NCBI GenBank assembly: GCA_022478985.1
Contig: JAKSZP010004227.1
Location: 51,394-115,393, forward strand
Origin: Massospora cicadina
Lineage: Eukaryota; Entomophthoromycota; Entomophthoromycetes; Entomophthorales; Entomophthoraceae
Length of the DNA stretch: 64,000 nucleotides
Direction: 5' to 3'
Each line of letters begins with the position of its first letter. Position 1 is the stretch's first letter. Made by a program: the position numbers and the translations under genes. Positions 1 through 64,000 of this stretch are shown here, piece after piece. The notes under the pieces were generated by a model. That model saw nothing but the letters and a program-made list of their open reading frames with translations. It searched no databases and had not been told where the DNA came from.

Positions 1-82
1 TGCTTGTCTTATGGCTTGGGTTTGAACCCTGTGGTTGGGTAGCTCGGAGGGAGCATGAATTGACTATTTTGGTCAGAGTTGA
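1..82. other. Left flank of E1, no gene
   Basis: Short non-coding flank. Its last five bases (78-82, GTTGA) are the left target duplication of element E1. A box-B-like GGGTTTGAACCC sits near base 20, but no matching box A is visible. Confidence 0.6.
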
Positions 83-931
83 TTTCATGTTTAAATGACA
101 TGATAGTAGGGACCAACCATAAGGATAAGGCTGGGCAACAGGAGTCCCAGAAGGTGAAGCTTCAGGCCCTCCCTGACCTCAGGCACACACTAGACCAACG
201 CTGGGTACTAGCCAAATATGCCCAGGTTGGTATTAGTGAAATGAAGAACGCCCATCCCCTTTAATTGGCCCAGGCGTTAAAAATGAATGGGTTATTTGAT
301 TAACAGCAAAGTATACTATTCAGTTAATTGAGGAACGGGGATTTGAAATCCATTCCATTTTATGAAACTATGCTTTTGGGTTGGATCCAACTTCAAACAA
401 TTACTTGAGTGAAGTCAGTTTCAGTGTATTATACAAATATTGATGGTAGTGTTTGCCTATTGGTGAATTGGTGCTTGGGCCCACTTCAGCAAACCCCAAA
501 TTTCACTGAAGAAGTTTAAATCTGTTTTCCATGGCCAACAATTCTTGTTGGTTAACTTTCCTAATAAACATTTTCCGTTTTCCTGTTTTTTATGTTATCT
601 CTAGCGATCCTGTGCATGGACCCTTTGAGGATGTCTCACGCTAAGTTACCCACACTATTATAAATATAATTAAACTTTCAACTAGTGCATTGTTGGGTCG
701 CCCAGGTTCCCTCCAACCTGGGACGTTTACCCCTTTTCCCTTTGTGCACCAAGTCAATTTTGGTTGGTTAATTTCTATCATGATTACGCTTCTCTTCATA
801 AGTAATTATTACTTAAGCACCCTCCGCTGGGCTCTAGTCACTTTTGAACTAGTGGTAGTTTCCTGGCGTAGGCCTTGTGGACTGATAACTACCACGTTAG
901 GTACAGGAGTGTTATAGACACTCTCCTTACA
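83..931 (+). repeat. E1 5' LTR
   Basis: Direct repeat of 13157-13999. The left end reads TTTCATG where the 3' copy reads TGTCATG, so the canonical TG is damaged here. The right end is CTCTCCTTACA. Two hand-compared stretches (110-260 and about 380-630) each differ from the 3' copy at 4 positions. The last 290 bases are more diverged. Confidence 0.93.
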
Positions 932-1205
932 TCAGTTGACCAACCCCTCAACTCTATGTGCACGAACTTTTCCATGTGGAACTTTTCTGAAGTGGAATTG
1001 GTGGGCGCTAGCTGTGGGCTTAGGCCGTGGTCAGTTCGCACCACTGTTTCCTCTTTTGCTGAAGGTTGGAGCAACTTGGCATTATTATGGTTGCCTCTAA
1101 CTGTAAAGTAACCACCCTTTGTACTCGTATCTGGTGGATACAGATGCTTCATGGTCCAAAAGTCGTGATTCCCTGACTTTACGCCAAAATTATCAATTTC
1201 AAATT

Positions 1206-1723
1206 AAATAAATGAGTTTTCCTTTGACAGTCATTCAGATGATGCTGGCGGAATTGGTGCAGATGGATCTGGGGGTGTTGGCCTTAGATATTGTCAGACA
1301 TAACATTGCAGTTAGGGAATAGGGTCGTTTGCACCTAAAAACGCGTTTATGACGATAATCTTATCCAAGTCTCTGAGCCGTTTCTTAGCTTTTATGGTCT
1401 GGATGAGAACTCTATTCCAGTATATCAAATAACCCCTGAGAACCCTCGTTTGACCCCTACCATGATCCGTGGCACTCAGGAAGCAGATAAAGAACTTCGT
1501 ATTAAATATAATAAAGTATATGCACCTGCAGAAGGCATGGTGGGGTATGTAACCTCAGTAGTAAGAGTGGCCAACTATCCCTCCCCCTTCTATGATTCCA
1601 AAACATACCCTGATGGCGTGCTAGTACCAGAGGAATACTTTATGGTGAAGTATTGGGATTTTCTGCTTATAATAAAGACCATTTGGGGTATTTTCTACTG
1701 ACTGCTATCCTGTCTTCCCTTTA
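1206..1723 (+). pseudogene. E1 gag remnant / pre-protease region
   Basis: A degraded stretch between the leader and the protease. One open segment (1450-1701) runs toward the protease, and by position it should be the gag C-terminus or the gag-pol spacer. I see no CCHC zinc knuckle. Compared with E3, about 0.9 kb of the gag-side region is missing. The assignment rests on position only. Confidence 0.4.
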
Positions 1724-2196
1724 GGGAAATTCAGCACCACTATTCTTGTGGATACTGGTGCCACAGAAAACTTTATGGACCTGAGCCTAGCCGATTACCT
1801 TGGGCTGATTTACTTGCCTGGTGGTATGGTTAGGGGAGGGGTGTCCCGAGTTATCCCACTCTGAAGGTCGTTGGAACAGTGGACTATCAGGTTGGCAAAT
1901 ACCACTTGTCCAATCACTTCCAAGCTATCAAAAACCACCTGTACCCTATCATTTTTGGTGTGGAGTGGTGGCGGAAGTTTGACGTTAGAACCAACTTGAA
2001 AGAGAATACCCTATCCCTAACAGTAAAGAATTGTCGCACACTAGTTGTTCCTTTGTCTGAGGCTGACGCTCAGGGCAACTTTCCCCACTGGCCCCACCTT
2101 CACAACCTTTGCCTTGCCTCTATGCTGAAGCCCACTGTGGTGGTTACCCTACCTTCTTGTTTGGATGGTTTGGAATCTTCCTTGGATGCAGCTTGA
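1724..2196 (+). pseudogene. E1 aspartic protease (broken)
   Basis: The retropepsin active-site loop is visible as ILVDTGATENF, with the catalytic Asp codon at 1751-1753. This frame stops at TGA 1862-1864. The C-terminal half continues in another frame from 1879 and includes HLYPIIFGVEWWRKF, the usual final strand that precedes the RT linker in gypsy proteases. The same blocks recur on the minus strand in E3 at 42660-43020. In an intact element this protease would cut the Gag-Pol polyprotein. Here one stop plus one frameshift disable it. Confidence 0.85.
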
Positions 2197-2340
2197 GTTG
2201 ATGCACTAACTAATCATTCTGAGTTTGACTGTACTTCAAACTCACTGTGGATCTGGTGCATATTTCTTTTCCCATTTACCCCTTGACCATCCAGGAGGAA
2301 GAGGCTTTAGATGTGCGGGTGAAGGAGCAGTTAGCCAACG

Positions 2341-3040
2341 GTGCGATTCTTTCAGCGGACCTCACCTATTTTGCTCCCCCTTCTCTTTGTTGAGAAGGCT
2401 TATGGTACTCTACGCCCATGCGTAGACTGTGGGAACCTCAACAACGTTACTGTACCCGACCTCCATACCATCCCTTTGGATTCACAGATTGCGCGCTATG
2501 TGGAGAAGTCAAAGGTCTTCTCCAAGCTGGACTGCCTCAATGCGTTCAATCAGATTTGGATTAAAAAGGGACAAGAGTGGTTAACCACATTCCACTCTAG
2601 AAAAGGGATTTTCCAGTTTTGGGTCATGCCCTTTTGGGCTTAAAAATTCCCCACTATCTCTTAACGCCACATTAATGTAGCGTTGGGGACTTGTTAGGGG
2701 TATGTGCGGTTGCCTAGATGGATAATATCCTGGTGTTTTCCCCCCAGCTGGAGTCCCATGCAGTACATCTTTGGCAAGTGGTGGAGAGGTTAAAGTCAGT
2801 CAGTTTTATGCTAAATATTAGAAAATATGAATTTTTTAAGTCCCAGGTCACTTTTCTGGGCAAAGTCATGTTTAAACAAGGTCATATGATAACTCCAGAC
2901 AAGGAGAAGGCTATTCGTGAGTGGCCCGCCCCCACCTCAGTCAAGGAATTGAGGTGCTTTCTGGAGACGTGTACGTTCCTCAAGAAGTTCACGCCCAATC
3001 TTTATGAGGTGGCAGCACCCTTATATAAGGCTAGCGGTGC
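2341..3040 (+). pseudogene. E1 reverse transcriptase (broken)
   Basis: RT fingers and palm are readable: a degenerate PCVDCGNLNN block, then KVFSKLDCLNAFNQIWIKKG (the block with the first catalytic Asp), then WLTTFHSRKGIFQFWVMPF. That frame ends at 2643. The palm resumes at 2718 in another frame with MDNILVF, where YMDD-type elements have MDDIL, so the second catalytic Asp codon now reads Asn. The thumb follows (PDKEKAIREWPAPTSVKELR and FLKKFTPNLYEVAAPLYK). It would copy element RNA into cDNA; it is inactive here. Confidence 0.9.
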
Positions 3041-3052
3041 CAAGGTGCTTCA

Positions 3053-3437
3053 GTGGTCCCCGTTTTGGAGGATGCTTTCCAAGCAGTAAAGTGCACCCTG
3101 TTGTCCACGTCTGTTCTTTGCCATGTTGACTCTTCAGAGGAGTTCATTGTGTCTACTGATGCCTCCAACTTCGCCATAGTAGCCGCCTTGTTACAAGTAG
3201 GCGAAGATGGGATAGAGCATCCGATGGGATATTTTTATAGGAAAACGTCTTTGCCAGAGTTGATTTTACGCCTTTTGTGACAAGGAGTTACTAGCATTGG
3301 TGGAGGCGCTGTCTTACTGGCGTCACCACTTGAATGGCTCCACCTAGCTGTTCTGCATACATACAGATCACCGTTCCTTGCTGTACTACTGTGCCCCTCA
3401 TGTCCACACCCCATAGTAGACCCATTGGCATGAGACC
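3053..3437 (+). pseudogene. E1 RNase H, 5' part
   Basis: Encodes FIVSTDASNFAIVAALLQ, the gypsy RNase H core, followed in broken frames by the EALSYWRHHLNGS and YYCAPHVHTP blocks. The gene is cut at 3437 by E2. Its last five bases here, AGACC (3433-3437), are the left target duplication of E2. The downstream part resumes at 11416. Confidence 0.88.
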
Positions 3438-4433
3438 TGTCAGAATTGCAGATGACTACATAATCCAACCTTTTGACTGAGTATAAGATTTAAAAATTGA
3501 GTTATAATCGTAAAGGATTGGCAATAGTGGCTGATTGATGAGAATATTGTTAGACATCATCCTCAATGATAATAGAGGTCGCCAACTAATGAATTATTGT
3601 TGGGCATCCTGGATAATTATTGTGGCTGCTGACAGATGAATTATTATTGAGCATCATCCCCAATGATATTTGAGTCTGCTGACAGATGATTATTTCGTCA
3701 GGCATAATCCCCAACAGAATCAAGTAATAAACTAATATTGGAATATACCCAATAGTTGAATTATAGGGAATAGTTCAGAGTAGAACAGATTGGAGTTGTT
3801 GGAAACTACCAAAACATTTGAACGCTGGAGGAGAGTAGAATCGTCATTGGCCAAAACAAAAAAGGTTTCATGTACCTAATACCACTTGTTTGGTCCGCCA
3901 AACACCTGAGGATTAAGCTGCCTAAGAGACCTAAGGAAACAGTACCTGACAGATTTGGTGCCTAACATTGAGGGTCAAACCAGTATAGGAGCACAAATAA
4001 TTATCAGCGAACAGCTGAAATTTATGTGCCGATTCCAACTATATAAACCCAAAATTATTCCCTAATAAAAGCAGATTGAAATTTATATTAATCAAGTTGT
4101 TTAAAAATTGGTTTTTTTGCATTACTCTTAAGGGAAGAGTGCAAGGATCTGATAGTTTAGGTTGGTTATATTAAAAACTCCGGTAGGCTCTGCGAGAAGG
4201 GAATAGGGAAAGTGTTCCCTATCAGTACAAGAACATCTTCAAGATGAAGCACCTGTCTAGCGTTGGACGATAAACTCAAAGTGGCTTTTGGGGATTCAAT
4301 TCTAATGATAGTCTTCATACTATTATTGACCCAGTTAATTAATATCACATACATAATCAACGCAAGGATTCACAAATCTGTGCAGTTGAAATCCAGGGCT
4401 AAAAGCGAGCCAACTAAGCCCAAGATTTTAACA
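3438..4433 (+). repeat. E2 5' LTR
   Basis: 996 bp, starts TGTCAGAATTGC and ends TTTTAACA. It holds about three full and one partial unit of a roughly 49-bp tandem repeat (about 3545-3715). The 3' LTR has one more unit, which explains its extra 53 bp. A TATA box and poly(A) signal lie near 4040-4069. Confidence 0.93.
4040..4069 (+). promoter_or_regulatory. E2 LTR TATA box and poly(A) signal
   Basis: TATATAAA at 4040-4047 is followed by AATAAA at 4064-4069, the expected U3/R layout of an LTR. The 3' LTR keeps a related TATAAAAA (near 11018) and AATAAAA. Function is inferred from position. Confidence 0.55.
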
Positions 4434-4434
4434 T

Positions 4435-4453
4435 TGGTGCTCACTACAGGGGG
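4435..4453 (+). other. E2 primer-binding site
   Basis: TGGTGCTCACTACAGGGGG starts two bases after the LTR end, the usual spacing for tRNA-primed minus-strand synthesis. The same 19 bases follow the 5' LTR of E4 (44640), and a variant follows that of E5 (27085 downward). I cannot name the tRNA from the sequence alone. Confidence 0.8.
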
Positions 4454-4689
4454 TAGTTGAGTTGTCAAAAGCTAATTTAAATAACGATGTCTTATAAGGA
4501 AAAGCTTTAAAAGCTCTGGGCAGAACTACATCCATTAATGAAAATGTGCTCAGTTTGGCATCTCAAGCCAATGTTAGTACATTAGAGGAGCATATGATCA
4601 AGGTGGAGGAGGTGTCAAACAATTAGGAATAGTTAATAACGACCTATGCGGGAAAGTTGCCTCTTTAAAGCAGAAAGAGGGCGAACTCA

Positions 4690-6170
4690 CTAAAGAAATT
4701 TTATTTCAGAAAACTGAATGGGATGCGGATCAAGAATGCATCCAGTGGTTTCATGAGGAGATGGCGAAAATGGACAAGCGTATGGAGGAATTGGAGAAGC
4801 ACCAATGTGATTGTGAACAAATTGAGGCGAATGATGTCAAAGCAAACGCATGTGAAACACCAATTGATAAGACCTCTCCGCCCCAAAATATGCATAAATC
4901 ATTCAATGGTGTGTCAGAAATGAATCCTGAAGTCACTCCTGTGGCTTCTTGAGTAGCTGGGTTTGGATTTTCCTTGATTGGAGCAACTGAGGAATTTTGA
5001 AATCTGCAAAATTCCTAATCTTTCATTGAGATAATGCCCCGGCATTTTTCCACCTAGTTGAGATGGCCATGTTTGGCTATGCAGACTGACAAAAAGCAGT
5101 GACCGCAATGAACTGCCTTAGCACAGACTGCCAAAATCTGGTTCTTCCTCACCTCAATGGGGACAATTGGTCGTATGCAGAAGCCAAAGCCACCATTATG
5201 TTGGAGTTTGGAAGCCCTATTAGGATGGCTAATCATAAACAAAAGTTCTTGGGTATCCAATTCCTCAAAGATGAGACTTTGGCTAGTTTCAGAGATCGTT
5301 TTTACCAAGAAGCTCAGATTTTGGGAGGAGCAAATGTGTTAAGTGACTTTGACACAAGCATAGCCATGCAGTCAGCACTTTGGCCCTACCAACAATTGCA
5401 TCAGCTTATGGTGGTGGCACTAGTGACTCAAACAACAACCTCTCAGATGGTGATATCTGAAGATGCTCAGAGCCACGTTTGATGCTCCCAATTGCATTTT
5501 TAAGGTAATTCAAATGTAGGCTCATAAATATTGTCAAATTCACCAATCCATCTAAAGAATTTGAGGGTCAAGTTGTGCTGGGAAGTAAACCAAAGTTCAA
5601 AAATGAGCGGACAAATTGACAAACTGCTGTTTCCAATGTGGGAAGTCAGTCCATGTAATTGCACAGTGTCAGGAAAGAAAGAAGAAGGATCAGATTTATC
5701 TCGTTTAAACTCAAGAAACTGAATCAGATTCAGGAAAAGGACCAGCAGTCTAGAACATAGACGTTCTAGTACTGCTGATAAACCTGTCCCTCCTAACATA
5801 ATGAAAGAGGAAATTGATATCTCTGATCTATTCATGGATGACAATTTGCCGGATCTGCTCCATCAGGGAATCAACTTGGATGTTAACGCTATAACTTATG
5901 AAAAAGTGAAGGGGATTGATCCCAAAATTGTTAGTGAGGTCACTTGGCCCTACTTATGACAGCTAGCAGAGAAAGTTATATCTATCAAGAGCCCTGAATA
6001 CTTAGTCAAAACGAAGTTTGATGAGGCTAATGTTTCTTTACCTATCAGCGCGATCAAGGAGTCATTCTCCAGTTTATCTGCTCAAAATGTCCACACACTT
6101 AGTTCAACAAATAAGGCCACCATTCATTCAGTAAATACTTTATTTTAGTACTCGGAGTGTACCTATATTG
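4690..6170 (+). pseudogene. E2 gag with CCHC zinc knuckle (broken)
   Basis: A Glu/Lys-rich probable coiled-coil segment (4761-4952, MDKRMEELEKHQCDCEQ) precedes the gag core at 5099-5482, which includes WSYAEAKATIMLEFGS and ETLASFRDRFYQEAQIL. The first block matches the gag of E4 and E5 (W.EVKQAL.DEFG). A perfect CX2CX4HX4C knuckle, CFQCGKSVHVIAQC, lies at 5628-5669 in another frame. Gag would form the particle and bind genomic RNA through the knuckle. The frames are not continuous, so no full-length Gag can be made. Confidence 0.82.
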
Positions 6171-6535
6171 ATATTCTAGTCAATAGGATAAGAGTCTGAG
6201 CCATAATTGATAATGGAGCGCCAATCAACATCGTTTCCACCAAATTAGTGAAATTTATGAAAATCTCACCATATTTGGACTCCAAAAAGAGTATGGAATT
6301 TCTAGATCAGACGTTACTATCTCATGTGGAGCCTACAGTGTACTACCACTTTGGTTTGGATCACTGATGGTGTCAGCCCCCACCATAGTACTGGCCAATC
6401 CAAACTATGATATAATTATCAGGACAGAGTTCTTGAGGAAGTATGGGGTGAAATGTGATTTTGAAAACACCCAGATGATATTGGGGCAGACGTTGCCTTT
6501 GGTTACCATTGGAAAAGAGAAACTCCGCTGACAAA
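6171..6535 (+). pseudogene. E2 aspartic protease (broken)
   Basis: The active-site loop reads AIIDNGAPINIVSTKLV, with the catalytic Asp codon at 6209-6211. The usual Thr after Asp is Asn. The C-terminal part has VSAPTIVLANPNYDIIIRTEF. The same blocks occur in E6 (28640-28960, minus), so E2 and E6 are sister lineages. Stops interrupt the frame. Confidence 0.83.
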
Positions 6536-6601
6536 GAAGAATAATTTTGTCAATTTAATTTATAGTGATGCTATTATATCCATTCACTATAAACTAGTCG
6601 T

Positions 6602-6943
6602 ATGGAAACCAAAACCAATGCCAACAGAAATTATGATGAATTGGGGAAAACCTATAAAGACAAATGCAGTGAAAAGTATTCTTCTGGGGCTCAAATCATA
6701 ATTAACACTGGATTAACGGTGGAACTTCCAGAACAGCTATATGGAGAAATCGTCAATCCCTGGGAAAAATCAAGAATTGAACCCTGGGTTGCACTAGGGA
6801 TCTTAATACCAGGTCACGAAGAGATATAGTACTAGTAGCCAATCTGGGAGAGAAGCTGATGAAGCTTGAAAAAATCAGACCGTTGCATTTCTGCACTTGC
6901 TCCTGATGATGGAACTATACACTTATGAATTTTTATCGTTTTC
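6602..6943 (+). pseudogene. E2 protease-RT linker
   Basis: An open segment at 6602-6829 with VELPEQLYGEIVNPWEKS. E6 has the counterpart VPARLCEEVIGPYQQLW in its own linker at 28058-28408. The block ends at the left target duplication of SINE1. It has no catalytic role that I can name. Confidence 0.6.
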
Positions 6944-6958
6944 TAAAATGGGATTGCC

Positions 6959-7090
6959 TAAGGGTAGTTAGCCGAGTGGGTAAAACTGCTTCCACCCCTA
7001 GTGCAGGTTTTGAGTTCGAAACCTGTACTGGCTAGAAAACATTCTCGGTGTGGTATATTTGTCCCAAGGTTGACCCACCTCAAATAATTT
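6959..7090 (+). mobile_element. SINE1, tRNA-derived, inserted in E2
   Basis: A 132-bp insertion flanked by a perfect 15-bp target duplication, TAAAATGGGATTGCC (6944-6958 and 7091-7105). It has an exact pol III box A, TAGCCGAGTGGG (6969-6980), and a box B, AGTTCGAAACC (7013-7023). The spacing resembles class II (Leu/Ser-type) tRNAs. The 3' end, TGTCCCAAGGTTGACC then CACCTCAAATAA, resembles the tails of LINE1-3 and of the retroposons. A second copy is at 60690-60826 on the minus strand. Confidence 0.95.
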
Positions 7091-7105
7091 TAAAATGGGA
7101 TTGCC

Positions 7106-7900
7106 AGTGGGAGCTACCAAAAGTGCCAACATATTAGTGGATCACAAGAATCTAGCCAATCTGATTATGAATCAGCAGGAGGATGTACTCCAATTATTTG
7201 AAAAATATTGGAAGATTTACTCATAATGATCATGACTTAGGATGTGCAAAAAATGTACTCACAAAGTTGATACTGGGGAATATCTGCCAATTAAGAATGA
7301 GACCTGTTTGTAGGTCAAGAGCAGCGAAAGCTGAGGTCAGTGATGAAATAAGCAAGCTAATGGAACATGGGTTACTCATTCTATCATCGAGCTCATGGGC
7401 AATTCTGATCATGTTGGTAAAAAAGAAGGATGGATCAAAACAAGTATTGATTGACTATTTCTGATTAAATAAGATCACCAAAAAAAACTCATATCCGCTC
7501 CCTGAATTTATGATGTGCTTGATTGCCTGGTGGAGGCAAAATACTTTTTGGCTATAGACCTGATTTTGGGCTATTAAAAATTGATTTGCCAAAAGAAGAT
7601 CAGGAAAAATTTACAATAATTACCTCACAAGGACTATACCAGCTGACCAGAGTGCCCCAAGGATTACACAATGTGCCAGCAACCTTTCAGCGTGCTATGG
7701 ATTCAATACTTAGTGACCTGAAGCTATCCTGTGTGCTATTATACTTAGACAATATAAACGTCTTCAGTTGGACCTTCACCATTCATTTGGAGCATCTGGA
7801 GGAATTTTTTTAAGTGGTTGACAGCAGCAAATCTAAAAAATAAAGTGAGAAAATGCCACTTTTTCAAAAAAAGAACTCAAATACTTAGGGTTTTTACAAA
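7106..7900 (+). pseudogene. E2 reverse transcriptase (broken)
   Basis: RT blocks in order: the N-terminal entry ending VKKKDGSKQVLIDYF (7183-7464), then across a frame change the IDLPKEDQEKFTIITSQGLY block and RVPQGLHNVPATFQRAMD (7523-7813). The active site reads LYLDNINVF, so YLDD has become YLDN and the second catalytic Asp is lost. The thumb continues in broken frames to about 7900. The SINE lies just upstream of this domain. Confidence 0.9.
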
Positions 7901-8129
7901 CTCTAACAGATTATAACCTTAACCTATGATTATAGAAGCTATTGAGCAGATGTCAATCCCAAAAAGTGTTTGGGATATTCAAGTCTTTTTGGGATTAGTT
8001 GAATACTACCGCTGATTTATCAAAGACTTCGCTGGAATTTCCAAACCTTTATTTCACCTACTCAAGGATCCAAAAAGGGATTTGTGTGAAACGAAGGGGC
8101 CCAAAAGTTTTTTTGATAAGCTCTGAAAA

Positions 8130-8570
8130 CATCTCATGATCAGCCCAGTGTTGAAATATCCAAATTTTAGTCAGGAATTCATAATCCAAGCAGATGCCTT
8201 ATTAACAGCAATTGGAGCCATTCTAATTTAATTAGATGACAATGGGGATGAACATCCACTAGCATACGTGATCTGAACACTGTTGCCAGTGGAAAGAAAC
8301 TATACTGTGATGGAGTGAGAATGTCTGGCGGTCATTCATGCCTGTAAACAATTTTGAGTCTACATACATGGAACGCACTTTAAAGTCTAACTGACCGCTT
8401 GTCCATGCGCTGGATCCATAACTTGAAGGAACCAGAAGGCCAGTTGGCCCAATGGGCTTTAAAGCTGCAATCCTACAATTTCAAAGTTGTCCACCGGGCT
8501 GGAGAGGTACAACAGAATGCCAATGGATTGTCTCAATTGCCAGTTGTTCATGTGATCTAACATCAGGATG
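8130..8570 (+). pseudogene. E2 RNase H (broken)
   Basis: Readable pieces include EFIIQADALLTAIGAIL, ERNYTVME.ECLAVIHACKQF and the downstream ALKLQSYNFKVVHRAGE block near 8460-8510. The last is the conserved end of gypsy RNase H. Several in-frame stops (TAA, TGA) are present. In a live element it would remove genomic RNA from the RNA:DNA hybrid. Confidence 0.82.
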
Positions 8571-8719
8571 ATGAACTGTTTCAATGGATGATCAAAGGAG
8601 ATATTGGGGATGAACCCCAAGAAATTAGGAATGCATTACAAAAACCATGGAAAAAACCAAATTTAAGGACAATCAATTATACAAAATGATTGAAGGGAGA
8701 TGAGTTTTGTTTTTTTAAA

Positions 8720-9768
8720 TCATCGGAACAAGTAGAAATCATTTGAGCTGCTCATAAGGTTGTCAGCCATGGTGGCCTAAGGAAAACAGTGGATCATATA
8801 CGCTAGGTTTATTACTGGGAATTGATCAACTATGATGTCACAGATTACTTAGCCTGTTGTGTGGAATGTCAACTGCACAAACTGCACAAGAACATCTTAG
8901 GATACTGGCTAGTACGCCATGGGTTCACGTGACACATGGTGTCCATAGACATTATGGGACCCTTAAATATTAGTACAAGAGGAGTGAAGTATATAATTGT
9001 CACAGTAGATCATATAACCTGATGGGCGAGATAAAAGCCCTCAGCAAAGTAGACACATTAAGTATGGCGAAATTCATACTTGATCAAGTAATCTAATGGC
9101 ACGGTTGCCCTCAAGTTATTCTCAGTGACAACAGAACCAACTTTACTTCACATGTAATTCCCAGGCTAAATAAATTAATGGTAATCTGCAGTGTTGTATC
9201 TGTTTCCTATCATCCAGAACCAAATGGAATGTTGGAAAGAGTGAATGCAACTCTAGCCTCAACCTTACAAAAATTGGTTGTGGGGAAAACTTCCGCTTGG
9301 GGAGCTTATCTGAGTTCAGTCACTTTCTCTTATAATATCATTTACCATTTGCTGACTGAGAAAACACTGTTCAAACTGTTATATGGGCAGAAAGCCACAT
9401 TACCGATGATATTGTATTCAGCAGTAGAGCCATCTTTGGGAATGAGTGCCAAACATTATCTATCCCAACTGGCTGATATCCTAATTGAATTACAATCTTG
9501 GGCATTCGAGACAACAATGAGAAAAAGAATCAATGCAAAGAAAACAGATGACCAGAATTGACTTACGTTGAAAGAATACCATGTGAGCAATAGGGTCACC
9601 TATTGCGATACCCATAGGTTTGGGAGAAAAAATAAGTTGGACGCCCTTTGGATGGGACCATTCAAAAATATTGCCAAGTCAGCAAATGATGCCTATATAA
9701 TCAAGAATATTGAGGATGTTTGCATAGTCAATAGAGTCCATGCAAAATACTTAAAGTGTTGGACTTAA
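8720..9768 (+). pseudogene. E2 integrase (broken, DDE residues retained)
   Basis: The HHCC region is near 8750-8880, including HGGLRKTVDHI and a C..C pair. The catalytic core follows: SIDIMGPL (first Asp), VILSDNRTNFTS (second Asp) and SYHPEPNGMLERVN (Glu). The last block opens a clean 127-codon stretch at 9178-9561. The C-terminal domain at 9568-9768 ends RVHAKYLKCWT. There is no chromodomain. All three catalytic acids survive although the frame is broken, so the decay looks neutral. Confidence 0.9.
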
Positions 9769-10361
9769 AAGGAAAAAATAACAAATAATAATAGGTAAAT
9801 ATATATATATAAACAAAAAGACAAAAAAGATAAAAAAGGTGCATAAAAATATAAAAAAGTAAAGATTATTAAAAACAATTTAATTTGACAGTAATGCATC
9901 TAGTGATATTCCCACCTACCAAGCGTGGAGTAAGGAATAGTAGTGGGCACAAGTCCTGAGCTTTGGCAGGATCAGGAAGGGCTGAAATAGATCTGCCGGA
10001 ATAGTCCCTATCAAAGAAATGTTGAGACCCGTCCTGGGGTTTGTACAGTTGGCAAAGTGCCAACAAGGCCCGTCATGGGGTTTTTACAAGTGGACCAGTT
10101 GATCTTTCGCTTTTAAAAGCAATGATGGGACTGGAATGACATGATGTCACAGGAACCACGCTCAAGAAGAGGCGGCAACAGGTAGCAACCAAGGATACAA
10201 AGTCATCAAATTGAGCAGAACATATGGGCGTTGAGTGTGAACAGACCTACACTACACTGAGGACCTAGAGATATGACAAACCAAATATGAGCTCCAGCTG
10301 AGGCGGCTTCCATTCCTGAGGGTTCTATCTTCCATTAGATATCTGGTAAAGAAGGGGGATG
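9769..10361 (+). other. E2 3' untranslated region and polypurine tract
   Basis: A-rich, simple-sequence DNA at about 9780-9880, then non-coding sequence. The polypurine tract AAAGAAGGGGGATG abuts the 3' LTR at 10362 and would prime plus-strand DNA. Confidence 0.7.
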
Positions 10362-11410
10362 TGTCAGAATTGCAGGTGTCCATATAATCCAACCTTTTTA
10401 ATGAGTATAATATTTGACAATTAAGTTATAATTGTATAGGATCAGCAATAGTGGCTGATTGATGAAAATATTGTCAGGTGTCATCCCTGATGATATGAGA
10501 GATCGCTGACTAATGATATTATTGTCAGGCATCATCCCAGATAATATTTGGGGCTGCTGACAGATGAATTATTGTCAGGCATCATCCCTGATGATATTTG
10601 GGGCTGCTGACAGATGAATTATTGTCAGGCATCATCCCCAATGATGTTTGAGGCCACCAACAGATGATAATTTCATTTGGCATCATCCTGACAAAATCAA
10701 GTAATAAATTAATATTGGAATAACACCCAATAGTCAAATATAGGAAATCGTTCAGAGTAGAACAGATTGAAGTTACACGAAACTACCAAAACGTTCAAAT
10801 GCCAGAGGAAGGGTAGAATCATCATTGGCTAAAACAATTGGTTTCATGTACCTAATACCAATTGTTTGGTCCTCCAAACACCTGAGGATTACGCTGCCTA
10901 AGAAACCTAAGGCAATGGTACCCAACGAGATTTGATGCCTAACACTGAGGGTCAAACCAGTACAGGAGCACAAATGATTCTCAGAGGACAGCTGAAAATT
11001 TATGTGACAATTACAACTATAAAAACCCAAAATTATTCCCTAATAAAAGCAGATTAAAATTGATATTAATTAAGTTGTTTAAACATTGGCTGTTTTAACA
11101 TTGCTCTTCAGATGAGTGCAAGGATCAGATATTTTAGGTTGGTTATATCAAAATCTCCGCTTGGCTCTGCGAGAAGGGAATAGGGAAAGTGTTCCCTATC
11201 AGTACAAGAACATCTTCAAGATGAAGCACCTGTCTAGCGTTGGACAATACTCTCAACAAGGCTTTTGGGGATTCAACTCTAATCATAGTCTTCATACTAT
11301 TACTGATCCAGTTAATTAATATCACATACATAATCAACGCAAGGATTCACAAATCTGTGCAGTTGAAATCCGGGTCCAGAAGCAAGCCTTCAAAGCCCAA
11401 TATTTTAACA
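10362..11410 (+). repeat. E2 3' LTR
   Basis: 1049 bp, paired with 3438-4433. An 80-bp block near 11160-11245 is identical in both LTRs, while the first 112 bases differ at about 15 positions, so divergence is uneven. Four full and one partial unit of the 49-bp tandem repeat lie at about 10470-10700. Confidence 0.93.
10470..10700 (+). repeat. 49-bp tandem repeat inside E2 3' LTR
   Basis: Consecutive units each contain ATTGTCAGGCATCATCCC then GGGGCTGCTGACAGATGA or variants. Units two and three are nearly identical. The 5' LTR has one unit fewer. This is a U3 subrepeat. Confidence 0.85.
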
Positions 11411-11415
11411 AGACC

Positions 11416-11560
11416 CTTGCCCAATTTGCCTTTTCTTGCGAGTTCACCAAAAGCAAGGATTATAGTTTGGAGAATGCTTTAAGCCGCAACCCTGCTTTAG
11501 CTCCTAATCCAAAGGAGGTAGAAGTTCATAATACACAGGTAATAATTCTGCCAAATAAAA
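11416..11560 (+). pseudogene. E1 RNase H, 3' part after E2
   Basis: Continues E1 directly after the right target duplication. Encodes TLAQFAFSCEFTKSKDYSLE then NALSRNP, a degenerate form of the gypsy RNase H terminus that usually ends in ADALSR. It joins in order and sense to the RNase H block ending at 3437, which confirms E2 as an insertion. Confidence 0.85.
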
Positions 11561-11582
11561 TTATGTCTCAACTTCGTCTTCC

Positions 11583-12735
11583 TTGGCCCACAGGCTAGCA
11601 CTTGCACCTCTGGAAAATGCGGAGGAATATAGTATGTTTAAAAAGGAAGTCCTTTCTCAGCTACTATTAGCTGAATATGCTATGGTACTTGCAAAGAGTG
11701 TTTTAAATCCAAAGGATCTATCCGGGGGCTATCACTTGAAGGAAGATGGTGTGGTTTCAGGGGTGCTATGGGTTCCTGCTGGACCACTGCACCTGTAAAT
11801 CATCTGGTACCATCATTTTGGACTCACGTTGGTCATCCTGGTAAAGCAAGGAATTTGGAGTTAATACAACGCACATACAATTTGAAAAGGGTTTGCCTGC
11901 TCAGGTGGTGCGGTATTGTAAAGAATGCCTGATCCACAAATAGATGAAACCCAATCAGCAACCTTTAATGGGGTTGTTGATACTGGTCCAAAATGCTGAA
12001 GGGCCCTGGATTTCCCTATCATTGGATTTCATTGTGGAGTTATCTGCCTCTGATGGTTATGATGCCATCATAATGGTGGTGGATTGTTTTATGAAGTTCG
12101 CCCACTTTATTCAGCAGAACAACAATAACCGCAGCTGAGATGGCTAGGCTCTTCTTCACTCATGTGTTTGCGCTCCAAAGGGTTCCCCAAGAAATAATCA
12201 GTGACTGGGGACCACAGTTTACCTCCATCTTTTGGGAAGAGTTGTGTAAGACTCTTCAGATTCGCCTCTGTCATTCAACTTCCTATTACCCCCAATCAGA
12301 TGGGCAGTATTAATGAGTGAACCAGTGTTTGGAACAGTTTCTGCGGTTTTACACCGCCGCGGATCATTCAGATTGGGTTTCTCACATCCCTATGGCCCAA
12401 ATTAGTTACAATAACAATTTGCATTCTTCAGTCAGTTGTTCCCCTTTTTCGCCAACCATGGCTTTAACCCCTCCTTTAACATGGAGCCCAGCTGTGGATC
12501 TAAGATTGAAGCGGTGGTGGACTTTGCCAATAATATCAAGAAAGTTCACCAGGGAGTTTCCACAAGTTTGGAGGCGCCAATGCAAGTTTATAAGGAGATT
12601 ACTGATGTTAAATGCCGAGTGGGTCCAGAGTATAAGGAAGGGGATCTCGTGATGCTTAGAGCTTGTAACATCCATATCAAGCAGCCATGCAAGAAGCTGG
12701 GACCAAAGAGGAAAGGCTCTTACCGCGTTTGTTAG
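11583..12735 (+). pseudogene. E1 integrase (broken)
   Basis: The zinc-binding region shows HHFGTHVGHPGKARNLELIQ then a CKECLIHK-like pair in broken frame. The core follows: LSLDFIVELSASDGYDAII (first Asp) and IISDWGPQFTS (second Asp; SDRGPQF is usual). The third catalytic site is destroyed: after YYPQSDGQY the expected Glu-Arg codons are TAA TGA (12311-12316). The C-terminal region continues in two frames to 12735 (EGDLVMLRACNIHIKQPCKK). The same arrangement is seen in E3. Confidence 0.9.
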
Positions 12736-12739
12736 AAAG

Positions 12740-13135
12740 GTGGACCATGCCAAATACCAGCTAGATCTTCCCTCTTCTTTTTGGATCTTCTCTGTCTTCC
12801 ATGAGAGCAAATTGACGCTGTTTGAGGGGCCCCCACCAGAGACTCCTGAGGCCTATCTCGTGGATGGGGCGTCAGAGTGGGAAGTAGAAGAAATATTAGC
12901 CTCCCGCCATGTTAAAAGAAGATTAGTACCTGGTATCTTTAAAGGGTTTTGACGCTGCAGAGAACAGTGGGATTCCAGCATGTGACTGTGTGCATGCCCA
13001 AGATCTGACTGAAGCCTTCCACAAGCGTTTCCCCCAGGCTTCTGGATCTCACCACGAACTGAATGTTGCCACCATGAAGTTAGCCCCAACCCACAAGAAC
13101 TTTTCCCTTGTACAAGCCCATGGAGGTGGTTGAGC
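12740..13135 (+). pseudogene. E1 chromodomain and C-terminal tail
   Basis: Encodes FHESKLTLFEGPPPETPEA, then a chromodomain: SEWEVEEILASRHVKRRL, with later residues (YL, W-K-G-F, ENS) partly in other frames. Chromodomains of this class steer integration to marked chromatin. A short tail (LTEAFHKRFPQ) follows, and E3 has its counterpart LIDAFHERFPEAV. One frameshift lies inside the domain. Confidence 0.88.
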
Positions 13136-13139
13136 ACCA

Positions 13140-13156
13140 TTGGGAGGAGAGGGTAA
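13140..13156 (+). other. E1 polypurine tract
   Basis: TGGGAGGAGAGGGTAA directly precedes the 3' LTR. E3 has the counterpart GACTGGAGGGTAA on the minus strand. Confidence 0.75.
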
Positions 13157-13999
13157 TGTCATGGTTAAATAAATGATAGTGGGGACCAACCCTAAGGATA
13201 AGGCTGGGCAACAGGAGTCCCAGAAGGTGAAGCTTCAGGTCCTCCCTGACCTCAGGCACACACTAGACCAACGCTGGATACTAGCCAAATATGCCCAGGT
13301 TGGTATTAGTGAAATGCAGAACGCCCATCCCCTTTTATCGGCCCAGGCGTTAAAATGAATGCTTTATTTGATTAACAGCAATGGTACAGTTCAGTTGATT
13401 AAGGAACGGGGATTTGAAACCCATTTCATTTATGAAACTATGCGTTTGGGTTGGATCCAACTTCAAACAATTACTTGAGTGAAGTCAGTTTTAGTGTATT
13501 ATACAAAGTTTGATGGTAGTGTTTGCCTATTGGTGAATTGGTGCTTGGGCCCACTTCAGCAAACCCCAAATTTCACTGAAGAAGTTTAAATCTGTTTTCC
13601 ATGGCCAACAATTCTTGTTGGTTAACTTTCCTAATAAACATTTTACGTTTTCCTGTTTTTTATGTTATCTCTAGCGATCCTGTGCATGGACCCTTTGAGG
13701 AGGTCTCACGCTAAGTTACCCACACTATTATAAATAAAAAAAACTTTCAACTCGTGCATTGTTGGGTCGCCCAGGTTCCCCCCAACCTGGGACGTTTACC
13801 CCTTTTCCCTTTGTGCACCAAGTCATTTTTGGTGGGTTAATTGCTATCATGATTACACTTCTCTTCATAAGTAATTATTACTTAAGCACCCTCCGCTGGT
13901 CTCTAGTCACTTTTAACTAATGGCTAGTTTCCTGGCGTTGCCTTGTGCACTGAGTACTACCAAGCTGGGAACAGGAGAGTTATTGACACTCTCCTTACA
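13157..13999 (+). repeat. E1 3' LTR
   Basis: 843 bp, TGTCATGG...CTCCTTACA, followed by target duplication GTTGA at 14000-14004. The terminal TG is intact here. Confidence 0.94.
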
Positions 14000-14004
14000 G
14001 TTGA

Positions 14005-15511
14005 GCTCCAACTTTGATAATTGTCAACTTTTGTTAAGGATTGTCCTCAACAGGAGTTTGGGCTTTTTGGTTAGTTTCAGATCAATTCCCAACGTCTGAT
14101 GCATCCAATTCTGCCATTTGGGTAGAAATCTTGACAACTATATTAAATTACCTTTGTTTATGCTAAATTTCATAAAGTTTCTGTCTTTGTATGGTTTACT
14201 CTTTGTATCCGTGTGTTTACCAATGAATTTGAAATTTACGCCCAAGTTTTAATTGTAATAATCCAAAAAATAAGTGTTTACTTGTTTTCTGATCTTTTCA
14301 AAGTATGCTGAGCTTTATGTAAGCTTGTATGTCAATGCAATGTACATTGCATGCCTCATTGACAAAGAAAATATGGTGTTTTATGCCCTCCTTCCCCATA
14401 TCACCAATTACCCCCCTCCCAATTTGTCCGCTCTGATATGTGCCACCATTTCTGAGCTGAATGAAGAGATCACTGACCCCTTTCTCTTCTAATAGGGCGT
14501 TTACCTAGCCGCCAAGGCAATATTATGGGAATTTTTGCCTTGGGTATATTTAGCACCTTAATTAAAAACGCGTGGATGCTTATCCTCTTGGCTCATCCAC
14601 GTCAAAACTAGAAAATTTATGTAAATTGGATGGTCTAGTGATTAATCTGAGCTATAAGCTAATAGTCTTAATTTTATAGACTTTTTTATAAAGAATCTTT
14701 TGGTAAAATAGAGATATATGGCCATAACTTGTTTCCCTAAGCCACAAATAAACACCGTGGTTATAGCTTTACAAGAAACTGTTCAAGATATTTTGTTAGA
14801 TTTTCTGAATCCTCTAAACTTTAATGACTATATCCAAAGTTTATTATTATAAATAACAAAGCTAAAAAGCCTTCAAAAAGGATAAATGAGTTTCTATAAT
14901 TTTTATTAACAAACATAAGTAGCAATGATCCTTAATTAGTCTCCAAACTTTTTTTATTGGTGAGGACATTGAATACTTGCTGTTGAGTCATATGATATTT
15001 ATGATGCGCTTTTTGCAATTCAAAAGCTTTTTTATAAACTATAGCTTAATTGAAAAATCTTCAATAATTTAATAAACAGTTATAATTTTTTTGTTTATAA
15101 AATTGAGATGATAAACTATCTCTTAGCTTACTAACTAAATTCAATTTAAACTTTTCAGTACATGACACTAATTATAGATTGAAACTATAACTCAAGTTAA
15201 TTTTTGCTTTAGCTAGATTGAATAAAAACTGTATAACTGTTAACTACTTCTATTAAGAAAGTCTAATTAGTATAAAAACAACATGGTAATTTAGAGAACT
15301 TTAAATATACACCAGATGAGACAATGATTTCTAGATTTAGGGTAGAGGGTGCAGTATTGATTGGATAAGATTCTTCATCTAGGTATCATAGTAGAAGATA
15401 AAATCAAACATCAAAAAGATTTTATAATTTATTTCATGTAATTGATACCCATTGAATTTTTAGTTCTGATATAATATCTATTTATTCTCTAGCAAGTTTT
15501 CATATTAAAAT
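14005..15511. other. AT-rich intergenic DNA with two hairpins
   Basis: No convincing gene. A 72-codon frame (14274-14492) resembles nothing I know. Two perfect inverted repeats lie close together: CCAAGGCAA/TTGCCTTGG (14512-14520 and 14535-14543) and CGTGGATG/CATCCACG (14571-14578 and 14594-14601). The rest is AT-rich with many stops. Confidence 0.55.
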
Positions 15512-15524
15512 ATTTAAATTTCAA

Positions 15525-17441
15525 CTATATAAAACTTTTCTTTCCACTTGTGTTTACTTCTGAGCGATTTTAATTAAAATAACCATTAATTTTCCATCGC
15601 CACCTACACTGCATCAGTTTTCCATTTATGTCTGTGGATCCACCACCTGCTGTCCCAGTATGGGGTAACGGTGCTCCACCTGATAGCGTTTGTTGCCCAG
15701 CAGGCAACCGTTGCAGATGGGCTCTTCCAGCCCACCTAATGCATCAAGCTAATTTGTCCCTCCAAGGGACTTATATTACTTAGCACGATTTAACCAACCT
15801 GCCCCCACCCCCTAGCCCTACCCCAATCCAATATTTACTTTTGCCTCCAAGTCAAGTATGGACATCATTCCCCATATGCTGACAAAGAAATTATTGAGCT
15901 GGCATCAGCCACGTTTGCACCAGCTGGATTTATCAATTTCTGCCCTTACAAGGGCTATTTTGATATAGGCTTTCCCACCAAAGTGGATGTGGCCATTGCA
16001 GCAGCTACGCCCTTATTATATATAAAATCACACGCATTACCACCACCTGTACATACCTCCCCAGTGATACCACATCTGTGGTGACCTTAGCAAATTTTCC
16101 TTCACACCTTCCCCCTCAAATACTCTATGACAAATTGATGATGGGGCTATCCAATTATGGCATAGACCCCATACTCCACTTCCTTGTCCTGAGCGGTGCT
16201 GAATGATTAGTGGCACCATGGGCAATGTCCACCTTTACCCCCCACCAGCCAACCATAGCCCAGCACATCCCACCATATGCCTATATCCCATCTGCACCAG
16301 ATCACTTCGTTTGGGCTCACATTGATAACGGCCACACAGTTTGCCCTCTATGCCTTGAGTTGGACCACTCCAAAAGAACTGTTGCCACAGTTCAAAAAAT
16401 GTGGAAACTGCCAAGCCCATATGTGAGGCTACACAAACAGCGTTTGTAGGGATTTTGGCTGCCCCCACCCCCTCCAGCTGACCACTTGAAAAATCAGCAA
16501 ACCTTTGCAACCAAAGCCCAAGATGGCCAATTTTCTCAAAATATAACCAATTGGGAGTAGGTTTGGACCCAAATTCAATCCAACCAATTTCCCACCCCAA
16601 ATCTTACCCAACCAAAGCCTCATCTCTGAATCAATTCCAATCAACCAAAATCCCTGGGACTAATTGGATAAAATAACCAAATCTGGGGAAATTGTCCCAC
16701 CTCCAGACTTTCCAATTAATTTGGAATTGTATCTACCTTTAGATTTTGATGCCACATTCCCACCCAAAAAATATGTCCCCAAACCCACAGCTACCCCATT
16801 ATTGAGTGACTATCAACTTGCCGATGCTGCAGTATCCTTTCCTGATAGCCACCATCTCTGTGAAGCAATGGCACTCTCAGTTGCTGAATTTAAAGAAGGA
16901 CTACATTTAGCCAAATTCCCTGCCAATTTCCCTGAGGTTGAAAAAAAGTGGAAATCAAATGATAAAAGACACTGCACCTCCACTGTCAAGCATGTTGCTG
17001 CACTGGCAAAATTCCCCCACCACACGTATCACCAAAGCCTTTATTACAAGTTTTTCCTAGCTTTCTGATTCACGCATACAAGCAAAACACCATGTTACCA
17101 AACTCCTGGAGGCTTTGCTTTAGACCCATATTGTTACTAATGATCTTAAAAATTATCTTTTTCACCTTGACCCGCATCCTGAAGATGCCTCATCCCCTTG
17201 CTCTTAGCTTTGATCCACCTCTTTAATGGTTAAGATGAAATCAATAATATGCCTGATCCCCTTCCCCTCCGCCATGGTGGGATAAGCAGTTCACAGCTGC
17301 TACACCTGGTAGGTTAATTTCCTTTTGTTTTGGTGTCTCGCCACTCATTTAGGGCGTTTGGTTTGTGTTTTTGGTTTGCTTATTTGGTTTTGTATCAGTA
17401 ATGTCCGTCCCCTGGTTAGCTTATCTTGACTAAAATCTAAA
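15525..17441 (+). mobile_element. Retroposon copy A (protein-only, no RT)
   Basis: About 1.9 kb with a 5' leader, one degraded coding region and the 3' tail TGTCCGTCCCCTGGTTAGC. The 5' leader (GAGCGATTTTAATTAAAATAA) and tail match copy C at 57156-59045. A likely decayed target duplication ATTTAAATTT(C/G)AA lies at 15512-15524 and 17442-17454, with 12 of 13 matching. It contains no RT or endonuclease, so it must be copied by another element. Confidence 0.78.
15629..17068 (+). pseudogene. RRM/zinc-knuckle protein of retroposon A (broken)
   Basis: ATG at 15629 gives MSVDPPPAVPVWGNGAPP, matching MSLALPPATPVWGSSAPP of copy C. An RRM-like segment in the next frame includes SPYADKEIIELASATFAPAG and KGYFDIGF (an RNP1-like strand). 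A degenerate knuckle follows (VCPLCLELDHSKRTV, with Cys4 changed to Val). The C-terminal region at 16664-17068 follows an NPWD block interrupted by TAA. The layout resembles an ORF1-type RNA-binding protein of a LINE. Frames change at least twice. Confidence 0.78.
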
Positions 17442-17454
17442 ATTTAAATTTGAA

Positions 17455-18400
17455 TTCACCTATATAGTTTTTGTCAATAAAAAGTTCCATTACCACATTA
17501 ACATTTTTCAATTATGGTTTCATTAAATTTTTTTACTCAATTTATTGTTTTATAAGCACAAATATTACTCATGGTCCTTTCTAGTTTAATCTTGTTAAGC
17601 ATAAAGATCTTTACATTTATTCAGTCTGATAAACCAAAAAAATAGTTTTTTGCTAAACCTCTTTTGTGCTACCTGTTATATTGATCTCATCATTGACAAT
17701 GGATTTTTATTCATCTTACTTTAATTAGACTAATGTCTTTTACTTACAGTCTAACCTATGACAAAATCACAATAGAAGTTTGTGCTGTAGCAAACTTTTT
17801 CTATGCCACCATAGATTTTATGATCGCTTTACCTAATGCCATGTCTTAAAATCTATAAATTGTATATTTGGACCTAAAATCAACTAATAATTATTTTATT
17901 AAAAACGACATTTGAAAATTAAATTTAAGTATCAAGGTTTCCTACAATGTAAACCAATATGACTCAGCCGCTATCACATTACCAAATATTGTTTTGTTAC
18001 AGAAAAATACATTACACTTCCCACTTTATGTAATGTAGATTTTCTTCATATTTCATAACGTGTAATATAGAATGTTATTATCTAAATCATTATAGAATCA
18101 TAAGTAGTCAGACTTTTTCATCTTGAATTTCTTACTTGAGACACAACAAAGATGATACTAAAATTTGTACAGGTAATATTGTTCTGTGACAGCTACCTAA
18201 AGTTTGATTATAGCAAATTTTATGCAGTAAAGTGGACATAGAGATTATAGATTCCATAGTTCACGTCAAAGAATATAAAAAGTTGACTACTGATTATTAT
18301 AATCTTAATTTTATATATCAAGTGATTGTATAAAGTATCGCTATAATTTTGGCAATATTTTTGCTATATAATGGAAGAGTTGTACATGGTTCAGCCCACT
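17455..18400. other. AT-rich intergenic DNA
   Basis: No coding potential, repeat pair or RNA gene recognised. Confidence 0.6.
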
Positions 18401-18902
18401 GAGCAATGTACAGATGATTTTGAGATCGCCAGTACTTGAAAGAACATAAAATATAATGATATATGAAGCAATTGCTTATGAGACACCACATTTATTTGAA
18501 TTTGTAATAATAGCAGATTCCTTCTGCTTTGCTATCTACTTTCTACTAAACAATCCTCCTCACTCAATTCTCTCATCTCGCTTATATATCAGCCAATTTG
18601 GTTGATACTGAAACATTTGCTTAGACTATTCAGTTCCGCCATATTCTCATTGGCTCCAGCAGAATCTACATATCTTAAATTCACTATCGCCTTAGTTTAA
18701 GGCGATCTACTGAATTTTTATCATATGTCAACATTGCCTTATCACCCTAATTGAAAATGATCCAATAACTATCTCTTCTGACTAGATATTGCCTTATTCC
18801 AAGGTGCTCAAATATTTACACACTATAAATCAGGTTCAGTGGATTTAGCCAATCTGCCTTGGCTATTTGGGCTTATTGTCCAGTCATATCAAAATCTCAT
18901 CA
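18400..18902 (-). repeat. E6 3' LTR (left edge uncertain)
   Basis: On the minus strand it begins TGATGAGATTTTGATATGAC directly after the polypurine tract. A TATATAAG box is present (minus strand, about 18581-18590). No second copy exists in the window, so the length is unknown. Confidence 0.5.
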
Positions 18903-18915
18903 CTACCCCCCCTTG
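18903..18915 (-). other. E6 polypurine tract inside a 12-bp inverted repeat
   Basis: AAGGGGGGGTAG on the minus strand. ATTGTCCAGTCA (18875-18886) and its exact complement TGACTGGACAAT (18914-18925) bracket the tract and the first LTR bases. Confidence 0.75.
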
Positions 18916-18999
18916 ACTGGACAATGAGTCTCAAGCAGCTTATATGCCCTGAGGATTTTTGTAAAAACTCAGTTAATAATCTGACAGCTTGCGGGGTCC

Positions 19000-19960
19000 T
19001 CAATAGAGTAGGTATCAACACCTGTCTATTTTAATAAACTCAAACGGACCAATCCAATTGCTGGACAATTTGAGCTCTCAACCAGATCTGTGCTGGTCAT
19101 GGAATAGAAACAGCTCTCCATCTTTGAACTTAACTAGCCTGCTACGCCATATCTGATTGGAAGCCTGGTTCTTTATCTTCATGGCTAAGCTGAAAGCATA
19201 CGTTTTGGTTTGCAGCTTGATCAGCATATTTGTTAGGTTGGTCAAGTAGCGTTGAGGATCCATTCCGCTGATATCTTCCATGCAAGCATAGAGTAGTGTA
19301 GTTAGAGATGGGTGCCGCCCATACATTAACCAGAAGTTACTTTTCCCTGTTGCAGAGTGGTAGCTGATATTGTATGCAAAGACGTCAGTGGTAAGGAGGG
19401 TACGTCAATTAGAGTTTATCTATTACCAGCTTCTGGAGTATAATCACCAGTGTTCCATTACCCTTATGACCATACCGTTGGATTCAGGGTGGTATGGGGC
19501 CATTAGAACCCACGTATGGCCATAAGATTGTTCACCTTTGGAAGGATGCGGGAGGTGAAGTTAATTCCATTATTAGTAAGGATGAACTGAGGGCAGTCAT
19601 GTTTCTGGATAATAAATTCCTTTATGAACTTAACCACTGTGACCGCCCCCAGATCCTGTATTGTCAGTGCTTCAACCCACCTGATCAAGTGGTTGCTAGC
19701 TACCAGAATGTATCTTACTAGGTTAGCTCCATTGACAGAGGGCCAATGACATCAATAAAAACTGTATGCCAAGCAAAATGCGGTTTCACTAATTGGTATA
19801 AGGTCTTCTGGCGGAACGGCTTTTGACACTGGTGACAGCAGGGAATTGTTTCAAGCACATCAAAGTTCATGCTTTCCCAATAATACCAGGGGCGTAACAG
19901 TTTCAACATCTTGCATACCCCACCCATATCCAACTGCCTTGTGTGCACTCATATTAATGT
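19000..19960 (-). pseudogene. E6 integrase (broken)
   Basis: On the minus strand, 19948-19718 carries the end of the zinc-binding region (CCHQCQKPF) and the first catalytic Asp (VFIDVIGPL). Segment 19688-19503 carries the second block as FILTNNGINFTSR, where Asp of the usual D.G..F is now Asn. Segment 19326-19078 is the region after the Glu block (MYGRHPSLTTLLY). Stops separate the pieces. Confidence 0.86.
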
Positions 19961-20209
19961 TAGGCTGTGCTGAAGGTCACAGGAAATTCACCATGAAATC
20001 TCCAATCCTTTTGTACAACTTTCCATTCCGCTTAAAGATAGTGGCTTTTATCTCATCTTATGCCTTTATAACTTATGGCGGTTTGTCATCTTATCTGCAG
20101 CTGAGCATTTTCTCATACATTACATCACAGATATCCGCCGTAACAGCAAAGGTTGGCAATCTTGATAAACAATCTGCATTTTGGTGTTTTGCTCTGGGTC
20201 AGTAGAAGA

Positions 20210-20560
20210 TTTTGAAGTCGTAAGCTTGCAGCTTAAGAGCCCATCAGGCTAGACGCCCCTCAGGTTCCCTGAGATTCTGCAATCAACATAATGACGCATG
20301 ATCCGTTACAACATTGAATTTTACCCCGTGAAAATATGCTCTGAATTGCTTATAGGCGTAGATCACCGCTAATCACTCCCGCTCAGTCATTCTTTAATTG
20401 CATTTGTGACAGTTCAAGCTATTACTGCAGAATAGAACTGGGTGCTCCTCCCCTTCCTCTACTTTTTGGGATAGAACCGCCTAAATGGAAGAAAGAGACA
20501 CATCTATCTGTAAAATAAATTCCTTATCAAAGTTTGGTTATCATAGCACTGTCGCATTGA
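20210..20560 (-). pseudogene. E6 RNase H (broken)
   Basis: Minus-strand pieces: FILQIDVSLSSI, EEHPVLFCSNSL, LAVIYAYKQFRAYFHGVKF, VVTDHASLC and a final REPEGRLA.WALKLQAYDF. These are in the same order as E2 and E4. At least three in-frame stops. Confidence 0.82.
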
Positions 20561-20771
20561 TTAGCGCCATCCAAAGTGTAACAAAGAAGTGTTGACGGCG
20601 TTTCATCCATTTAAACATGGCATCTTTTTTTAATATCTCAAATAGCTAGCCCTTAATACAGCCGAAGTTAGGGATGAAGCTTAAGTATTAACCCACTATC
20701 CACAAAAATACCTGTATGTCCTGCTTGCTATTTGGCTGAGTCATTTTTTGGATAGCTTCCGCCTTGCTCAG

Positions 20772-21259
20772 TTAAGGTTTTAGCTCATACAAGTCTACCA
20801 CAAACACAAGGTACTTCAGATGATCCTTATAGAAGTGGCATTTCCGAAGCCTAATATTAATATTGGCCACAGCAAGCTGGCAGAATACCTCCTTCAAATA
20901 TTTAAGTAATTCCAAAAACATCTTGGTGAAGGCATTAATATTGTAAAAGTACACAAAAATGCATGGCAGCTTCAAGTTTCCACAGGATAGTATCCATCGC
21001 CCATTGGAACGTAGCTGGGGCGTTACACAGCCTTGAGGCATATGAGTCAGTTGGAAAACTCTTGGATGTGACAATGGCGCATCTCTCCTGTTCTGCTGCG
21101 GGAAACTCAATTTTCCAGTAGCCCAATATCAAATCCGTTGCTAAAAAATAGTGGGCTCCTCCCAACTGGTTCAGGGCATCATCAATCCGCAGCAGGGGTA
21201 TGAGTCCTTGGTGATACTGTTGAGCTTCTGTAGTCTATTACTACCTGATTAGTATCATC
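20772..21259 (-). pseudogene. E6 reverse transcriptase, 3' part
   Basis: Resumes after E5 with TNQVVIDYR, then GGAHYFLATDLILGYWKIEF and a PQGC...RSNGRWIL block. The active site reads VYFYNINAF where active elements have YLDD or similar, so both catalytic Asp codons are lost. Bases 21255-21259 (TCATC) are the E5 target duplication. Confidence 0.86.
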
Positions 21260-22001
21260 TGTTGGATTTCTGGGTCGTAAAAGGCTTGCTGGTGCTTAGT
21301 TACCTATAATCCAACAATATATGTGAATGGATTTTCTCACCATTTATATGAAGAATAAAAAAATTAATAAATGCTGAAAAGGTTTAGATTTATTGATTAT
21401 ATTTTAGTGCCGCATGAGAGTAAAAAGTGTTTGTAGATTGTAAATTGATAATATCATTTAAAACATCGAGTCTCAACGTTTGGATAGCTTGAGGAATTTC
21501 AATTTGGTAATATGATTTTATACTCTCAAAGCTAGGAAAATCCACTTCACTTTATACTGAACAATGGACGGGATATTATATTTGGCTAAGACATACCCAT
21601 GGGGTAACAGTTTGATAAATTTCAGCCAATCCCCATTTGATAAAATTTTTTCACCTTGGGGGACCCCTGCCACACATATAAAAGGGGGTGGTCCCTACGT
21701 AGGTGCTTGAACGGACCTGAGCATGGCTGGTGGAGTACCATCTGATGGACGCCCCATGGTCCGCTTCGTGGTTGGAGTAATCTGACTGCTGGCTATTGAG
21801 TTATTTACCCATAAAGTATTAAAAACCATGTTACCCTAATTTGCGGAGTTTCACTGAGAATTGGCCAGGGTATTTTGGCCAATAATAGTAGTTAAACCAA
21901 TATTATTATTGAGGACTTGCAAGTGTCTGACATTTCCCCTTTTTGGCCAATTTTGACCCACAAAATTATTATTCTGAAGCTTGGGAGGCAAATGTCCGAC
22001 A
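21260..22001 (-). repeat. E5 3' LTR
   Basis: 742 bp. On the plus strand it begins TGTTGGATTTC and ends GTCCGACA. It pairs with 27088-27842 and is preceded on the minus strand by an AAAGGGTAA polypurine tract. Confidence 0.92.
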
Positions 22002-22029
22002 TTACCCTTTAAAAATGTTGGAGGAGAAT

Positions 22030-22960
22030 AGAGCTGAAGAAATGGCCACAAACTTGGTTGATGGTGAGTCTGGAAGTGAGGGATCTGATAGAATACTCAT
22101 CCCCTCGCTTGTAGGTGACTGAAAATGGTTCGTCCCAGATAGAGACGAGCTTTTCACTTAATGGAGAGATTCAGTTGTGGTAATATAGTACTAAGTCGGA
22201 TACTTGTAATGAAGGAAGAGGAGCCCTGAGCTCATTTACAGCTTGGCCTTCTTTGGTTACCGTCTTTGCTAAATTATTCATGACCTCTGATTGTAATTGG
22301 ATTTGTTAAGCCAACTTTTTCATGGCTTGATCAGGATCAATCTGGTCAGAGATTTATCTTTGGCTAATAATGCTGGTACCTCAGGTTCTCACCCATATGA
22401 CACAGGAAAAAGGGGACATCTTGAGGATGTGATGGTAGCTAATATGGTAGGCCATAAGGGCACTGGGCATGTAGAGATCCTAGTGATAATGTCTGAAGTG
22501 GCCAAATTGCGTAGAATCAAGACCAGGGTTCTGTTAACTCATTCCACTGCACCATTTTTGGATGAGTTATAGGGGCTGAGAAAAGTTGTTGAGCTTCCAT
22601 GGAAGTCACGAGGAGCTTTACTACTCGTGAGGCAAAATTTTTCCCTTTGTCACATAGGAGGACCTGGGGGCACTCATGCCGGGTGAAGATGTACTGTTGT
22701 AATAAGGTAGTCGTGGCTTTTTCAGTATGAGCGGGAAGAGCAACAGCTTTAACCATTTTAATGAAATGATCAATACCAACTAAGCTAAAGCGATTTCCGC
22801 CTGAAGTTTAAGGGAGAGGACCTACCACGTCCAAATTTTTGGTGTGGAAGGGTTGGTGGGGCATCATAGGTTGATGCTGATATTGGGTTTTAAAGCTGTT
22901 TTTTTTACAGTTCAGGCATGCATCTAAGACTTTAGTTATGGTTTACATGATGCCCTGTTA
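22030..22960 (-). pseudogene. E5 integrase (broken)
   Basis: Minus segment 22756-22517 carries HECPQVLLCDKGKNFASR, with the second catalytic Asp, then HPKMVQWNELTEPW, where HP.....N....E is the Glu block. The first Asp and the HHCC region lie upstream (22760-22960) in broken frame. The C-terminal part runs toward the LTR. Confidence 0.83.
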
Positions 22961-23039
22961 ATAGTACCACTCTTTTACCCTCTCATTGGTTTTGCATACT
23001 CCTCCTTACCCATGACAGTGTGAGACTCTAAAATGACAT

Positions 23040-23700
23040 GTACTTGCTCAGATGGAGATAGGCAACCAATTTACTCCTACTTTATTATATGATTTCCCAT
23101 TCCTTACCTTCATGTTGCAGGAGTGCCGAGCGAGCATCTTTTGTACTGGTTCATCTTCATCAGCCCATGCGTCAGGAGTAATTAGTAGGTCATGCAACCT
23201 CTCAGCTTCACTATTGTCAAGGTGAAGGACAGGCAGCTGCGTCGGCCCATCAACATTCATATGTCATGTCCTAGCTCAGCGTTCAAAGGTCATATCGTAA
23301 TTCTGGAGCTTAAGAGCCCAGAGAGCCAACCGCCCAGTGGGATCTTTCATATTCTGCAACCATTTCAATGAGGCGTGGTCAGTAATTACTTTATATGATG
23401 TCCTATAAAAGAAAAGGGCGATAGTTATTTGACCACAAGTAAAACAGCAAGACACTCCTTTTCAGTGACGCTATAGTTGCGCTCATCTTTTGAGAGCATC
23501 TTGCTGAAGTAAGATACTGGATGATTAACTCCAATTTCATACAGCTGAGCCAAGATAGATCCAAAGGCTTAATTGGAAGCATCTGTGAACAACACAAAGG
23601 GCTTGCCATAGTCAGTGTGGCGGAGGATTGACCTTTGTTGCACCAACTTCTTCAGGGTCTCAAAAGCGGCCTTTTCATTCAGCACCCCAATGGAAAGGGG
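23040..23700 (-). pseudogene. E5 RNase H and connection domain (broken)
   Basis: Minus-strand pieces: FTDASN, AFGSILAQLYEIGVNHPVSY, DERNYSVTEKECLAVLL and the post-RNase H linker at 23260-23048. Same order as in E4 (48020-48400). Interrupted by stops. Confidence 0.82.
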
Positions 23701-23959
23701 TGTTCTTCGCCAAGAGACGTGAAAGGGGCTCACTAAGCTGGGCGAATTTTTGGGATAATAAGATAGTAGTACTTCATCACGCCCAATAATACCTGTACAT
23801 CGTAGAGAGTTTTGGGCGTAGGCATTTTAGATATCACTTCCACCTTGCCTTGAATGGTCTGAATCTCACCTTGAGAAAAAGCGTGCCCAAGAAAATCCAA
23901 TTTTTTTTGGAAGAAGGTACACTTGGAGGGGATTCAGCTTGATGTTAGAGTCCCACAAG

Positions 23960-24470
23960 CGTTGAAACACTTCCTTTAAATGTGCAAGGTGCTCATTAAG
24001 GTCTTGGAAAACCTGTGATGTCATCGAGATAGACAATCACACAGCTCAGCTTGAGATCATGAAGAAATTGATCAATTGTCAGCTGAAAAGTGGCTGGCGC
24101 ATTACACAACCCCTGAGGTAGCCAAGTGAGTTGTAACAAACCCTCGCTGCAAATAAGAGCGCACTTCTCCTTATCCTGTGGAGAAAGGTCCATCTTCCTA
24201 TACCCACTAGCCAAGTCCATGGCTGAGAAGAATTTAGATCCAGAGAGTTGGGCCAAAGCGTCATCAATTTGGGGGATAGGGTAACTGTTCTTATTGGTGA
24301 GGTTGTTCAGCTTACGATAATCCATCACTACTGATGACCTCAATTTTTCTTCTAATTAGGAGCGGGGATGACCAAGGGCTGTTGGAAGGAATCAACAACC
24401 CAGCGTCCAGCAGATGTTTGAGACCCTTCCGCATCTGTAGCTCCTCAACTTTAGATTTGCAGTAGGGTTT
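23960..24470 (-). pseudogene. E5 reverse transcriptase
   Basis: An uninterrupted 115-codon segment (24343-23996, minus) contains VVMDYRKLNNLTNKNSYPIP, KFFSAMDLASGYRKMDL, PQGLCNAPATFQ and the intact active site YLDD (SCVIVYLDDITGF). Thumb sequence continues downstream after a frame change. It is the only RT in the window with both palm Asp residues in an intact YLDD. Flanking frames are broken, so it is still not a working polyprotein. Confidence 0.9.
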
Positions 24471-25438
24471 GGAGTGGATTGTTGAGCATCACCAATGTCG
24501 ATGGTATGAGTCCAACATTCGTGTGCCCAGAGTCAGTGTCAGAGGTAGAGAAGATGTCGTTATAAGACTCTAGGATGGTGTGGACTTTACCCAGCGCAGC
24601 TGGGGTTAGTTCATCGGAGATTTGAACAGAAGATAGGGTACATAAAGATTGGTCAGCGGGTAACCCCATATCTACCATGGATCCAATGTTGTGAACTTGC
24701 TTTATTTCCTCAAGGGCAATCACCATACCCCTTCTGATCTCTTGTTGCTTTTTTTAACCACATCCTTCTTGCTGAGATTTCCTAGCAGAAGGTAGATAGT
24801 TCATTGATAGGCAGGGTCTAATACGCGCAGCAAAACTCTGGATTCCAAAGGACTAACTCCATCAATGCTTGTTAGGTGCAATAAGAAGTTGCGGGGTATT
24901 TGTAGGGTAATCTTAGTATCAACTACCCTTTGTTCACCCGCTTTAATTACTACCTCTTCTGAATCATAAAAAGGGATACCCTTGAGGGCGTCCACTGATG
25001 GAGGCAATATTTTTGTATGCCATCCTGCCGTGGTGTAATGTAACGTTAAGGCAAAAGAGGGAAACTCCACATTACAAGCATAATATTTTTTGTTAAGCTC
25101 TTCAAAGGTCAGAATTAGAGGAACCTCGTAGTTAATCAAGGAGAGATAGCCCTGCTTCAAGTTAATAGCCCCTTCATATTTGAGAGTGAACTGGGTTCCA
25201 ATGAGTAAATTGTAGGTACTATTGGTCAAAGCAACTGCTGGAGCTGACAAGAGAAGCTTCCCAAAATGAATGGGCATGGAAGAGTACGTTCCAATGGCGT
25301 GGGTGTTGTTTGGACCCGCAGTTCCAAACTCTTGATTGTAGTTGAAGTTGGGGCCAGCTTAATTTTCTTAATGGGTTTGGTTGACACAACGTTCACTGGG
25401 GACCCAGTGTCAAAGGATATCTTTAATCCGCACTCCAT
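24451..25438 (-). pseudogene. E5 protease and linker
   Basis: 25438-25226 encodes ISFDTGSPVNVVSTK, a canonical retropepsin loop (catalytic Asp codon at 25414-25412). In the next frame, 25277-24801 is a 158-codon stretch with APAVALTNSTYNLLIGTQF, the C-terminal protease strand, followed by the linker. A third piece (24726-24451) leads to RT. One frameshift separates the catalytic loop from the rest. Confidence 0.87.
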
Positions 25439-25699
25439 TAATGATGACCTCTACTTTAGTTAAAGTGCCACCCAAGGAGGGGGAAGAGCGAGGAACTCAT
25501 TCAGATGAAAAGTGGAGGCAAGTCATTTGGCCGTTTTAGGGTATTTCTCCTTAAGATAGTCTGCAAGGTATTAATGTACTGGATTGATTGGATAAATGTG
25601 GCAATAAGCTGGTCAGTATCACTGACAGTGTCATTAATCTTGATATTTTTAACAATTTCCAAAGATAAGTATGGCAAGAGATCTTAGCCCAATTCATTT

Positions 25700-27050
25700 T
25701 CTCCAGGTTTAATTAATCAGGTACCTCTATTTCACCTGGGGCTCCTAAAATGTAATGATCAACGTCTTCATTACCCCCCCTCAGACTCGTCTTCAGAGGG
25801 GTTATCAATGCAGTTTAGGTAGCTTATATGAGGTGAATTAGGTTTAGGACTTCCCTTTCTGGATGATATGTACTGGGGTTGTTCCTTCACCTTACTAACT
25901 TTTTGGGTAGGCGTTGAGCTTTTCACAGCTTGAGTTTTGACCTTCAAAATAGCGTGTTTTTGCTGCCTCAGAGAGGCCAGTTTCGGACCAGAGTTGACTG
26001 AATGAGAGGTTGAGGGGAATTGAACTGTGGAAGTGGATGCTTTAACTTAAACAGCTTTGGTTCGTTCAGTGGCTTTGTGTTTCTGTGAAACAGGCGGTGT
26101 AGCTTTTGTGACCTGATCATTTGACCTAGTGTTAAGGGAACGATTGGGACCTGAAAAAGGATTTTAGGCTTAAAAGCCAGTTTTGGGACCACTTGGGAAG
26201 GCCGCTCTGAAGAAGAAGATGAGCAAGGCAAAAGGGCGACGGCTTTCACCAGCTGAGTTTTATGAACTGAAGATAAAATGGAGCACTGCCCCTCACCGCC
26301 ATTACCATCTGATTATCATTATGGGAAGAGGAAGCAGTGGGTGATGGCAGCTCCATAGAAGCAGGTTTCCAGAGTGAATAGCCGTAGTAGATGCTAAATT
26401 GGTCGGCGTAGAAGCTTGGCTCATAGCTCCTTGTTTAAAGTCAAGCTCATAGATATCTACAACAACTAATAAAGCCTCCTTGATATCCTATACAGTTCGA
26501 AAGTGCGCTTTACAGAAGAGATATGCATCACCAAGGAGGGATGAGATGCCAAGCCAGCCAAGATAGACGCAATTGCATTATCAAGAGGGAGCATTTAGGC
26601 AACCAACAAAGGTTGAGCTTTATTATAGAAGCGTTCAACAAAAGAGTTGATCGATTCTGCTTCTTTCAAACTAAGGCACATTAAGGCCTGTTTTTGTCGC
26701 TGCAAACTTTATTTAGACCAAATTCATCAAGCAGCGCTTGCTTAACCTCTGCCCAAGTGCTGAGGTTCACCATGGTAAGACTATTCTTTATTGTGCTATT
26801 CAATTTAAGCAATGAAGATTGTACCAGATGTTTTGCCAATCAGCTGCTTCTTCCATCGCATATTCATAAATATAAAGGAAGGAGGCAATACTGCCCTCAC
26901 CAGGTAAAAACATGTCTCGCAGAGGGGGTTTTCTTATAACAGGACATTGTAGTAAGTGCTTCTCGAGATGTTTAAGGCGAGACAGAGCGCTAGCTAGCTG
27001 GAGTTAAATGGAGGCTAGCTGAGGGTTTATTTTCATCGTTTAAGTAGTTT
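25700..27050 (-). pseudogene. E5 gag (broken)
   Basis: Minus-strand translation near 26690-26770 gives LSTWAEVKQALLDEFG, matching TSWMEVKQALADEFG of E4. A Ser/Pro/Lys-rich segment (26249-25968) and an acidic stretch follow before the protease. I find no clear zinc knuckle. Many stops. Confidence 0.75.
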
Positions 27051-27066
27051 TTGTGGTGTGCAGGCA

Positions 27067-27085
27067 ACCACTGTAGTGAGTACCA
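27067..27085 (-). other. E5 primer-binding site
   Basis: Minus-strand TGGTACTCACTACAGTGG begins two bases inside the 5' LTR. It differs by few bases from the site of E2 and E4. Confidence 0.75.
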
Positions 27086-27087
27086 CT

Positions 27088-27842
27088 TGTTGGATTTTTG
27101 GGTCAGTAAAAGGCTCGCTGGTGCTTAGTTACCTTTAATTCAACAATATTTGAAGGGCTTTTCTCAGCACTTATATGAAGAATAATAAAAATTAATAATC
27201 ATGAAAAGGTTTAGATTTATAGATTTTTATTTGGTGCCGCATGGGGGTAAAAGTGTTTGTACTTGATACATTGATAAAGTCATTTAAAACGTCGAGGCTC
27301 AACGTTTGGATAGCTTGGGGAATTCAATTTGGTAATATGATTTTAGACTCTCAAAGCTAGGAATATCCACTTCACTTTGGCTGAACGATGGATGGGAAAT
27401 TATATTTGGCTAAGACATACTCATGGGGTAACAATTTGATAAATATCATCCAATCCCCATTTGATAAAATTGTTTCACCTTGGGGGACCCCTGCCATACA
27501 TATAAAAGAAGGTGGTCCCCGCATAGGTGCTTGAATGGACATGAGCATAGCTGGTGGAGTACCATCCGATGGATGCCCCATGGTCCACTTTGGTTGTTGG
27601 AGTAATCTGACTACTAACTATTGAGTTATTTGCCCATAAAGTATTAAAAACCATGTTATCCTAGTATGCGGAGTTTCACTGAGAATTGGCTAGGGTCTTT
27701 TGGCCAATATTAGTAGTTAAACCATTATTATTATTATTATTATTATTATTGAGGACTTGCAAATATCTGACATTTTTCCCTTTTTGGCCAATTTTTACCC
27801 ACAAAATTATTATTATGTACCCTGGGAGGCAAATGTCTGATA
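27088..27842 (-). repeat. E5 5' LTR
   Basis: 755 bp, partner of 21260-22001. Contains a longer ATT microsatellite (about 27722-27750) than the other LTR. Confidence 0.92.
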
Positions 27843-28640
27843 CCATCCTTTTTTGACAACAAGAATGGGTGAAGCCCATGGAATTTTTAACAGTTTGAGC
27901 TTCCTTGCTCCTGCAGCTTTTCAATTTCTTTGGACACTACTTCCTTAACTGCCATAGATCCACATATTGGCCAAGGCCTGATGGGGATGATCCCCAGTGT
28001 CCAATCAATGGAACTTGCTGAGTGCACCCCAAAATAATGGTTGTCAATTGAGAAATCTCATTTTACTTTTGCAATAAAGCTATTGCTTGGTCCTTTTGTT
28101 CTTCCAATAATCATAAAATTATCACTCAGTAATACCGCCAGTACACTGGGCTGCAGTTTGACAGGTAGACCAGATTCATCCAGCAACCTGAACTTGTGAA
28201 CCCTAAGGACCTCTTCAACTGGGATCAAGTGTAAATATTCCACTATTTGATGCCAGCATATCTGCAGTGGTTCATTTTGTAGATTCGCTAGCAAAGCCTT
28301 GATATCCCCATGTCCCATAAGTTTAACGCTGGGATCCACACGAGACTCAAGCCACAATTGCTGATAAGGTCCAATGACCTCCTCACAAAGCCTGGCTGGT
28401 ACTTCCACTCTAACTCAGTGTTTAGTATCACTTGGTGTCCAGAGGGGATGGATATAGGTCCAGAAGCTCTGAGCGGCAGTCCATGATATTCATATATCAG
28501 CTGGGGGAGGGCCTATGTCTTGCTCTTTAGTTAAATTGTAGCGAACAGAATCGCCTCATCACTATATGCAAGGTTGATATGTCCTATGTTCAGTAGATCC
28601 TTTGGCACTCCAATAGAGGTAAAGTAGATTAGGATCCACT
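27843..28640 (-). pseudogene. E6 linker and RT start
   Basis: Minus 28408-28058 (116 codons) begins MEVPARLCEEVIGPYQQLW, the counterpart of the E2 linker. Next come VKEVVSKEIEKLQEQG and an SKKDG block ending at the E5 insertion point. Joined in sense with 21259 downward, this is a single RT gene interrupted by E5. Confidence 0.83.
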
Positions 28641-28970
28641 GACCCAAGATTTAAAAGGTCTCTTCTGTCATATCAACGACAGCCCTGAAATGATGCATGA
28701 AAGAAGTTCCAATTATTAGGTCGTGATTACTGTTTGGTAACACTATTGCTGGAGCTACAACTAAAATTGAACCAAAATGCAAAGGAAGTGTGCTGTATAT
28801 TCCCTCAGAGACTGTGCTTTCCGCTCCAGCGGTTCCATACACCATTTGATGTTCTACATCAGGTTTTAACGTCATCTTCATTACCAACTTAGTGGAAACT
28901 ATGTTGACTGAGGGCGCCCATATCTATTATAGCGCAAACTCAATTTTTGCTACAAAAATGTTAGATTACA
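28640..28970 (-). pseudogene. E6 protease (broken, 5'-truncated element)
   Basis: The active-site loop reads IDMGA, then after one extra base SVNIVSTKLV. The Thr of DTG is now Met. 28887-28651 has VVAPAIVLPNSNHDLIIGTS and matches E2. Element sequence ends just upstream, at about 28970. Confidence 0.82.
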
Positions 28971-29329
28971 TAAACTTGGAATACAAGGAAATTTAACTGT
29001 TTAATACATGAACGTTTAAGGGATTTCTTATCAAGGAAAATTTGATCTGTAAGTGCAATCACTAATTGCAACAAATTTAATTCAAGACTAAGTGAGTTTG
29101 ATAATTTCTTAGAGGAGATTAGTGTGCACTAAATGTCAGGTAGCAGTTGGGCTGGCAAATTAAAGGGCACAGTTGGGCTCTGCACCATCTAGAAGTTTTC
29201 AAACGCCCCAGTGACACTGGCGGCCTAGATAGAAATAATTAACTGGCAGTGAGTATTTCCATGAAGAATTTAGCCTGGTAAGCAAAATGCAACCTGTTCA
29301 TCAAAACTCCACATTCCCAGACCCTGTCA

Positions 29330-30240
29330 TTAGTGGAGCATGGGGTTTGAGTTTTCCTGGATACTAATCAAATGCCGCTTTTTGAAAAGTTCTGTGGAGA
29401 TGTGCACAACCATTTCCTGGATGTAGTATATGTTGCACCACACTCTATGACCCGTGTTTGGTTTGATCTCAGATTTGAAACTAAAAAAGTAGCGGACAAA
29501 GCTGCACAGGTGCGTGTGGTAGTAGACCTCCTGGATGGCCAACGGGTGTTAAAAACAAATTGCATCTTATGGACCAAACCAAGCCAAAGTTTTATGACGT
29601 TCAACTTACTTCCCACAACAATAAAGCGCACAGTGATGGAGCACCATCTCATGGCTGGGCTTTAGAGCTATGGGGAACTTCAATTCTTTGAAATATAACG
29701 CTTCACGCTTTTGCTAAACCTGTGCATAAGCAAAGCAATTGCAGTGTTCGCCCCAACTGCAGTCATCACAGAAGACTTTACACAAATCCCACCCACTTCA
29801 TAGTGAATATTGATGGGCAGAAATCCTACCCGTTCCACATCATGGTGGTATAGCGCGCCCCCTATATGCATCTTTTGTTGCGCTTTTGGCCACAAGGCTC
29901 AAACATGTCCTTCCATAGAGGGCATCACGAAAAACGAAATCTTCCCTAGTGAAATGAGCAGTGCAGACTCCCATTGTGAACTGGCTATTAAACTGACGCC
30001 CTCATCCCATGGGGCGTGCAGGGGTGTTACATTCAGGTTAAACCTGTGTCCCCACAGGAGTGCAAAAATTCCAAACAGGCCCACGGAGCAGCGGCCAAGG
30101 CAGCGGCCATGGCTGCATCTGTGATCCCACCTTCTCAGACCCATGAAGACATAAAATACTTGCTGCTTAAGCGGTTTGATAATCTGCTCAATAATCAGAT
30201 TGGGCCAACTAACCTGAGGACCCAATGGGTGAGTTAGATT
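29330..30240 (+). pseudogene. LINE1 ORF1, zinc-knuckle RNA-binding protein (broken)
   Basis: N-terminal region 29372-29665 (97 codons) is followed after stops by 29810-30124, which contains a perfect CX2CX4HX4C knuckle, CIFCCAFGHKAQTC, starting at 29867. ORF1 proteins of this class bind LINE RNA. LINE2 has the counterpart CTYCQAFGHKVNDC. It is unlike the ORF of retroposons A-C except for the knuckle. Confidence 0.83.
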
Positions 30241-30515
30241 TATCCAAGCAAAATTACCAAGCCTCAATCAAAGCAAATTCTACCACCCATTTCCCTCAAA
30301 TTTTAGTCAACCTGTGATGATGCACAGCAGCTGTACACCATTTTGAAAATTTGAGCTAAATCTCAAAAAACTCAAAAAATGACAAATAATACCTGGCGTG
30401 AAGGAAACCCTCAAAGTCTCTTATTTAGGGCCAAAAATTAGATCACATAAAGGTTCTGCTTATTAAGCGGAGCTGGAAAGGCAAGGGGCCCTTCCCATTG
30501 CACCTTAGGTGCAAT

Positions 30516-33500
30516 ATGGGAGCCTTCACAATAGGGACGTTGAACATCGCTGGACTCAAGGCCTTGCTGTCCCAGGCTAGGAAACTGAGTTTTTAAAGAA
30601 TAATTTACCTGTGGACATCCTGGCCATTCAGGAAACTACTTTCCACATGTTGATGAGGAAACATGGGTAACTATGCTCCTCCCCTCCCTTTCCTTTTGCT
30701 GCCACTCTGTGGGGTGCATATATGTTGACTCGTAGTTTTAGATTTATTTTCAAAAATTTGTACCTAGATGGACATGTTCTTGTTTTTTTCCTTTTCATGG
30801 GACGATGAAGTGCATGCTATTATTAATATTTTTGCCCCAACCTGTGTGCAGGCTCGCCATGAATTCCTCTCAGCTGTTACTTCCCTTCCCTTTTCTCCAA
30901 ATTCATTTGTGGTGGGCGACCTGAACTGCTGGGCCAACCCAGCCAATGACCACTGGCCTTCTAAGCCTATCCCCCCTGCAGGGGCATGTCAAACTATGCG
31001 TTCTTAATACCACTTTGGGGCCGTTTAAAAACCACCCCAAACATGCACTGCTGCTCCACAACATGTCCCGTCCCCATGTGCACAACGGCCAGCTGAGGTC
31101 TATGTCCCGCATTGACCTTATTTTTGCCCCGTTACACTTTTGGTCTCAGGTTACACACTTAACGTTAACAAAAATTGCTTTCTCTGACCACAGTCTAATG
31201 TCAATTGCATTCTCTTTGTCACACCCAGCGGCACAGGCGCCAAAGTGGTGAAAACTTTGATCAGCCGAGATCATGTTGTCCGGGTTTTCCTCATGGGTGG
31301 ACACCAAAACTTCAGCACTTGAGTTCGCCACACCGTTCTATGCAGACCCACTCACTATCTGGTCAACCTTCAAAACAAACACCATCCGTCAGGCACACCA
31401 CCTCTCATTGCATCGCTCTTGTTCTGCATCAGCATTCATTAGGCGCATGCTTGCATAATTGTACCATCTGGAGTCTAATGTCCCTGTTGCAGGCTATAGC
31501 TCCGCCTGGGGTCATAAGTGGGCAGAAGTGTCTGCTTATCACAATGCACTGGTAAGTCAACACAAACCTCGTGTTTGTGTTCTGTTCAAAGCGAAAAATA
31601 TCACAGCAGGTGACACGTGCTCTGCACATTTTTTTCTTAAAGTTCTTCACACCACAACAGAGCTTGGACTGTACACAGGTAATTCGGCCTAAACCACTCC
31701 ATCATCAAAAATCCAGTCAAAGTGGCAATCAGAGTTCAAAAAATTATTACTACAAATTGTATTTCTCTGATCCAGTCAAACTGGCAAAAATTGATGAATT
31801 TCTTGATAGTGCACATATCTGCACCATTTCAAGTTACCCAGCTTTAATGAATTAAATTTATCAGGATGAAATCTGGTATGCCATTCATTGTGCACCTCAC
31901 AGGAAACGCCCAGGTCCAGATGGGCTTCCATATGAGTTCTTAAGAGATATTTTAATGTTTCTTCTCTTTGTTGCTTGCCTCAATGAACAAGCGTCTGCTA
32001 GAAACGCGCCTCCTTCCTGAGGGCCAGGAGGCATACATGATAACGCTGTATAAGAAAGGTGATAAGCTGAACTTGGTCAACTGGCGCTCCATATCACTTA
32101 CCAACACAGATACTAAATTATCTACTAAAAATATGGCCAACCGCCTAGGGAAGTTGCCTCTGATGTAATCTTATTTGAAAAATTTGGTTTTACCCCAAGC
32201 GGTCAATATGGGCCAACATACACACTGTAGCTAACGTCTGCCAATCCACGGCTACTGGGGCACTTGTTTTCTTTGACCAGCAGAAGGCTTATTTTAGAGT
32301 CAATTGGGATCAACTCACCACCTGCCTTTACAAGTTCCACTTCCCCATTGGTTCATTAATTGGGTGATGATACTTATGGAATCCACCACAACAACTGTGC
32401 GTGTCCCTGGCTTCCTCACCGATGTGGTTCGCCCTCAAAGGGGCCTCCAAAAATGGGACCCTTTAAGCCCACTATTTTTACAACTTCAGTTTCAACCCAA
32501 TTTTACGCAATGTGAATGCCCGCCTTACTGGTGTCCATGTGCAAGGTCAAGCGCCAGTTAATATGCTGGTATTTGCTGATGATTGTGTGGTTGGGTTGTC
32601 TAACAACCAAGATGCATGCGCGCTTGAGGCTACAATCTAGGATTACTCCAGGGTAAGTAACGCCGCACGTAAAGCCTCCTAAACCAAAATTATCCTCCTT
32701 AGTGTGTACCAAGCCCGCTGGTCACAAGCACCCCATTAACTACCTACTCCAGTAGCTAGCTGACAGAACTTTTCCCGCCCACCCCTACCACCCGCTTGTG
32801 CTCCCTTTCGTGACAAGGCCCACTGCTGGTCTGGTACACCATTTGGGAGTGTGGTCGGAGGCGGGAGGGTATGCCTCGTCAGTGATGGAGCACCATATTA
32901 TAGACAATATCACAAAGCGCATCGCTTCCCTCAGAGCCCACCAGACTACCCTCCCAGGCTGGGTCATGCTTGCCAAGTCTATGCTCCTGTTTAAAGTCTG
33001 GCTTGTGGAAAAAAGCTATATCTTTTCCCCATCTTTCTTCACCTCTTTATACGCCGACCTTACAAGGGTGGCTTTGGTTAGGCCGCCCACCGCCAATGCA
33101 CCTGGGTGTCTTGTTTGGCCCTCGCCATAGTGGAGGTATGGGCCTGCTCAACTTCAAGGCCCATGCTGCCAAGATACTTGGCACCTGGATCACTGCAGTC
33201 ACCAACCACACAATCCCAGACCAACACTAGTCACATGCAGCCCACTCCAACTTTTTTGCCGCTCCCTGGGCCTCAGCAATCCTACCCACCCCTTTCTCTG
33301 CTAAACTATCTTTCCTCGCATCCCTCTGCTGCAGGCCTGCATGGGACGTTGTTCTAATTCAAACAAATTCTCCTCTTCATGCAGAGCGCTGAGTGGATCA
33401 TCAGCATCAGTGGCACACCTCCTAGAGGGATCGCCCTACTCCCCGCTTCAAACAATAAGTCCATTGGCAAGTCGTTTTAAACAACCTGATACCCCTACAT

Positions 33501-34085
33501 CCCCACCTCATTGCCCGTGTGGACTACTTGATAAGCTCGATATACTTTACTCTTTGGAGACCCAGAAGGACATTTGGCGGTACAGACACCATCCTCTTTT
33601 ACAACCCCAAATTCGCGCTATGTGTGGAGATGCCTGAGAAAAGTGTACCGCATGGCTGAGCAGTCCAATGCCTCTCAAACTTCATGCATTGTATGAGGTC
33701 TATACAGATCTTTATTCCATCGCTTGGAAGATTGGCCGCCATCACTGGCATTTTAGTGAGATATTATGTGCCTCTTTAGGCAGGAGAGTGAGCAGGCTTT
33801 CAGACTGTTAACAACATCTTTGCCTTTTCCATGATATCCCCTATCCACCCATTGCTCCTCGCCTTAGTTTCAATAGCACTATGGAGGATACACAATATCG
33901 TCCTTGATGCACTCTTTGGCACTATCCCAACCCTACGTGAAGCTGTGCATCGCTTCCATTCCCACCTTATGGATCACTCTCAAGCTTGGTTGTTAGGCCA
34001 CCTGCCATCATGCCAACGCAGGTTGGTGTCATCCTGGTTCCACATCTGGTTCCTCTCGTTTGATCCTTTCCTTCATTTGTGTTAG
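30516..34085 (+). pseudogene. LINE1 ORF2, endonuclease and reverse transcriptase (broken)
   Basis: ATG 30516 opens MGAFTIGTLNIAGLK, the AP-endonuclease start. Then come VDILAIQETTFH (catalytic Glu), GDLNCWANP, RIDLIFAPLHFW and FSDHSLM (catalytic His). RT begins near 31885 with APHRKRPGPDGLPYEF, then LFFDQQKAYF, the QRGLQKWDPLSPLF block and the catalytic LVFADDCVVGLS (FADD 32572-32583). The C-terminus has HCPCGLLDK and, near the end, SIALWRIHNIVLDALF, shared with LINE2 and LINE3. No RNase H seen. At least six frame changes. Confidence 0.9.
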
Positions 34086-34184
34086 TTTTGGTCCAGGCCT
34101 CCCCTGTCACTCCCCTCTTCCTTCCACTGGCAGTCCCGCTGGCAGTGGTAGGTAGCTATGGCTCCTCTGGGTGCTTCTCATTAT

Positions 34185-34205
34185 TTTTTTTAGTACTAGA
34201 TGGTT
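34185..34205 (-). mobile_element. Micro-insertion 1 in LINE1 3' UTR
   Basis: 21 bp, on the minus strand AACCATCTAGTACT plus an A-run. Flanked by GCTTCTCATTAT (34173-34184) and GCCCCTCATTAT (34206-34217), matching at 10 of 12. See micro-insertions 2-4. Confidence 0.8.
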
Positions 34206-34599
34206 GCCCCTCATTATCTTCTCGGTGTTTTGTAGTTAAAGTTTATCAGAAATGTACATCCCATGGTCAGCCTTCCCCAAATAAAATTAATATTAGAATT
34301 AATTTTTAAGTAAAATAAAGATTAAAATTAATTATTTTTCTTGTTGCGAACACTATTGCAACTAATAAAATTAAGGCTCTTAGCTTGATAATCTTTATTG
34401 GCAGGATGAGCAGACACCCAAAGCAGATAAAGCAGTAAAATGTGGTAAAGGGTTCAGGGCTTGTATTTGCATCGCCCAAGGCTCAACATTTCCCCAAGGA
34501 TCTGGCGGACAGGAACAAAAATAAAAACCAACAGTGGCTTACCTGGCGGGATTCATGGAGATGTACATTAAATGTAGTCTAACCCATAAATATGCCCTT

Positions 34600-35260
34600 T
34601 CTTTACCATTATCCTTAGTGGAACATGAGCTTCAGATCTTCTTGGGGGCACATTTGATGACCAACTGAGAAAAGTTTAACAAAAATCTGGATATTTACTT
34701 CATGCACGCCATTTATACGGTGGCCCATACTGCCCTCCATGGATGAGGGACCTTGTGTTTAACTTGGCAGAAGAGAAAAATGACACTGCTCAGGTGCACT
34801 TTGTGGTTGAACTCCTGGAGGATCAACAGTTTGTTGTGACTAAGTTCATGCATTGGACAAAGTCAAAAAATGTTTTTTGTTTAACTTCTGTTAAATGTGA
34901 CTCAAAAGTTGTTGAGTAACACCTCGATAATGGTCTTTCCTGCTATCTGGAAATTAAATTATACTAAATGCAATTATTTTCCCTTATGAACAACCTTAGT
35001 ATGGAAAGGCTATTGCCATTATTACCCCAAGTGGAGAAACTTCAGCGTATTTCACTTTAATTCCCCATTCAACTACCCTCATGATTGATTAGAAGCGTTC
35101 TCAATTGTCTCAGGAAACAGTGGATAGTGCATTACCCATCTGCACATACTGCCAGGCTTTTGGACATAAAGTAAATGATTGCACTGTCAAAGAGGTCGTG
35201 AAAGAGTATGCAAATGTTTCTGAGACGATGGATGAGACTATTGAAGACCAAGAATAGGTA
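34600..35260 (+). pseudogene. LINE2 ORF1, zinc-knuckle protein (broken)
   Basis: Degraded N-terminal part starting near EHELQIFLGAH, then after stops ALPICTYCQAFGHKVNDC with a perfect CX2CX4HX4C knuckle (35141-35181). An acidic end (ETMDETIEDQE) follows before TAG. Counterpart of LINE1 ORF1. Confidence 0.78.
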
Positions 35261-35829
35261 ACTAACACTACTGCCACTTTTTCACTGGGTAAAACAGGTA
35301 AGTATTTTGCAGTTTATCCAGTGTCCCCACAACAACGTTAGCAGGCCAAACAGGCCATAAGTTAGCTTTCAAGGCGATAACCTTGGTAGTAACCTCCAAC
35401 TTGACTGTACAGATTCAGGCTGACAAGTAAAATTCCCTACATCTGCCCAGTCACAAACTGGCAGCCAATCATATTACGCCAATCACCAACCCTCAGCCCA
35501 ATCCTAATTTGGGACCAGTTCCAAACACCCAGGGCTGTGCAAATCTGCGCATGCAACCAGTATACCAAACAGAACCATGTTTCACCAACCAATCCCAACC
35601 AAGGCAAATGAATCCATTGATGTTGAACTTAAAGTGCACTGTAACAAAAAACTCTTGCTCTTATAAACAAAGCACCCAGTTCTACAGCCTTTAAGGTTGG
35701 CGACTACACTTCAGTCCCTGCAAACCAGTATGGTACTCACGGTAGGGATGCCATGGTGCCCATGGAGAGTGAAGGGGTTTGGCCAGGGGCTCTCCCAATC
35801 ACTCCTGAGGCGCGCCAGGCATCTCAGTG

Positions 35830-38694
35830 GATATAGTGATGTTGAACATCGTGGAACTCAAGTTCTCTCCATCCCAGGTAAAATAACTGAGGTTTCTAAG
35901 TTACTCCACATTGACATCCTGGCAATGCAGGAAACCCATTTTCCTCAAGGGGAAGAAAAGGCATGAGCATTCATGCTTCTCCCTAATCTGCCATGTTAGT
36001 TGCTAAATTATGGAGTGCAAGTAGGGGCTAACCATAACTTTAGTTTATTTTTATGTCTTCTTTTATGAATTGCCACGTAATGGCCCATTACTTTATCGTG
36101 GTATGAAGTGCACAAAACTGCTAGTGTTTATGCCCTGATCTGTGCACAAGCTTATCAAGTTTTATTTTACAAAAGTTACTCTCCTTCCCCTTCCACCTTT
36201 TATCTTCATGGTTGTTAGTATAAACTGTTGGGTGAACCCATACACAGAACGGTGGCCTTATTTCAGTTGATCCCCACATGGAGATATTAAACTTTACGTC
36301 CTGAAGACTACCCTGGGCCTCTATGAACCCCTTCTCAAACACTCTCCCCTTCTTCTTAGCATGATTTAACCTCATGTACACAATGGTCAGTTGCTGTATT
36401 TATCAAACATAGAACTCATTATTGCACTGTTAGTCTTTGCCACATAATCTCAATTTACCACCACAAAATTGGTTTCTCTAATCACTGACATGTTTTGGTA
36501 TCATTTACTTTGTCATGCCACTTTTCACAGGCGCCCAGATGGAGTAAGATTCACCTGGACAGTCTAACTTTGCCTGAATTTACTAACTGGGTCATTTAGG
36601 ACTTTACCACAGGAGTTTATGTCTCCTTTCTGTGCTATCCTTTCTCCACGTGGTCATCCTTTAAGTTGCACACAGTATATCAGGCTTGCCACATATCGTC
36701 GTGGTATCCCATGCTACCTTAGCGGTTATTGGCGCATATTAGTGAATTTGGAACACCTGGAAAGCAATGTTCTTGATGCAGTTTCCAGCCCTTCATGGGG
36801 CTGCAAGTGGGATGTGGTATCTGCCCATTTGAACACATTGTTAAGAATAAACTAGTACTGAATTAGTGTTCATTATAAATTAAAAAATATCAAGGCAGAG
36901 AAGAATGATCCGCCTATTTATTTCATCAGCTTTTACTCTCCTAAAACAACCAAGGACTGTATACAGGTTCTTGCGGAAAGACACTTCCATTGTGAATATG
37001 CCAGAATAGTGTCCTCCAAAATCCACAAATTTTACTTTGAGTGTGCAGGTCTGATCCTGTCATTCCAGCATACATTGACTAATTTATATAGTGCACATAT
37101 TTGAAATATTACCTAGTACTCAATTTAATATTTTTTGCAATACAAACTCTAGTTTGTTGCTTGTGATGCACCGCACAGGAAATTCCCAGGCCCTGATTGG
37201 GCTCCAATTAATTTTAGCAAAAATGTTTTCTTATAATACTAACCTTTTTTGGACCATCTAGTACTAAAAAAATAATACTAACCTTTTTACCCTTTATCAA
37301 TAAATGTCTGTTAAGAATTTCCTCCTTCCTGGAGACCAAGAGGCATATATGGTAACTTGCTAAATGACAATAGGCTTTAGCAAACTGGCGCCCTATCTTC
37401 CTCACAATCATTAATAACAAACCTTTCCCCCAAAATTATGGCTAAGCGCCTTAGGAAAGTTGCCTCTGAACTGATTTTTGCACAATTTGGCTTCATAGTT
37501 AAAATATCCATAAGGGATAACATCTTCACAGTAGATAATGTCTGCCAATCACCTGCCACTGGTGCGCTTATATTTCCAGATCAACAAAAAAGCCTATGAG
37601 CGTGTTAACTGGGCTTATCTTGGGGCTTGCCTCCTCAAGTTTCAGTTTAATTATTGATTTACTAATTAGGTAATGCTACTTACTGAAACATTAACAATGG
37701 CAGTAGGTAGCTCAGGTTTCCTGACCAATTGGTTTGTCTGGAGAGGGGCCTCTGTCAGGGTGTCCCTTTAAGCCTTCTTTTGTACAACTTTAGCCTTAAA
37801 CTCTTCCTCATAATGCAAATGCCCATCTTTCTGTTCATGTTCAAGGCCAGGCACTAGTAGTGGAGCTATCATTTGTTGATGATTGTGTGGTCAGTATCAA
37901 ATAAACATGATTCTTGCATCCTTGAGTTGATTTTTCAGTTGTACACCATGGTTAGTAAGGCAGCCCTCAATGACAACAAGACCAAAATAACCCTTATTTG
38001 CAGATATCAAAATCACTGGACGACTGCTACCTCTTATTAGCAGCATAATTCAGCTTCAAGGTCACTTGTTTGCTTTCCTAAGAACTTTTTACATAGCTCC
38101 CTTCTTGTGCTTCTATTTGCTTCCAAACCAGCTATGGGCTCAGACTGCCACCTGAGTGAATGGGTCAGTCGGGAAGATATGCCATCACCATAATTGAGAA
38201 CCACATTCTTCACAAAGTGAAAAAGCGCACCGCTCCCTCCTAAGCCAGCAAAATAGCCTGACTGGCTGCTTAGTGGTTTCCAACTCACTACAGCTGTCTA
38301 TTGTTTGGTTTTTTGCACCAATATCACTTTTTCACCATACTTCTTTGCAACACTTTATGCTCTTATTCAAGGCTGGCTATGTCTAGGCTGCCTACCCCCT
38401 GTGCGTCTTGACGTCCTGTATGACCCATGGCACAGTGGAGGTATGTGCCTTATCAACCATGTGGACCATGATTAAAATATACTTTGCTCCTATATTGCCC
38501 AGGTAACTAACCCAGTACTCCCCTATCCAATACTGGTCCTGCGCGTCACAATACAACTTTGCCCATGTTAATCGCTTTCACACTCTGGACCACCCTAATT
38601 CTCTGCTCAATTTCTATCTTCCTACCCCTATGCTTCAGGTACTCGTGGGGCCTCTCCCATTTCAAGTGGTTGCTCCTGCCATGTGGAGTGCAGA
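35830..38694 (+). pseudogene. LINE2 ORF2, 5' part: endonuclease and RT (broken)
   Basis: Endonuclease pieces: HIDILAMQETHFPQG (catalytic Glu), INCWVNP, and KIGFSNH, where the SDH triad residue Asp is now Asn. RT pieces: APHRKFPGPDWAP, a degraded DQQKAYERVNW block and LSFVDDCVVS (FVDD 37872-37883), which keeps both Asp. Micro-insertion 2 lies inside the RT at 37250-37271. The gene is cut at 38694 by E3; the last five bases (GCAGA) are its target duplication. Confidence 0.86.
37250..37271 (+). mobile_element. Micro-insertion 2 in LINE2 RT
   Basis: 22 bp: TGGACCATCTAGTACT plus AAAAAA, flanked by a perfect 17-bp target duplication ATAATACTAACCTTTTT (37233-37249 and 37272-37288). The insert plus one duplication is 39 bp. 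The A-run at the plus-strand end fits target-primed reverse transcription. Confidence 0.93.
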
Positions 38695-39581
38695 TGTCAA
38701 GAGAGTGTCTGTATTCCTCTCGTTCCCAGAGATGGTTTGAACTGCCCCACCACACCAACAGGGAAAAACCTGCTAACAACACAGTGAAGAGGGCTATATG
38801 GAGGGGGCAACCCCAAAAGGTCCCAGGGTGAGGGTGTAAGTTATAGTATAAATGACAAGATTACCCAGAAAGTATGGACTTGGTTAGACCTCAGAGAGGA
38901 GTCCATTATCAAGTGCATATCAGAATCAAGGATTTTTAGGCTCTCTATCTGCATATGACCTGGCTTTCCCAGAGGAACAATAAAGTCAGTATACAATTTA
39001 GATTAACCTAAATGACCAACGAAAGTTGAGACCTCCTCAGATATGTCCACACGCAGTTATCCCAAGGGACCATTTTGATAAAACGTAAAAATATGTAATG
39101 TTTTATTTAAACAAGTCGACCAACAAAGAAAAATTGGTCATGGAAAATCATAAATAAACACTTTATGGGAATCTTCATTCATCAAGTGAGGTACTGCGCT
39201 CAAACAAACCAATTAACGCAAATTACCATCAACTGTGGTACAGTAGCTCGAGTAAGCCAAACTCAATTAGTTGAAAGTAGCTAAATCCTCTAAGATTTGG
39301 TAATTTTGTAAATTGAACGGGTCTAAAAACCACATTCACCAATTAATTGTAAATTGCATCATAATTCTCAACAAAGATGGTGCATTTTAACATTGGGATA
39401 TAACGCTCCTCTGAATATCAAGCACACTCCCAGAAACAAACTGGGCATACCTTTTTTCAACTAAATGTTGGTCCAGGGTGTGTTTCAGGTCAGGCAGGCC
39501 ACCAACTTGGTTCTCTTGGCCTCATCATGCCCAGCCTTGTCTTTACAATCAGTCCCATCTATATGTCATTCATCCATGAGA
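38695..39581 (-). repeat. E3 3' LTR
   Basis: 887 bp, minus-strand start TCTCATGG (TGTCATGG in E1) and end CTCTTGACA. Pairs with 51265-52810. It is related to the E1 LTR at its start (ATCATAGATGGGAC versus ATGATAGTGGGGAC in E1). Confidence 0.92.
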
Positions 39582-39599
39582 TTACCCTCCAGTCTTTTT

Positions 39600-39960
39600 G
39601 GCCCCTCCCCTCCCCCAGGGGCTTCATCCAGGGAAAATTTTGATGGGCTTTGGCCAGTTTCATGCCGGCGATACTGGGTTTAGCCTTGGGTCGTACTGCC
39701 TCTGGAAAACGCTCATGGAATGCATCAATCAAGTCCTGTGTGAGCATAAATGCGTTCCAGTACCCAACTGTTCTCCACAGAATCAAGTACTTTCCAACAC
39801 ATCAGGTACTTAAGCCTTCTTCTTACTTGGCGAAAGGCTAAAATATCATCTACTTAAGACTCCGGTTTTCCATCCACGAGGTATGCCTCTGGGGTTTCTG
39901 GTGGGGGACCCTCAAACAACGTCAGCTTGCTTTCATGGAACATAGTAAAGATCTGAAACG
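39600..39960 (-). pseudogene. E3 chromodomain and tail
   Basis: Minus strand: FHESKLTLFEGPPPETPEA, then a chromodomain with ILAFRQVRRRLKYLMCWK and VENSWVLERIY, interrupted by one TAA near its start. The tail LIDAFHERFPEAV matches E1. This is the clearest chromodomain in the window. Confidence 0.9.
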
Positions 39961-39964
39961 ATGG

Positions 39965-41000
39965 GGGAAGATCCAACTGGTATGAGGCATGGCCCTTTTT
40001 TCTAAAGTTGCGTTAACTCCTTATCTTCTTTAAACCAAGTTTTTCTGAATGGATGCTTTGTTGAATGTTTCAGAATCAAGCATTACGAGATTACCTTCCT
40101 TCTATGCCAGACCCACAAATCTCTTATTAACGGCGTTCTCCTTATAAATCTTCATAGCTTCATCCAAATTAGTGTTGACCCCTTTGTGTGTGCTCTTGAT
40201 GAACTTGGCGATGTCCACCACCACTTCCACTTTAGAACCAAATCTGTGCTCTATGTTAAATTATAATTAAACTCATAATTAGCGAAGAAATGGGGAACAC
40301 CCAATAAAGCATGTTGGGCGTTTTTATACCTAAATTGGGCCATGGGAAGATTTGCAGCTTAATCAGAATGGTCCGCTGCTGCATAAGACCACAAAAACTG
40401 CTCAAGGCATTAATTCAAAGTTCTGTTTGCCCATTAGATTGAGGATGGTAGGCAATAGAAAGGCATGGACAAATCTAAGGAGTTTTACTCAACTTATCAA
40501 AAAATGGATGTTATTGGGGTCCACGGTCACTAACAATCTCATGTGGCACCCCATGGAGGGAAAACACGTGTAAACTAATAACTTAGACATCAGCGCTGCT
40601 GTTATTGTGGTGTTACAAAAATTAGTTGGAAAACTTAGTAAACCGGTCCACCACCATCATGAACACATCATACCCTTTATACAAGGGCAACTACAGAACA
40701 AAATTGACTGGAAGGGAAGTCCAGGTTTCTGCTGCTTTTTGGACGAGCACCAACAAGCATGAGAGAGGCTGATGGATGGGTTTTATCTTATTTTAAACCT
40801 GGAATTTCTTTGAATACCTTACCACCTGTGCAGCCAGGCCCTTCCAGTTATATGGTCGTCAGATCAGCTTCAAAGTCTTCCTCCTTCCTGGGTGCCCTAA
40901 AGTTGAGCTATCATGGTGTTTGATCACTTCCAGATGAAGCAGTCCTGCAGGAACCCATAGACGCCCCTAGAAACATATTCATCTCATAAATTACATGGAA
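39965..41000 (-). pseudogene. E3 integrase (broken)
   Basis: Minus-strand blocks: SLPVNFVL then GYDVFMMVVDRFTKF (around the first catalytic position), VPHEIVSDRGPQ (second Asp) and AYHPQSNGQTEL (Glu), then a post-core region. The first catalytic Asp of the usual LDF is Asn here (VNF). Stops in each segment. Confidence 0.87.
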
Positions 41001-41199
41001 CCCTTAATTATAGCCTCCTATTTCAGATTGCATTTAGCTGGCACCATAGTGTATTCCGCTGATAGTTACTGGGAAAGTGCAGCCTTTCTGAACACACTAT
41101 ACTTCTCCAAGCTTTCCAATGAAGCAAAAACTGGCACACATGTCATGGTGGAGGGTCGCTTAAATGCCACTTTACCATGAAGAATCACCAAAGTTTGTT

Positions 41200-41700
41200 G
41201 TAAAACTACATCTCATTAGTATAAGAGGATTACGCATGGTTTCACTTCAGAGCATAGGCTAAATCATTCCCTTGCCCTTTACAGAATCATAGGAGAACAC
41301 AATCTGGGCAAGGGTCTCATCCACCAGGTTTGCCATGGAATTAAAATGTGAGGAGTCTGGTAGTACAAAAAAGGCATGATGATCCATCTGGACGCGGAGT
41401 GACGTAGAAAACCTTAGATTATGGCGCCAATAGATCAGCGCTTCCACTACCGTCAATTGTGCTTTGTCATATACTGCGTCTATTAACTTGGGCAGGAAAT
41501 ATTCTAAGAAAAAGACCTCACGGGATGCTTGACGCCACTTCACCCACCTGATATAGCGCAGCAGCTATGGAGAAATTTAAAGATTAAGGCCACTATATAA
41601 TCCCTCTTAAGGTCACGTGATGGATAATTGACGTGGACAGCGAAGTAATCTTCACTGCTTGTAAGGCATCCTCTAGTGTATAGGACTACTAAAGAATTTT
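41200..41700 (-). pseudogene. E3 RNase H (broken)
   Basis: Minus 41543-41259 contains AQLTVVEALIYWRHNL and QMDHHAFFVLPDS, which match the EALSYWRHHL and following blocks of E1. The DAS core upstream is badly decayed. Confidence 0.72.
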
Positions 41701-41739
41701 GCACTAATATCCTTATATAAAGGCGCCACTACTCATAAA

Positions 41740-42310
41740 GACTTGGTGTAAACTTCTTAAGGAAGGTGTAAGCCCAAAAATCTCTTCTACTCCTTAACTG
41801 AGGTTGGAGAGGGCCAATTACAAATTGCCTTCTCCTTACACAGAATGATTAGTTGGCCCTGGTTGAAATGACGTTACCCAGTAAGGTGACCTGGGACTTG
41901 AAAAGCTCACTTTTATCTTCTGGCTACTTTGCCACCCTCAACGTCTCAACTACTTGCCACAGGTGGATTGCATGGGATGCAGGATAAGGGTAAAACACCA
42001 AATTTTCATCCATGTAGGCTACCAAGCATACACCCAACAACTCCTTCAAGGCTTCATCAATATGTCGTTTGAAGATTTTAGGCGCATTGTTGAGCCTAAA
42101 AGGAAAGACCTAGAATTTTGCATTCCCTTACTGGTCCTTATTGCAGTGAGCCACCCCTGGCCTTTCTTGATGTAATACTGATTAAAAAAATTCAAGCAAC
42201 ATAATTTGGAAAAGACCTTAGCCTTCTCACACATAGCTATCAATTTGTAACTCCACCGGTAGTGGATGCAAATCAGAGACAGTAACATTGTTCAGGTGAC
42301 CATAATCCAC
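41740..42310 (-). pseudogene. E3 reverse transcriptase (broken)
   Basis: Minus 42288-42046 has [20 protein letters not shown] then IKKGQGWLTAIRTSKG, where the first catalytic Asp (KLD in E1) is Cys. The active site reads VAYMDENLVF, so the second Asp of YMDD is Glu. The thumb follows with FLKKFTPSLYE. Confidence 0.87.
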
Positions 42311-42657
42311 GCAGGGGCGTATAGTCTTATCTGCTTTTTCCACGAAGAAAAAGGATGAGCACATTTTCAAGGTCTAGATAAATATGGCCTCCTTGGCAAG
42401 TTGCTCTGTGAACCACACATTAAAAGCTGCTTCTTCCCGTAAATTAAAAGGGTAGATGGGAGAAGAAATGTGCACCAGGTCCACTGTGATCTTGAAGTCA
42501 CAATTAAAATCATAATGGTCTGACAGGACATATGCAGTAGCCTCATCTAAGGAAGATAAATACCTTTCAAGCAAGAAGTTAAGGAAGCTTCTGTAGTGGG
42601 CTTCAGCAGAGGTGCGAGGGTGAGTTTGGGTACATTTGGCCTTTGGGTCAGATTGCC

Positions 42658-43020
42658 TTAAGTGTCAACTTCAGGCATAGGGATCACCAACTCCTGTCTA
42701 ACCTTAGCAGATAACGTCAAGGTATTCTCTTTTAAATTGGTTCTGATGTTAAAATTTTCGCCACCAATCCCTCCCAATATGATTAGGTACAGAAGATTTT
42801 GTTTTTCTGAAAAGCTTTCACTCAATTGGTAGTTGACCACTTAATAATCAATTAACCCTGAACCCTCAGGGTGGGAATACCCTATGGCACTCGCCCTAAC
42901 CATACCATCAAGTAAGCACCTTAACTCAAGATAGTCAGTTAGGTCCAAGTCAAAAAATTTCTCAGAGGCGCCAGTATTTACCAAAATGGTTGTGCTAAAT
43001 TTTCCTGAAGGGGAGTTAAG
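42658..43020 (-). pseudogene. E3 aspartic protease (catalytic Asp lost)
   Basis: The loop reads TTILVNTGASEKFFDL, where E1 has TTILVDTGATENFMDL, so the catalytic Asp is Asn. The downstream piece (42840-42658) has LIILGGIGGENFNIRTNLKE and matches E1. Confidence 0.86.
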
Positions 43021-43024
43021 GTAG

Positions 43025-43869
43025 CAGAAAGCATAAAATAACCATAATAATATTTATTGATAACATATAAGGCCAACAGCTCACCGGAGGGCTCCTCCTT
43101 AGACTTGATTACACCCCAGGATGGGTTTTTCTTACAAAGAATTGTGAAAGGTAATTTGCAACCCTTGCCAATGAGGAAACATACCCCACAGTATCTTCAG
43201 CCCATACTCACCTACATTTTTTTAATTAACGCTTGCTCCATCTATTCAGTTTTCTAAAATAATCTTAGTGGACAAGCTTGGGTTCTCAAGTGTGAAATGG
43301 TACACAGGTTTTGTTGCAATAGGGGACCCGCGTGAGATGCCATTTGATTCATTTTTATTTTAATTCCGTTAGACTGAGGCTTCAAGTGATAAAGGCAAAA
43401 TTACTGGTTTAATACTGGCTTTGACTTCACTATCTATGAACAGCACAGCAATGTCCCTTTCTGATGCGGGTTTGTTAAGCTCCCCAGGAGGGAAAACATA
43501 GGTTTGATAACTTTAATATATTCATTTAATCTCAACTTGGGGCTAGCTCCTGTGGACCTTCAAGTTCTCTGACTTGAGAGAGTATCCATGGGAGACGCTG
43601 CCCCATTACAAGCAAAATCCACTTTTCTGGAGGCCGAATTTAAAGGGTCCCCTCAGATGAGACCTCTTTGGCTAAAATTTTGAATCATAAAGCTGTAATC
43701 CTAGGACTAAACCCCTGCTGACCCTCACATTTACCCAAATCTGATTATTTTAAGAAATTGAGTCTGCAATTCCAAGGGAGCACTTGAACGCACAGGGATT
43801 CTATATATAGGGGTCATTGTAGGTCAAACTAACTTAGCCAAATTACCTGTATGATTAATTAAACCTTGG
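43025..43869 (-). pseudogene. E3 gag, inner part
   Basis: Between the protease and the E4 insertion, heavily degraded. Assigned to gag by position and by comparison with the spacing in E1. Bases 43865-43869 (CTTGG) are the left target duplication of E4. Confidence 0.5.
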
Positions 43870-44637
43870 TGTCAGACATTTGCCCTCCCAGCTTTCAAAT
43901 ATTGTTGCGAATCAAAACCAGCCAAAAAGGAGAAATGTCAGTCATTTACTGGTCCCCGATACTGCTAATGTTGATTTATATTAAAATAATTATTTTATTG
44001 GCCAAAAGACCCTGTCCAGTTCCAGTGGAACCCAACAAATTGGGTTGACACTATCTCAAATACCTCACAGGCTAATACCATAATTTAAGCAGTCAGATTA
44101 CTCTAATCATGTGATGGACTCAGGGGCATCCATTGGATGGATCTCCCCAGTCTACTACCAGTCCCATTCAAGCACAGACGCGGGGACCACCCCCTTTTCT
44201 AGGAGTTGCAGGGGTCCCTCAAGGTACAATATTTTATCTAACAGGGATCAGCTGAAATTTACTAATTCATTACCCCATGTGTATATCTTACCAAATAATA
44301 TCTCCCCATCTATCAGTCAGTCTAAGGGAAGCAAGTTTTCCAAGCTTTTGATAGGTTGAATTTTAATAATTCCATATTTTCGAATGTAACAAGCTCCTGT
44401 GACTTAAAATTGAATTCCCTTCAACCCTTAATACAGTTTAAATACAGATTGGTCAGATATAAAGAGGGTTTGGTTTATCTTATCCCCCACTACGCTTAGT
44501 AAAAAACATAGAAAACCATAAAATTACTAAGTTTTTTTAGTTTAAGTATTCTATCATATTAGTGGTATAGATCCCCTGTTATTAGATTTCAATATATCAA
44601 GCACCAAGTGAGCATCTCCTAAGGCCAAAATCCAACA
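43870..44637 (+). repeat. E4 5' LTR
   Basis: 768 bp, TGTCAGACATTTGCCC to AATCCAACA. Visibly diverged from the 3' LTR. Confidence 0.9.
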
Positions 44638-44639
44638 AT

Positions 44640-44658
44640 TGGTGCTCACTACAGGGGG
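44640..44658 (+). other. E4 primer-binding site
   Basis: TGGTGCTCACTACAGGGGG, two bases after the LTR, identical to that of E2. Confidence 0.8.
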
Positions 44659-44699
44659 CCCTGTATACCACCAAAAATCCTTGACAATAAAAACATGAT

Positions 44700-46000
44700 T
44701 ACTCTTCAGTAACAAATGCAAGCTACATTAGAGAACTCACTAGCCAGTACTTTGGCTCGCCTCAAAAGGCTTGAGCAGCACTACCCACAAGGCCCTTATG
44801 GCCCCACTAACATTCTTAAACCTCTGACTAAAGACTTTTCACGCCTGGTGATGGCAGTATCGCCTCCTTTCCTTATGTTTACGAATCTGTAATGAAAGGA
44901 ACAACTAACCTTCAAAAACCAAGTTTATCCTTCCCTGCTTAGGTCAAATGGCTCAGGAGATCATGGTTCCTCAAATGGCCATATTTACCTCCTGGATGGA
45001 GGTTAAACAAGCGCTGGCAGATGAGTTTGGTTCCAAACAGAGTTTACAATGGCAAAAAAGTCCTTTATGTGCCTCAGCCTAAAGGAGGGAGAATAAATCC
45101 CAACATTTGTTAAGCGATTCTATAGAAAAGCTCAAGCTCTGTTGCTGTTCAAAATTCTTTCCTTAGATGATGCTATTGATGCTATCGTGGCTAGCTTGGT
45201 GTCTTATCCCTCTTTAGCAATGAATATCTCCGCAGTTAAGCATACTTTCAAAACCATACGGGATATCAAAGAGGCACTACTAGCAGTGGTTGACTTTTAT
45301 GAACCCAAACTTCTTCAAAAAGCTCCAAAGCGAGAATCATCTCTGACCCCTCCAGCCTCTTCTATGGCTGTATCCCTCTGGAAACCAGCTTCTGCAGAGT
45401 GGCAGTGATCAAATATTCCTCCATCATGTGAGGATAGCCAGAAAATAGTGGCAGTTATGGAGCAGCGCTCACCTCCAGCTTCAGTCCCAACTTGCTCAGC
45501 CATTAAGTCAGTTATCACTTTGCCTGGTCTCCCTTTTGCTGAGAAGTCTTCTAAGGTAACTAAAGTATCACACCCACCTAATCCGTTGCCTCAATCCCCC
45601 TCAGCCTCAACTCAGGCTTCTTTAGTTTAAAACCTGCCCTTATGGAGAAGCCCAAGCTGGTCACTTCTAAGGCAAACGATAAAGCCAATACACTCCCAAT
45701 GCCTCCCCTAAAAATTGGTACAGCCACAATTCTCCCTTCAAAAGTCAAAAGGTATATGAGAGTGACAAAGCCCTCCCTTTTGAGGAAATTAAGCCGGTTT
45801 CTCCGCCCCCTCTTAGTAACTCGTTGTGGTGCATTGAAAATCCCTCTGATTCTGAGTCTGAAGGGGGTGGTGAAGACGCAGGCTATTATGTTTGGGAGCT
45901 CCAATGGAAGTTCAGGTTCCGCATAGATTGAGGCTGAACGAATTGATATATAGCCATATACCATGAAGAACATACTTTCACCAGTTGTTAAGGTTTTCAG
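44700..46000 (+). pseudogene. E4 gag (broken)
   Basis: Early segment ENSLASTLARLKRLEQHYPQ, then TSWMEVKQALADEFG, FVKRFYRKAQALLLFKIL and 45142-45408 ending in a DFYEPKLLQKAPKRE stretch. A Ser/Pro/Lys-rich region follows (45315-45930). I find no clear zinc knuckle. Five or more stops. Confidence 0.78.
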
Positions 46001-46104
46001 AGGAGATTGATACAGCTAGTGATGCTGACCAGATTATTGGGACAGTGATACGATCCACCCAGCAGGTTCATACCCTCTAACATATTAAAGAAAAATACCC
46101 TGCG

Positions 46105-46490
46105 ATGGCTCAACGCCTTGCTTCCACTCTCCATTTGAAGGAGGTTCTCGCCCTCTCCCAGACTTTTGGTAACACAATAATGAAGGTAGAGGTTGTCATC
46201 AATAATGTGCACATTCTAGCCAACCTTGATATGGGTGCTCCAGTAAAGGTGGTCTCATCAAAGCTCATCAATAAAATTAAGTTGGCACCTGAACTGGAAT
46301 ATTCGCAAGAGTTTGGAACTGTGGGGCCCAACAACACTCAAGTTATTGAAACCTACTCTTATTTACCCATACGTATTCAAAAGCTCCTGCTGGCTGCCCC
46401 TGCTGTAGCATTAACCAACAATGTATACGACCTACACATTGGCACGCAATTCATGATTGAGTATGACGGAATCATTAATATGAAATAGGA
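46105..46490 (+). pseudogene. E4 aspartic protease
   Basis: 127 open codons with ILANLDMGAPVKVVSSKLI (catalytic Asp codon 46228-46230; Thr of DTG is Met) and APAVALTNNVYDLHIGTQF. Almost collinear with E5. The frame then stops at TAG 46486-46488 before the linker. Confidence 0.87.
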
Positions 46491-46894
46491 ATTCTCTCTC
46501 TTCTAAATTATAAGGTTCCCCTAGTCTTTACAAACAATAAGCCTAATATGAAGAAATATATAATCGTAGTTGAGTATCCTTCTTCCGCCACCACCCTTAC
46601 TTATACCACATTGGGCAGAAACACAAAAAAGCTCCCTGACTCAGTGGAAGCTTCATAAGGCATTCCATTTTATGTGCCAGTGAGGTAGTATTCAAAGCGG
46701 GTGAAAAAAAGGTGAAAGACATCAAAATTACTATGCAAATCCCCGCAACTTCCTTCTGCACATAACAAGAAATGATGGAATAAGCCCTTTGGAACCTTGA
46801 GTGTTTCCAGTTATCCTAGACTCTGCATACCAGCGACCTATTAATCTTCTGCTGGGGAATCTCACAAACAAGGACCTGGTTGTAAAAAATCATC

Positions 46895-47735
46895 ATGAGT
46901 TGGAAAAGCCTTTTGATTTCAATTGAAGACATCCACCAAGTACATTATATCCGGTCTATGCTAGATATGGGACTACTCGCTGACCAAATGATATGCGCTT
47001 TGCCCAAAGTTCAGATTTCTGATGATCTAACTCCCGCTGAACTTGATAAAGTTAATTCCTTACTGGAACATATAGTGATAATTTCTCCAAATCTGATACT
47101 AACTATGGGCATATGAAGGGCTGGTGCCACACCATTGATATTGGTGATGCCAATACTATTTGATCCAAGCCTTGTCAGAAATCATAAGTTGAGAAGTTCC
47201 AGATGACGATGGAGATTAAACAGTTACTGGATGCAGCCCTACTGATGCCTTCTCAAAGTCCCTGTTTATCTCCACTATTTCTCATAAAAAAGAATGTTGG
47301 GCATTAGGTAGTTATGGACTACCGCAAGCTATATAACCTCAACAAGAAGGACAGCTACCCAATCCTGAGAATTGATGACACACTGGCTCAACACTCAGGG
47401 TCCTAGTTCTTTTCCGCCATGGACTTGGCTAGCGGATACTGGAAATTAAAACTTTCTCCACAAGTCCAGAAAAAGTGTGCGCTTATCTGAATTTAGGGTC
47501 TTTTCCAACCTACCTGACTACCACAAGGGTTGTGCAAAGAACCCGCATCTTTCCAGTGAGCTAGGGACCACATCTTTCAGGATTTAAAGCTTAGTTGCAT
47601 AATTTTATATCTAGACAATATCACCATCTTCTCCCAAACTTTCAATGAGCACATTTCTCATTTAAAGGAAGTATTCCAATGGTTGCGGGCCTCTTTCATT
47701 TAGCTGAAGATCCTCAATTGTACGTTCTTACAAAA
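46895..47735 (+). pseudogene. E4 linker and reverse transcriptase (broken)
   Basis: Linker 46895-47116, then VVMDYRKLYNLNKKDSYPIL, FFSAMDLASGYWKLKLSPQ, LPQGLCKEPASFQ and active site LYLDNITIF, where YLDD has become YLDN. In-frame stops in at least four places. Confidence 0.88.
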
Positions 47736-47739
47736 GAAG

Positions 47740-48420
47740 TTGGACTTCCTTGGTCACGCCATCTCCTCATATGGGATCCAGACTCTTCAAGATAAGATCA
47801 AGGTGATATCCAAGATGCCTGCTCCCAAAACCCTCCACAATATTTGGGTGTTCTTGAGCATGATGGGGTACTACCATCAATTAATACCCAAATTCCTCAA
47901 CTCAGTGAGCCCCTCATATGACTTTTATCTTAACACCCCTTTCCATTGGAGAGCGGAAAAACAAGCTTATTTTGAAACGCTAAAAAAGCTGCTTACAGCA
48001 ACGGCCTATCCTGCTTAATCCTGACTATAGTAAACCCTTCGTGCTGTTTACTGATGCTTCTGATTACGCATTTGGAGCTATATTGGCTCAATTGGATAAG
48101 AATGGGGTTGATCACCCCGTTTCATATTAGCAAGATGCTTTATAAGGCAGAACGCAACTTTAGCTTCACTGAGAGGTAATGCCTGGCCGTCTTGCTTGCT
48201 GTTATATATTATCACCTTTTTTATCTGGGACCTCATTTAAAGTAACTACTGACTACGCCTCATTGAAGTGGCTACAAAATATGAAGGATCCCTCTGGGCG
48301 GTTGGCACGTTGGGCTTTAAAGCTCCTGCACTATGGTATGACCATTGTACACTGAGCTGAGACGAGCCACATGAATTTCAATGAGTTGACTTGGCTGCCC
48401 ATCTTTTTCAGATAATAGTG
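47740..48420 (+). pseudogene. E4 RT thumb and RNase H (broken)
   Basis: 47740-48018 is the thumb/connection (FLGHAISSYGIQTL). RNase H: FVLFTDASDYAFGAILAQLD, VTTDYASLKWLQNMKDPSGR and LARWALKLLHYGMTIVH. Stops between the blocks. Confidence 0.86.
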
Positions 48421-48589
48421 AAGTAGAGCGGCTAATTGTTTTTCTAATGACCCCTGATTCTTGGGAGGATTAGGAAGAACCAGTCCAGAAGATGCTAGCT
48501 CGACATTTCTATAACACAAAGGTGGATAATGGGAATTTATAAAAGAAAGTTAGGGTGAACTGGGTACCCTACCTCCGACCCTCAGATCG

Positions 48590-49620
48590 AGTACCTGTCA
48601 TTATGGATTCTCATACCCTCCTATGGCATAGTGGAGTGCGGAAAACCTATGAGTTGTAAAAGAACGCTACTATTTGGAGGGTATCATGGAGACCATTGTC
48701 AAAGTCTTGGATGTTGTCTAACATGCAAAAAGCAATCCAGCTTCAAACCCAAGTATCAACATCAACCTACCACCCCTCAACAGCCTTTCCACACAATAAG
48801 TCTCGATGTCGTTGGCCCTCTACCCCAAACTATGGGTGGATATAATAGAGGTTGGGATTGATCACTTTACCAAATAGGTCAAAGCAGTGGGTATCTCAGC
48901 TCAAATGGCAAAAGCCACTGCCACTTTCCTCCACTAGTATATCTTTCCCTAACACGGTTGCTCCCAAGTTTTACTCTGTGATAATGGTAAAAACATTACC
49001 TCCGGAGTGTAGGGCTCTCGTGACTTCCATGGGGATGTAACAGCTCTTTTCTGCCCCCTACAACCTTCAACCAATGGTACCGTGGAAAGAGCCAATGGGA
49101 CCTTGGTTTCTATATAATAGAAAATGGCCACTTCTGACCCTCTTCACTGGGATTAGTACTTTTCAGAGCCCTCGTGGCCTACCATGTTAGTTACTAATGG
49201 ATCCTTAAGATGTCTCCTTTCCATGTGTTGTATGGATGGGAACCTGGGGTGCCAGCATTATTAGATAAAGACATATTCACTGATAGGACTGACCTGGAGC
49301 AATCCCTGAAGAAGTTGGCTCAGCACGTCATTTATCTATAATCAGAGGCGATGACCAACTTGGCAAAAACTGTCACAAAAGAGATTCAAGCTACTAAATT
49401 GCTATGGGCTCCTCTTCCTTCCAAGTATCAGACTTGGTGCTTTACTAACACAACGGTATCACCCCTAGAAGAGATAAACTCTTGTCTATTTGGGAAGCCC
49501 TTTTGTAGTTACTTACAAGAGATGAGAGGAGTACTCCATCAACTCCCTTTGCTACCAGAGTTACCATCCATCGTGTACATGGCCACTTCCTACGGCCCTA
49601 TTCACCCCCAACATTCTTGA
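48590..49620 (+). pseudogene. E4 integrase (broken)
   Basis: Zinc region LLWHSGVRKTYELLK with a later C..C pair (TCKKQ). Core: FHTISLDVVGPLPQTMGGY (first Asp), then a degraded second block (VAPKFYSVIMVKT in place of ...LCDNGKN) and a broken Glu block. The 49351-49620 frame is the C-terminal region. No chromodomain. Confidence 0.83.
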
Positions 49621-49629
49621 GGGGGGTGA

Positions 49630-50399
49630 TGTTGGATATTTTCCCTCCAAGCTTTAAGTTAAGAATGTAGCGGGTCAAAACTGGCCAAAAAGAGGAAATG
49701 TCAATAATTTACTGACCTTTTGTATTACTAATATTGATTTAAATTCTATTAATGATTTCATTGGCCAAAAGGCCCTGGACGTTTCTCAATGGAACCCCAA
49801 GAATTTGGGGTAACACTATTTCAAATACCTTGCAGGCAAATACCATATATTCAAGCAGTCAAATTACTCCAACTAAGCGGTGGACTCTGGAGCGTCCATT
49901 GGATGAATCTCCCCCATCCACTACTAGTCCCATTCAAGCACCTACGCGTGGACCACCCACATTTATAGGCGTGGCGGGGGTCCCCCAAGGTGCAATATTT
50001 TTATCTAACAGGGATTGGCTAAAATTTATTAAGTCATTACCCCACGGTTATGCCTAGCCAAATAATATATCCTTATCTATTGATCAGCCTAAGGGAAGCA
50101 AGTTTTCTGAGCTTTAATAGTTTGAATTTTGTTGTTTCCTTATTTGGAATGTGACAAAGTCTTCCGAATTACATAGAATTCCCTTCTTCCCTCAATTCAG
50201 TTTAAGGATAGATTGGTCATATATCAAGAGGGTTTATTTTTATATATTCCCCCGCTACACTTAATGAAAACATAGAAAATCCTAACTTGCTAAATTTTTT
50301 AATTTATTTATTTTACTATATTAGTTGTATAAAACCCTGATTGTTGAATTTAAGTAAATCAATCACCCAGTGAGCATCACCTGAGGCCAAAATACAACA
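49630..50399 (+). repeat. E4 3' LTR
   Basis: 770 bp, TGTTGGATATTTTCCC to AATACAACA, preceded by polypurine tract GAGGGGGGTGA. Confidence 0.9.
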
Positions 50400-50404
50400 C
50401 TTGT

Positions 50405-51264
50405 GGTTAGACCCCATTTGGCCCTTGCAATTCTTTGAAACCAAAGGTATGGAAGTGAAGGAAGCTTTCAATTTCAAAAGGATGCTCAAGTTTTCTGGGC
50501 AGGTATTTATAGTGGTCAGTGTGGGTGAAACAATGACAGTCAAATGACTTGCCCCCTCTCCGGTTTGGGTGGGGGAATCACCACAAAGATTTTCAATCAG
50601 ATGTGCGAAATTAACGTGGTAATCCTGCTATATAAGAGTGTTTCTTTTGGGAGGATCAATTTTGGAAAAAATAAAGAGTTACTAGGTCAGATACTGTAAA
50701 AGCCTGGGCTCAAGCACAAAATCATTTAAATATTGCCCTAAGGGGAGCCCACTTGCCAAATAGTAAAAAAAATCATAGAAGGTTTAAAAGAAGCAACGTC
50801 AGGATGACGTGCTTCCAAAAACTTGTCCAAACCTTTCACTGACTTTCAATGATGCGGCTGTGCATGGAACACAGTAGACACCCAATCAGCTGCACTAGTG
50901 ATAAGTGACACAGTAAATCAACCCTTAAAACTATGGATGAGAATTTTATAGATTTTCAAGATAGAGGCTTCTGAAGCTATGTATCTATAGCCAACTGATT
51001 TAAAACTATACTTCTGGGGTAGGTCTCTAAATGCCAGCAGGATCTCAAAAGGTTTTAATTCACCAGGAACAAACAGGAAGGGTAGGGACTACATTTGGCT
51101 GTGCCAAGAAGAATTTTAAGCTAAACCAACAGTAAACCGTTTGAAAATGATGTGGTAAGCAGCATACTGACCATGACAAATGGCCTGCGCACCTAGATGA
51201 CGCTCAGAGAGAGCCCTGCATGGATAATTTGGTTGAGCATATAATAAAAGGCTTGGTTGACTAA
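50405..51264 (-). pseudogene. E3 leader and gag, outer part
   Basis: Resumes E3 after E4. Heavily degraded. Minus-strand sequence next to the LTR reads TTAGTCAACCAAGCC, where E1 has TCAGTTGACCAACCCC, so the post-LTR site is partly conserved between E1 and E3. Gag assignment is by position. Confidence 0.5.
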
Positions 51265-52810
51265 AATCAAGAGATTGTCTGTATCTTCTTCATTCTCAGA
51301 GAGGTGGTGGGAAATTCACCACCACACTAACAGGGGAAAACCTGCTAGCAACACATGGAAGTGGGACCCACGGAGGGGGCAACCCCAAAAGAGCATAGGA
51401 TGAGTGTGTGAGTTTTAGTATAAATGACAAGATTAACCAGAAAGGTATGGACTTGGTTGGACCCCAGAGAGGAGTTCATTATCAAGTGCAGCTCAGAATT
51501 CAGGATTTTTAGGCTCTCTATCTGCAGAGGACTTGGATTTCCCAGAGGGGAAGGAGAGTCAGAATACAATATAGATTATCCAAAATGACCAAAGGAGATT
51601 GAGACCTCCTCAGATAGGTCTAAACACTGTTACCCCAAGGGATCATCTGATAAAATGTAAAATAATGATATTTCTATTTATACAAGTCGACCAACAAAAA
51701 AGGTTTGTCTTGGAAAATCACCAATAAACACTTTATTGGAATCCTCATTCATTGAGTGAGGTACTGCTCCCAAATAAGCCAATAAACAAAGATTACCATC
51801 AGCCGTGGTACTGTAGCTTGAGTAAGCTCAAGCTCAAGTAGTTGACTGTAGCTAAATCCTCTCAGATTTTGTAATTTTGTAAATTGAACAGGCCTTAAAA
51901 CCCCATTCACCAATTAATTGTAGTAACCCGTCATAATTCTAACTAAATAGTGCGTTTTAACGCTGGGATATAAAGCTCCTATGAATATCAAGAACATCCC
52001 CAGAACCAAACTTGACATACCTTTTTTCAACCAACGTTAATCCATGGTGTGCTTCAGGTCAGGCAGGCCACCAATGTAACGGATCAGGTGCCTCCTGATC
52101 CATACATTGTTTTGGATCAAGTGGTGTTCGATCCAAGTGTGGCCCTGATTCAATGGGCATTGAACACAGTAAGTTCAGAGCTGGGAAAATTCTCCATCCC
52201 AAACCTGAATCACATCAGCAGAGTGATGACAAGTTTACGCACGGCGTAGATGGTGATCTGGTGGGATGGGGAAACTTCACTAACATTGTGGTGGTTGGGG
52301 CAAAAAAGAGCTTAATGAAAAGAAAGTCTTATTCCATATTAGCAGTGCACTATTTAGGGGAGGACGTCACAGCCCTGTAGGGCAGTTGCGTCTTCTATGA
52401 TGAAAAAGGAATTTGAATAAAGAATATTTTCTCGCTAAAAATAACAATTTTAATTAAAAGAATTATAAGAGGATTAGATCAAAACTATGAGCTCAACCAG
52501 TGAGATCAGTGTGGCGTTGGTGTTGTTCTCAGCCCTTTCCTGGTCCCAGATGCTGCTGTTGATGTGCAGTGTCATGGTAACAGTGGTATGAGAGTATGTG
52601 GAAATGATGAGACATGGCGGTCAGGTTTGGGGATGGGCCTCTGCAGGTCTGTAACTAGCATGGTCAGTAACTAGGCTCTTACTGCCCAATTCATTCATTG
52701 CATACTGGCGTAAACCTGCCCATTACAAAAAAATTTGGTTCTCTTGGCCTCATCACGCCCATACTTCTCATTGTAATCAGTCCCATCTATGATGTCATTC
52801 AACCATGAAA
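51265..52810 (-). repeat. E3 5' LTR with a 653-bp insertion
   Basis: Partner of 38695-39581. The repeat is collinear except for 52075-52727, which is absent from the 3' LTR. The inner edge (about 51265) is degenerate. Confidence 0.88.
52075..52727. mobile_element. Probable solo LTR inside the E3 5' LTR
   Basis: A 653-bp insertion, proven by comparison with the uninterrupted 3' LTR (GGCCACCAACTTGG). It begins TGTAACGG and ends CATTACA, so TG...CA with short inverted ends. The flanks ACCAA and AAAAA could be a decayed 5-bp duplication. No polymerase gene. It starts with two GATC-rich near-palindromes, GGATCAGG/CCTGATCC and GGATC...GATCC. No internal region is present, hence solo LTR; a small DNA transposon is the alternative. 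Confidence 0.65.
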
Positions 52811-53750
52811 GCAGAGTAAATGCTCTGCATCTGTGGTCACACTTCCAAGAGGGGTCTCCCTGCTTTCTTTTACACTCAAGAATTCATTGACATGTTATTA
52901 CAACTACTCGGTACCCCACCATCCAAATTACCATTGCTTGTGTTGACTATCTTATTATTCTGGACATAGCTTAACCTTTGGACACCTAGAAGGCCATTTA
53001 AAGGTATGGTCAACATTCTCTATACAGCCCAGAGTTCGCGCTCATGTATGGAAATTCTTGAAGTGGGTATATTGCACTACTGAATGTTCTAATGCCTCTC
53101 AATTGCCATGTGCAGTATGTTTTATCCATGGGTTTTTAATCCACTGTATGTAAGAATGTTCGCCATCTCAGGAGATATGGATTAAAGAATTAATTTCTTT
53201 CACAGGTTACAAAGCAGGCATTTAGCCTGTCTAAAAACATCATTGCTTTTACCACGAATTTACCATTCCTCCATCTTTTCATGCTTAAATTGTAGCAATT
53301 GCATTATGGATGTTACATACCATCATATTGGATGACTTTTCAGGCACTGCTTCCACCCTTTGTGAATCTGTCTGTTGCTTCTGCTCCCACCTTGTTGACC
53401 ACTTTTAAATCTTGGTTGTTTGGCTCCATACCACCATGGCAAAACTTTTTTGAATTCCTCATGGTTCCCCATGTAATTCCTAGTTATGGACCCTTTCCTT
53501 CATTTGTGTTTTGTACTGGAGTATGACTTCCTTGAAACTACCCCTCTTTCTAATACTGGCGGTCCTTCTAGCAACAAAATTTAGCTCTGACTCCTCTGGG
53601 GTGCCTTTTCATATGTTTTTATGTTTCTTCCTTATTTTAACCAGTAGGTCCTTCCCCTGGTTGTCCTTCCCTAGTATAAAATTAAAATTAAAATATTATA
53701 TCGTATTATATCATAATAAAATAAAATAAAGAAAAATTATCAAAATAAAA
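52811..53750 (+). pseudogene. LINE2 ORF2 C-terminus and 3' UTR
   Basis: Continues LINE2 after E3. 53299-53526 and overlapping frames match the SIALWRIHNIVLDALF region of LINE1 (AIALWMLHTIILDDFSG here). The 3' UTR holds GGTCCTTCCCCTGGTTGTCC (53647-53666) and the AT tail. Confidence 0.83.
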
Positions 53751-53754
53751 TAGG

Positions 53755-55570
53755 ATATCTAAACATAACGCTCTGCAAGAAAAATGACAATAAACTTGAA
53801 CAAAGATAAAACAGACCAGGTGAAAAAGCTTTAAACTGTTAACTGGCCATGGCGAAGATGAAGGGTGAGGAAGCCACTTCCTCAGCAATATCTTCTTACT
53901 CCTATAATAAAGTGCAGGCCAAATCTGAGATAAAGGGCATAGGGGTACCAGATGTATGGGTTCCAATATCTTTTTTTAGTACTAGATGGTTGGGTTCCAA
54001 TATCTTCTTAGAAGGGAATTTAAAAGAACAGACGCATGTGAAAAAGGCCACCAATATACTCTGCAAAAATATGTTTTGCTTAAAGATGGGCGTCTGGAAG
54101 TTTAACAAAGGCGGAGACGTTGGTACATGTGATTTTTAGTTTGGGTTCTTTCCACTTCTATAATATTTTGGATTGTTTCACAGACGTTTTGGTGCATTTT
54201 AAGAAGACTGTAGTTACCTAAAGGGTTAAGGATATCTAGAATACAGAAGTGAAGCTAGATGCTTTGCTAGCATGTTGAAAGACTTATCTGTAGCATTGTG
54301 GAGGTAACAATAATCAGTTAAAGCAGCCGCTTCAACAATAAGATAATGATGCTTCAGAATGGCTTGTCATTTATGAATGGGGCATAAAAAAGAGGGTAGA
54401 ATTGGGCGTTGTTACTAGTATTTGAAATTTTCAAAATGGAGAATGGGAGTTTTAATGTGGTCCCTAATTTTGAACCTCAGCTATAAGGCCCAGGGACTAT
54501 AATGAGATTGAATCAGGGAATTGACATAAGTTAAGTCTTATCAATAAAATTTGAAGATACTTGGGATTGAATGGTGGTCCAAAACTCCTCTTGATTATTT
54601 ATAAAATTCCTGATGTCTGAGGCCTGTTGAGGATATTAGAGGAAGAGATTTAAGGGTGCTGTCCTGAATACTGAGCAGATAAGGAGGCTCTCAGCAAGGT
54701 AAACTAAGTATTTTCCATTGGAGTGGATCTAGAGATAGAGCTGGCATCAGAAGCATTTTTGGCGGTATTCCAACAAGTCTTTTTGGTGTGATTTGAACTT
54801 AAACTTATAAGGAAATTTGACATCCATTGTTAACGCGCGCCTGGAAGAAAATGGTCAGGTGTGTTTTCAATTTAGAAATGCATTGTATTCTTTATTTTCT
54901 GTGTGTTAAGGGGTGACAGTAGCAGTATCATTGGGATCCATGAGGAGCTCAGAAAATCTAGTATCAGTGAAGTGGAGGATGCTTGAGCCATAGACTAAAA
55001 ACCTAATACTAGATCCTCATACAACACCAAACTCTGGAGGTAGATAAAAGTTTAAAAAAGTCGCCACCATAATGGTGTCAGTGGGTTGCCAATTATGAGT
55101 CATAAGGATCATAGTATTTTTATAAATTTGGTTTCTGTCTATGCGGCAGTATCCTCCTAAGATTGGAAATTATTATTAAAAGATCCCTCAAAACAACATA
55201 AATTAATTAAGCCAGCTGGCGCAAAAGTGGCAGTGGTGAGGTTAATTATTGCTTTGTCAGCATATAGAATAAGTCTCCCATAGTCAAAAATAAGGCAAAA
55301 TAAATTTTTATTTGAGGAAGGGCAAGGGGGTGGGTGAAAATTGTGTGTATTTGCACTAGCTGGAGTGCTAAGCACCCTGGAGGGACTTAATGGAAGTTTG
55401 GGGTTTGTAGACTAGTTGAACTAGTATGAACCAGTTTATCTTTTAGGTGTGAAAAGATAAGGGGTTGTGCACTGCTGCTCTAGTATGGGGCAGCAGGCGA
55501 TGGAACTGATGATATAGGCGGTGGCCATTGTTTTGGAAGAATGTCTTGTTTTAAGTAATCTATAATAAAA
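53755..55570 (-). mobile_element. Retroposon copy B (protein-only, decayed)
   Basis: Minus-strand relative of copies A and C. The start region reads SSVPSPAAPY (C: SLALPPATPV). An RRM segment has FDYGRLILYADKAI and FAPAGLINL. The 3' end, CCATGG...CACCTGGT, matches A and C, but the terminal TGTCCGTCC tail is absent and LINE2 sequence abuts instead. Heavily mutated; edges approximate. Confidence 0.72.
53973..53990 (-). mobile_element. Micro-insertion 3 in retroposon B
   Basis: 18 bp, minus strand ACCATCTAGTACTAAAAA, flanked by a perfect 16-bp duplication TGGGTTCCAATATCTT (53957-53972 and 53991-54006). Confidence 0.93.
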
Positions 55571-57138
55571 TTCTCAATCATAAAACTGATTGAAAAGATA
55601 CTACAGCTTCTTCAATTTATAATCATATTGTATATACTATAATGCTAAACTTAAACTAGCGTGGTCAATATAAAACGCCTAGCTTTTTTAGAGGGGATTC
55701 TTCTTCCAACTATGGTTATATGACTACATCTAACATTAAGCCGCGCCTCAAATTCATGGTAGAATAAATTATATTTTGTAAAGATATCAAAGCATTATAT
55801 TAATTAGTGACATTGAATTTAAATATGGTGTCATTGTTTATAAGTATTGCGCATACTGTTAACATAATTTGCCTTAAAAAATAATGATTAAAAAATATGA
55901 TATTGTACTTATCATAAAAGTGAGAAATTGGCTTTATGAATTTTACTCATAGTATAAAATAAAAAATTTAGCTGTGCTTTTTAAACGGTGAATCTCTTGC
56001 TATGCTTTAGGCTCTTTTCCTCCCTCATGAGATTTCTTCACCCCTTCTGGTAATTGAGACAAGCGAGGACTATCAATATAAAAATACATGTTAAGTAAAT
56101 TTTAAAAATCGTGAGGTTACTCTGACTACACCAAAAGCTTCTAATAATGATTTCAAATAAAAAAATTAAAGAAATTTTAGATCTGCTATAGACACTTTCA
56201 TCTATTGGGAAGCTTCCATTGATGTTAATTTATCATGAGCTAGTTATTATTTTTAATCTTGTTTTAAGGTTTTCTGAAACATGAAAGGTCATTGAAGATT
56301 GTCTCAAGTGCCCCTAAACATATTCTACGTCATTTAATTCCCTTTAAGCTATATTTTTAGAACCATCACTAAATAAAATAACATACTTTTAACCTAATTA
56401 GTTTTTTGTTAGCTTTATGTTAACTAAAATTACTTAGTAAGTACATATATATGATTTTAGAATTAATTAAAGCCCTACCATTGTTACCAGTGTCCCTACA
56501 CCTCTATAACAGGATGATGACAGCTGATTATAAGTCTTATTTTTATAGGAGAAACAGACAAAAAGTCATAATATTGTGTAGTATCTTTTAAGTAAAGACA
56601 GCTAAGTTTTAGTGGCGTGTAAATGTTAGTGATTATTAAACATTGGAGGTATTATAATATTTGTGGAATTTCTAAAGAGCTAATTAATGCCTTTTACAGC
56701 TGATTAGCTAAAACAACATATCTTCTACATTATTCTTCTCAATATGCACATATAACTATCTAATTGTAAGTATTAGTTTCTTTACAAATATCATTGTGAG
56801 GAGTAATCACTCATAAAAGAATGTAATGTGATCCCTGAAAAATTACAAAATTTGGCGTAAAATCTGCCCTTCAAGGGAATAAGTTTAGGTTTCACAGCCT
56901 AATATGACTGAGAATCTTTATTTAAGAAGATTTATAAATAAGAATTGGTTTGATCAAATTAGGCTCTAAGTAGATCACACCATAGCATCTAATCTTGAAT
57001 ATAAAATTTTTACTCAGTAAAAGTAACTAGGTACAAGGTCTGGAGTCCAAATACAATTTGGATTGTCATAAACAGCCTGAGACATTCTATGAAAATGCTC
57101 TAATCTATGATGTGATAATGTTTATTTAATCATTATAA
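55571..57138. other. AT-rich intergenic DNA
   Basis: No gene, RNA or repeat recognised. Many stops in all frames. Confidence 0.6.
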
Positions 57139-57155
57139 CTGCCTCAGAAATATTC

Positions 57156-59045
57156 GATTTATTCGAGGTATGCCAACCAGGGGACGGACAGTACCAATCC
57201 CAACAGTCAAAATGGCAAAACAAACTACTAACCAGGTGGGAAGCAGAAACTGCTTAACCCACCATGGCAGAGGGTGAGGAGGGGTCGGGGGGTTGGTTTT
57301 CAGAAAGACCCACCTTGATCAAGGGGTTTTGGTTACAGTACCAGATCAGAGCAGAGAGCCAGGGCGTTGGGGCATCTGCATAGTGGGGGCTGAGGTCAGC
57401 GTAGTAGGAGTTTTCCACTTCTGCATCAAGATAATGATGGGAAAGTGTTTCAACAAAAGCTGCGAGGAGAACTTCAGCTTCTTTGCGGGCTTCAGGAAGT
57501 TGGGTGAAAAGGGAGATACTGTGGCGGGTGATTTTGGCTGAGGGTTGAATGAAGCAAGCGTTGTGACATTCATAACAGCGATTTCAGCATAATCAAATAG
57601 TTTTGAGATGTCACTGCAGGGAGATTCAGGGAAGTCTGGGGGGGAAGAAGATGGTGGGCAGGCCATGCTGAAGCTGAGCCACTGACTGGGCCACCGCGGT
57701 GCTTAGTTTTGGGCACTGAGGAGAGGCCACCGCAGCTAAGGCGAGCTGGAGGTCACTTTGGAAGGGGGCTGTATTGGGTAGAGGAGCAAAATGGCGAGGG
57801 GTAGGGGTTTCATCGAAGTCAGGAAGGAAAAATTCTGCCCAACCATAATTGCCATGGCAGAGAGGTTGACCTGTATGCTTACTAATGAGGATATTACCTG
57901 ATTCGTCAGTTTCAGCCAATAGATCCCATGGATTTTGGTTCACTGGAATAGTGGCATTTAGATTTGAGTGGGTAGGATTGGGCGAATGGGCAGCTGCTTG
58001 GGTACCAATAGTGGTCCAAGCATTGCTTTGATTGGCTGGGGTAGATTTAGGTGGGAGAGTGAGGATGAAGGTTTTGGTGGGGCTGATTTTCCATGTGGGC
58101 CCACTGAACGAGAATGGAGGGTGGGAGGGGACAGCAAAGCGCCCCATACTGAACCTCCAGAGGGGGGCTCAGAAGCTGCATCAGCGGATTTGGCCTTAGG
58201 GCACGCTCTTTTTGCATGGTCGAGGCCAAAGTAGAGGGAACAAATCTGCCTACCATTATTGACCCGAGCCCAAAAGAAATGATCAGGCGCTGCAGCCACA
58301 CTAGCGCGGGGTGGGATTTGTTGGGCTATGGTAGGGTGGTGTGGTATGATGGTGGCTGTTGCACCAGGAGCAGCAAGGCGTTCTGCACCAGATGGAATGG
58401 CAACGATGAGGTTGGGCTGAGTGCCATAAGCCATGAGCCCCGCGACCAACTGGTCATAGAAAACCTGGGGTGGAAGGTGGGATGGGAGATTTGCAAAGGA
58501 TACCACTAGCGTGGTGTCTGGAGGGAGGCGAGTACGGGTTGTGGGAATGGGGGTTTTTTTATAAATTAGAGGAGTTTGTGCTGCCGCTTCAGCATCCTCC
58601 TCAGATTGGAACCCAACGTCAAAGTAGCCCTTAAAAGGGCGGAAGTCTATTAAGCCAGCTGGCGCAAAGGCTGTAGTGGCTGGGTCAGTAATTGCCTTAT
58701 CAGCATATGGGAACAAACGCCCATAGTCCACTCTGAGGCAATAGCGAATAGCAGAGCGAGGGAGGGCGAGAGGATGGGGGCGAGAAGGGTGGACGCGCGC
58801 CAGGTGGTGCGCTAAGTCCCGTGGGGGGACAAAACATTTGGAAGCAGTGGTGCGGGCTGTTTGAACCCGTCTGAACGCGCTCGCCTGCAGGGCGGAAAAC
58901 GCTAGGTGGGGGTGCACTGCTGCCCCACACTGGGGTGGCAGGCGGCAGAGCCAAGGACATCAAAGAATAGGTTTGGACAGATGGCTGTGGATAAATAAAC
59001 TTAAATTTAAAATCGTTCAAAAGTGACTTTGAGCGGTTAAAGAGT
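57156..59045 (-). mobile_element. Retroposon copy C (protein-only, youngest)
   Basis: 1890 bp with a perfect 17-bp target duplication CTGCCTCAGAAATATTC (57139-57155 and 59046-59062). The minus-strand 3' end reads TGTCCGTCCCCTGGTTGG then CATACCTCGAATAAATC. It carries a single coding region and no RT or endonuclease. It keeps many CpG and GC-rich blocks (for example GACGCGCGCC near 58792), unlike every other element here, so it looks recent. It is full length judged by alignment of both ends with copy A. Confidence 0.93.
57346..58963 (-). pseudogene. RRM/zinc-knuckle protein of retroposon C
   Basis: Start MSLALPPATPVWGSSAPP (ATG at 58963, minus). The next frame, open 58917-57958, carries an RRM-like domain: YGRLFPYADKAI, FAPAGLIDFRPF, the RNP1-like KGYFDVGFQSEEDAEAA and LVVSFANLPSHLPPQ. 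The knuckle is SLYFGLDHAKRAC, with the second Cys of CX2C now Tyr. A third frame (58147-57626) gives QNPWDLLAETDESGNILIS and LQLALAAVASPQCPKL, and a fourth (57666-57346) the C-terminus. Only frame changes, few stops, break it. By layout it is a nucleic-acid-binding ORF1-like protein; I know no named family for the full architecture. Confidence 0.82.
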
Positions 59046-59062
59046 CTGCCTCAGAAATATTC

Positions 59063-60675
59063 TGCATTATAAAAGGTTTAAAAAATAGTCAGAATAATAA
59101 CATAAAATGGGGATGTAGCAACAATATACACCCTATTGGATCAGATCTTCTTTATTTAAGATTTCTTAATATAAATTCAATGAATAACCACTTGGGTGGG
59201 ACATCCTATTACCTTATAAAATTCCATACAAAAGTTGACTTTCTAAGAAAGTGTAAATCCCCATCTCCTAAAGTTTTGTGAACTCGCAAGCAGACTTCAT
59301 TTTTTTAGCACTAGGTGGCCCCAACCTACAGGGGGGATACACCGATCTACCCATGAGCATACTTCATGTTTGTCAGAAATCTACTAAAACGTCATATAAT
59401 ACTAGCTTTCTTTTTTACAAACTACAATGACTTTTCTTGCAGTCTTTCTGGCTTAGATGGCAAGCTTTCATGATAGTCTAAAATTTACTGAACATTAAAT
59501 AAGCTTATAGTTAATCTTGCATTAAGTATAAGGCTCTTTGCTTTATAAGCCATATCAACATTTGTATGAACTATTTTATAATTTTATAGGATTATAGAAT
59601 TATCCCAAATTACTTTACTAGCATGTTCTTTCCTTTAATTCTCTCTCCACTTTTTATTTTAATGCATATTTTATGTATTTGTTCAGTTTTTATATGACAT
59701 TTCAGTTATATAACATTAAATTTTAAGTAGTATGTTACAATCCTCTGGTAAAAGGTTGGGGCTATACAGAGTTTCTGTAAGGAGCATGGATGTGTCAAAT
59801 AGTGTCTTCTTTGAAAAAGTCTTACAATAAGTATATATATATAATGATATAAGAAACATTTTATCTAGGTTTTACTTGAGTCAAGATATAAAGTATTAAG
59901 ATACAAAGGTATTCTAGATAGGATAATTTTAAACTTGTGATCAAATCAAAATATCTTAGATCTTGTAGAGAAACAATTTACTTTTACTATGATTAAAGCA
60001 CTTTAAGCTTTAGGCAATCTTTAACTTAAGATAGAAAGAGAATATCAAAAGTTTTCTTAAGCTAAGAGTATTCAAAATATAATAAAAAATTAGACAGACA
60101 GTTTTGCCTAGAATATACTACAGTTTTTAAAACTACCTCTTATATCTCAGAAGGCAGGAAGCCTAGAAATCTCTGGTAACACAATATCTTAAGAGGTGGG
60201 AGGAAGTCTGAAGGAAAACCCTACCCCTGTTCAAATTTCCTACTTCCACCAGGGTCATAGTGACAAGGATGAACTAGGGGAGTGTGATGGAGGCACAGTG
60301 TCTACACATTCCAGTAAAAGAGATTCATTTAACGCTGAGACCATATTATGACAGCCTCACTAAAGCAGTAGAATTTTTAATGTCAGTTGGCTATCTAGCA
60401 ATACAATATGTAATTTTAGAGGACAAAATTACTTTAAAATGTGATACTTAAGTTTCCAAATATCTTAAAAACTATGTAAATTATTGACAAAGATTGCTAA
60501 ACGTGAGCTTAACACTGAGGTGAATCTTAGGTCTGTTTTATACAACTTAAACTTAAAAAATAGGTTGACCACATATGTGAGAAAAGATAAAAAAGATTTT
60601 TAAGGTATTCCTCATGGAAACCAACTCATCTTGTATCAAAATAGTCAAATTCGACAAGTTGGAAAATTATTATGC
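59063..60675. other. AT-rich intergenic DNA
   Basis: No gene recognised. Contains micro-insertion 4. The rest is simple AT-rich sequence. Confidence 0.6.
59301..59355 (-). mobile_element. Micro-insertion 4 (55 bp)
   Basis: The longest copy of the micro-insertion family. On the minus strand it ends GGGGCCACCTAGTGCT plus an A-run, the same end as copies 1-3 with transitions. Flanked by AGCAGACTTCAT (59289-59300) and AGCATACTTCAT (59356-59367), 11 of 12 matching. It shows sequence upstream of the shared tail (TGTATCCCCCCTGTAGG). Confidence 0.8.
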
Positions 60676-60689
60676 AAAACAGAGAACTC

Positions 60690-60826
60690 GAAAAAAATTA
60701 TTTGAGGTGGGTTGACCTTGGGACAAATATACCACACCAATAATGTTTTTCTAGCCAGTACAGGTTTTGAACTCAAAACTTGCACTAGGGGTGGAAGCAG
60801 TTTTACCCAGTCAGCTAACCACCCTT
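60690..60826 (-). mobile_element. SINE2, tRNA-derived
   Basis: 137-bp minus-strand copy of SINE1. Target duplication AAAACAGAGAACTC (60676-60689) and GAAACAGAGTACTC (60827-60840), 12 of 14. Box A is damaged (TAGCTGACTGGG) and box B reads AGTTCAAAACC. The 3' tail is as in SINE1. Confidence 0.93.
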
Positions 60827-60890
60827 GAAACAGAGTACTCAAGATAGGGTTAAAATTGATGTAAACTCAACCTTTTTATGTTTCTTTTTA

Positions 60891-61731
60891 TTTATTTAAT
60901 TTATTCATTTATTTGGGGTAGGCCAACTGGGATGGACACTACTGGTATGTACTAGATGGAACGGGAGAGGGGGAAAGTGAAGTAGGAGCGAGATTCAGGC
61001 ATTCTAGAGTAGATGAGCTACTCCTGTTGCCAGCTGGTACCGCCAGATGTACATGGGATACCCTATTATAAGGGGGATTCCCCTATTATGGAGCAGGTGT
61101 GAAAAAAGGGGTCCACATGTAGAAACATTACTAGGAACCATGATTTGATGAGTCTTTATTGTCTTGGCTTCATGTATCCATATAGCCAGGCTTTGAAGTT
61201 TTCTAGTAGATGTAAATGAAATCTGCTGATTGTCTCATGAATGATTAGCACAGTTTTCCTTGAAGGCATCCAGCACTATTGTATGGATCGTCCACAAAGC
61301 AATGGCAACTATCTGGGAGTGGAGCATGGGTGATATTGAAGATTTGAGCTGGATTGCGAGGAGGCTTCTAGATATTAACAGCTCCTGGTTGTTGTAGGTT
61401 TTAAGCTAACACGCAACTTCTCACCTTATGTCTTTAGATGGTGGGCATTCTTCATGGCGTTGATGTAGGGTGGCGTCCCCTCCACACACTGCGCATGTTG
61501 CATGAAGAGATTTGGAGTGGTCCGCTGTCCTGTAGGTTCATTTGGACAGTGTCAGGTGTTTTCTATTACCCTTTGATGGAGGAGTGGATGGTGTGCAAGC
61601 CTCCATATTGCCTTCTATGCCGTGAGGTCATAGGAGATATCCAAGACATCCAGGTAGTTAATTCTTACCATGTCCAGGGCCATGTCATGTGTGTCCCTCT
61701 GAGGGGTGGTGGTTCAAATTCCTTAGCATGA
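60891..61731 (-). mobile_element. LINE3, 5'-truncated 3' fragment
   Basis: 841 bp with a 17-bp target duplication TTTTATGTT(T/G)CTTTTTA (60874-60890 and 61732-61748), 16 of 17. Minus-strand reading gives VAIALWTIHTIVLDAF, matching LINE1 and LINE2 C-termini, and a Cys-rich CAVCGGDATLHQRHEECP. The 3' end is TGTCCATCCCAGTTGGCC then TACCCCAAATAAATG and an AAAT-rich tail. The RT itself is missing through 5' truncation. Confidence 0.9.
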
Positions 61732-61748
61732 TTTTATGTTGCTTTTTA

Positions 61749-64000
61749 AAGAAACTTTTTATTAGACATTATGTAAGCACAGAACTATAAGAACGGCTTG
61801 ATGAAGCACAGCTCAATTTTGTTTAAAATATTTTGGTTAATTTTATAATTATTTTACCTTAAAGGTCCAGAAAACAAAGAACCATAGTGAAAATATAACT
61901 TAATGGAAAGAAGCGCGCAAAAGGTATCTTACTTAAAGCTTTAAGTGACCACTAACTAGTACTTCGTAACAAAGGCAATTGATACATTATAATGGTACTA
62001 GTGTTTTTTAAAATTCTTATAAATAAGGTCAAAAGCGAAAAAGATTCATTTTAAGTAGACAGTTCAGATTGAGGGAATGCCCTTGTATAGTGTGCCTTAA
62101 AGATCTTATTCTCATTAATGTGAGGAAATATACCAATGGTCTACAAAGATTTATACTGTTTCTAGATAGGGATCAGTATGGATGCTAATAATAATCCATA
62201 GCTTTTATCTAACGATGTTTTATTGGCTCAACTTCATATAATTTTTGTAAAGCATTGATAGGCATTTTATGGAAGTTTCTCATCAAAAAACAAACTTTAA
62301 AATTGGAGACTATTCTTATATAAACATCAAGTACCAATCTCAAGGGGACAAAAAAGGACTATAAAATAGACATTTTGAGTATTGATAAATTTTACAATAG
62401 CCATAACCAAAACTGTGACATTGCCCCCTCCCATAGAAAACATTTGTGGTGTGTATATGTTTTACATATTTATAGAGAAGTATATAAAACAATGAGACAG
62501 TGGGTGTGGTCAGGCACATAGTTAAGATATTTGTGCATCTGTTGGGTTTTAACCAGAATATGTTTTTTCCAACATGTTCTTAAATAATGTTCTATCTAGT
62601 TAGGCGTTATTACAAAATTATTTACCTAGGTTCAATGCTTTTATACTTCCATGCTAAATTAATGTTGTTCAATCAATTAATTATAGTCAGTTTGATGAAT
62701 AGACTTTCTTAAAAGTATCATGCTTAATCACAAGTTACTTTTAACATTACTTAACCTTGCAGGTGCAATCCTCACAGATTAATAAAATCCGAATTAAATT
62801 TTAGTTAATACCATAATGAATGTAATAGTCAGTGTATAAGATGATTTATTGTCTTTTCAGTAAACGCTGCTGACCTTAATTGATAAGTGGGCATTCAATT
62901 GCCCTTTGTCACTGATATAATACCTTTATTCTAGAATAAACACCTTAGTTCCAGTTAGAAGTTCTGTCTAAAAGTTATATTTGTAGTCATTGGTTGTCTA
63001 AGTATTTTAAAAAAATCATATTTTTATTTGAACCATTAGTGGCTTAGATCATGCTTCCTATTATCAAACAAAAAGCATTATTATTTGGTTTAAAAATCCC
63101 CTTAGAACTGTGGAGCTGCCGCTTTACAGCAAGTTGTTATCTATACAGGGGTATATGTGCTGAATTTATCATGTTGCAAGTAGCCCACATAATGGACAAT
63201 GATATATGTAGGGTAGGGTGCAATGTCCACTTTGAGAATGATTGCATAATAAGATCCTTGAGATGAAAATCAGGATTTAACCTATTTATAACTTTTGGAA
63301 AAGAATGCTAATGCCCTCTTTCAATTGAATAAGATGTTGGAAGAAATATACCTTAAAAGCTGAAAATTGACTTTTGAAGTTGAATGTAAAAAATGTATTA
63401 AGTTTTCAGCTGATGGTACAAGCTAAAATAACTTAACAATGAAATTGATGATATAAATCCACTTTTCAAATGAAACTCCTGCTCATATTTGGGAAGTAGA
63501 TTCTCCAATAATCCTTGATTTTAGCCAAGTAACTCCAGCACGCTCACCATTCTCAAGTCTACTGGCACCAACAAATACAAGACTTTCTGTCTTTGTACAA
63601 AATTAGGAAATTATTCCTAGTATTGGGACTACCTCTCCACCAGAAACTATGTACTTCTCTTTGGGAAGAATAAACACACACATAACTATCTAATAAAGAT
63701 GTAATGGCAACAGATATGAATATCCAACAGACAACAGATGGATATTAATTAATAAACTAAGTGACAGTAGTTATTAATGATCAATAAAATAGTAAATGAT
63801 GATTAATTGATGTTTTATTAATTGGCCAGGCACTGGTATTATATACCTCTCAGGCATCTCCTGGTTGAACTCATCTATTAATGAGTTCATTCATATTATG
63901 CCAATCCTCTGCTGGTCATAGCAATAATTATGAAAAATCCCCAAGTCAATTTGGCTCCATAAATTGACTAAAATAACAATCATTTCAGCCCAATTGAAGA
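61749..64000. other. AT-rich intergenic DNA to window end
   Basis: A 71-codon frame (63051-63266) has no recognisable motif and I do not call it a gene. No repeats, RNA genes or LTRs seen. Confidence 0.6.

Follow-up and report, generated by a model that had tools for sequence, protein, structure and literature searches.

The stretch of DNA analysed here (the window) comprises 64 kb and consists mostly of nested retroelements; in the analysis, which centred on these, no host gene came to light. It belongs to an assembly of 1.47 Gb in 16,968 contigs, and its host was taken, by protein matches, to be the cicada fungus Massospora cicadina: a protein search with the longest open frame of one of its retroposons returned 17 matches, all 17 of which are annotated as M. 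cicadina. The assembly size is close to that published for this fungus, 1.488 Gb, of which transposable elements make up 92% (PMC9584336). The elements of the window that are relevant here are the following:

6959-7090, plus strand: SINE1, tRNA-derived; tail 7052-7090, target-site duplications 6944-6958 and 7091-7105
15522-17441, plus strand: retroposon A, a relative of retroposon C; tail 17393-17441, 5' end approximate
29351-34290, plus strand: LINE1, decayed; tail 34240-34290, 5' end not fixed
29351-30124, plus strand: ORF1 of LINE1, with zinc-knuckle-like CIFCCAFGHKAQTCP
about 30500-34190, plus strand: ORF2 of LINE1, with endonuclease-like start and reverse transcriptase (RT)
34332-53680, plus strand: LINE2, decayed and split into parts at about 34332-38696 and 52809-53680; tail 53640-53690
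about 53790-55560, minus strand: retroposon B, a decayed relative of retroposon C; ends approximate, set by eye
57156-59045, minus strand: retroposon C, full-length, protein-coding, no RT found; tail 57156-57199
57139-57155 and 59046-59062: target-site duplications of retroposon C, perfect over 17 bp
57958-58959, minus strand: longest open frame of retroposon C, 333 aa, with zinc-knuckle-like CSLYFGLDHAKRACP
60690-60827, minus strand: SINE2, a second copy of the SINE1 family; target-site duplications 60677-60689 and 60828-60840
60891-61731, minus strand: LINE3, 5'-truncated; tail 60905-60950, target-site duplications 60874-60890 and 61732-61748

LINE1 combines in its ORF2 the APE endonuclease and RT that characterize a LINE; when its stitched pieces were compared with Pfam, RVT_1 scored 6.7e-11, above the cut-off, and Exo_endo_phos 0.037, below the cut-off. 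When proteins were searched with ORF1 of LINE1, not one among 84 candidates reached E 1. LINE2 was identified by its matches to LINE1, its start being set from a weak 11-bp repeat. Inside LINE2 lies a pair of repeats (38697-39579 and 51267-52808, 83-87% identical) that are probably the LTRs of an inserted element, with further Gypsy-like copies between them. LINE3 is a third, diverged LINE with 51% identity to LINE1 and to LINE2. SINE1 resides inside a Gypsy-like element, and SINE2 is 92.5% identical to it. Elsewhere in the window, at 10454-10654, four tandem repeats of 50 bp lie within a repeated element.

Retroposon C codes for one long protein that is now broken in frame at no fewer than two places and contains stops. 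The profile of this protein covers positions 58957-57224 of the element, and the C-terminal part that remains beyond the longest open frame is read in other frames at 57254-58168. In the three open frames of retroposon C that were scanned, Pfam detected neither RT nor EN, and the protein reached the cut-off of no Pfam family. A sequence search against the PDB gave no match at E 1, and structure prediction was poor (pLDDT 44.9). Retroposon A shows 59% identity to C over ungapped columns, and retroposon B was recognized through an ORF match at 55489-54740 (iE 2.7e-17); a search of the window with a profile of LINE and retroposon tails found no recognisable tail at the end of B. Over 131 columns, ending in the zinc-knuckle-like motif, the retroposon protein can be aligned with ORF1 of LINE1 and LINE2 (hhalign E 1.7e-4), and a direct profile search against LINE ORF1 yielded only iE 1.4. 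With regard to a possible origin of the retroposon from a LINE whose ORF2 was lost, the analysis gave an ORF1 match of probability 50 and a C-terminal part of about 300 residues for which profile searches gave no match in the LINEs of the window. With an ORF1-like protein and no detected EN or RT, retroposon C has the make-up of a HAL1-like element. When a collection of genome contigs was scanned with a retroposon protein, none of 25 stretches encoded a relative.

The preliminary description of the window had placed one common 3' tail on three LINEs, two retroposons and two SINEs, and all seven tails were found at these places. Because of their target-site duplications, the tails are the true 3' ends of retroposon C, SINE1, SINE2 and LINE3. 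The duplication of retroposon C matches at 17 of 17 positions (5 of 1000 random segments were as good, some of them overlapping the site), and the element is therefore a complete insertion of 1,890 bp. Corresponding values are 15/15 for SINE1 (equalled by 2/1000 random segments), 12/13 for SINE2 (11/1000) and 16/17 for LINE3 (32/1000, or 17/1000 within a nearer range). The weak repeat of 10 bp seen for retroposon A (69/1000 as good) does not convince, and no convincing target-site duplication was detected for LINE1 and LINE2 either (444/1000 and 118/1000, respectively).

That one tail occurs in three element classes is borne out by profile searches of both strands of the 64 kb. When only the three LINE tails went into the profile, the four matches that came next were retroposon C (E 2e-6), retroposon A (2.7e-6), SINE1 (0.0037) and SINE2 (0.1). 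A profile of the SINE tails only retrieved LINE1 (E 0.043), retroposon C (0.11) and LINE3 (0.36), followed by a non-tail match at 0.49. When each of the five LINE and retroposon tails was omitted in turn, it was regained in all five cases by the profile of the others (E 9e-9 to 3e-5), and the best non-tail match of the LINE and retroposon profile had an E value of 0.33 in the window. In pairwise tests against a background of 1500 random window segments each way, all ten pairs among LINE and retroposon tails fell below 0.01, as did three of the ten pairs of a LINE or retroposon with a SINE (LINE1-SINE2, LINE3-SINE1 and retroposon C-SINE1). The tail positions given in the preliminary description hold; the SINE ending has to be amended to ACCTC(G/A)AATAA, not ACCCCAAATAAA.

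Genome-wide, the exact tail-core pattern TCCCCTGGTTGGCN{0,6}CCAAATAAA has 128 matches, compared with none for the reversed control, and 90 of the 128 were fetched. Upstream context was available for 39 tail loci: LINE ORF2 lies ahead of 31 (E <1e-20) and a retroposon ORF ahead of four (E 1e-8 to 3e-105), four being unclear, and these proportions carry no meaning because nine of the 39 loci had been picked for unusual tails. Consensus tails were derived for one LINE family (TTGGAAGTGTCCATCCCCTGGTTGGCCTTCCCCAAATAAA; 84 copies, six of 90 having been left out as atypical), for the retroposon (TTGGTACTGTCTGTCCCCTGGTCAGCATACCTCGAATAAATC; 20 copies) and for SINE1, which ends in GTCCCAAGGTCGACCCACCTC(G/A)AATAATTT (32 copies from 30 loci), the copies being split at the G/A site with A as the plurality letter. 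For the retroposon 3' end, a first look at the genome gave 2,813 candidates, 40 of which were scored (97-100%); for SINE1 it gave 1,992 candidates, and 40 out of 40 scored at 96-100%. Among tail loci L089 to L178, many substitutions fall on CpG-type sites (TCGG to TTGG or TCAG; CCG to CCA or CTG), and the column counts hint at cytosine methylation of the repeats of this fungus. Viral contigs were also scanned with a 14-base tail core; the best profile score among 88 stretches had an E value of 0.042, which we took as chance.

As a group, these genome-wide consensus tails still align, in keeping with the preliminary description; for the LINE and SINE1 taken alone they do not do so convincingly. 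None of 20000 shuffles was as good as the LINE-retroposon alignment; among 20000 segments drawn at random from the window, its own tails included, 33 were. The retroposon-SINE1 alignment was equalled by 1/20000 shuffles with G and 4/20000 with A at the split site and, with G, by 22/20000 random window segments. Direct alignment of the LINE and SINE1 tails is unconvincing, 10705/20000 shuffles being as good with G and 585/20000 with A, and this result counts against the simplest form of the earlier claim.

Two further SINE families, X and Y, emerged when 202 kb of fetched loci were scanned with a tail profile that contained no SINE. This profile detected X at ten places (E 9e-7 to 0.011) and Y at five (E 1e-10 to 7e-6), and scored SINE1 copies only at E 0.04-1. 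SINE X occurs at loci L195, L216, L204, L192, L199, L205, L203 and L214, at the first of which it sits directly behind a SINE1 copy; it has a B box only, a head that differs from those of the other SINEs, and the tail CGGTATCGTCCCCAGGTCGGCCCACCTCGAATAAA. SINE Y is about 280 bp long, with 4,425 first-look candidates, and was found at L198 (1145-1421), L206, L191, L200 and L210, with genome copies at L238-L257. Its head is tRNA-like, with the B box GGTTCGATTCC and no A box by pattern, and matches the full-length tRNA model at 21.1 bits (E 0.047), below the gathering threshold of 29. The SINE1 consensus contains A and B box patterns, TAGCCGAGCGGG and AGTTCGAAACC; these and the boxes of X and Y we take to be Pol III boxes by their general consensus. 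ARAGORN reported no tRNA in the window or in SINE Y, and Rfam no tRNA match in the window, SINE1 or SINE2. Target-site duplications were seen by eye in many of 32 printed SINE1 copies and at the X/Y loci L191, L198 and L216. Short and non-coding, with A and B boxes and with dispersed copies flanked by duplications, SINE1 has the traits of a tRNA-derived SINE. The flanks of the SINE copies at L191 and L200 are near-identical, so that either this part of the genome is duplicated or the assembly contains it twice.

Not one of 5000 shuffles equalled the tail alignments retroposon-Y, retroposon-X, LINE-X, LINE-Y or SINE1-X, where the X tail is that of a single copy. The Y tail (20 copies) is very near that of the retroposon (score 43), and SINE1 and Y are only weakly alike (232/5000 shuffles as good). 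The 3' ends of X and Y are thus homologous to that of the LINE, as in stringent-type LINE/SINE pairs, and direct homology of this kind is unsupported or marginal for SINE1. As far as the alignments tell, it is mainly through SINE X and the retroposon that SINE1 is linked to the tail group; compared directly, SINE1 and the LINE are only weakly alike.

A conserved stem-loop, for which the preliminary description had proposed a covariation test, is supported across the tails of the families and not among the seven window tails alone. A first common hairpin had been suggested by five hand-written tails in which CpG was put back. For seven family representatives, taken without this change, RNAalifold predicts ((((....(((.((...)).)))..)))) with an energy of -5.91 kcal/mol. 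The mean for column shuffles is -0.35, and not one of 500 is as stable, likewise with A at the split site of SINE1. With three smaller sets of tails, 4, 19 and 1 of 500 shuffles were as stable. Pairing is kept in 58 of 63 stem cells, compared with 16-44% for slid partners, and four stem pairs are changed on both sides, which 7/500 shuffles reach; these counts use the same seven rows from which the stem-loop was derived, two of which (the LINE and L180) had been retrieved with a search pattern that leaves no choice at column 36. The covariation score is 0.397 vs. 0.213 (1/500 shuffles), and further pair types occur in an unremarkable number (72/500). The cleanest compensation is an A-U pair in the LINE that is U-A in two retroposons, SINE1, X and LINE3, and U-G in Y; three stem pairs, some of them compensated, are at or near CpG-like sites in a genome that seems prone to decay of the C-to-T type. 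Permutation of the outer helix gave moderate support (496/20000 with ten tails, 268 with eight and 1314 with five).

To reveal the stem-loop, a comparison has to be made between families, by their consensuses or by individual copies. Folded one at a time, tails have at best a slight advantage over shuffles (z 0.6 to -1.8), and for the seven decayed window tails RNAalifold proposes three pairs, none of them compensated. Among 84 LINE copies, GGAAG/CTTCC is kept in 26 and AGAAG/CTTCC is present in 27, which fits decaying copies. Two other candidate stems were rejected: CGG/CCG in the LINE tail showed no association among 89 distinct genome tails (Fisher p 0.65 and 0.80), and TATCAG/CTGGTT in the window tails was equalled by 2880 of 5040 permutations.

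Homologous tails are thus present in all classes at true insertion ends, with a stem-loop kept across families. We consider it likely, with a probability of roughly 0.8, that the members of one retrotransposition guild have this tail in common as their 3' recognition element. LINEs would supply endonuclease and reverse transcriptase, and their enzyme would begin target-primed reverse transcription on RNAs whose 3' end consists of a hairpin (about 30 nt) and, after it, a terminal repeat resembling AAAT. The RT-less retroposon, coding only for a LINE ORF1-related protein with a C-terminal extension, would be copied in trans via the same hairpin, as would at least three SINE families that have it. 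In this reading the hairpin would be bound and recognized by the LINE RT; the LINE, not another element, would be the source of the enzyme, and the retroposon protein would take part. A more far-reaching version, which we regard as rather unlikely, sees in the retroposon more than a parasite: within a split system it would contribute the ORF1 function, with a protein that is abundant, coats hairpin RNAs and hands the LINE RT to all classes, and the retroposon, not the LINE, would have donated the tail of the SINEs.

Common descent alone, without any special recognition, appears improbable. According to this explanation the retroposon would be what remained of a LINE after ORF2 had gone, still with the LINE 3' UTR, and the SINEs captured the retroposon tail, in line with the relatedness of the retroposon protein to LINE ORF1 and with a SINE1 tail that is nearest to those of SINE X and the retroposon, not to that of the LINE. 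Comparison of tails with element bodies speaks on both sides: between LINE1 and LINE2 (464/803 body windows as good as the tail), LINE2 and LINE3 (281/783) and LINE2 and retroposon A (121/184) the tail is no better conserved than the body, as common descent would have it, whereas for LINE1-LINE3 (0/801), retroposons C-A (9/1874), LINE3-C (0/147) and LINE1-A (0/154) it outdoes all or nearly all body windows. The compensated stem changes and the occurrence of the tail on three SINE families with different heads likewise argue against descent as the sole cause.

A signal for mRNA 3' ends needed by all transcripts, i.e., an AATAAA-like polyadenylation signal with a C-rich element, would account for the AATAAA-like letters that end nearly all tails. 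The SINEs, however, bear boxes of Pol III type (A and B in SINE1, a B box in X and Y) and can be expected to do without 3' processing of the Pol II type, the similarity spans about 38-47 nt altogether and thus reaches well upstream of AATAAA, and the copies inspected end at the AAAT-like repeat without a long poly(A), so that we consider such a signal very improbable. Chance or low-complexity likeness of C-rich and AAAT-rich ends is hardly credible as a general explanation. It would suit the E value of 0.1 for SINE2 alone and the seven of ten LINE/retroposon-SINE pairs that were not below 0.01, but the best E value of the LINE and retroposon profile in the reversed window was 1.2, the reversed core pattern is absent from the genome, and most consensus comparisons were equalled by only 0-4 of 5000-20000 shuffles. 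Judged by these comparisons, chance is refuted for the LINE-retroposon and retroposon-SINE likenesses and may still account for that between LINE and SINE1 taken alone.

If the tail is indeed a shared recognition element, one enzyme family would serve several classes of passengers, one of them coding and with thousands of candidate copies; this would contribute to an explanation of how a genome that is among the largest in fungi has, in part, grown. Should another autonomous LINE bear ACCTCGAATAA, that LINE would be the better partner for SINE1. To our knowledge, the choice of RNA by the LINE enzyme is understood for only few pairs; the variant tails of LINEs, retroposons and no fewer than three SINE families, with their compensated stem changes, form a natural set in which the bases that the enzyme reads could readily be identified.

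The shared-tail system is not described in the first part of the M. cicadina genome paper (PMC9584336), the word "SINE" does not occur in a further genome paper (PMC11105155), and a literature search outside subscription journals returned no text combining "Massospora" and "SINEs". LINE/SINE pairs of the stringent type are well documented, e.g., in a survey of 58 SINEs with a common 3' end (PMC3747384); the eel pair and SINEX-3_CR/L1-1_CR of Chlamydomonas are of this type. As in such pairs, the SINE has the LINE 3' end with a stem-loop near it and copying by the LINE enzyme is inferred; unlike in those, the tail is found in M. cicadina on no fewer than three SINE families and also on a third class, which codes for a protein but lacks RT. 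In fungi, the 3' end of the tRNA SINE AfuSINE2-1a of Aspergillus fumigatus resembles the 3' UTR of the LINE I-1_AF (Tad1) (PMC5063351), a system which, as described, differs from the present one in its lineage and in that more than two classes are involved here. The retroposon resembles HAL1 (half-L1), a non-autonomous LINE relative of mammals that likewise codes for an ORF1-like protein only (PMC5753468); in contrast to what is reported for HAL1, it is fungal, has about 300 extra C-terminal residues and shares a hairpin tail with SINEs. It is also reminiscent of HeT-A (with TART/TAHRE), a gag-only non-LTR element without pol, which it is thought to borrow (PMC5537684). Unlike HeT-A, which is described from telomeric arrays, the retroposon is dispersed and flanked by target-site duplications, and no head-to-tail arrays were seen in the window, where its copies are interspersed in both orientations. 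LINE/SINE pairs and HAL1- or HeT-A-like elements have been described before; a tail common to all three classes appears to be a new variation, and the M. cicadina system may best be explained as a LINE/SINE pair of the stringent type to which a coding passenger similar to HAL1 or HeT-A has been added.
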